A DNA stretch of 34,242 bases from Phycisphaerae bacterium. GTDB taxonomy: Bacteria > Planctomycetota > Phycisphaerae > Sedimentisphaerales > Anaerohalosphaeraceae. A program made the translations under genes and the position numbers. The number at the start of each line of letters is the position of its first letter. Within the stretch, counting starts at the first letter, position 1. The stretch is taken from contig JAGPMT010000030.1 of NCBI GenBank assembly GCA_018052735.1, positions 1-34,242 of the forward strand, written 5' to 3'. A model generated the notes under the pieces. That model ran no database searches and had not been told where the DNA came from. It worked only from the letters and a program-made list of their open reading frames with translations. Shown one piece after another: positions 1 to 34,242 of this stretch.

Positions 1-1
1 A

Positions 2-1273
2 GTTGTGTATACGACGCAGTGTTTCGGCGGCGGCATGATGCGTGGCATTGGCGGCGTCGGTTTCGGCGTCGGCATGATGGGCGGCTTGGGCGCCGGCATG
101 ATGGGCGGCATGGGCGGTGGCTACGGCGGCGGCATGGGCGGCGGCTATGGCGGCGGTGGCTATGGCGGCGGCGGCTACGGCGGCAGCCAAGGGGTTGGAA
201 ACTGGCGGTCGATGTATCGGGCTTATATGCTGATTTATACCATCCAGCAGACTGTTGAGCCAAGCACGTGGTATGATGAAGGCGGCGAAGGCCGTATTGA
301 CCAATACAGCGAAAGCAAGCTGATTATTTATCAATCTCCCGAAGTGCACAAGCAGATTAAGAAACTGCTGGAGCAGCTGCGGGCTGACTTGGGGCAGCAG
401 ATTGCCATTGAAGCCCGCTTCCTGCTGGTCAGTGAAAACTTCCTTGAAGATATCGGCTTGGATGTCAATATTCGGCAGATGGATGTCGGCGGGCATTGGG
501 GCAATGTAGTGATTGAGCAGGACTCGTATGGCCATGTAGTGCCGTCCAGTACCGGTGTGGCAGGCAGTCTGGGAGGTGCGTTGACCAATCCTGCACTGAA
601 TACCACGCTGACCTATGAAGCGCTGGATGATTTGCAGGTGGAATTTATCCTGCGGGCGACGCAAGCCCACCGCAATGCAAAACAGTTGTCTGCTCCCAAG
701 GCTGTCGTGTTGAACAACGAATCGGCCACGATGCGAGTGAATACCGCCAAACGGCTTAAGACGGGAAGCGAGTTTAATACCGAGACGATTACCAACAACA
801 ATACAACCAATCAGGTTTACTGGTGGGAAAATACCAATGAGGACATTGAAACCGGCGTCCAGCTTTCCATTACACCGGTTATCACAGCAGACAAGAAATT
901 TGTTATCTTGCGGGTTACGGCCTATCTGCAGGACCTGATTGCACAGGACACAGAACGAGCTATCGGCTTCAGCCCTGTAACAGGGGAACAAATAACCGAC
1001 ACCTATATTTTGCCGACTACCCAGCTGACCTCTATTCAGACGCGTGTTACCGTGCCGGATCGCGGGACCGTGCTTTTGGGCGGTCTGACTTTGACGGCTA
1101 CCCGCGAAACCGAATCGGGAGCTCCGGTTCTTAGCAAACTGCCGGTTTTGGGACGGCTGTTCTCTAACCGCAGTCTGGTAGATGACAAGCTGATGCTGCT
1201 GATTCTGGTTAAGCCCACGATTATTCTGCAGGCGGAGGCGGAAGCCGATGCTGTTGCGGCATTAAACAAGTAA
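2..1273 (+). CDS. Type II/III secretion-type secretin, 5' truncated by window edge
   Basis: This is the C-terminal part of an outer-membrane secretin of the GspD/PilQ superfamily, which forms a gated multimeric channel. The frame is open to the window edge, so the GTG at 5 is not taken as the true start. Counting from that GTG, residues 8-60 are a Gly/Met/Tyr tract (GGGMGGGYGG-type). Residues about 72-130 form a short planctomycete-style periplasmic module with the pattern VEPxxWxxxGGEG then SPEVHKQIKKLLEQLR. Residues about 131-408 are the secretin barrel domain: EARFLLVSENFLEDIGLDV, the internal ITPVI strand, VTVPDRGTVLLGGLT, and the closing LPVLGRLFSNR / LILVKPTII segments. The usual family is longer (500-800 residues), consistent with missing N-domains. 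No other secretion genes are visible downstream, and a terminator follows 25 nt after the stop. Family assignment is confident; whether it serves type II secretion, type IV pili or another system cannot be told from here. Confidence 0.9.
   Translation, partial: VVYTTQCFGGGMMRGIGGVGFGVGMMGGLGAGMMGGMGGGYGGGMGGGYGGGGYGGGGYGGSQGVGNWRSMYRAYMLIYTIQQTVEPSTWYDEGGEGRIDQYSESKLIIYQSPEVHKQIKKLLEQLRADLGQQIAIEARFLLVSENFLEDIGLDVNIRQMDVGGHWGNVVIEQDSYGHVVPSSTGVAGSLGGALTNPALNTTLTYEALDDLQVEFILRATQAHRNAKQLSAPKAVVLNNESATMRVNTAKRLKTGSEFNTETITNNNTTNQVYWWENTNEDIETGVQLSITPVITADKKFVILRVTAYLQDLIAQDTERAIGFSPVTGEQITDTYILPTTQLTSIQTRVTVPDRGTVLLGGLTLTATRETESGAPVLSKLPVLGRLFSNRSLVDDKLMLLILVKPTIILQAEAEADAVAALNK
26..187 (+). 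repeat. Gly/Met/Tyr-rich low-complexity tract in secretin gene
   Basis: The DNA is dominated by GGCGGC/GGCATG/GGCTAT units, giving runs such as GGGYGGGMGGGYGG with about 60 percent glycine over some 53 residues. It precedes the conserved secretin module and is predicted to be disordered or a flexible linker. Such tracts are prone to length change by slippage. Confidence 0.8.
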
Positions 1274-1297
1274 GCCAATTTCTGGTGCAATAAATGC

Positions 1298-1342
1298 AGG
1301 CCGGACTTGTCTGGATGAACAGGCAAGGCCGGCCTTCTTTTT
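1298..1342 (+). terminator. Rho-independent terminator after secretin gene
   Basis: A 15-bp stem (1298-1312 with 1321-1335, one A-G mismatch and one G-U pair) with an 8-nt loop is followed by a TCTTTTT tract. It starts 25 nt after the secretin stop codon. Confidence 0.85.
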
Positions 1343-1448
1343 ATGCCTGCGGCATAGTTCCAAATTATTTCTCAAGAGATGCAGCGGAAAGGAGCGGTTA
1401 TTTCAGGCAGGCCGCTGCAACGCACGACAGTAGAGACGGCAGAAAGAA

Positions 1449-1477
1449 TTGACTTTTCTGGATAGTTCGGATACAAT
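1449..1477 (+). promoter_or_regulatory. Near-consensus sigma-70 promoter for DUF3616-like/kinase unit
   Basis: TTGACT (1449-1454), a 17-nt spacer and TACAAT (1472-1477) match five of six consensus bases in each box. The expected start of transcription is near 1484, giving a short leader with AAAGGA at 1487-1492 before the ATG at 1507. Confidence 0.75.
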
Positions 1478-1506
1478 ACTATGCGGAAAGGAATCAGCAG
1501 TATGCT

Positions 1507-2751
1507 ATGAAGCATTGTGCTGAAAATAAAGGGTTTTGCGCTTTTTGTTGGGTTGGGTTCCATATTCGGACACTGCTGCGGTTATTTCCTGTCTTGTCTT
1601 TTCTGGTGCTGTTTTTTGCCGACTGCTTTTTTGCCCACTCTGTCTGTTTTGGCCAATCAGCCGCTGGAAGCACTCCGAAACAGGTTTTGTCTGTTGTTCA
1701 GATTCGATTCGGTCAAATTGATCCGCCGGTTGTGGCTCAAAGCGATATTACAGTTCGGGCGGCTACTTCCAACCAGCAGGCCGGAGATGCACCGCTGGAA
1801 TGCAGCGGCATGGTGTGGCTGGATGGTTCGCTGATCATTACCAGCGACAGGCATCAGCATTGTCTTTTTGTCTGCCCGATTGATCTGACAGCGATGACCA
1901 TCGGACGTCCCCAAGCCACGGTTATTATTCGCAACGAGCAGGATTTGCTGGACGATGCCGAAAGCATTACGCTGAAATTGCGGCCGAACGGAACGGCCCG
2001 CCTTTATGTGATGTGTTCGATGAGCAATAATCCGGCGGAATTGCCACTGCCGATGCGGCAGCATGTGCTGCGTGCCGAAATCCACGACACCCGCCGCCTT
2101 GCTTTTTCCAATGTGTCGGTTATCAGCGGCAGTTCTATTCGAAATGCCCTCAATGAGCATTTTCGAGCCGTCGGAATGGATCCGTATCGTACTTATTATG
2201 CGGATTTTTCAGGTTCCAATAAAAATACCTATCGATGGGCCAACATCGAGGGAATATGTTTTGTACCCAACAGTTCTCTGCTGCTGTGCGGATTTCGAAA
2301 TCCCCTGCTGGAAGAGCAGGCGCTGATAGCTGTTATTGACGGAATAGACGAAGCGTTTGATACACAGGATTCCGGGCGGTTGGGTGTTGAAGATCTGTTT
2401 GTCTTGGATTTGGGCGGCCGCGGCGTCAGCGACATTGCTTGGGATGTTGTAACGGGAGGCTATTTGATTGCTGCGGCCAAAAGCAATGGTCCCTGGCTGG
2501 ATAAAAATCAGCCGTTCCCGCCCAACCAGCTGGATGAGGCCCTGTTCTGGTGGAGCGGTCATAAAAGTGACAAGCCCATTCTCTTTGCCCAAGTCTATGA
2601 TATGAAGATAGAAGCTGTCTGCCGCCTCGGAAACAGCCGTTTCATTGCGATTGCTTCGGATGAAGGCGATGTCAGCGAAAGCCGCTCGCAAAGGCAGAGC
2701 GTTCTGACGATCTTGGATTTTCCCGGAGCCCAATTTAACCAAAAACAATGA
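1507..2751 (+). CDS. Secreted DUF3616-like protein
   Basis: A 414-residue protein, probably exported: residues about 20-50 carry a basic stretch, a long hydrophobic segment and a small-residue region ending near FGQSAAG. The mature part contains features I associate with DUF3616 proteins: NIEGICF followed by LLLCGFRNP (about residues 246-265), a GVSDIAWD motif (about 307-314), and alternating beta-rich segments suggesting a propeller-like fold. The function of that family is unknown to me; a lipid, phosphodiester or esterase-like role would be speculation. ATG 1507 is chosen because a purine-rich AAAGGA lies 14 nt upstream and it is the first in-frame ATG after the promoter at 1449-1477. The kinase gene begins 6 nt after this stop, so the two are probably co-transcribed. 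Alternative: any secreted beta-propeller protein without enzymatic function. Confidence 0.65.
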   Translation: MKHCAENKGFCAFCWVGFHIRTLLRLFPVLSFLVLFFADCFFAHSVCFGQSAAGSTPKQVLSVVQIRFGQIDPPVVAQSDITVRAATSNQQAGDAPLECSGMVWLDGSLIITSDRHQHCLFVCPIDLTAMTIGRPQATVIIRNEQDLLDDAESITLKLRPNGTARLYVMCSMSNNPAELPLPMRQHVLRAEIHDTRRLAFSNVSVISGSSIRNALNEHFRAVGMDPYRTYYADFSGSNKNTYRWANIEGICFVPNSSLLLCGFRNPLLEEQALIAVIDGIDEAFDTQDSGRLGVEDLFVLDLGGRGVSDIAWDVVTGGYLIAAAKSNGPWLDKNQPFPPNQLDEALFWWSGHKSDKPILFAQVYDMKIEAVCRLGNSRFIAIASDEGDVSESRSQRQSVLTILDFPGAQFNQKQ

Positions 2752-2757
2752 AACAAT

Positions 2758-4308
2758 GTGATGCAGGAAAATCAGGATAAAAAAAAGCCGGGTTTGGAAG
2801 ACGAGTCGGAATTTGAAGCCAGTCTCGATGGGGGTGCATCGGGTTTAGGAGCTGATAAGGTACCGCTGCAAGTGCCCGCCGCACCGCAGGCAGCAGAAAA
2901 ACCGCCTTCGTGGGCAGGCAAGGTGCTGGGGCATTTTAAGCTGCTGCGTTTGATTGGGCAGGGCAATATGGGAATCGTGATACAGGCCTTGGATGTCAAT
3001 CTTGAGCGTTTAGTGGCCCTTAAAGTTCTCCGCAAGAGAATCATATCGCCTGAAGACCGGAATCGGGTAGAGCAGTTTTTCAGGGAAGCCCGAGCCGCGG
3101 CAAAAATCGATCACCCCAATGTGGTGAAGATTTACGAAATTAACCAGCATAAGGGCTGGTGGTATATCGCCATGGAATTGCTGGAAGGGGATAGTCTCAA
3201 GCGTATTGTCGAAGCGGCGGGTTCTTTGTCGGCCCAGCAGGCCTGCCCCCTGATAGCGGATGCTGCCGCCGCGCTGGATGTGGCTCACCGCGAGGGGATT
3301 ATTCACCGTGATATCAAGCCCGCCAATCTGATGATTACCCGCGCCGGCCGCTGCAAGCTGACAGATTTTGGTCTGGTCCGCATGGGCGATGAAAACGATC
3401 CTTTTGAAATAGCCCGCAAAACCGTAGGAACTCCGTATTTTATAGCCCCCGAAATTATCGAGGGAAAAATCCAGACACAGGCCGTTGATATTTACAGTCT
3501 GGGCTGCACCCTTTATTTTGCTCTGACGGGCAAGCCGCCTTTTCAGGCAGAAACGATGCCGGAACTTTTCCAAAAGCACATCCATCAGCCGCCGCCTGAT
3601 GTCCGGATGCACTGTCCCAAATGTTCACCGGTGTTGGCTAAGCTGATTGGACGTATGCTTGCTAAAGAGCCTTCCCAGCGTCCCACTGCGGCGGATGTGG
3701 CTGCTGTTCTGCGAACGGAGTCTATTTCCCTGTATTCATCCGATACATCACTGTTGTCGTCTACCGGTACGGGGATTTTAAGTCAGGCCATCGAAAAAGC
3801 CCTTGATTCGATGACAGAAATACCGACTCCTAAGCTCCCGCCGTCGACGTTTTTAGGACGCATAAAGGCGGCGGGCTGGAAAAAATACCTTGCCGTCGGT
3901 GTACCTGTTAGTTTGTTTGTGCTGCTTGTGCTGACGCAGATTTTCTGGGCATTTCCATTTCGCTTTCACAAAACTCCTTCTGTAAAGCGGCTGGAATCAA
4001 GGTTTCCAGACCGCCGCTCCTCTTACGGCATTCTGCCGGCTCAGTCTGTTCCGCAGCTTCCGCAACAGCTCAATCAGCCTCCTCCCTTCAGCTGGCTTGG
4101 GAAAATAGATACAACAGGCCTGACTTATGCGTCGGCCAAGAACGGCCGTTATTATTATTCATTGTCCGACCCCATGGCGATTCTTATTCGTCAAGACGAC
4201 TTCATCGGATACCAAACAGCCGAACAAGCCCGCGCCGACGGCAAGCTTCCTGCGCACCAAAATCCGGTATGGATGGATACCCCGATTGACTCACCGATAT
4301 ATCCGTAG
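2758..4308 (+). CDS. Transmembrane serine/threonine protein kinase (Hanks type)
   Basis: Phosphorylates Ser/Thr on protein targets; membrane-bound with a cytoplasmic kinase domain. Residues 1-55 are a charged, Pro/Ala-rich leader. The kinase domain spans about 58-320: glycine loop GQGNMG (67-72), ATP-anchoring Lys89 in VALKV, catalytic loop HRDIKPAN (183-190), metal-binding DFG (203-205), activation-segment GTPYFIAPE (about 224-232) and DIYSLGC (244-250). A single transmembrane helix covers about 377-399. The extracytoplasmic tail of about 115 residues is Pro/Gln-rich and ends in a small module (about 455-499) resembling Ada-type metal-binding domains but without the cysteines. All catalytic residues are present, so it should be active. 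GTG 2758 or ATG 2761 could start; neither has a clear Shine-Dalgarno sequence, which suggests coupling to the upstream gene. It converges with the chorismate synthase gene at its 3' end. Confidence 0.92.
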   Translation: MMQENQDKKKPGLEDESEFEASLDGGASGLGADKVPLQVPAAPQAAEKPPSWAGKVLGHFKLLRLIGQGNMGIVIQALDVNLERLVALKVLRKRIISPEDRNRVEQFFREARAAAKIDHPNVVKIYEINQHKGWWYIAMELLEGDSLKRIVEAAGSLSAQQACPLIADAAAALDVAHREGIIHRDIKPANLMITRAGRCKLTDFGLVRMGDENDPFEIARKTVGTPYFIAPEIIEGKIQTQAVDIYSLGCTLYFALTGKPPFQAETMPELFQKHIHQPPPDVRMHCPKCSPVLAKLIGRMLAKEPSQRPTAADVAAVLRTESISLYSSDTSLLSSTGTGILSQAIEKALDSMTEIPTPKLPPSTFLGRIKAAGWKKYLAVGVPVSLFVLLVLTQIFWAFPFRFHKTPSVKRLESRFPDRRSSYGILPAQSVPQLPQQLNQPPPFSWLGKIDTTGLTYASAKNGRYYYSLSDPMAILIRQDDFIGYQTAEQARADGKLPAHQNPVWMDTPIDSPIYP

Positions 4309-4317
4309 CAGGATATT

Positions 4318-5649
4318 CTATCGTGAAAAATGCGACTTCATCTGCTGATAGCCCAGATGCGACAGCAGATGATCCAGAATAACCATTGCCGTATAGTTTT
4401 CAGCAACCGGCCAGATGCGTCCTACGATGGTCGGATCCCGGCGGGTGATGGCCGCCAGTTGGGTGTTTTTCAGGGTGTATTTGTCGATTGTATGCTGCGG
4501 CTTATCGATGGTTGGGGTCGGCTTTACGGCCAGACGAACAATAATATCCTGACCGGTCGAAAGCCCGCCGGTGATCCCGCCGGCATTGTTGGAGTCAAAC
4601 ACAACCTTTCCATTTTCCGCGTGCATTGCATCATTGGATTGACTTCCGGTCATATCTTTGACCGCAAATCCAGCGCCTACCTCTACGCCTTTAACAGCGC
4701 CAATGCCCAGCATTCGTCCTAACTCTGCATCCAATTTGAAAAAGACCGGCTCTCCCAATCCTGTCGGCACTCCTATAACGCGAACTTCAACAACGCCGCC
4801 GGAAGAATCACCTGTCTTGGTGATTTTATTGCACGCAGCCACCATTGCATTGGCCGTGTCAATATCTGGGCAATTTACAATCGGATGCACATTATAGCGT
4901 TCAATAATTTCATTAACCGCCATTTTAGGAGCTTGCGAGCGGATATCGTCTATCTCTTTTTCCACCTGTGCCAAAACAGCTGTTTTCTCAAGAAAACGCA
5001 TGTCTGGTGTAATCCTGCCCTTGACGAAGATTTCCTGATAAAACGGGTCGAAATCGTGACGCATTTTCTTGTACCGCTCGGTGCAGGAAAAGATGGCTTT
5101 CGAATCCATTTCTGAACAGCGCACACCGGCCATTTCTTTGATGAAGGAAAACACCTCAATCCCGAAGGCCTTGAGTATCTTTTTGGCCACATAACCGGCT
5201 GCGACAATAGTGGATGTGTAACGTCCGCTGAAAATGCCCGCTCCGATTGCATCGTCATCCGGTCCATATTTGACAAATGAAGCATATGACGCATGGCCGG
5301 GACGCGGTGTCCGATTGGTGTCCTGATACTGCTTAATATGAATGAAATGACGGTCCAGATTGGGTATTAAGATCGTCAGAGGGGTTCCATTGGTGTGATT
5401 TTTATTATTGGCTCCTTCCACTGTGTCGGCGGCATTGAGACCTGTGTAAATAATCGGCAAGTCCGGCTCCTTACGCGGGCTGGAAAGCTCATCAGCACCC
5501 GGCTTGCGCAGCAGCAGGTCACCGTAAATTTCCTGTTCTGTCAATATCATTCCCGGCGGGCATCCCTGCACGACTGCAGTTAAACCCTCCTGATAGGAGC
5601 CGCCGGCGACAGTGACCTGAAAATTTCTTCCAATATGGCAGCCAAACAT
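4318..5649 (-). CDS. aroC: Divergent chorismate synthase
   Basis: Chorismate synthase converts EPSP to chorismate using reduced FMN, the last shikimate step. Recognisable family features: VVQGCPPGM (27-34), RKPG (48-51), PRKEPD (58-63), NGTPLTILI (87-95), RPGHA (116-120), VAAGYVAKKIL (149-159), DSNNAGGITGG (352-362) and KPTPTI. It is 443 residues against about 360-390 for typical AroC; the extra length is mostly a charged insertion around 180-255. Several normally invariant residues differ: the GESHG motif near the N-terminus reads GGSYQ (16-20, His to Tyr), RPGHAD reads RPGHAS, the SSARETA segment reads SGRYTST (141-147), and RHDP reads RRDP (403-406). The start ATG has a perfect AGGAGG (5656-5661) 6 nt upstream. 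It is transcribed divergently from the P-loop gene. Most likely the working AroC of this organism, since aroA lies nearby, but a paralogue with changed chemistry is possible. Confidence 0.85.
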   Translation of the reverse strand: MFGCHIGRNFQVTVAGGSYQEGLTAVVQGCPPGMILTEQEIYGDLLLRKPGADELSSPRKEPDLPIIYTGLNAADTVEGANNKNHTNGTPLTILIPNLDRHFIHIKQYQDTNRTPRPGHASYASFVKYGPDDDAIGAGIFSGRYTSTIVAAGYVAKKILKAFGIEVFSFIKEMAGVRCSEMDSKAIFSCTERYKKMRHDFDPFYQEIFVKGRITPDMRFLEKTAVLAQVEKEIDDIRSQAPKMAVNEIIERYNVHPIVNCPDIDTANAMVAACNKITKTGDSSGGVVEVRVIGVPTGLGEPVFFKLDAELGRMLGIGAVKGVEVGAGFAVKDMTGSQSNDAMHAENGKVVFDSNNAGGITGGLSTGQDIIVRLAVKPTPTIDKPQHTIDKYTLKNTQLAAITRRDPTIVGRIWPVAENYTAMVILDHLLSHLGYQQMKSHFSR

Positions 5650-5691
5650 AATCGACCTCCTGCGTCTTTTAACGCTTATTTTTTCGCAAAA

Positions 5692-5720
5692 ATACTATCC
5701 AGATGAGGTGCTGTTTGCAA
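5692..5720 (-). promoter_or_regulatory. Sigma-70-like promoter for aroC
   Basis: Read on the minus strand: TTGCAA (5720-5715), 17-nt spacer, TAGTAT (5697-5692). Predicted transcription start is near 5685, leaving a leader of roughly 35 nt that contains the AGGAGG ribosome binding site. Confidence 0.55.
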
Positions 5721-5747
5721 GTTTTTTTTATTTATTTTAAAATTTTG

Positions 5748-5775
5748 TTGATTGTTGTGCCGCCTTGGCTAAAAT
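5748..5775 (+). promoter_or_regulatory. Sigma-70-like promoter for P-loop gene
   Basis: TTGATT (5748-5753), a 16-nt spacer and TAAAAT (5770-5775). Transcription from near 5782 would give an unusually long leader of about 150 nt before the ATG at 5931. This promoter is back-to-back with the aroC promoter, with 27 nt between them. Confidence 0.5.
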
Positions 5776-5779
5776 CACG

Positions 5780-5909
5780 CTCCGCGCTGGGACGGAGTTA
5801 TCTATGATGAAAGATGTAAATCGGGTTATCAGGGGATGTTGAACTCCAAACAGGAACTTTGGTTGGGTATCATCCGGATGCCGGGGTTGCTATATAAAGT
5901 GATATAGCA
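5780..5909 (+). promoter_or_regulatory. Structured 5' leader with three inverted repeats
   Basis: Three dyads lie between the predicted transcription start and the ATG at 5931: CTCCG/CGGAG with an 8-nt loop near 5780-5797, the perfect 10-bp palindrome CATCCGGATG at 5871-5880, and a perfect 8-bp inverted repeat TGCTATAT/ATATAGCA (5888-5895 with 5902-5909) around a 6-nt spacer. The last sits 8 nt before the Shine-Dalgarno sequence and could be an operator or an RNA hairpin affecting translation. No known riboswitch class is recognised. Confidence 0.35.
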
Positions 5910-5930
5910 CAGAGAAAAGGAAGGCCGTCA

Positions 5931-7700
5931 ATGGATCGCAAACGATTTGATATAGAAGGGCGTCAGATTATCATTCATACGCAGGGAGGAATCTGCACAA
6001 CAGCAAGCGACTTGCTTCACAGCGACATTTTTCGCCAAGTTGTTGCCCTTTATATCACGGTGTGCAGACAACAGCAGGCCCCCCAGCTGGGCATATTCAA
6101 AAATATTTTTCCTTCCGAGACAGAAACCGATGCCATTACCGAATTGCTGATTCAGCTTGCGGATGTGCCGCTGGAAGAAGTGGTTAAGGATTTGCCGAAT
6201 CTGGCAGGCCTTCTGGAGCGACAGAACCGTCTGCATCTTCATGAATTTGCAGAGGGGCTTTATGATTACTGGCGTTCGTTTGACCGGTTTATGGTGCTTC
6301 ACAGCGAGCCGGGCAAAAGCAGTTTTGACCGCCGGCCTTACCGTTCGTTTAATGCGACCGTTGAGACACTGACCCATATAGTGCGCAGCACCTATCGGGA
6401 TATCTGTGAAAACATCACCGGGGACCATCCGCGCATCTATCGTCAGGTGTTTGCCGGCTGCGATATTGGTTTGATTGCTGTTGCCAAACGCACGCGGATG
6501 CCGGCGGCTTATGAGGCGGTATTGGGAGATGTGCCGTTTATTCGGCATGTATGGATTGCCCCTCCGATGATTATTGATCCCCCGATGAACAAGCGCGACG
6601 GCCAGTTCAAAAAAACCGACATCAATCCGCTGGACGGGCTGACTCTTGAAAAGGGACATTGGCTTTGCTATCCGGCTCAAGTAGGTCCGCTGGTTATTTT
6701 TGTGTATTTCCACACCAATCAAATCGGTCTGGGATGCAGCTTGGCGAACCTGTTCGAACTGGCAACCGACCAGCAGATAGCCGACGGTCCCGATGCTGTT
6801 TATTGTTTCGGAGTGAATCCCGAACATATGCAGCGGTACAGCGATAATCCGACAGTGTTTTATGATGATGCCGACACGGGGCTTCTTGCCGCGGCAGTCC
6901 CCAATGCCCCCCAATTCGGTTATTTTGGCTATCTCAAAAAGATGATTTTGACCCTGCATAATATTGTGATGATGAAGCGGGGACGAATGCCGTATCACGG
7001 GGCGATGGTGAGAATTTCCCTTAAGAATGGAAAGTCGGCCTCTATTGTTATTATCGGCGATACGGCTGCCGGCAAGTCCGAAACTCTCGAGGCGTTCAGA
7101 CTGCTGGGACGGGATCAAATCTGCCAGATGAAGATTATCGCAGACGATATGGGTTCTTTTGATATTGATGTGGAGGGACGTTTAATAGGATACGGCACGG
7201 AAATCGGGGCTTTTATCCGCTTGGATGATTTACAGGCCGGATATGCCTTCGAGCAGTTAGACCGTTCGATTATTATGAGTCCCCAGAAAACCAATGCCCG
7301 TGTTGTTCTGCCTGTTACGACGCTTAATGAAGTTCTGCACGGTTATCCGGTGGATATTCTGCTGTATGCCAACAATTATGAGCAGGTTGACCAAGACCAT
7401 CCGGCGATCGAATTTTTTGATAGTCCTTCACGTGCGATAGAGGTCTTCCGCGAGGGTGCCAGTATGGCTAAAGGAACCACAACTTCCACTGGTCTGGGGC
7501 ATAATTATTACGCCAATATCTTCGGTCCCCCGCAGTACCGCGCCATGCACGATAAACTGGCTGAGACCGTGTTTGCCAAGGCCTTCGAAGCTGGTGTTCG
7601 TGTTGGTCAGATGCGCTCTCGGCTGGGTATACCGGGTTATGAAGCCAGCGGTCCAAAAGCTGCAGCAGAGGAACTGTTTAAGATAATATCCAGTGAATAA
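5931..7700 (+). CDS. P-loop protein resembling HPr kinase / PEP carboxykinase, function unknown
   Basis: A 589-residue soluble protein with no signal peptide or membrane segment. A Walker A motif GDTAAGKSET lies at 376-385 (Lys382, Ser383), followed about 30 residues later by IIADDMGSF, a paired-aspartate strand. The combination of GxxxxGKSE and ADD is the pattern shared by HPr kinase/phosphorylase and ATP-dependent PEP carboxykinase, which have the same nucleotide-binding fold. The C-terminal part has a conserved-looking FREGASMAKGTTTSTGLGHN segment (about 500-520). The N-terminal 370 residues have no recognised domain. Start at ATG 5931 is well supported by AAGGAAGG (5917-5924) 6 nt upstream. 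It lies between aroC and aroA, both on the opposite strand, so neither gene shares its transcript. It may be a metabolic kinase, a PEPCK-like enzyme or a protein kinase. I do not assign a reaction. Confidence 0.6.
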   Translation: MDRKRFDIEGRQIIIHTQGGICTTASDLLHSDIFRQVVALYITVCRQQQAPQLGIFKNIFPSETETDAITELLIQLADVPLEEVVKDLPNLAGLLERQNRLHLHEFAEGLYDYWRSFDRFMVLHSEPGKSSFDRRPYRSFNATVETLTHIVRSTYRDICENITGDHPRIYRQVFAGCDIGLIAVAKRTRMPAAYEAVLGDVPFIRHVWIAPPMIIDPPMNKRDGQFKKTDINPLDGLTLEKGHWLCYPAQVGPLVIFVYFHTNQIGLGCSLANLFELATDQQIADGPDAVYCFGVNPEHMQRYSDNPTVFYDDADTGLLAAAVPNAPQFGYFGYLKKMILTLHNIVMMKRGRMPYHGAMVRISLKNGKSASIVIIGDTAAGKSETLEAFRLLGRDQICQMKIIADDMGSFDIDVEGRLIGYGTEIGAFIRLDDLQAGYAFEQLDRSIIMSPQKTNARVVLPVTTLNEVLHGYPVDILLYANNYEQVDQDHPAIEFFDSPSRAIEVFREGASMAKGTTTSTGLGHNYYANIFGPPQYRAMHDKLAETVFAKAFEAGVRVGQMRSRLGIPGYEASGPKAAAEELFKIISSE

Positions 7701-7719
7701 ATTGCGTTTGGATATTGTC

Positions 7720-9018
7720 TCAATCGTGTAAGGGTACCTGCAAATCGGCTCCGAGCTTCTTCATCAAAGCGACATATTCGGGGAATGTAACGCTCATTGC
7801 TTCAGCGGTATCGATACGGCTTTTGCCTTCCAGTGACATAGCCGCAATACTCATAGCCATTACGATGCGGTGGTCACCATAGCCGCTAAACGAGCCGGCC
7901 TTGAGATTTTTGCCTCCTTGGCCGTGTATGATAAGACCATCCGGAAGCTCGCGGACATCTGCGCCGAGTTTAGTTAACTCCTTTGCCATACAGGCGATAC
8001 GGTCAGTTTCTTTCATCCGGGCCTGTGCTACATTGACAAGCTTTGTGGTTCCCTGCGCAAAGGCGGCTGTAACGGCCATTGCTGGAAGGGCATCCGGTGT
8101 TCGATTCATATCAATTTCTATGCCCTGCAAGTCGGATTTTGACACATAAACTCCGTCTTGGCAGATAGTTATATCTGCTCCCATCTGCTTTAGGTAGTCT
8201 ACAACGGCCTTGTCCGGCTGGCTGTCGCTGAAGTCCAACCCTTTAATAATCACATTTTGCCCAAGCAGTGCCCCCGCACATAAGAAGAAAGTTGCGCTGG
8301 AAAAATCGGCCGGTACCGGCAGGTCAAACGGTCTATAGGCCTGCCCGCCGGGTATGCGAAACCAGCTTAAATCGTCTTTCATTTCATAGCATATACCCTG
8401 CTTATTCAGCCAATCCAGCGTCATTCGGGCATAATCCGGCTCATACAGCAGGGAAACAGTGATTTCAGAATTGCCTTCGGCTAATGGACAGCAAAGCAGT
8501 AAACTGGACAAGTATTGGCTTGATTTGCATTCTATGGTAGTTTTGCCGCCGCGAAGTCTGCCGCTGACCGACACAGGGGGGCAGCCGTTATTTTTTAGAC
8601 AGTATCCTTTGGCCCCCAAATCGATAACGGCCTTCAAAACAGGTTTTACAGGTCGATATTGTATTTGATGATCGCCGGTCAGATACATTTCAACATTTGG
8701 ATTTGCCATAGAGCACGTCCCAATGGCAAAGTTCATTGTTGTTCCTGAATTGCCGACATCAATTTTTCTGCTTTCAGACGGGATTATTCCTCCATTGCCG
8801 ATGACGGTCCAGCAGTCGTTGTCTGAAATGTCAATTTCAGCTCCCAATGCACGATAGCAATCCACCGCACTGAGTGTGTCGCTGGAAACCAGCGGCTTTC
8901 GTATGCGGCTTGTGCCTTTGGCCAGAGAACTGATAACGACGGCACGGATAGTGTGCGATTTAGAGCCGGGTATTGCTATTGAGCCCGATAAAGTGGAAGC
9001 GGATGCTGTTAGTATCAT
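7720..9018 (-). CDS. aroA: 3-phosphoshikimate 1-carboxyvinyltransferase (EPSP synthase)
   Basis: Transfers the enolpyruvyl group of PEP to shikimate-3-phosphate in the shikimate pathway; its product is the AroC substrate. At 432 residues it matches family length. Visible motifs: PGSKSHTIR (17-25; Lys20, Ser21, Arg25), GNSGTT (89-94), YRPVKP (121-126), SSQYLSS (166-172, Gln168), PADFSSATFF (236-245), TPDALPAMAV (307-316, Asp309), MKETDRIA (335-342, Glu337, Arg340) and GDHRIVMA (381-388, Arg384). Two usual PEP ligands differ: the Arg after GTxM is Asn96, and the Lys in the C-terminal xAKTFPxY-type motif is Val410 (MSVTFPEY). The gene is convergent with the P-loop gene (19 nt apart). ATG 9018 has no Shine-Dalgarno sequence, which fits a leaderless or nearly leaderless transcript from the promoter just upstream. 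Confidence 0.92.
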   Translation of the reverse strand: MILTASASTLSGSIAIPGSKSHTIRAVVISSLAKGTSRIRKPLVSSDTLSAVDCYRALGAEIDISDNDCWTVIGNGGIIPSESRKIDVGNSGTTMNFAIGTCSMANPNVEMYLTGDHQIQYRPVKPVLKAVIDLGAKGYCLKNNGCPPVSVSGRLRGGKTTIECKSSQYLSSLLLCCPLAEGNSEITVSLLYEPDYARMTLDWLNKQGICYEMKDDLSWFRIPGGQAYRPFDLPVPADFSSATFFLCAGALLGQNVIIKGLDFSDSQPDKAVVDYLKQMGADITICQDGVYVSKSDLQGIEIDMNRTPDALPAMAVTAAFAQGTTKLVNVAQARMKETDRIACMAKELTKLGADVRELPDGLIIHGQGGKNLKAGSFSGYGDHRIVMAMSIAAMSLEGKSRIDTAEAMSVTFPEYVALMKKLGADLQVPLHD

Positions 9019-9028
9019 ACATTTATTC

Positions 9029-9058
9029 TGTATATTCCAGATAACATATATTGGTTAA
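9029..9058 (-). promoter_or_regulatory. Candidate promoter for aroA giving near-leaderless mRNA
   Basis: Minus-strand TTAACC (9058-9053), 18-nt spacer and TATACA (9034-9029), four of six matches in each box. Transcription would begin within about 5 nt of the ATG at 9018, which would explain the absence of a ribosome binding site. Confidence 0.3.
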
Positions 9059-9132
9059 GCTCGTTAATTTTACAGTACAGCAGAAGGGTTATAATTAAAA
9101 AAATAAAAAAAGTATATTTTTTTTAATTTTTT

Positions 9133-9161
9133 TTGACAGTAAGAGTTTCATATTGTGTAAA
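9133..9161 (+). promoter_or_regulatory. Upstream sigma-70-like promoter (P1) of giant protease gene
   Basis: Perfect -35 box TTGACA (9133-9138), 17-nt spacer and TGTAAA (9156-9161). Would give a leader of about 280 nt to the ATG at 9446. Confidence 0.4.
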
Positions 9162-9267
9162 CTGAAATGTATATCGGACGTAACGGTGATATTTCTATAT
9201 ATATGTTTTTGGGTCTCATAATATTCAATTTTGGGGGTCTGGGGAAGATGGGGAAATATGTTTTCCC

Positions 9268-9296
9268 TTGACTATAAGCGGGTTTTCATATATATC
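9268..9296 (+). promoter_or_regulatory. Proximal sigma-70-like promoter (P2) of giant protease gene
   Basis: TTGACT (9268-9273), 17-nt spacer and TATATC (9291-9296). Would give a leader of about 145 nt that includes the 9342-9375 hairpin. Confidence 0.5.
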
Positions 9297-9341
9297 TTAA
9301 CTAAACTCACCAGTTACAAATTCCGATATGTTTAGGGATTG

Positions 9342-9375
9342 GATCGGGGCTGGGGTGCGGTACTGCGCCCCGGTC
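9342..9375 (+). promoter_or_regulatory. GC-rich hairpin in giant-gene leader
   Basis: Arms GATCGGGGC and GCCCCGGTC form 9 pairs (one G-U) around a 16-nt loop; an alternative smaller stem GGGGTGC/GCGCCCC shares bases with it. There is no T-run after it, so it is not an intrinsic terminator as such. It may stabilise the long mRNA or control it. Inference only. Confidence 0.35.
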
Positions 9376-9445
9376 GTATTCGTTTTAACTTTGCTAATTC
9401 GGGACGCTTGAGATGAAAACGAAAAAAACCTTTTCGGAGGGTGCT

Positions 9446-12400
9446 ATGAAGCGCTATTCAATTTTGGGGTTGGTTTTATCTTCGATTCTTCTGTCATTCT
9501 GTTATGGGGCGGAATATCGTGAAGGTTATCTGCTGGTCAAGTTTACGGATACAGGGACTACGGCTGCATCCAATGCAGCACGTCAAGCTGTGGTAAACGC
9601 CGCCGGAGGAGGCACCATCCAGCGGATGTACACGCTTGTTCCCGGCTTAGGATTGGTTAAGCTGCCGGCGGGGGTGGATGTTCTTACAGCCAAAGCAGCG
9701 TTTTCGGCTTCAGCAGGCGTTCAGTATGCTGAACCCGACTATATCCAGAAGGTTCAAGCCGTTCCCAATGATCCTGATTTTGCGCGTTTGTGGGGGATGC
9801 ACAATACCGGGCAAACCGGCGGAACGAAAGATGCCGATATTGATGCGCCGGAGGCTTGGGACCTTGCAAAAGGAAGCAGCAGCATTGTTGTTGCTGTGAT
9901 TGACAGCGGAGTTGACTATACGCATCCGGATTTAGCAGACAATATGTGGATCAATCTGGCCGAACAGAACGGACAGGTTGGCGTCGATGATGACAACAAT
10001 GGCTACATTGATGACGTTTACGGATATGACTTTGCCAATATGGATGGTGATCCGATGGATGACCATGGGCACGGCACTCATTGCGCAGGCACCATCGGAG
10101 CCCGGGGAAACAATAATGTGGGTGTAGCCGGCGTCAATTGGCAGGTCAAAATTATGGCCTTGAAGTTTTTGACTGCTGGCGGCGGCGGCAGTACGGCGGA
10201 TGCAATCAGCGCTGTTCAGTATGCGGTGCGGATGGGGGCCAAACTCACCAACAATTCCTGGGGGGGCTATGGCTTCAGTCAGGCCTTATATGATGCAATT
10301 GAAGCTGCAGGCAAAAGCGGCCAGTTGTTTGTAGCGGCTGCGGGCAATGAGTCAAACAATAATGACGGAGACACGCCTGCATATCCGGGCAGTTATGATT
10401 TAGATAATATTGTTTCGGTGCTGGCTACAGATGATACCGATACGATGGCATCATTTTCCAACTGGGGCAAGACAACTGTGGACCTCGCTGCACCGGGCGT
10501 TGCTATTTACAGCACTGCACCGGGCGGACGATATCAAAATATGAGCGGAACATCAATGGCTTGTCCTCATGTGGCGGGAGCTGCCGCACTGATCTGGTCC
10601 ATTAAGCCTGACTTGACCTATTCGGAGGTTAAACAGGTGCTGATGCTGTCGGTGGATATTAAAAATACACTTGAGGGGATGTGCGTGACAGGCGGCCGGC
10701 TGAACTTATACAATGCTGTGCTGCTGGTCCAAGGCGGTGATAATCTGCCCCCGCTGCCGGATCCGGCCCAATGGCTTATTAAGCCGACGGCTACAGGTCT
10801 GTCAACGATTGTCATGCAGGCGGTTACAGCAAAAGATAAATCCGGGGTGGAATACCGCTTCGACTGCATCGAAGATGATGCCTACGACAGCGGATGGCAA
10901 AGCAGCTCTCTCTATATGCGTTCGGATTATCCGCAAGGGGCAACTTATTCATTCCGTGTTCAGGCACGCGATAAGTCGGCCAACCGGAATCAAACCCAAT
11001 GGTCAGAAACGCTCCAGACTACTACGGCAACGGGTGTTGATGACCTGCCGCCGGCTCCCAATCCCACTATCTGGCTGGCATACCCTCGTGTCACGCGTCC
11101 CAGCTTAAACGAAATCGGGATGGAAGTTGTTGCCTCGTACGATGAAAACGGGGTGGAATATTACTTTGACTGTGTCTTTGCTTCCGACGGCAATCAGGAC
11201 AACTATGACAGCGGCTGGCAGACTTCGCCGGTCTATACGGTTCGCGTAAGTCAAGTCGCTGGGCACGAATATACCTTTGCAGCGTATGTTCGCCAAAAGG
11301 ATACAACAGACCCGGTGTATATAACCGAGGCGGCTGCTCCGATGACAGCGGGCAGGGCGGCCAGTTCGATTGTGCGCGAAGTGCCCTCGGCGGCCTATCG
11401 GACGATACAGGATGCTATTAACGCGGCCAATAATGGAGACACGGTTTTAGTCCATGAAGGTGTTTACCGCGAGATCAATATCAATTTCAAGGGCAAAGCC
11501 ATAACCGTCTGCAGCGAAAATCCGGATAATCCGGCTATTGTTGCGGCTACGGTGATTGACTGCGCCGATCCGCAGAATCTTTGGGCATTAGAACGCCGGC
11601 GGGCCTTTTTGTTCCAGAATATGGAAGGGCGCAATTCGGTACTGGCCGGATTTACGATAAAGAATGCTATTGCTATTGACAATCCGGAGACCCGGTTTGG
11701 GGGCTCGAGGTCAGGTGTTTCCGACAGAGACCTGCCTTCGCCCAATGACGGCCGCGATGCTATGGGCGGAGCTATTGTGATGGGAAGCCCGCTTGCTCCT
11801 GCCAGTCCGACCATCCGCAACTGCGTTTTTACCGACTGTTTTGCCTATGGACAATACGGAGAGCATGGAGTTAACGGGCCAAACGGCGGCGTTAATCAGG
11901 ACGGCCAAAACGGCGACAGAGGCGGCAACGGCGGCAATGCTTACGGCGGTGCGATTTATGCCTACAGCGGTTCGGCTCCCCTGATTAAAGGATGTCAGTT
12001 CATCAATTGTCAGGCCGTAGGCGGGGAAGGGGGCAACGGCGGTAACGGCGGCGACGGCGGCGGACATTCCGATAATGTGGAAGAAGCCGATGGCCATCAT
12101 GGCGGTCACGGAGGCGATGCCGGCTTGGGCGGATGTGCCTGGGGCGGGGCTATGTATTTTGAGTCTGACTGCTCGCCGGAATTGTATGATGTTACAGTCA
12201 GAGACTGCTTCGTTCGTGTCGGCGAGGCCGGCCGCGGCGGCAACGGCGGCAACGGCAGCGATGCCAAAGGGCAAGGCGACGGCGGCAACGGCGGCAACGG
12301 CGGCATCGGCGGCGATCTGCGCGCGCCGGATTCCTGCGGCGGAGCTGTTTATTACGGAAAAAATACCAAAGCCACCATCGTTGGATGCCGATTCGAAAAC

Positions 12401-15400
12401 TGCCGCGTCATTGCTGAATTGAGCGGCGATTATTCCGGCGGCAACGGCGGCAACGGCGGCAACGGCGAGGGCGACGGCTCAGTTGGCGGCAACGGCGGTC
12501 ACGGCGGTCCGGCATACTTCATTCCGGATAAGATGCGTCTTATCGGCAATGTGAATGCAACCGGCGGCACCGGCGGCAACGGCGGTCCGCGCGGCCGCGG
12601 CGGCAACGGCGGCTATCGGAACGGCACCGGCGGTGCACCGGGAGGGATTAGCTATAATCGGTCCAATCCCAACACGGGAATCTTCCCTTCCAATATCTAT
12701 TATATGGCCTATTATTGGGAAGATACCACCAATGTGTTCAATTATCCGGATAGTCCTGAGGATTATACCGATTTTGGATTCCAGTGGGAATGGGAACCTG
12801 TACTTGTCAATACAGAAACTCTTGATTATTACGATCCAGCCAATCCGGATGTGTCTCTGGGAACCTATGACCGATTTGAGTACCAGACGGTTCTTATGAT
12901 AAACAGTCCCTTCTCGCCGTATTATGGTTTGGTCGCCAGCACAATGTTTGTTGAACCGACGCTAACGGTCGAGACAGATCCCAACACCAACGAACCTGTA
13001 TTGGTTGCCGATTATGATAATCCTGTTATTACGCCCGGCCAGACGGAGCTGATTAAAAGTCTGACCCCGACGAATTCTGAACAGCCCAATGCGGGGGCTT
13101 GTGCCGGAGCCAATTACTATGGCCAAAACAGCATTATCACAATGCGGGATACGACTGTATCCTTTAACTCCAGTTTCGCCAACCACGGCGGCGGCGAGCT
13201 GTATGATAAGGGCTGTCGTGCCACATTTGAAAATTGCATTTTTGAAGGAAATACAACGCTTTATGAGACCGCCGCTGAGGTCGATTATAAATTTGAAGGA
13301 TACGGCGGCGGCATTTTTGCAGACCAGCCGGTCAGCATGATTTTCAACGGCTGTCAGTTCAGCGCCAACAGCGGCTTTGCCGGCGGTGCCCTTTATTGCA
13401 ATTTCGGTCCGTCGGATGCCAACTATCTGCCGGAGCTTCAGATTACAGACACAACCTTCACCGCCAACAGAGCCGATTATCACTTTATATATTCCTACGG
13501 CGGAGCGGTCTATGCAGGCAATTCGCTGACTCCTTATGAAGAGTATTATTTCAATTATCTTAAAGACTATCGCTATACAAACGCCCCCGACTATGCCCTC
13601 TTTTTCAGGTCTGATCTGACAGCCACAGAGGATTTCACCAGTTTCATTGCATCGGTATATGCCCATTCACACGGGGAAGTGGAATTTACTCACCCGATAA
13701 CTACCCAGCTGTGGGATGATAGGGTGGAAGCCGATTACATTCTCAAACCGTGGGGTGAGCCGGACAAGAAGTATCCTGTTTATCCTGTTTCTGTTGAAGG
13801 CAGTATATTTGACAGAAATCTGTCTCCCTATGGTGCCGGCTTGTATCTGGATGCCTGCGATGCGGATGTTTCGGGATGTCATTTTGAGGCCAATACAGCT
13901 TGCGTTGGAGCCGGCGGTTTTGTGTTTGCCAGCGATATTACAGCCGGGAACAACACGTTCTTTTATAATACAGGCCGCGAAATTGAAAGTTTGGGTTACC
14001 AGAGTCAGGCCGATAACAGTACCGTTGAGATAACCGGCAAAGCCCCGGCGCTGTATCTTTCCAACAGCGATTCGTTTTTAATCAGCAACCGGTTTGTCGC
14101 CAATGAAAGCGGCGGCTTAGCGGGGGCGCTGTTTATCAATGGTTTGTCTCCGACGGGCTATCCGCAGTCGGTATTTAACTGCCTGTTTGTCGAAAACTCA
14201 TCGGGTTATGCCGGCGGTGCTCTGATTGCCGATGGCGGTACGGATGTTGAAGTGCTGAACTGCACGTTTGCTGAAAATCTGGTATCCGACCGCTACGGCT
14301 ACGGCGGCGGTATTGTCGCTCATGATGCCTATATGAGCATTACCAATACCATCCTCTGGGGCAATCTGGCGGCTTTGGGACCGCAGCTGTGCATTGGTGA
14401 TCCGGTGGAAGTGCTTCAGGAGTATGATCCGTTTTATGTCCCGGCAACGACGGTCTTTGTGGACTTCTCTGATCTCCAAGGCGGCCAGAACGATGTGTAT
14501 ATTGATTGGAACGGCTGGCCGTGGCTTGAATATGGAGATAACAACATTGAAGACAATCCCGCCACGCTGGAGGATGAATCAGATCCGCAGTTTATAGAAG
14601 TAACCGACCCCAATGATGCTACCGGCCGGACGTTTTATCTGGCAGAAATTGCCGCCGGTCAGCTGACTGACAGCCCGTGTTTAGATTCCGGAACGCCGAC
14701 CCACTTTATTTATGATCCAGCTGTCGGTGGATTTGTGACTGTGCCGGATACCGCCAGCTGGCTGCAGGAGAAGCTGGGCTACGAGATGACAACCCGAACC
14801 GACCACGCGGCTGATACGGGCATCATCAATATGGGCTATCATTATGATGCTTCCCTGCCGGTTCTGCAGTATTCGTTAACCACATCAGTCTTCATTTCGG
14901 ACCGTGAGCCGCACGGTACCATCCAGCAGGGCAGCAGCGAAAAGCATGTGGAGCCGCTGACTCTGACCTATCCGCAGGGCACAGTGGTTCTGCTGCAGGC
15001 ATTTGCTGAACCTGAAGATCTGTATCGGGTGGCGCGCTGGATCGGTTCGGATGATGACCGTTCCTTTGATTCGACCAATACCATTACCTTGACCGGCAAT
15101 CGAACCGTTCAGGTGGCGTTTGAATTGGCTGTGCCCAAATACCTGTATGTGCCGGAAAGCTACGATACGATTGAGGATGCTGTCACTGCGGCACGTTCGG
15201 GCGATACGATTGTTCTGACGCCGCGTCCCAGTCAGCCCTATTACATCAGCAATCCGGACGGGATTGATTTCGGCAGGGATAAATACGGCAGACCCAAAGA
15301 AATTGTGATTACTTCGGTGGATCCGAATGATCCGCTGGTGGTGGCGCAGACAATTATTGACTGCCGCGGAAGCCGGTATTCGTCCAAGCGGGCGTTCCGC

Positions 15401-18400
15401 TTCTCCAGCGGCCAAACGGCTCAAACACGCATCGAAGGCATTACCATTCGCAATGCCTTTACAGCGAGGATCGGCTTGAGTGCGGCGGTGCCTCTGGGAC
15501 GATGGCCTTGGTGGACCGGCGATGCCTCATGGTATGGCGGGCCGATTATACAGGAATGGGTCGAAGATCCGCCGAATCCAAGCCCGCTGCCGCCGATGCG
15601 TGCTTTGTCGGGAATGGACGCGACAGGCGACAGTTACGGCGGAGCGATTCTGTGCGAAAACGGCAGTTCACCGGTTATTCGAAACTGCGTCTTTGAAAAC
15701 TGCACCGTTGCCGGCGGTATCGGCGGCGACGGAGCCAACGGGAATTATCCGGCCAACATGCAGACGGATCAGGACCTTGACAGCCAGTCTGGCGGTCACT
15801 CCGGAAAGGGTACCGGCGATGGCTACGGCGGGGCGATCGCAGTGCGTAGCCAAAGCAGCCCGCAGATTGTCAATTGCACTTTCCGGAACAACCGCGCAAC
15901 CGGCGGCTGGGGCGGCATCCCGGGTAATGCCGGACTGTCCTATAACAATGGGCGGTACGGCTGGGGCGGGAATGATCCTGCCGGTCTGGAATATGCGGCG
16001 CAGTATTTCGGCTATAATCCTCAGGCCGGTTACGGTGAAGGTGACGGCCACGGCGGTGCTATCTACGTCGAAGCCGGCTGCAAGCCGCAAATCAAGGAAT
16101 GTATATTTGAGAACAATTACGCTCGTCCCGGTTATGTCAGTGCCGGCGGGCGTGAGGCTGCAGGCAACGATTATCCGCAGCCGTTTGACAGCCAGACGGT
16201 CGGAGCGCAAGGTCTGCCGTGGGGCAATGCCGGAGCCCGGGCTGGACGCAACGGCATTCTGCTGACCTATGATACTATTGCCGGCGGAGCAATCTATCTT
16301 GAAGACGAAGCCGATATATTGCTTGAAAATTGCATATTCAAGCAGAATCAGGCCTATGAAGTCTATACCTATAATGATGCTCCAGTGGCAACCCGCGGCG
16401 GTGCTGTTCACAGTGACCCGAATGTTGTCTTGACTGTTGTCGATAGCATGTTCCGTGAGAATCTGGCCGGCGCGCTGTATTGTTCGACCGGATCAACATT
16501 GACTGTTGATAAAGCTCAGTTTATCAACAATCTTACATATCTGGATGCCGCATCTCCGACGGCAACCTTTGATATTGCCGGCGGCATTACTGTTGCACAG
16601 GATGCCAATGCCGTATCGATGATTACCAATTGCCAGTTCCTTGGCAATACCTCGCATACTGGCGGTGCGGCTGTCCGGGCTGATGGTGATATGTACTTTG
16701 AAAACTGCATAATGAACGGCAACCAGTCACTGGTTGACGGCGGTGCAGTTTACAGCTTTGTGCTGCTGCCTTCGCCGGATACCCATACTACCAAACTGAC
16801 GTTTGTCAGCTGCGAGCTGAGCGGCAACACGGCTCAAGGATACGGCGGCGCTGTGTTTGCAAAGAACTGCATTCTTGAAGTCACTGACAGCTTCATCGTC
16901 CATAATACCGCCTACAGCGGCGGTGCTGTGCGCATTTCAGAAGGCGAACTGACGATGGGCGGCTGCCTGATTTACGCCAACGAAGCTACCGGTCTGAATG
17001 CAGGCTCCTACCGCACTGTTACGGCCGAAGGATACGGCGGCGGTGTGCATATTACCGATACGCCGTTCTCCATTGTGGATACGCGATTCCAGAACAACAA
17101 GGCTAACGGCATTATTTCTGCCGGCGGCGGTCTGTGCATTACCGGAAGCCAGACCTATTATAAGCAGAATCTGCTGAATTGCCTGTTTGCCGACAACCAG
17201 TCGGATAATATCGGCGGCGGCATAGCATGCCAGCTGTATGTAGATCTTCAGCTGGACAACTGCACGTTTGCCAACAACGTCAGCGGCGGGCAGACTGCCG
17301 ACTGGAGTCCTCGAATACCCTATGTAGCGGGCCAGTTTGTTATGGCAAGCGACGGGTATAAGTACAAGTCGAAGATCGGTACAGTAGCAAATCCCAATCT
17401 CGGCCATGATCCTGTTGAAGACACTGCAAAAGTGTACTGGGAAAGAGCCGAAGGCGGTGGAGCACTGCATATCGATCACCTGTCCCGTGCCGTACTGAAG
17501 AACTCGATAATCAGCGGCAACAAAGGCATCGCTGTGTACGAGAAATTGGGCGGCAATTCGAAGGTTTCTTATACCTTGTTCTACGCCAATGCAGGCGGCG
17601 ATATGCACAATGGCGCCGATGGTGTAGTGTATTCCGGCGTAGCTGCTCCGGAATATGCCAATAACAAGATTGGGGATCCGCTGTTTGCCGCAGGTCCGTT
17701 GGGAATGTATTATCTGGACCAGACAGCCAGCCCGGCTGTGAATGCAGGCAGCATTACGGCTGCCGCAGCAGGTCTGGATGTGTTCACGACCAGCCCGTCC
17801 GGCTCGCTGGATACCGGAATGGTAGATTTGGGATACCACTATCAGGATGCTGCCGGATTGGCATCCTACAGTCTGTCAACGTCATTCCGGGATGAAGCCG
17901 GTACGGCGGTCAATAACGCCGGCACGATCACAACGGTCATCAATGGCGGAACGGTTATTCCCGCTTCTGGAATGTTCAAGCGCGGTGCGATTCTTGAGCT
18001 GACAGCAAATGTTGACAGTGCTTATTATCTGACCGGATGGTCCGGCGGGACGATTAATGACAATACCACAGCGCCGAAAAATACTGTTCTGATGGCACGC
18101 AACAAGGATATTGCGGTTCTTGTTCGTCTGCGCCGCACACTTTATGTCGGTACATCGGCACAATACGATACCCTTGGCGATGCGATTTATGCTGCACAAG
18201 ACGGGGATACGATTCTGGTGGCTCCCGGCGAATATACCTCGCCGAGCCAATTACCGTCTATCGCCAACAGCATCTTCCTGACCGGCAAGAAGATTACAAT
18301 TGCCGGGTTCAATCCGGATGATGAAAATGTTGTGCGTGCTACGGTATTCAGAGATTACCGCTTTGAACTGGCAGATTTGGATAATCAGACGGTCATTGAC

Positions 18401-21400
18401 GGGATTACAATGAACCAGTGCTGGATGTATATGGAGAATTCAGATCCCATTATCCGCAACTGCGTGTTCAGTGAATGCCAGTTTGCCAATTCTACAGAAG
18501 TGCATTCTGGAACAGTGCCGGCAGGTACAGATGGCTATCACCAGCCGCCGATTTATGGCGGTGCTATTGCGATGTTTAACAGCTCGCCGAAGATTATCAA
18601 CTGCACCTTTGAGAATAATTCCGTCCGAGGCGCGAATGGTGAAAACGGCTTTGCCGGCGGCCCGACGCATCCTACCGGCGGTGACGGCGGCTGGCCGGGT
18701 GCTGCCTATGGCGGTGCTGTCTATTGTGTCTTCAGCAGCAAGCCCGAGTTTATCCGCTGTACCTTTACCGGCAATGAGGTCTTCGGCGGCAACGGCGGCA
18801 ATGGAGCCAACGGCTGGGTGAACGCTGGAAATACCTATGACGGCGGACGCGGCGGCGGCTGGCTGTATGATCCCGAAATGGAAGAATATCTCCGCCTCAA
18901 TGCCTTTGATACATGGGACGGCTGGGCCAATAACAGCTATGGCGACAAATACAGTGCTTGGTCCATCTATGCCAACTATTACGGCGTTTATGATATTGAC
19001 GTTTGGGCCCGCTGGTTCGGCTGGGGTGACAATTACACCAGCTGGGAAGATTTTATGGCGGATTACAATGCCAACCCGTACGATCCTCTGGGTGATCCGT
19101 ATGACCAGTTGCTGGATGTTTGGCGCTACAGCGGATTCGGCGGTGCGGTTTACTGCGAATTTGACAGCGATGCACGGTTTGAAGAATGCATCTTTGAAAA
19201 CAACCAGTCGCATGGCGGCCTGACGGGAGTGGGCGGAGTCATCGCCGACCAAACCTCACGGCCAGACCGTCAGCTTAATATACCGACGGCAGGCGGGGCG
19301 GTTTACGCCGCTCATGACAGCGATTTGACGTTTGACCGCTGTGTCTTCCGGAACAATCTGGCCGATAAATCGATGGTCCAGCTGCCGCATACATACCAGG
19401 TCAGCTTCGGTGGTGCGGTGGCCTATGAATTTAACTGCACCGTAACCTTTGATGACTGCGATTTCCAGGACAATGATGCGACAGTCGGCGGCGGTATGTA
19501 CGGCCGTGACTCGTTTGCAACCATAGCAGACTGCAATATCTTAAGCAATCAGGCCTATATCGGAGCTGGTATCTACCTCCAGATGGAAGAAGCAGACATT
19601 ACCAACACGGTATTCCGTGCCAACCGCGCCTGGAATTCCGATGTCTCCGGTACGATTGATTTGGCCGGCTGCGGGGCAGGATTGTTTGCCAATGTTCTCA
19701 ACCTGAATATCCGCGACAGCGTCTTTGTGCAAAACGCAGCGGATATTTCCGGCGGCGGTTTGATGGTGACAGGCGTGTCTGATGAACCCACGGATATATT
19801 CAACTGCCTGTTTGTTCATAACACAGCCGGCCGTGACGGCGCGGGTGCCTCTGTGAACTGGCATTCCAATGCACGGTTCGGCAGCTGCACGTTTGCCGAC
19901 AACAGTGTCCTCGGGCTGGCTGACTTTACGGCCAGCGGCGGCGGCCTGTACATCGGCTACAACAGCACTGCCCAAGTCATTGACAGCATCTTCTGGGGCA
20001 ATACGGCTACACAGGGCGAAAGCATCTCGGTAGCCACCGGTTTTGCCTCCGAACCGCGTCCGTCAACACTGGCGGTTTCGTACACCGATGTTATGAATTA
20101 TCCCAGCGCCAATGCAATTTATGTGGCTTCCGGCTGCACCCTTGATACAGGTGCCGGCATCTTCAGCGGGCTTCCGATGTTTGAAGCGCCTCTTGAGGCC
20201 GACGACATAGCTCAGCAGTATTATCTGAACCAGACGGCAAGCCAATGCAAGGACAAGGGAAGCCAGACATCGGTGCAGGCGGGATTGGATAGTTACACGA
20301 CCAGCATCACCGGGGCACGCGACAAAGGCCTGCTGGATTTGGGTTATCACTACCTTGTGTCGCCGAGAGTCCAGTGCAGCATCATTGATGAAGCGCTGTG
20401 GCTGAGCGGACGGATTGATTTAGGTGATTTGCTAGCCTTTGCGGATCGGTGGCTCAACGCCGGTCTTGTATGTGCCGAGAGCAACAACTGGTGCGGCGGA
20501 GCCGACCTGAATTATGATGGGGATGTCAATCTGGATGATATGTCCAACATCTCGGTCTGCTGGCTTGTGGAAGATACAGAGCCCCCGTTCCCGAATCCGG
20601 CACAGTGGGCGATGGAACCCAATGCGATCCCCGATACATACGGTACGATTGAAATGCTGGCGGCTGTTCATCATGATGCTTGGTGGCCGGATTCGTATCT
20701 GGAGTACTATTTCGATTGCATCCAGCCGCCTGACGGACCGGATAGGGGCTGGTCAACCAATCCGTACTTCAAGGTTTCCGGATTGAAGCCCGGCGGCTAT
20801 AAGTATGTCCTGCGGGTGCGTGATGGAAGCGGGAATATGACAGCCGATTCCGTTGAGGCCGATGTAATCCCCGGCCAAAAGACTACACTGCCGCAGGCCC
20901 AGTGGCTCAATCCGCCGTTTGTGATGAATGCCCAGTTTGCCATTCAGATGGAAGCGCTGGCTTACGAGAACTTCGGAACAATCGGCATTCCGGTTCCATC
21001 GCTGCCCAGCGGCTATGTTATCAAGTACCAGTATGAATACCGCGGTACGGCCCCCGGCGGCGACAGCCGCGCCTATATGGCAGATCGGATTTATATCGAT
21101 ACCGGCATGGTTGCAGGCCAAACCTACACGTATCGTGTACGGATGGGATTGTTCTATGAGCCCGGCGATGGGACTTCCACTAAGATTGCCGATGGTCCGT
21201 GGTCAGAAGAGGCTTCTGTTGTGGCCATCGCCCCTGATCTTGAGCCGCCGCAGCCCAATCCGGCTCAGCATGCCAGCGGTTCGCCGTTCCAGATTTATGT
21301 GGCTTCGCAGGGTGTGTATTATCATGTGGTCACGGCGGTTGCGGCGACAGATCCCAGCGACGTGGAATACAAGTTTGTCTGCAGCGATTCGAGTGCCAGC

Positions 21401-21628
21401 AGCGGCTCGTCCAATGATCCAGACGGCATCGAGTGGCGAAATGCAGACAATGTAGCCGGCCTGTTCTATCCGAACGGAACTGCACAAGTGCCCAACCAAT
21501 ACTGGTCACGCATTGGATTGGTTAACCAGACCGACAAAGTGTGGTATGTAATAACACGCGACCGGTCGCCTAACCGGAATACAGGCCAGACGTCGGTCGG
21601 CAGAACCATCGCTTCGCCGGAACCATAA
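9446..21628 (+). CDS. Giant secreted subtilisin-like protease with three beta-helix units and dockerin-like motif
   Basis: About 4060 residues. ATG 9446 is preferred over the in-frame ATG 9413 because GGAGGG (9436-9441) precedes it and a signal peptide (about 1-21, ending CYGA) follows directly. Order: fervidolysin-type propeptide (about 23-105); S8 peptidase (about 120-430) with Asp153 (VIDSGVD), His209 (HGTH) and Ser370 (GTSMA); Fn3-like modules 432-531 and 532-645; three beta-helix units (646-1800, 1902-2799, 2901-3636), each opening with a YxTIxDA...GDT motif and closing with LGYHY or MGYHY; InlB-B-like spacers between units (about 1806-1895, 2806-2895); dockerin-like EF-hand (3656-3707); three Fn3-like modules (3713-4060). 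GGN-repeat tracts are inserted in units 1 and 3. No C-terminal membrane anchor is seen, so the protein is probably exported and held by non-covalent contacts. All triad residues are intact, so proteolysis is expected. The substrate is unknown; polysaccharide binding by the helices is an inference. Confidence 0.9.
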   Translation: MKRYSILGLVLSSILLSFCYGAEYREGYLLVKFTDTGTTAASNAARQAVVNAAGGGTIQRMYTLVPGLGLVKLPAGVDVLTAKAAFSASAGVQYAEPDYIQKVQAVPNDPDFARLWGMHNTGQTGGTKDADIDAPEAWDLAKGSSSIVVAVIDSGVDYTHPDLADNMWINLAEQNGQVGVDDDNNGYIDDVYGYDFANMDGDPMDDHGHGTHCAGTIGARGNNNVGVAGVNWQVKIMALKFLTAGGGGSTADAISAVQYAVRMGAKLTNNSWGGYGFSQALYDAIEAAGKSGQLFVAAAGNESNNNDGDTPAYPGSYDLDNIVSVLATDDTDTMASFSNWGKTTVDLAAPGVAIYSTAPGGRYQNMSGTSMACPHVAGAAALIWSIKPDLTYSEVKQVLMLSVDIKNTLEGMCVTGGRLNLYNAVLLVQGGDNLPPLPDPAQWLIKPTATGLSTIVMQAVTAKDKSGVEYRFDCIEDDAYDSGWQSSSLYMRSDYPQGATYSFRVQARDKSANRNQTQWSETLQTTTATGVDDLPPAPNPTIWLAYPRVTRPSLNEIGMEVVASYDENGVEYYFDCVFASDGNQDNYDSGWQTSPVYTVRVSQVAGHEYTFAAYVRQKDTTDPVYITEAAAPMTAGRAASSIVREVPSAAYRTIQDAINAANNGDTVLVHEGVYREININFKGKAITVCSENPDNPAIVAATVIDCADPQNLWALERRRAFLFQNMEGRNSVLAGFTIKNAIAIDNPETRFGGSRSGVSDRDLPSPNDGRDAMGGAIVMGSPLAPASPTIRNCVFTDCFAYGQYGEHGVNGPNGGVNQDGQNGDRGGNGGNAYGGAIYAYSGSAPLIKGCQFINCQAVGGEGGNGGNGGDGGGHSDNVEEADGHHGGHGGDAGLGGCAWGGAMYFESDCSPELYDVTVRDCFVRVGEAGRGGNGGNGSDAKGQGDGGNGGNGGIGGDLRAPDSCGGAVYYGKNTKATIVGCRFENCRVIAELSGDYSGGNGGNGGNGEGDGSVGGNGGHGGPAYFIPDKMRLIGNVNATGGTGGNGGPRGRGGNGGYRNGTGGAPGGISYNRSNPNTGIFPSNIYYMAYYWEDTTNVFNYPDSPEDYTDFGFQWEWEPVLVNTETLDYYDPANPDVSLGTYDRFEYQTVLMINSPFSPYYGLVASTMFVEPTLTVETDPNTNEPVLVADYDNPVITPGQTELIKSLTPTNSEQPNAGACAGANYYGQNSIITMRDTTVSFNSSFANHGGGELYDKGCRATFENCIFEGNTTLYETAAEVDYKFEGYGGGIFADQPVSMIFNGCQFSANSGFAGGALYCNFGPSDANYLPELQITDTTFTANRADYHFIYSYGGAVYAGNSLTPYEEYYFNYLKDYRYTNAPDYALFFRSDLTATEDFTSFIASVYAHSHGEVEFTHPITTQLWDDRVEADYILKPWGEPDKKYPVYPVSVEGSIFDRNLSPYGAGLYLDACDADVSGCHFEANTACVGAGGFVFASDITAGNNTFFYNTGREIESLGYQSQADNSTVEITGKAPALYLSNSDSFLISNRFVANESGGLAGALFINGLSPTGYPQSVFNCLFVENSSGYAGGALIADGGTDVEVLNCTFAENLVSDRYGYGGGIVAHDAYMSITNTILWGNLAALGPQLCIGDPVEVLQEYDPFYVPATTVFVDFSDLQGGQNDVYIDWNGWPWLEYGDNNIEDNPATLEDESDPQFIEVTDPNDATGRTFYLAEIAAGQLTDSPCLDSGTPTHFIYDPAVGGFVTVPDTASWLQEKLGYEMTTRTDHAADTGIINMGYHYDASLPVLQYSLTTSVFISDREPHGTIQQGSSEKHVEPLTLTYPQGTVVLLQAFAEPEDLYRVARWIGSDDDRSFDSTNTITLTGNRTVQVAFELAVPKYLYVPESYDTIEDAVTAARSGDTIVLTPRPSQPYYISNPDGIDFGRDKYGRPKEIVITSVDPNDPLVVAQTIIDCRGSRYSSKRAFRFSSGQTAQTRIEGITIRNAFTARIGLSAAVPLGRWPWWTGDASWYGGPIIQEWVEDPPNPSPLPPMRALSGMDATGDSYGGAILCENGSSPVIRNCVFENCTVAGGIGGDGANGNYPANMQTDQDLDSQSGGHSGKGTGDGYGGAIAVRSQSSPQIVNCTFRNNRATGGWGGIPGNAGLSYNNGRYGWGGNDPAGLEYAAQYFGYNPQAGYGEGDGHGGAIYVEAGCKPQIKECIFENNYARPGYVSAGGREAAGNDYPQPFDSQTVGAQGLPWGNAGARAGRNGILLTYDTIAGGAIYLEDEADILLENCIFKQNQAYEVYTYNDAPVATRGGAVHSDPNVVLTVVDSMFRENLAGALYCSTGSTLTVDKAQFINNLTYLDAASPTATFDIAGGITVAQDANAVSMITNCQFLGNTSHTGGAAVRADGDMYFENCIMNGNQSLVDGGAVYSFVLLPSPDTHTTKLTFVSCELSGNTAQGYGGAVFAKNCILEVTDSFIVHNTAYSGGAVRISEGELTMGGCLIYANEATGLNAGSYRTVTAEGYGGGVHITDTPFSIVDTRFQNNKANGIISAGGGLCITGSQTYYKQNLLNCLFADNQSDNIGGGIACQLYVDLQLDNCTFANNVSGGQTADWSPRIPYVAGQFVMASDGYKYKSKIGTVANPNLGHDPVEDTAKVYWERAEGGGALHIDHLSRAVLKNSIISGNKGIAVYEKLGGNSKVSYTLFYANAGGDMHNGADGVVYSGVAAPEYANNKIGDPLFAAGPLGMYYLDQTASPAVNAGSITAAAAGLDVFTTSPSGSLDTGMVDLGYHYQDAAGLASYSLSTSFRDEAGTAVNNAGTITTVINGGTVIPASGMFKRGAILELTANVDSAYYLTGWSGGTINDNTTAPKNTVLMARNKDIAVLVRLRRTLYVGTSAQYDTLGDAIYAAQDGDTILVAPGEYTSPSQLPSIANSIFLTGKKITIAGFNPDDENVVRATVFRDYRFELADLDNQTVIDGITMNQCWMYMENSDPIIRNCVFSECQFANSTEVHSGTVPAGTDGYHQPPIYGGAIAMFNSSPKIINCTFENNSVRGANGENGFAGGPTHPTGGDGGWPGAAYGGAVYCVFSSKPEFIRCTFTGNEVFGGNGGNGANGWVNAGNTYDGGRGGGWLYDPEMEEYLRLNAFDTWDGWANNSYGDKYSAWSIYANYYGVYDIDVWARWFGWGDNYTSWEDFMADYNANPYDPLGDPYDQLLDVWRYSGFGGAVYCEFDSDARFEECIFENNQSHGGLTGVGGVIADQTSRPDRQLNIPTAGGAVYAAHDSDLTFDRCVFRNNLADKSMVQLPHTYQVSFGGAVAYEFNCTVTFDDCDFQDNDATVGGGMYGRDSFATIADCNILSNQAYIGAGIYLQMEEADITNTVFRANRAWNSDVSGTIDLAGCGAGLFANVLNLNIRDSVFVQNAADISGGGLMVTGVSDEPTDIFNCLFVHNTAGRDGAGASVNWHSNARFGSCTFADNSVLGLADFTASGGGLYIGYNSTAQVIDSIFWGNTATQGESISVATGFASEPRPSTLAVSYTDVMNYPSANAIYVASGCTLDTGAGIFSGLPMFEAPLEADDIAQQYYLNQTASQCKDKGSQTSVQAGLDSYTTSITGARDKGLLDLGYHYLVSPRVQCSIIDEALWLSGRIDLGDLLAFADRWLNAGLVCAESNNWCGGADLNYDGDVNLDDMSNISVCWLVEDTEPPFPNPAQWAMEPNAIPDTYGTIEMLAAVHHDAWWPDSYLEYYFDCIQPPDGPDRGWSTNPYFKVSGLKPGGYKYVLRVRDGSGNMTADSVEADVIPGQKTTLPQAQWLNPPFVMNAQFAIQMEALAYENFGTIGIPVPSLPSGYVIKYQYEYRGTAPGGDSRAYMADRIYIDTGMVAGQTYTYRVRMGLFYEPGDGTSTKIADGPWSEEASVVAIAPDLEPPQPNPAQHASGSPFQIYVASQGVYYHVVTAVAATDPSDVEYKFVCSDSSASSGSSNDPDGIEWRNADNVAGLFYPNGTAQVPNQYWSRIGLVNQTDKVWYVITRDRSPNRNTGQTSVGRTIASPEP
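11381..14845 (+). repeat. Beta-helix unit 1 of giant protein
   Basis: Starts YRTIQDAINAANNGDTVLV and ends MGYHY (residues 646-1800). It contains repeated rungs of the form GGAI(Y)...I.NC.F..N, as in pectate-lyase-like parallel helices. It is the longest of the three units because five GGN tracts are inserted (11877-12644). Confidence 0.75.
11877..12644 (+). repeat. GGN-type tandem repeat tracts (polyglycine-like) in beta-helix unit 1
   Basis: Five tracts (about 11881-11950, 12026-12063, 12232-12315, 12436-12510, 12561-12644) are built from GGCGGCAAC-type 9-mers, giving GGNGGNGG with D, H or T variants. Each lies in a loop between helix rungs. They resemble the PGRS tracts of mycobacterial proteins, for which polyglycine-II helices have been proposed. 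Confidence 0.85.
15149..17842 (+). repeat. Beta-helix unit 2 of giant protein
   Basis: Starts VPESYDTIEDAVTAARSGDT and ends LGYHY (residues 1902-2799). Same rung pattern as unit 1, with far fewer glycine inserts. Confidence 0.75.
18146..20353 (+). repeat. Beta-helix unit 3 of giant protein
   Basis: Starts QYDTLGDAIYAAQDGDTILV and ends LGYHY (residues 2901-3636). It holds one short GGN tract (18785-18856) and an Asp/Trp/Tyr-rich insert of about 75 residues just after it. Confidence 0.75.
18785..18856 (+). repeat. Short GGN-type tract in beta-helix unit 3
   Basis: FGGNGGNGANG followed by DGGRGGGW, at the equivalent place in unit 3 (after the second rung). It is shorter and more degenerate than those in unit 1. 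Confidence 0.6.
20411..20566 (+). other. Dockerin-like EF-hand motif within giant protein
   Basis: Residues 3656-3707. The pattern is IDLGDLLAFADRWL, a Cys-containing spacer, then ADLNYDGDVNLDDMSNI ending CWL. The second half has a full EF-hand calcium loop (DLNYDGDVNLDD); the first half has lost most acidic ligands. This resembles the single dockerin-like element common near the C-terminus of planctomycete exoproteins. Confidence 0.65.
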
Positions 21629-21658
21629 GCCGGATTTAACTGCTAATCCTGTTTTTAG

Positions 21659-21691
21659 GCGGGCCGTCAGTTATGCGGCCCGCTTTTTTTT
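21659..21691 (+). terminator. Rho-independent terminator after giant protease gene
   Basis: Perfect 8-bp stem GCGGGCCG/CGGCCCGC (21659-21666 with 21676-21683), 9-nt loop, then eight T. Located 30 nt after the stop codon. Confidence 0.9.
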
Positions 21692-21849
21692 ATCTGCTCC
21701 GGCAGTTGCAAATCTTGCCCACAAAAGGGCTTGACAGGGCAGGGAAAAACCGGTAAAAAAACCGAACATATTTGCTTGAATTGACGTAGCAAAAAATTAT
21801 TTTTGGGTAAATTTTGGCAGGTTCAGGCCGTATCAAGCAGGAGAAGACT

Positions 21850-22572
21850 ATGATACAAGTACAGCATTTGCGACGGTGTTTCGGACCGGTGGTGGCGGTA
21901 GATGATATTTCTTTTACCGCCAAGCAGGGGGATGTGCTGGGCTTTTTAGGCCCAAACGGGGCCGGCAAGAGTACAGCCATGAAAATGCTGGCCTGCTTTC
22001 TGGCACCTGACGGGGGAACGGCCAGCATTTGCGGGCGGGATATCCTGACAGATCCTGTGGGTGTGCGGCAGGTGATAGGGTATTTGGCGGAAAATGCCCC
22101 GGCCTATAACGAAATGACCGTTGCGGGTTTTCTGAATTTTGTATGCGATGCCCGGCGGATCAAAGGACGTGCCCGTCGGGAAGCGCTGGATCGGATTCTA
22201 TCGATGTGTTCGATAGAGTCAGTTTACCATCAAACCATTGAAACCCTTTCCAAGGGCTACCGCCGGCGAGTCGGTCTGGCACAGGCACTTATTCACGACC
22301 CCAAAGTCCTGATTCTGGATGAGCCGACCGATGGACTGGACCCCAATCAGAAATACGAAGTCCGCCAATTGATTAATCAGATGGCTAAGGAAAAGTGCAT
22401 TATTGTCTCGACCCATATCCTTGAAGAATTTGAACAGGTCTGTAACCGCACGATTATTATCGCCCGCGGGAGGATTTTAGTGGATTCGACGCCGCAGAAA
22501 CTGGTTCAGGAATACGGCTGTTCGCTGGATGAGGTATTCCGCAGAATCACAAAGACCAAAAAGTCTGCCTGA
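21850..22572 (+). CDS. ABC transporter ATPase, GldA type
   Basis: ATP-hydrolysing subunit of an ABC-2-type system; works with the permease and GldG-like proteins encoded next. 240 residues with Walker A GPNGAGKST (about 34-42), signature LSKGYRRR (about 134-141), Walker B VLILDEPTDGLDP (about 156-168) and switch His in STHI (about 189-192). ATG 21850 is chosen over an in-frame TTG at 21814 because AGGAGA lies a few nt upstream and the family normally begins at this point. It is the first gene of a four-gene operon; the next start is 33 nt after the stop. In Bacteroidetes homologues assist gliding or polysaccharide export. The substrate here is unknown. Confidence 0.9.
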   Translation: MIQVQHLRRCFGPVVAVDDISFTAKQGDVLGFLGPNGAGKSTAMKMLACFLAPDGGTASICGRDILTDPVGVRQVIGYLAENAPAYNEMTVAGFLNFVCDARRIKGRARREALDRILSMCSIESVYHQTIETLSKGYRRRVGLAQALIHDPKVLILDEPTDGLDPNQKYEVRQLINQMAKEKCIIVSTHILEEFEQVCNRTIIIARGRILVDSTPQKLVQEYGCSLDEVFRRITKTKKSA

Positions 22573-22605
22573 TAATTGTGTATAACCGCTGTTGGGAGAT
22601 TCAAT

Positions 22606-23337
22606 ATGCAGAGTTTTTTAGCTGTTCTAAAACGGGAATTGAAAGGTTATTTTGCCACACCGGTGGCTTATGTGTTTCTGGTGATTTTTCTTTTTTTCGC
22701 CGGGTATCTGCCGTTCCGAGACGGCTTTTTTGAAATCCGGCAGGCGGATTTGCGGCTGTTTTTTACAAATCTGCCGCTGCTGTTTGTTTTTATGGTGCCA
22801 TCAACAGCAATGCGTCTGTGGGCCGAAGAGCGGAAAACCGGCTCCATTGAGCTGCTGCTGACCCTGCCGATTACCGTGCCGCAGGCCGTTTTGGGGAAAT
22901 TTATGGCGGCTTGGATATTTCTGGGGATAGCGCTGCTGCTGACTCTGCCGCTTCCGGCAGTAGTGGTCTATTTGGGCGATCCTGATATGGGGCAGATTAT
23001 TACCGGCTATCTGGGGGCATTGCTGATGGCCGGGGCTTTTTTGGCTATCGGCTCCTTCTTCTCCGCGTTAACCAAAAATCAGGTGATAAGTTTTATTCTG
23101 TCGGTAGTTGCCTGTGCGATTCTTGTGTTTGCAGGCAATCCAACAACCTTGGATTATCTTTCGTCTAATGTGTCTTCGGCTGTCGTGGGGATTGTGGAAA
23201 CGATGAGCTTTCAGACGCATCTGGATTCTATGATGCGGGGAGTCGTGGAACTCAAGGATGCCGCTTACTTTATTATCCTGATTGCGGCTTGGGTATATGC
23301 CTGTACATTGATTTTGGAAGAAAGGAAGGCACGCTGA
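22606..23337 (+). CDS. ABC-2 type permease, GldF type
   Basis: Membrane subunit partnering the ATPase encoded upstream. 243 residues with six predicted transmembrane helices, the first within residues about 18-38, and the charged stretch RLWAEERKTGSIELLLTLPI (about 67-86), typical of ABC-2 permeases of the Gld/Nos/CcmB-like group. ATG 22606 has GGGAGA (22594-22599) upstream; the in-frame ATG 22576 has no such signal. Its TGA overlaps the ATG of the next gene (TGATG), indicating translational coupling. The permease lacks a fused ATPase or periplasmic domain; the periplasmic part is supplied by the GldG-like protein. Confidence 0.9.
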   Translation: MQSFLAVLKRELKGYFATPVAYVFLVIFLFFAGYLPFRDGFFEIRQADLRLFFTNLPLLFVFMVPSTAMRLWAEERKTGSIELLLTLPITVPQAVLGKFMAAWIFLGIALLLTLPLPAVVVYLGDPDMGQIITGYLGALLMAGAFLAIGSFFSALTKNQVISFILSVVACAILVFAGNPTTLDYLSSNVSSAVVGIVETMSFQTHLDSMMRGVVELKDAAYFIILIAAWVYACTLILEERKAR

Positions 23338-25322
23338 TGAACAGGATGATGCGTACAGTTCTGGGAATCTTCTTTGCTGCAGTCATTGCCGTTTCTGCGA
23401 TATGGATTATCCAAAATCTCGGCAGACAGCTTCGTTTGGATATTACGGAACGCAAGCTTTATACCCTTTCGCAGGGAACCAAAGAGATTCTGGCAGATTT
23501 GAAACAGCCGATATCCATGAAGCTTTTCTATACGAAAACTGCGGCCATGAAGGCGCCGGACCAGATACGCTTTTACAACAATTATTTTACCTATGTAAAA
23601 GCATTATTGGAAGAGTATCAGGCCCAGTCGAATGGCAAGATTAAGCTGGATGTAATTGATCCGCGTCCCTACAGCGATGAGGAGCTGGCGGCCATTCGAT
23701 ACGGCTTGCGCCGGTTTAATATCACGGAAGATGAGAGTTTTTTCTTCGGACTGGTTGTACAGACCCAGTTCGGCGTAACCAAAATTATCGACTTCTTTTC
23801 CCCGGATCGGCAGGAATTTGTGGAATATGACATCAGTTATCTGATTGATACGGCAGTTACCCGCCAGAAAAAACGGCTGGGTGTTCTCAGTTCTCTGCCG
23901 GTGATGGGGGATTCTGAGTATATGATTCGGATGATGCAGATGCAGGGCCAGCAGGGCCGGCGAAAGTGGGGCATCATCAGTCATCTGGAAAAGCAGTTTG
24001 AGGTTACATCAATTCCGGCCGATGCCGGGGAAATCACCGATGTTGATTTGCTCTTGGTGATACATCCGAAGGATCTGTCTGAAAAGACACAATTTGCCAT
24101 TGACCAGTTTGTTCTCAAGGGGGGACGGGCGATTATCTGTGTTGACCCGCATTCCATTGCAGATGCTCCGGATATGCAGCAGCAATTTGCAGGCGGACAC
24201 CGGTCTGCTTCTGGTCTGCCGCGGCTGCTGAAGGCCTGGGGATTGGAAATGCCGGAAATGAAATTTGCCGGCGACCGTGTACTGGCTGTTACGGGTTCTC
24301 CCAATCCGGCTCAGCGGCCTGAAAAAATACTCAGCATTATGCGATTGAGCGCCTCGGAAAAATGCTTTAACCGGGATCATCCCATCAGTGCCCAGCTCAA
24401 TGAGGTAACGGTCGTGTTCCCCGGTGTCCTTAATGTTCTGGAAGCCGATGCAGAAGAGCCGAAGCTGGAGCATATTCCGCTGCTGATGACCTCGGCACGC
24501 GGCAATGTGTGGTCGGTGAGCAGTCCCTATGAATTGATGAGTCCCGATTACCGCAAATTTATGCAGGATTTCAGGGATGGTGACAAACCGGTGGTTATCG
24601 GGTATTTTGTATCCGGCAATTTCAAGAGCGCATTTCCTGACGGAATTGAAGTTGCCGAGGAAAACACGGACGAATCCGGCAAAGAAGAACAGTCCGGCCA
24701 AGAAGAATCCGATAAGCCCAAAATGAAGAAAATCACCGGCTTGACCCAAGCCGAACAGCCCTGTGCTGTTGTTGTGTTAGCGGATGTAGATCTGCTGTGC
24801 GATATGGTGGCCTATCAGAGGACATTTTTCGGTCTGGCCGCGATGGGTGACAACAGTTCGCTGATTTTGAATACCCTTGAAAATCTTTGCGGCTCCAGCC
24901 GTCTGATTTCAATTCGTTCCCGCGGCAACTACAAACGTCCCTTTGTAGTGGTTGACCAGATCGAGGCCAAGGCCGATGCTGAAACGGCTGAAGAAGAAGC
25001 GGCTATTACCGCCCAGATTAAGGGTTTTGAACAGCAGTTGAATGAGAAACTGCGTTCTCTCGAAGGCGAAAACAAGGGCGAGTTAATTAACCAGACGATT
25101 TTAAAGGAAAAGCAGCAGATTGAGCTGAAGCTTCACGAGGCTGAAAAGCGCCTTCGTGAAGTCAAAATGCGCAAGCGCGAGCAAATTGAGAAACTCAAAG
25201 AGCGGATGCGCTTCTACTGCACAATTCCGGGCCCGATTTTAACCCTTGTTATTGCGGTTGTGCTGGGAATTTCCCGCGCTGTGAAGCGCCGCCGCTATAT
25301 CAGTCATGCCAGTGATGCCTGA
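23337..25322 (+). CDS. GldG-like ABC accessory protein
   Basis: 661 residues. An N-terminal membrane helix (about 8-24) precedes a large extracytoplasmic region that resembles the GldG/ABC-type uncharacterised transport domain: DITERKLYTLSQGTKEILADL (about 34-54), RLGVLSSLPVMGD, and LLVIHPKDLSEKTQFAIDQFV with GGRAIICVDPHS. Residues about 548-626 form a long charged coiled coil (EKQQIELKLHEAEKRLREVK), followed by a C-terminal helix (about 631-647). ATG 23337 overlaps the permease stop by one base, and GGAAGG (23324-23329) lies 7 nt upstream. It probably holds or guides the substrate, or couples the transporter to the envelope. Two membrane helices imply a looped topology. Function is inferred from Bacteroidetes homologues only. 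Confidence 0.85.
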   Translation: MNRMMRTVLGIFFAAVIAVSAIWIIQNLGRQLRLDITERKLYTLSQGTKEILADLKQPISMKLFYTKTAAMKAPDQIRFYNNYFTYVKALLEEYQAQSNGKIKLDVIDPRPYSDEELAAIRYGLRRFNITEDESFFFGLVVQTQFGVTKIIDFFSPDRQEFVEYDISYLIDTAVTRQKKRLGVLSSLPVMGDSEYMIRMMQMQGQQGRRKWGIISHLEKQFEVTSIPADAGEITDVDLLLVIHPKDLSEKTQFAIDQFVLKGGRAIICVDPHSIADAPDMQQQFAGGHRSASGLPRLLKAWGLEMPEMKFAGDRVLAVTGSPNPAQRPEKILSIMRLSASEKCFNRDHPISAQLNEVTVVFPGVLNVLEADAEEPKLEHIPLLMTSARGNVWSVSSPYELMSPDYRKFMQDFRDGDKPVVIGYFVSGNFKSAFPDGIEVAEENTDESGKEEQSGQEESDKPKMKKITGLTQAEQPCAVVVLADVDLLCDMVAYQRTFFGLAAMGDNSSLILNTLENLCGSSRLISIRSRGNYKRPFVVVDQIEAKADAETAEEEAAITAQIKGFEQQLNEKLRSLEGENKGELINQTILKEKQQIELKLHEAEKRLREVKMRKREQIEKLKERMRFYCTIPGPILTLVIAVVLGISRAVKRRRYISHASDA

Positions 25323-25347
25323 ACCTATGGAATAACAGGAGATACCG

Positions 25348-26481
25348 ATGAGCGACAGAAAACTTGCCATTTTGGGAATTGCCGCATTGATAATGCTTGG
25401 CGGGGCGATTCTGCAGAGCCATATGGGGCGGAAGGTCAATACAGCGGTCTTCAGCAGTTCGCCGCTTGTGGAAGGGCTGCCCATTGAGGCGGTCTCGGCT
25501 GTTACAATTACCAGTGAAAAGGGCACTCAAACCGTACGTCTGCAGAAGCAGAATAATGTCTTTGTTGTGGCAGCCAAGGACAATTATCCGGCCGATGTCA
25601 GCAAAATAAATACACTGATCAGCCATTGTCTGGATATCCGCACGCGTGAAAAAATTACCTCGGATCCTGCCAATCATGCAGATTTGAAAGTTACTCCTGA
25701 GACGGCACGGTATGTAATTGCCTTTCAGGATAAGGACGGCAAAGACATTGTGGGCTTGGCCGTTTCGGAAAGTGATGAAAACGGCAATTCTTTTGCCCGT
25801 CTGCTAAACTCCGATGATGTCTACACGGTCTCTGATGTTCCTTGGATTGACACCTCTGTGATGGGATATATCAATACAAAGCTGCTGGAAGTACAGCAGG
25901 ACAAAGTCAGCAGCGTGGCAGTGCGTACGCCCGAGGATACGTATGTTCTGGCAGCTGCAGAAGAGGGCGGCGAAATTCGTCTGGAAAATATGCCGCAAGG
26001 CAAACAGTATAAAGGGACGACTTATAAAACAGTGTTCAATGCTCTCAGTTACCTGCGATTTGATGATGTAATGGCGGCAGAAAAAGCTCCGGCTGATCTT
26101 GACTTCAATAGCGTTTATACCTGCAAGCTGAAAGATCTGACTGTCTATAAAGTGCAGCTGGCCAAACAAGGCGATAAAACCTACGCGAAGGTGTCAGCCG
26201 ATTATCTGGATAAGACGGAAGTAACCAAGACTGTGGGTCAGGTCGAATCCGAAGAAGAACTGAAAAAGAAAGAGGCCAAACTGCTGGCAATTGATGCTGT
26301 CAATGCGTTTAACCAAAAGCATCAGGGGTGGATTTATGTGATTCCTTCTTACAAGTCCGGCGATTTGAGCAAGCCGCTGGCGGAATTGATAGAGGATATT
26401 CCGACCAAACCGCAGGCGGCCGAATCAGATGCAGCCGAAAAAGCTGCTGACATGCCTGCCGATCCGAATGCGGCTGCATAA
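25348..26481 (+). CDS. DUF4340-like protein, last gene of Gld-type operon
   Basis: 377 residues: one N-terminal membrane helix (about 6-23) followed by a beta-rich extracytoplasmic domain with the features of DUF4340 proteins, including the early VSAVTITSEKGTQTVRLQK segment (about 49-67), repeated WxxxxxxxYPAD-like strands and SDVPWID. The C-terminus is low-complexity (AAESDAAEKAADMPADPNAAA), probably unstructured. AGGAG (25337-25341) lies 6 nt before ATG 25348; the gap to the preceding gene is 25 nt, so it is co-transcribed. The pairing of GldG-like and DUF4340 genes is common in bacterial Gld-type clusters. The molecular role is unknown. Confidence 0.8.
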   Translation: MSDRKLAILGIAALIMLGGAILQSHMGRKVNTAVFSSSPLVEGLPIEAVSAVTITSEKGTQTVRLQKQNNVFVVAAKDNYPADVSKINTLISHCLDIRTREKITSDPANHADLKVTPETARYVIAFQDKDGKDIVGLAVSESDENGNSFARLLNSDDVYTVSDVPWIDTSVMGYINTKLLEVQQDKVSSVAVRTPEDTYVLAAAEEGGEIRLENMPQGKQYKGTTYKTVFNALSYLRFDDVMAAEKAPADLDFNSVYTCKLKDLTVYKVQLAKQGDKTYAKVSADYLDKTEVTKTVGQVESEEELKKKEAKLLAIDAVNAFNQKHQGWIYVIPSYKSGDLSKPLAELIEDIPTKPQAAESDAAEKAADMPADPNAAA

Positions 26482-26507
26482 ATCCCGCCATCCAACAGTG
26501 CTGTCCG

Positions 26508-26538
26508 GGCAGGGGCGTGTTGCCGCTCCTGCCTTTTT
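26508..26538 (+). terminator. Rho-independent terminator of Gld-type operon
   Basis: A 10-bp stem (26508-26517 with 26524-26533, one G-U) with a 6-nt loop is followed by five T. Its 3' end overlaps the stop codon of the convergent tex gene. Confidence 0.85.
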
Positions 26539-28819
26539 ACATTCCCAGCGTTAATTGATCAATCAAGGGCTTATTGGGGTCGATTTTGCTCACGCGTCGC
26601 CCTTTTGAATGCCGCTCTTTGGAAGATGACGGGGGCTTTGTTTTTGGCCCTTGTTCTTTGGCCGGCGGCTGCTTAGGCGTCTGCTCCTTCATGGACAATT
26701 TGATGCGGCGTTTTTCAAGATCCACCTCCAGAACCGTAACCTGTACTTTTTGATGAACCTTGACAATGTCAGCAGGGTCTTTAACAAATTGGTTCGATAA
26801 TTCACTGATATGCACCAGACCGTCCTGATGTACCCCCACATCCACAAAAGCTCCGAAAGCCGTGATATTGGTGACAATGCCGGATAGTTTCATGCCCGGC
26901 TTGAGGTCTTCCAGCTTGGTTATGCCTTCGGCAAAAACCGCTGTCTCAAACTTGTCCCGCGGATCTCGGCCGGGTTTGGCCAGTTCGTTGAGAATATCGG
27001 TCAGCGTCGGCAGGCCTACCGTATCGGTGATATAGCTGTTCAAATTAATGCGGTTGCGGTAAGCCTCAACAGTCATCAGTTCACGAATCGTGCATTTCAG
27101 GTCTGAGGCCATTTTTTCCACAACCCAGTAGCTTTCAGGATGCACAGCGCTGGCATCAAGCGGATTTTCGGAATCGCGGATGCGGAGAAAGCCGGCGGCC
27201 TGTTCAAATGCCTTGGGCCCCAGCCGGGGAACTTGTTTGAGCGCCTCCCGCGACGAAAAGGGACCAAATTCATTTCTGTAATTTACAATATTTTGGGCAA
27301 GCTGCGGTCCCAAACCCGATACGTACGTCAGCAGCTGCTTGCTGGCTGTATTGACTTCGACGCCGACTTTATTGACGCAGCTGATGACGACATCATCCAA
27401 TCCCTGTTTCAGCAGGGTTTGGTCGACATCATGCTGATATTGTCCGACTCCGATGGATTTGGGTTCGATTTTAACCAATTCAGCCAGCGGATCCATCAGC
27501 CGCCGGCCGATGGAGACAGCTCCCCGCACGGTAATATCTTCATCCGGAAATTCTTCTCGAGCTGCTTCAGATGCCGAATAAACCGACGCCCCGCTTTCAT
27601 TAACCATTACAATCAGAATCGCAGAAGGCAATCCCGCAGAGCGGAAGAACGTTTCTGTTTCCCGTCCGGCTGTCCCGTTGCCGATGGCAACTGCCTCTAT
27701 GCGGAATTGTTCACACAGCTGGCAGATTTTCCGGGCTTCCTTCTCGGCCTGTTCAGTGCTGTTATGCGGATAGATTACATCGTGGTGCAGCAGCTTGCCC
27801 TGTTTGTCAAGCAGAACAATTTTGCAGCCGGTGCGGAAGCCGGGGTCTACACCCATAATCCGCTTCTGCCCCAGAGGCGGCGCCATCAGAAGCTGATGAA
27901 GATTTTCTGCAAAGATGCGAATGGCTTCTGCATCTGCCCGTTTTTTGGTTTCCAGCCGAACCTCTGTTTCCATTGAAGCAGAAAGCAGCCGCCGGTAGCC
28001 GTCTTCTATTGCCGCCTCGACATGAACGGCACAAGGACTGTTGTTGCGGACAAAAAGCGTCCGCAGAATGCCCAGCGCTGCCTCTTGCGGGACGGCAATC
28101 CGCAATGTCAGAAATCCTTCTTTTTCGCCCCGGCGCATAGCCAGTATCCGATGGGACGGTGCCGATGCTACCGGTTCCTGCCAGTCAAAATAGTTTTCAA
28201 ATTTACGGCCTTCTGTTTCCTTGTCTTTGATGACTTTGGACACAAAGACGCCTTGTTCAAAATACAGCCGGCGCATCTGCTCCCGCGCGGTTTTATCTTC
28301 ACTGATTTGTTCGGCCAGAATATCACGTGCTCCGGCTAAAGCCTGCTCGGCATCTTCGACGCCTTTTTCTGTGCTGATGAATGCCAGTGCTGCAGCGGTT
28401 GGATCAGTCTGCTGATCTTGAGCCAGCAGCAGCGAAGCCAGCGGCTCCAGCCCCTTTTCTTTGGCTATCATGGCACGCGTTCGCCGCTTCGGACGGTAGG
28501 GCAAATAGATGTCTTCCACTGCCGTCATAGTCCGGGCCTGTTCAATCTGCTCTGACAGCTCCGGCGTTAGAAGATTGCGTTCCGCCAGCGACTTGAGAAT
28601 AGCCTGTTTTCGCTGGCTTAGTTCCATCATCTGAACCAACCGATCCCGGATGGTGGTAATGGCAATTTCGTCAAGACCGCCGGTCAATTCCTTGCGGTAG
28701 CGTGCGATAAACGGAACGGTGGCCTCTTGGGCCAGCAGTCCTGCCACCGCCTCTACCTGTTTGGATTGAATCGATAGTTCGCCTGCAATGGCCTCAAAAC
28801 ATGTCTGGTTCACACCCAT
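26537..28819 (-). CDS. tex: Tex-family RNA-binding transcription accessory protein
   Basis: Cytoplasmic nucleic-acid-binding factor linked to transcription. 760 residues, the usual family length. The N-terminal Tex region contains TVPFIARYRKELTGGLDE and VEDIYLPYRPKRRTRA. A YqgF/RNase-H-like domain has MGVDPGFRTGCKIVLLD; helix-hairpin-helix motifs follow (GLGPQLAQNIVNYRNEFGPF and VPRLGPKAFEQAAGF); an S1 RNA-binding domain spans about 642-712 (GIVTNITAFGAFVDVG, DGLVHISEL). The basic Lys/Pro/Ser tail (713-760) is unstructured. The AAAGGA sequence sits directly against ATG 28819 (1 nt), while GTG at codon 3 (28813) has a normal 7-nt spacing, so initiation at codon 3 is plausible. It ends inside the Gld-operon terminator region and is convergent with it. 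Confidence 0.95.
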   Translation of the reverse strand: MGVNQTCFEAIAGELSIQSKQVEAVAGLLAQEATVPFIARYRKELTGGLDEIAITTIRDRLVQMMELSQRKQAILKSLAERNLLTPELSEQIEQARTMTAVEDIYLPYRPKRRTRAMIAKEKGLEPLASLLLAQDQQTDPTAAALAFISTEKGVEDAEQALAGARDILAEQISEDKTAREQMRRLYFEQGVFVSKVIKDKETEGRKFENYFDWQEPVASAPSHRILAMRRGEKEGFLTLRIAVPQEAALGILRTLFVRNNSPCAVHVEAAIEDGYRRLLSASMETEVRLETKKRADAEAIRIFAENLHQLLMAPPLGQKRIMGVDPGFRTGCKIVLLDKQGKLLHHDVIYPHNSTEQAEKEARKICQLCEQFRIEAVAIGNGTAGRETETFFRSAGLPSAILIVMVNESGASVYSASEAAREEFPDEDITVRGAVSIGRRLMDPLAELVKIEPKSIGVGQYQHDVDQTLLKQGLDDVVISCVNKVGVEVNTASKQLLTYVSGLGPQLAQNIVNYRNEFGPFSSREALKQVPRLGPKAFEQAAGFLRIRDSENPLDASAVHPESYWVVEKMASDLKCTIRELMTVEAYRNRINLNSYITDTVGLPTLTDILNELAKPGRDPRDKFETAVFAEGITKLEDLKPGMKLSGIVTNITAFGAFVDVGVHQDGLVHISELSNQFVKDPADIVKVHQKVQVTVLEVDLEKRRIKLSMKEQTPKQPPAKEQGPKTKPPSSSKERHSKGRRVSKIDPNKPLIDQLTLGM

Positions 28820-28839
28820 TCCTTTCGCTTATGAATGAA

Positions 28840-28908
28840 TCAATTAAGGATGACGGATATTCCGGCAAACATGAAGAAAATGATCAGGATAGGTACTTTT
28901 GTTGTCAT
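28840..28908 (-). CDS. Possible 22-residue hydrophobic peptide
   Basis: A short open frame begins 12 nt after the stop of the HPr-like gene on the same strand. Its 22 residues begin MTTKVP and continue with about 16 consecutive hydrophobic or small residues (from ILIIFF to SVIL), enough for one membrane helix. No good ribosome binding site is visible, though coupling to the upstream gene is possible. It ends 20 nt before the tex start. It could equally be chance. Confidence 0.2.
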   Translation of the reverse strand: MTTKVPILIIFFMFAGISVILN

Positions 28909-28920
28909 GCCGGATGTGTG

Positions 28921-30468
28921 CTATTGTCTCAGATAAGCCAACCGGTCCGGCAGAGGAATATTATTGCCGACAATATCTTCACCATACCCATTTTCCGCCA
29001 GAAGCTGAATGTCCTGAAGGACGCGCTTGTCGCCGATGAATACAGCTCGGATATCTGTGCCGATATCAATTTTTCCCATCATCTGCAATTTTGCGATTTC
29101 ATCAATAACCTGCTCCAGCAGTTTGGTATCGGGTGAATAAGGCTTGTCTTCAATTTTCAGGGGCTGTTCATAGAGAATGATTTTTCCGCGTTCTGCCAGC
29201 GTCATAATAATATCCCGCACGATGGTTTTAAGGCTTTTATCGCCCGGGACAGAAGGAACCAAATCGAGGCAGATAATTTCCTGTGCCAGTGAACGCCGTT
29301 TATGGGCATTGATTTTTTCATTGGCGCGGAACAGCTCCAGCGGAGAGCTGGCGTCGTAAGAGTCATCTCCCAGCTTCATTTTTACGTCGCTGCCGTAATG
29401 AAGCACCAATTTGGAGACCAGTGTGGAGGGCCGAACGTGAAAGCCGCGATATTGGGGGACGGGTACTTCAATATGTCCGATTTCTGTATAGCGTTTAAGC
29501 ATGTCCTGACAAAGCAGCTCAGCACAGTTCAGATATAACGAAACAAAATTGATGCAGTAATTGATAAGAACATCCAGCAGCTTTTCGGGTTCAACAAGGC
29601 GCTTGCTGACTTTGACAATGGGATGGGCAACCGGACTGGCATGCCGTTCATAATAATGTGCCAAATCGCGGGCGGTTCTCAGCAGATGCAGGACTACGCT
29701 GATATGCCCACGCAGAACAGGCAGGTCATTATCAAAAACCTCTGTTTCTGTAGTTGAAACATAGGTGTCGTAGAGGGATTGCAGATTATGAAACCGCAGT
29801 TCAAGCGAACGCAGTTTTTCTTCGCTGACAGGGCCGGTTAGCTCGCATAAATATGCCTGCGGTTTGGTAAGCCGCCCCGGCAGGGCATTTCGGCTTTCGG
29901 CCGCCAGATTCAGAAATGCTGTTGCCAGCATGGAGACGGTCTGAGAAACGGCCTCGATTTTTCGCATGGCTAAATCATGCGGAAGGCGGCCCGGCGGCAG
30001 TGTTTCGCTGTAGGACGTTTCGGGGATAGACAGATTTTCGGTCGGCAGATGCAGTTGCCCGGCGACTTCCAGAAGACGTTTGGCCGCTTCGATTAAGATT
30101 TCTTCGCAGATATACAGGGTCTCTTCTGTGTATTTTGCGAAATCCTGCTTGACCGGCAGCAGGCGGTAGGCCGGAATCGAATGCTGGATATGCAGCAGCT
30201 CATAGCTGACGTTGGAAAACAGCTTGATGGCAGCTGTCAGCGAGCGAAACTTTGCCCAGCGGCAGTTATTTCGTGCTCCATAGGAATCCAGCAGTTCCTC
30301 TATTTGTGAGGCCTGAGACAGCAATTCCCCCAGCAGGGGGCGGGTTAAAAACTTTTTATCTCCGGCATGCTTGGTTACATACTCAACTGCCGTAAAATAC
30401 CGTTTAATTCGACCAGATATTAAAGCTTTGAAGTCTTCATACGATATTGTTACAGGAACCATAAGCAT
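28921..30468 (-). CDS. Helical protein with embedded HPr-like domain, function unknown
   Basis: 515 residues, no signal peptide or transmembrane helix. Residues about 1-325 are mostly helical with many amphipathic segments and no recognised family. Residues about 332-420 resemble the PTS phosphocarrier HPr: PVPQYRGFHVRPSTLVSKLV (336-355) matches the GLHARPA helix entry with the phosphorylatable His at position 344, followed by YGSDVKMKLGDDSYDASSPLELFRA, matching the HPr strand-turn-strand with Ser at 374-375 near the regulatory Ser position. Residues about 420-515 form a further alpha/beta part. No EI or EII genes are visible. ATG 30468 or 30462 could start; neither has a clear ribosome binding site. 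A role as phosphocarrier or regulator is inferred from the HPr-like motif only. Confidence 0.6.
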   Translation of the reverse strand: MLMVPVTISYEDFKALISGRIKRYFTAVEYVTKHAGDKKFLTRPLLGELLSQASQIEELLDSYGARNNCRWAKFRSLTAAIKLFSNVSYELLHIQHSIPAYRLLPVKQDFAKYTEETLYICEEILIEAAKRLLEVAGQLHLPTENLSIPETSYSETLPPGRLPHDLAMRKIEAVSQTVSMLATAFLNLAAESRNALPGRLTKPQAYLCELTGPVSEEKLRSLELRFHNLQSLYDTYVSTTETEVFDNDLPVLRGHISVVLHLLRTARDLAHYYERHASPVAHPIVKVSKRLVEPEKLLDVLINYCINFVSLYLNCAELLCQDMLKRYTEIGHIEVPVPQYRGFHVRPSTLVSKLVLHYGSDVKMKLGDDSYDASSPLELFRANEKINAHKRRSLAQEIICLDLVPSVPGDKSLKTIVRDIIMTLAERGKIILYEQPLKIEDKPYSPDTKLLEQVIDEIAKLQMMGKIDIGTDIRAVFIGDKRVLQDIQLLAENGYGEDIVGNNIPLPDRLAYLRQ

Positions 30469-30527
30469 TGGTCTTTGTATTCAATTAGTAATAGTAGGAT
30501 AAGTTTAATAAATGCCGCAAACAATAC

Positions 30528-30556
30528 ATTTTATCATTAAAATCTGTAAAATACAA
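30528..30556 (-). promoter_or_regulatory. Candidate promoter for HPr-like gene
   Basis: Minus-strand TTGTAT (30556-30551), 17-nt spacer, TAAAAT (30533-30528). A second, weaker candidate is TTGTTT (30524-30519), 17-nt spacer, TATCCT (30501-30496). The 108-bp gap to xth is otherwise AT-rich with no other feature. Confidence 0.35.
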
Positions 30557-30576
30557 TATGCATTATTCAAGATATT

Positions 30577-31347
30577 TCAGATGTCAAAGTCGGCAACTAA
30601 AAAAGTATGATCACTGGATTTTTCCCAGCCTCGAGGTAATGTATCTATCCAGCAGTCGGTACATTTATCGGCTAAAGAGGACGTTGTCATAATATAATCT
30701 AATCGCCAGCCAAGGTTCCTCTTAAAAGCATTCGGGACTCGATAATCCCAGAAAGTATAATGTCCCGGCTCTGGATGCTTTAACCGGAATATATCCACAA
30801 AGCCCCAACTCATTACTTCTAAGAGTGCTTTTTGAACAGTTTCACAATAGCAAACGTGCCCCCACAAGCCCTTTGGATCATATACGTCAATATCTTGGAG
30901 GGCGACATTCAAATCACCTGCCCAAATAATCGGCTGGTCGGGAGTATGGTTTTTTTCAAAATATAATCTCAGCCAGTTAAACCAGTCTAATTTATATCTG
31001 AATTTGTCAGAATTAACATCCATTCCCTGCGGCGCATAAGTATTTACGACAATTATTTTACCTATTTTGGCTTTGAGGAAGCGTGCTTGATATGAAGTAT
31101 CTTGTTCCAGCTTTACCACAACGTCTTGCGGGGCAATTTTACTGAGAATAGCAACTCCATTATAGCTTTTCTGGCCGCTGAAGACGATTTTGTATCCGGA
31201 GGAAGAGAATGCCGATAAGGGAAAATCAGAGTCCTGAACCTTCGTTTCCTGAATCGCAACAATGTCGGGATTATTTAAGTTTATCCATTTCAGTATTATA
31301 TCTAAGCGGCTGCGGATAGAATTGGCATTGAATGTGGCAATTCTCAT
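30577..31347 (-). CDS. xth: Exodeoxyribonuclease III (AP endonuclease family)
   Basis: DNA repair enzyme that cuts at abasic sites and removes 3' blocking groups. 256 residues, family length. Conserved active-site residues of the ExoIII/APE1 fold are visible: Asn7 (TFNANS), Glu34 (QETK), Tyr104 (VNTYAPQG), Asp145 and Asn147 (GDLNVA), and the C-terminal Asp246-His247 (SSDHTF). LGWRLDYIM near 220 is the usual signature. Start ATG 31347 is preceded by AGGT-type sequence about 9 nt upstream. The gene looks richer in A/T than its neighbours (about 40 percent G+C in five lines counted by eye, against about 55 percent in a tex line), which could reflect acquisition. It has its own strong promoter and runs towards the HPr-like gene, which may be read in part from it. 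Confidence 0.95.
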   Translation of the reverse strand: MRIATFNANSIRSRLDIILKWINLNNPDIVAIQETKVQDSDFPLSAFSSSGYKIVFSGQKSYNGVAILSKIAPQDVVVKLEQDTSYQARFLKAKIGKIIVVNTYAPQGMDVNSDKFRYKLDWFNWLRLYFEKNHTPDQPIIWAGDLNVALQDIDVYDPKGLWGHVCYCETVQKALLEVMSWGFVDIFRLKHPEPGHYTFWDYRVPNAFKRNLGWRLDYIMTTSSLADKCTDCWIDTLPRGWEKSSDHTFLVADFDI

Positions 31348-31395
31348 AAAATGATACCTGAACGAACAATTACTTAAAATAGATAGATAGTATGC

Positions 31396-31423
31396 ATTAT
31401 AAAACGGTTGATGAAGCAGTCAA
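31396..31423 (-). promoter_or_regulatory. Near-consensus sigma-70 promoter for xth
   Basis: Minus-strand TTGACT (31423-31418), 16-nt spacer, perfect TATAAT (31401-31396). Predicted leader about 40 nt to ATG 31347. Confidence 0.75.
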
Positions 31424-31450
31424 TCAATAAATAATAAAATATACTGGGTC

Positions 31451-31464
31451 TATAATATATTATA
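31451..31464. promoter_or_regulatory. 14-bp perfect AT palindrome between xth and the Rrf2 gene
   Basis: TATAATATATTATA is its own reverse complement. It lies in the divergent spacer, about 70 bp upstream of the Rrf2 -10 box, and may be a binding site or simply low-complexity AT sequence. Confidence 0.25.
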
Positions 31465-31499
31465 TATTGAAAAAATTTTTGTGATTTATTTGAATTTAT

Positions 31500-31529
31500 T
31501 TGATTTTTTAAGCAAAATCTTCTGATAAT
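31500..31529 (+). promoter_or_regulatory. Sigma-70-like promoter for the Rrf2-cys-nadA cluster
   Basis: TTGATT (31500-31505), 18-nt spacer, GATAAT (31524-31529). Predicted leader about 45 nt. A self-regulatory site could lie between this box and the start codon, but I recognise no specific operator. Confidence 0.4.
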
Positions 31530-31582
31530 ACGTATCTGTTAAATAACCAAGTTAAGCAATGGGATATTAGGAGATATTCAGT

Positions 31583-32020
31583 ATGAAGCTTTCCTCGAGG
31601 ACACGATATGGAATGAGAGCCATTCTTGAATTGGCAATGGAGTACGGTAAATCACCTCTTCAAATCAAGGCCATTGCGGAAAGGGAAGATATTTCCAATA
31701 AATACCTCGAGCAATTGATTGCGATGCTTAAGGCCGCAGGGCTTGTACGCAGTGTCCGGGGCCCTCATGGCGGATATACCCTTGCCAGACCGCCAGCGGA
31801 AATTCGGCTTAAAGAAGTGTTTTTAACCCTCGAAGGGCCGATGGTAGCAGTAGAATGTCTCCAGCATGCTGAGTTTTGCCCTCGCTGTACCGACTGTGGA
31901 ACCCGCCAGATTTGGCAGGAGCTTCAAAATGCCATTATGAATGTTCTTGAATCTGTCACCTTGGCAGACTTGGTAGAACGTTCAATACGCTCTACAAGAG
32001 TTGAAAACTACAATATTTAA
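31583..32020 (+). CDS. Rrf2-family transcriptional regulator (IscR/CymR type)
   Basis: 145 residues. Winged-helix DNA-binding domain at about 1-70: MKLSSRTRYGMRAILELA, the recognition region ISNKYLEQLIAMLKAAGLV (37-55), and wing RSVRGPHGGYTLARP. The loop carries four cysteines, Cys92, Cys99, Cys102 and Cys105, with a nearby His95, a layout close to that of the Fe-S-cluster ligands of IscR and unlike Cys-free CymR. It is therefore likely to sense Fe-S status or redox state. AGGAG (31569-31573) lies 9 nt before ATG 31583. It is followed by cysK, cysE and nadA in the same direction, all sulfur- or Fe-S-linked, so it probably regulates them and itself. Cluster binding is inferred from the cysteines. 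Confidence 0.9.
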   Translation: MKLSSRTRYGMRAILELAMEYGKSPLQIKAIAEREDISNKYLEQLIAMLKAAGLVRSVRGPHGGYTLARPPAEIRLKEVFLTLEGPMVAVECLQHAEFCPRCTDCGTRQIWQELQNAIMNVLESVTLADLVERSIRSTRVENYNI

Positions 32021-32111
32021 GCTTTCGGAGTTGTTGTTTTTTTATTTAGACTATAGGATATCGGAAGGCTGTAATGCAGCGGCATAGAATAAAAGCACAG
32101 GAGTCATTAAA

Positions 32112-33044
32112 ATGGGCAAAATCTACAACGACATAACGGAAACAGTGGGGCATACACCTCTGGTTAAGCTCAAGAGGATGGCAGGTCCCAATGCTGTTGT
32201 GCTGGCCAAAATGGAATCCTTCAATCCGTGCAGTTCGGTAAAAGACAGAATAGCGGTTTTTATGATTGAGGCCGCTGAACGGGAGGGCAAAATCAACAAA
32301 GAAACCATTTTGATAGAACCAACCAGCGGAAATACCGGTATCGGGCTGGCGTTTGTCTGTGCTTCACGCGGCTACCGGCTGATGCTGACGATGCCCGAGT
32401 CGATGAGTTTGGAACGGAGAAAGCTGCTGAAGATGTTGGGTGCGGAAATAGTATTGACGCCGGCAGCACTGGGAATGAAAGGAGCTGTTGAAGAGGCCGA
32501 AAAGCTTCACCGCGAAATTCCTAACTCCCTGATTCTGCAGCAGTTTAAAAACCAAGCCAATCCTGAAGCACATCGCAAAACTACTGCCCTCGAGATATGG
32601 GATGACACCGACGGCAAGGTTGATATTCTTGTTTCCGGCGTAGGCACCGGCGGAACAATAACCGGCTGCGGAGAGGTCTTAAAGCAGCGAAAGCCGTCCG
32701 TCGAAATAGTGGCTGTTGAGCCGGCCGATTCTCCTGTACTTTCTGGCGGCAGGCCCGGACCCCATAAGATTCAGGGGATTGGTGCAGGATTTGTTCCTGC
32801 TGTACTGAATACGGCTATTTATGACCGGATTATTACTGTGTCTAATGAGGAAGCGATTCAGGCGGCTCAGAATCTGGCGCGGCAGGAAGGTATTCTGGCC
32901 GGCATTAGTGCCGGAGCGGCCTGTCATGCGGCTGTCATGCTTTCTAAAAAGCCCGAAAATGCAGGCAAAACCATCGTATTTATAATGTGCGATACCGGCG
33001 AGCGGTATTTATCAACCGATTTATACGCCCACCTGTCGCAATAG
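32112..33044 (+). CDS. cysK: Cysteine synthase (O-acetylserine sulfhydrylase)
   Basis: PLP-dependent enzyme forming L-cysteine from O-acetylserine and sulfide. 310 residues, normal length. Key motifs: VGHTPLVKL (12-20), PLP-lysine Lys44 in NPCSSVKDR (38-46), substrate-binding TSGNTG (71-76), [11 protein letters not shown] (about 144-154), and PLP-phosphate loop [10 protein letters not shown] (about 176-185). The C-terminal GISAGAA is present. AGGAG (32099-32103) lies 8 nt before ATG 32112. The gap from the Rrf2 gene is 91 bp; cysE begins within 20 nt of its stop, supplying the O-acetylserine substrate. Cystathionine beta-synthase-like variants are excluded by length and by the lack of CBS domains. 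Confidence 0.95.
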
Positions 33045-33063
33045 GACACAGACGGCTTTGGAT

Positions 33064-34011
33064 ATGAAGAAAAATATAGCATTCCATCTTGATTTTGAGA
33101 AACTCACCGAGGAAATTGTATCCACTTACCATGGAGATTCGGGCATCAATTTTATTGATGTGCGCAACCTGCCCGTTAGAGATAAAATTATTCATATTCT
33201 CGATCTTTTGGTGGAGCTGATGTTTCCCGGCTATACAGGACGGCGCAAAATAACGCGGGATACAATTCATTCCGTGGTGCATGAGCTTCTGGTAGTGCTT
33301 CGCCGGGAACTGAGCGAGCAGATTGAGCTGGCACTGCGTCACCAGTGCAGAATCAAGGATTGCCCAACGTGCGATTGTACCGTATTGGCTGACAGCAATG
33401 CCGCCTCGCTGCTTCAGCGCATACCTCATATACGTGAAATGCTCAAAACTGACATCCAAGCGGCCTTTGACGGAGATCCTGCCGCCAAATCCTTCGAGGA
33501 AATTGTTATCAGTTATCCTTATATAGTGGCGATTTCTATTCATCGGATTGCCCATGAATTGTACCGGATGGAAGTGCCTCTGATTCCGCGCATTATGAGC
33601 GAATGTGCTCACTCCCGGACAGGCATCGACATTCACCCCGGCGCCCAAATCGGCCGCTATTTCTTTATTGATCACGGAACCGGTGTTGTAATTGGCGAAA
33701 CAGCGGTGATCGGTGATCATGTTAAAATCTATCAGGGTGTTACTTTAGGCGCCTTGAGTTTTCCCAAGGATGAGCGGGGGCAGATTATCCGCGGCCGGAA
33801 GCGCCACCCGACATTGGAAGATGATGTAACCGTCTATGCCGAAGCGACGATTCTAGGAGATATTACAGTCGGCAGGGGAGCTGTTATCGGCGGCAATGTC
33901 TGGATTCGGGAGTCTGTACCCGCCGGCACAATTGTGACGATAACAAAACCGGAGGCGTTATACAGAAAAAAAGGTCCCGGATTTGATGATCGTTTGGAGT
34001 ATTATTTGTGA
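33064..34011 (+). CDS. cysE: Serine O-acetyltransferase
   Basis: Acetylates serine to O-acetylserine, the precursor used by the adjacent CysK. About 315 residues, with an N-terminal helical region and a C-terminal left-handed beta-helix (about 190-300) made of hexapeptide repeats such as GAQIGR, VVIGET and ILGDIT. Catalytic residues are visible in DIHPG, FIDHGTG and RKRHP. The loop before RKRHP ([14 protein letters not shown]) is longer than in the E. coli enzyme, as in some other bacterial long forms. ATG 33064 is taken as the start; the TTG at 33058 in the same frame is also possible. No strong ribosome binding site is visible, and the short gap to cysK (19 nt) suggests coupling. Its stop overlaps the GTG of nadA (GTGA). 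Confidence 0.93.
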
Positions 34012-34242
34012 GCCCGGAAATTATCGAAAAAATCCGAACATTAAAAAAGCAGCGAAAAGCGGTCATCCTGGCCCATAATTATCAGCCCGGACCCATACAG
34101 GATATTGCTGATTTTTCCGGAGATTCGCTGGGATTAAGCATCGAGGCGGCCAAAACGGATGCGGAGGTTATTGTTTTCTGCGGTGTACGGTTTATGGCTG
34201 AAACAGCGGCTGTGTTGTCGCCTGATAAGACGGTGCTGCTGC
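34008..34242 (+). CDS. nadA: Quinolinate synthase NadA, 3' truncated by window edge
   Basis: Condenses iminoaspartate with dihydroxyacetone phosphate to quinolinate in NAD synthesis, using a [4Fe-4S] cluster. Only the first 78 codons are present. Visible: ILAHNYQPG (20-28, substrate-binding His23), [10 protein letters not shown] (35-44), and [12 protein letters not shown] (56-67) with Cys58, the first of three cluster ligands. GTG 34008 overlaps the cysE TGA as GTGA, so translation is coupled. Association of this Fe-S enzyme with the Rrf2 regulator and cysteine genes suggests shared control by Fe-S or sulfur status. Confidence 0.93.

Follow-up and report, generated by a model that had tools for sequence, protein, structure and literature searches.

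An HPr-fold domain split by an insertion and fused to a helical module in a protein family of Planctomycetota

The gene at positions 28921-30468 of the stretch of DNA analysed here encodes a 515-residue protein in which a known domain, HPr, occurs in an apparently undescribed architecture and with an interrupted fold. The stretch (the window, 34,242 nucleotides) is one contig of a Phycisphaerae bacterium genome of 2.88 Mb in 70 contigs. A helical-HPr fusion architecture was not found described in the open-access literature searched under the name Planctomycetes. We consider it reasonably likely that the protein represents a two-module family of Planctomycetota, in which an HPr-fold receiver would be phosphorylated by Enzyme I (EI) or HPr and its state read by a helical module. 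The features of the gene are given below.

28921..30468, minus strand: gene of the helical-HPr fusion protein, 515 aa, ATG start (ORF call and family matches)
29485..30468, minus strand: N-terminal module, residues 1-328, predicted all-helical and read as two bundles (AlphaFold)
29296..29481, minus strand: first part of the HPr domain, residues 330-391, elements b1, a1, b2, b3 and a2 (profile, model and alignment)
29437..29439, minus strand: codon of His344, the equivalent of HPr His15 (sequence and conservation)
29344..29346, minus strand: codon of Ser375, the equivalent of HPr Ser46, not strictly conserved in the long type (alignment)
29047..29295, minus strand: insertion within the HPr domain between a2 and b4, residues 392-474 (alignment)
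28972..29046, minus strand: second part of the HPr domain, residues 475-499, elements b4 and a3 (model and alignment)
28924..28971, minus strand: conserved C-terminal tail, residues 500-515, of the type GNNxPLPxxLxYLR (alignment)

The 515-residue open reading frame on the minus strand, taken from the initial annotation, is real: it is confirmed by translation, and all matches listed in 32 of 59 related genomes are free of stop codons, some of them being partial, cut by contig ends or split. Two types of the protein are distinguished below, a long type, to which the window protein belongs, and a short type without the insertion. The profile TIGR01003 (PTS_HPr) matches the window protein over residues 334-379 at E 2e-4 (21.2 bits, cut-off 47.9), and PF00381 matches it at E 0.019 (15.5 bits, cut-off 23); both scores lie under the curated cut-offs. 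The Pfam HPr cut-off is passed by all seven short-type proteins tested and, in a genome search, by the long-type proteins of G044 and G017, and is failed by the long-type proteins L103 (22.2) and L030 (no match).

The AlphaFold model of the whole protein (mean pLDDT 88.1) contains all elements of the HPr fold within residues 330-499. As read from the model, these are b1 (330-336), a1 (345-358), b2 (362-366), b3 (369-372) and a2 (from 376), followed after the insertion by b4 (474-480) and a3 (481-492). VIA-align superposed residues 330-499 on the complete HPr 3lfg_B with Z 11.6 (83 of 89 residues, 1.6 A), with 20 further HPr rows at Z of at least 9.3. Foldseek alone gave no PDB match for the whole model at E 0.001 or better; its HPr rows had E 1.2-1.5 and probability 0.93-0.99. 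A search of PDB sequences with the family profile ranked HPr chains first, but only at E of at least 0.1. When the insertion columns were omitted, hhalign aligned the long family with the classical HPr of the clade at 93% over 86 columns with a score of 42.1, while ten column shuffles reached at most 14.6 and the insertion by itself gave 0.1%. The window sequence spliced without the insertion aligned with the HPr of its own genome over 86 residues (22.7% identity, 30.4 bits).

Judged from the profiles and the predicted structure, the domain is a real relative of HPr, beyond what chance would give. The initial annotation had described an HPr-like domain embedded in a large helical protein and had proposed structure prediction as a check; the profile matches and the HPr-like model of residues 330-499 bear this out. 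The extent that it gave, residues 332-420, was wrong. The domain consists of residues 330-391 and 475-499; the earlier range takes in the first of these segments and about 29 residues of the insertion, but stops short of the domain's end.

The segment PVPQYRGFHVRPS corresponds to residues 336-348 of the protein and contains His344. In HPr, the active-site His and Arg serve phosphotransfer from EI. All 63 long-type and all 15 short-type rows have His344, Arg346 and Pro347, which agrees with the earlier description of a conserved His of the phospho-acceptor type in an HPr-like helix; a His344 that varies among homologues, named there as a refuting outcome, was not seen. The block R341-P347 (RGFHVRP) is identical in every row of the 63-row alignment of long-type proteins, the window protein included; positions 342 and 343 differ between the two subfamilies. 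As to the regulatory Ser, near which Ser374/375 had been placed, Ser375 does occupy the position of Ser46, but it is not strictly kept: Ser stands there in 46 of 63 long-type rows (15 of 15 in the short type). In the region of helix 2 the long type has F380, N383, E384, N387, K390 and R391 in all 63 rows, and the classical HPr of the clade differs from the long type in this region.

The insertion was examined in a chosen subset of 52 rows, made up of the window protein, 36 other long-type and 15 short-type proteins. It measures 82-85 residues in all 37 long-type rows and is absent (0 residues) from all 15 short-type rows. An uninterrupted HPr domain of about 85 residues is thus absent in the long type, where the domain is split after helix 2. 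The 15 short-form proteins, found in other lineages of the phylum than that of the window, match the family model up to about residue 378 and resume from about residue 472 after 8-13 residues; these relatives without the insertion confirm the split of the domain independently. A tree built from the helical module alone has one branch, with support 100/100, that separates all 37 long rows from all 15 short rows, so that a single insertion or a single loss suffices. An insertion of nearly fixed length at the partner-binding side of HPr is unusual.

Carriers of the gene are 32 of the 59 relatives, the window's own genome included. In the class sample 60 of 397 genomes carry it, and a 61st match (G284) covers the HPr segment only. 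A search of 392 genomes of the phylum gave 99 matches, 15 of them of the long type like that of the window; 19, by our count, covered the HPr segment only and were excluded as carriers, and of the about 65 other matches not of the long type, 15 were aligned. Relatives lie on nine named contigs, eight of which belong to MAGs labelled Planctomycetota, Planctomycetales, Phycisphaerae or Sedimentisphaerales. The ninth is labelled Candidatus Competibacteraceae; its protein (L039) is a long-type member with 52% identity that falls among planctomycete rows in the tree, and the contig is probably misbinned. A second, diverged copy of the family occurs in two genomes, as L106 in G018 and on contig C523 of G027, and L106 has no Ser at the Ser46 position. 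Because they repeat the window or contigs present under other identifiers, L001 and L031-L038 (L038 is partial) were left out of row set A1, as were second or split pieces; the set includes a truncated L018. Row set A2 omits the duplicates L093 and L102.

Modelled alone, the helical module was predicted with a pLDDT of 91.6. It matched no Pfam family, and a search of PDB sequences with it gave one match, a designed bundle at E 0.85. The best VIA row was likewise a designed helical protein (Z 11.8, below the value of about 13 that the tool sets for helical bundles), and Foldseek and VIA gave no convincing fold match. Searches of viral structures and PHROGs returned no useful match. Seven positions, L162, Q230, Y233, D234, T235, R253 and H261, are invariant across the 52 rows of both subfamilies, a pattern of conservation that suggests a shared polar face.

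In the mechanism that we propose, the helical module (residues 1-328) would act through its fusion to the predicted C-terminal HPr-fold receiver. The cell's Enzyme I would phosphorylate His344, directly or via classical HPr, and the phosphorylation state would alter the packing of the receiver on the conserved polar face of the helical module, or the exposure of that face. Such a change would in turn alter the binding of a putative partner. In the window's subfamily the insertion of 82-85 residues would extend the face at which classical HPr binds its partners, and the Ser46 position appears relaxed. Given the postulated phosphorylation of the receiver and readout by the helical module, together with an insertion at the partner side and a relaxed Ser46 position, the window protein is probably a dedicated output protein of a regulatory PTS and not a general sugar phosphocarrier.

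Helices 1 and 2 of classical HPr contact its partners, and EI contacts helix 2. Because helix 2 of the window protein differs (P376, F380, R381, N383, E384), EI may not recognise the receiver. In the main rival explanation the domain takes no phosphate and is a docking or structural module, its RGFHVRP block being retained because it is needed in folding or in contacts with the helical module. This explanation fits a helix 2 that is rebuilt and continues into the insertion, a Ser46 position that is relaxed, and a block R341-P347 whose invariance in the long type seems to go beyond the needs of phosphotransfer. The same block, however, keeps its His and Arg in both subfamilies while the neighbouring positions 342 and 343 differ, and we regard such a loss of phosphotransfer as rather unlikely. 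That the helical part is a polyphosphate-binding, CHAD-like module fused to HPr was considered as well, since CHAD structures are the first two Foldseek matches for the module (E 0.21 and 0.40) and one, 6qva, is the first for the whole model (E 0.26). None of these values is significant, the VIA score against CHAD (Z 8.6) lies in a range that the tool calls common for helical bundles, no CHAD profile of Pfam matches the window protein, and hhalign of the module with four CHAD proteins of related genomes gave a probability of 0.3%. A CHAD identity was not adopted, with Foldseek at E 0.21-0.26 and hhalign at that value, and is judged very unlikely.

The initial annotation had also named an HPr-kinase-like protein in the window and raised a non-classical phosphorelay between the two. 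The protein meant, encoded at 5931-7700 on the plus strand, has 589 residues, a P-loop-like stretch GDTAAGKS and a weak match to the PEP carboxykinase profile (16.4 bits, cut-off 369). These traits, the location on the same contig and the fact that all four relatives with a near-full-length homologue (of 59, the own genome included) carry the HPr protein speak for a relay with this protein as kinase. Yet PF07475 (Hpr_kinase_C) does not match it at E 1 or better, other HprK profiles are likewise unmatched, and a search of PDB sequences gave no match at E 1, so that its description as kinase-like was not confirmed. Its homologue is missing from 28 of 32 carriers, and a relay with this protein is therefore not supported; G008 has only a 56-residue match. 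In addition, the two genes lie about 21 kb apart and Ser375 is not conserved. Encoded by an accessory gene that few relatives have, the 5931-7700 protein was assigned to no family, and its role as a kinase for the window's HPr domain is scarcely credible. PF07475 was over its cut-off in none of the 59 relatives, with one match under the cut-off (G052), and had no match at E 0.001 in the own genome. The absence of HprK is not certain, because this search matched 3 of 14 controls and missed that from Bacillus subtilis, which has an HprK. An HPr-kinase link was rejected on the combined counts for PF07475 and the 5931-7700 protein and on the empty PDB sequence search.

PTS genes are present in the same genome. 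On contig C18, a ribosome-hibernation-type gene (PF02482), EIIA, HPr and EI follow in a row, and the genome search for a PTS EI suggested by the initial annotation thus found one beside classical HPr and EIIA, on a contig other than the window. HPr and EI were each found in 57 of the 59 relatives, all 32 carriers included. Among the genomes of the class EI is present in 381 of 397, that is in 59 of 60 carriers (the exception, G232, is 76% complete) and 322 of 337 non-carriers. Since EI is almost universal in the class, its presence says little and co-occurrence cannot discriminate. Within the 515-residue chain no other PTS domain (EIIA, EI) was found, PF00381 being the only one in Pfam at E 1 or better.

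Other genes of the window were also noted. The plus-strand gene at 9413-21628 encodes a 4071-residue protein with a subtilase domain and prodomain near the N-terminus, right-handed beta-helix stretches and an InlB B-repeat-like domain. At 21814-26481 (plus strand) lie ABC transporter genes similar to those of gliding-motility GldA, GldF and GldG, all under the equivalog cut-offs, followed by a gene for a DUF4340 protein.

No conserved gene partner was seen at 49 loci of the window's subfamily. A gene of the Exo_endo_phos family (PF03372 in the window) stands upstream in 14 of the 49, and the neighbours are otherwise lineage-specific. Open reading frames were chosen greedily here, and at 6 of 49 loci this dropped the gene itself (its own cluster holds 43 of 49); long-type neighbours may therefore have been missed. 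The short subfamily has a different surrounding. In 17 of 20 genomes a sigma-factor gene (PF04539) lies divergently, no more than 5 kb upstream, with 0.55-4.0 kb between the matched stretches; each of the 20 genomes has 3-7 PF04539 matches. G510, with a sigma motif 161 bp upstream of the short-type gene, is an 18th genome. The divergent gene is thus found in 18 of 18 genomes with enough sequence; in G524 and G504 the contig ends are too near. Row set A6 is without L174, which was read in the wrong frame, and L169, which lacks PF04539 coordinates. In the block of this subfamily (L159-L178), a ParB-like gene was seen downstream, by motif in 10 of 20 and by blast cluster in 16 of 20, and a metallophosphoesterase-like gene is convergent in 9 of 20. 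Clusters of neighbours included many antisense reading frames in these high-GC loci, and the mixed clusters 0 and 1 were not used.

As a hypothesis, the sigma neighbour of the short subfamily offers a lead towards sigma control, one that the lineage of the window does not share. In the corresponding rival reading the protein would regulate an alternative sigma factor and would itself be controlled by the PTS, with a logic similar to that of E. coli HPr and Rsd but in one fused chain. This reading draws on the 18 sigma-linked genomes, which span 8 families and compare with about 0.05 expected under random gene placement, and on three tested divergent sigma proteins, which scored best with RpoS, below the RpoS cut-off. 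The lineages share ancestry, however, and the block also contains ParB-, pyrF- and hemW-like genes (these names, like that of the metallophosphoesterase-like gene, are presumptive and go back to motifs). A sigma motif is near only 2 of 49 long-type loci, and in the order of the window an RpoS-like sigma factor (at least 280 bits, a limit set by us) occurs as often without the gene (24 of 27 non-carriers) as with it (26 of 32 carriers); a sigma link in that order was rejected on these counts. A precedent exists in the binding of HPr to the anti-sigma factor Rsd (PDB 4xwj; PMC8509676). Among the structure matches listed for the helical module in general searches there is no Rsd row. We regard sigma regulation by the family as unlikely. 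An extension of it is just as doubtful: a phylum-wide switch from PTS to transcription, in which a helical sigma regulator with a built-in HPr receiver would let PEP/EI status set an RpoS-like sigma factor, the window's lineage having a receiver insertion and a gene no longer beside the sigma gene.

The preferred reading, an HPr-fold receiver read by a helical module, can be set beside known systems. With HPr (PF00381, TIGR01003) the protein shares the predicted fold, the active-site His and Arg and the HxRP motif. It differs from HPr in that the domain is embedded in 515 residues, is split by 82-85 residues, has a rebuilt helix 2 and scores under the curated cut-offs. Crh and NPr are paralogues of HPr with regulatory roles, and Crh, rows of which are among the HPr matches of VIA-align, lacks the His. 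They likewise employ the HPr fold for regulation rather than sugar uptake, but are small single-domain proteins, unlike the 515-residue fusion. An HPr domain within a longer chain is also found in the multidomain phosphoryl transfer proteins FPr/FruB and DhaM. Those described carry EIIA and/or EI domains (PMC2405797), whereas the window protein has no other PTS domain that was found. The E. coli Rsd-HPr complex (PDB 4xwj) similarly places HPr beside a helical protein and has a sigma link, as in the short subfamily; it is formed by two separate proteins, and the helical module has no detected resemblance to Rsd in the general structure and profile searches.

For the genomes of Planctomycetes known in 2008, PMC2405797 reports that EI belongs to the regulatory group and that PTS transporters are absent, which raises the question of what the planctomycete PTS does. 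The conserved protein described here, which joins an HPr receiver of its own to a helical module, is a direct candidate for the missing PTS output.
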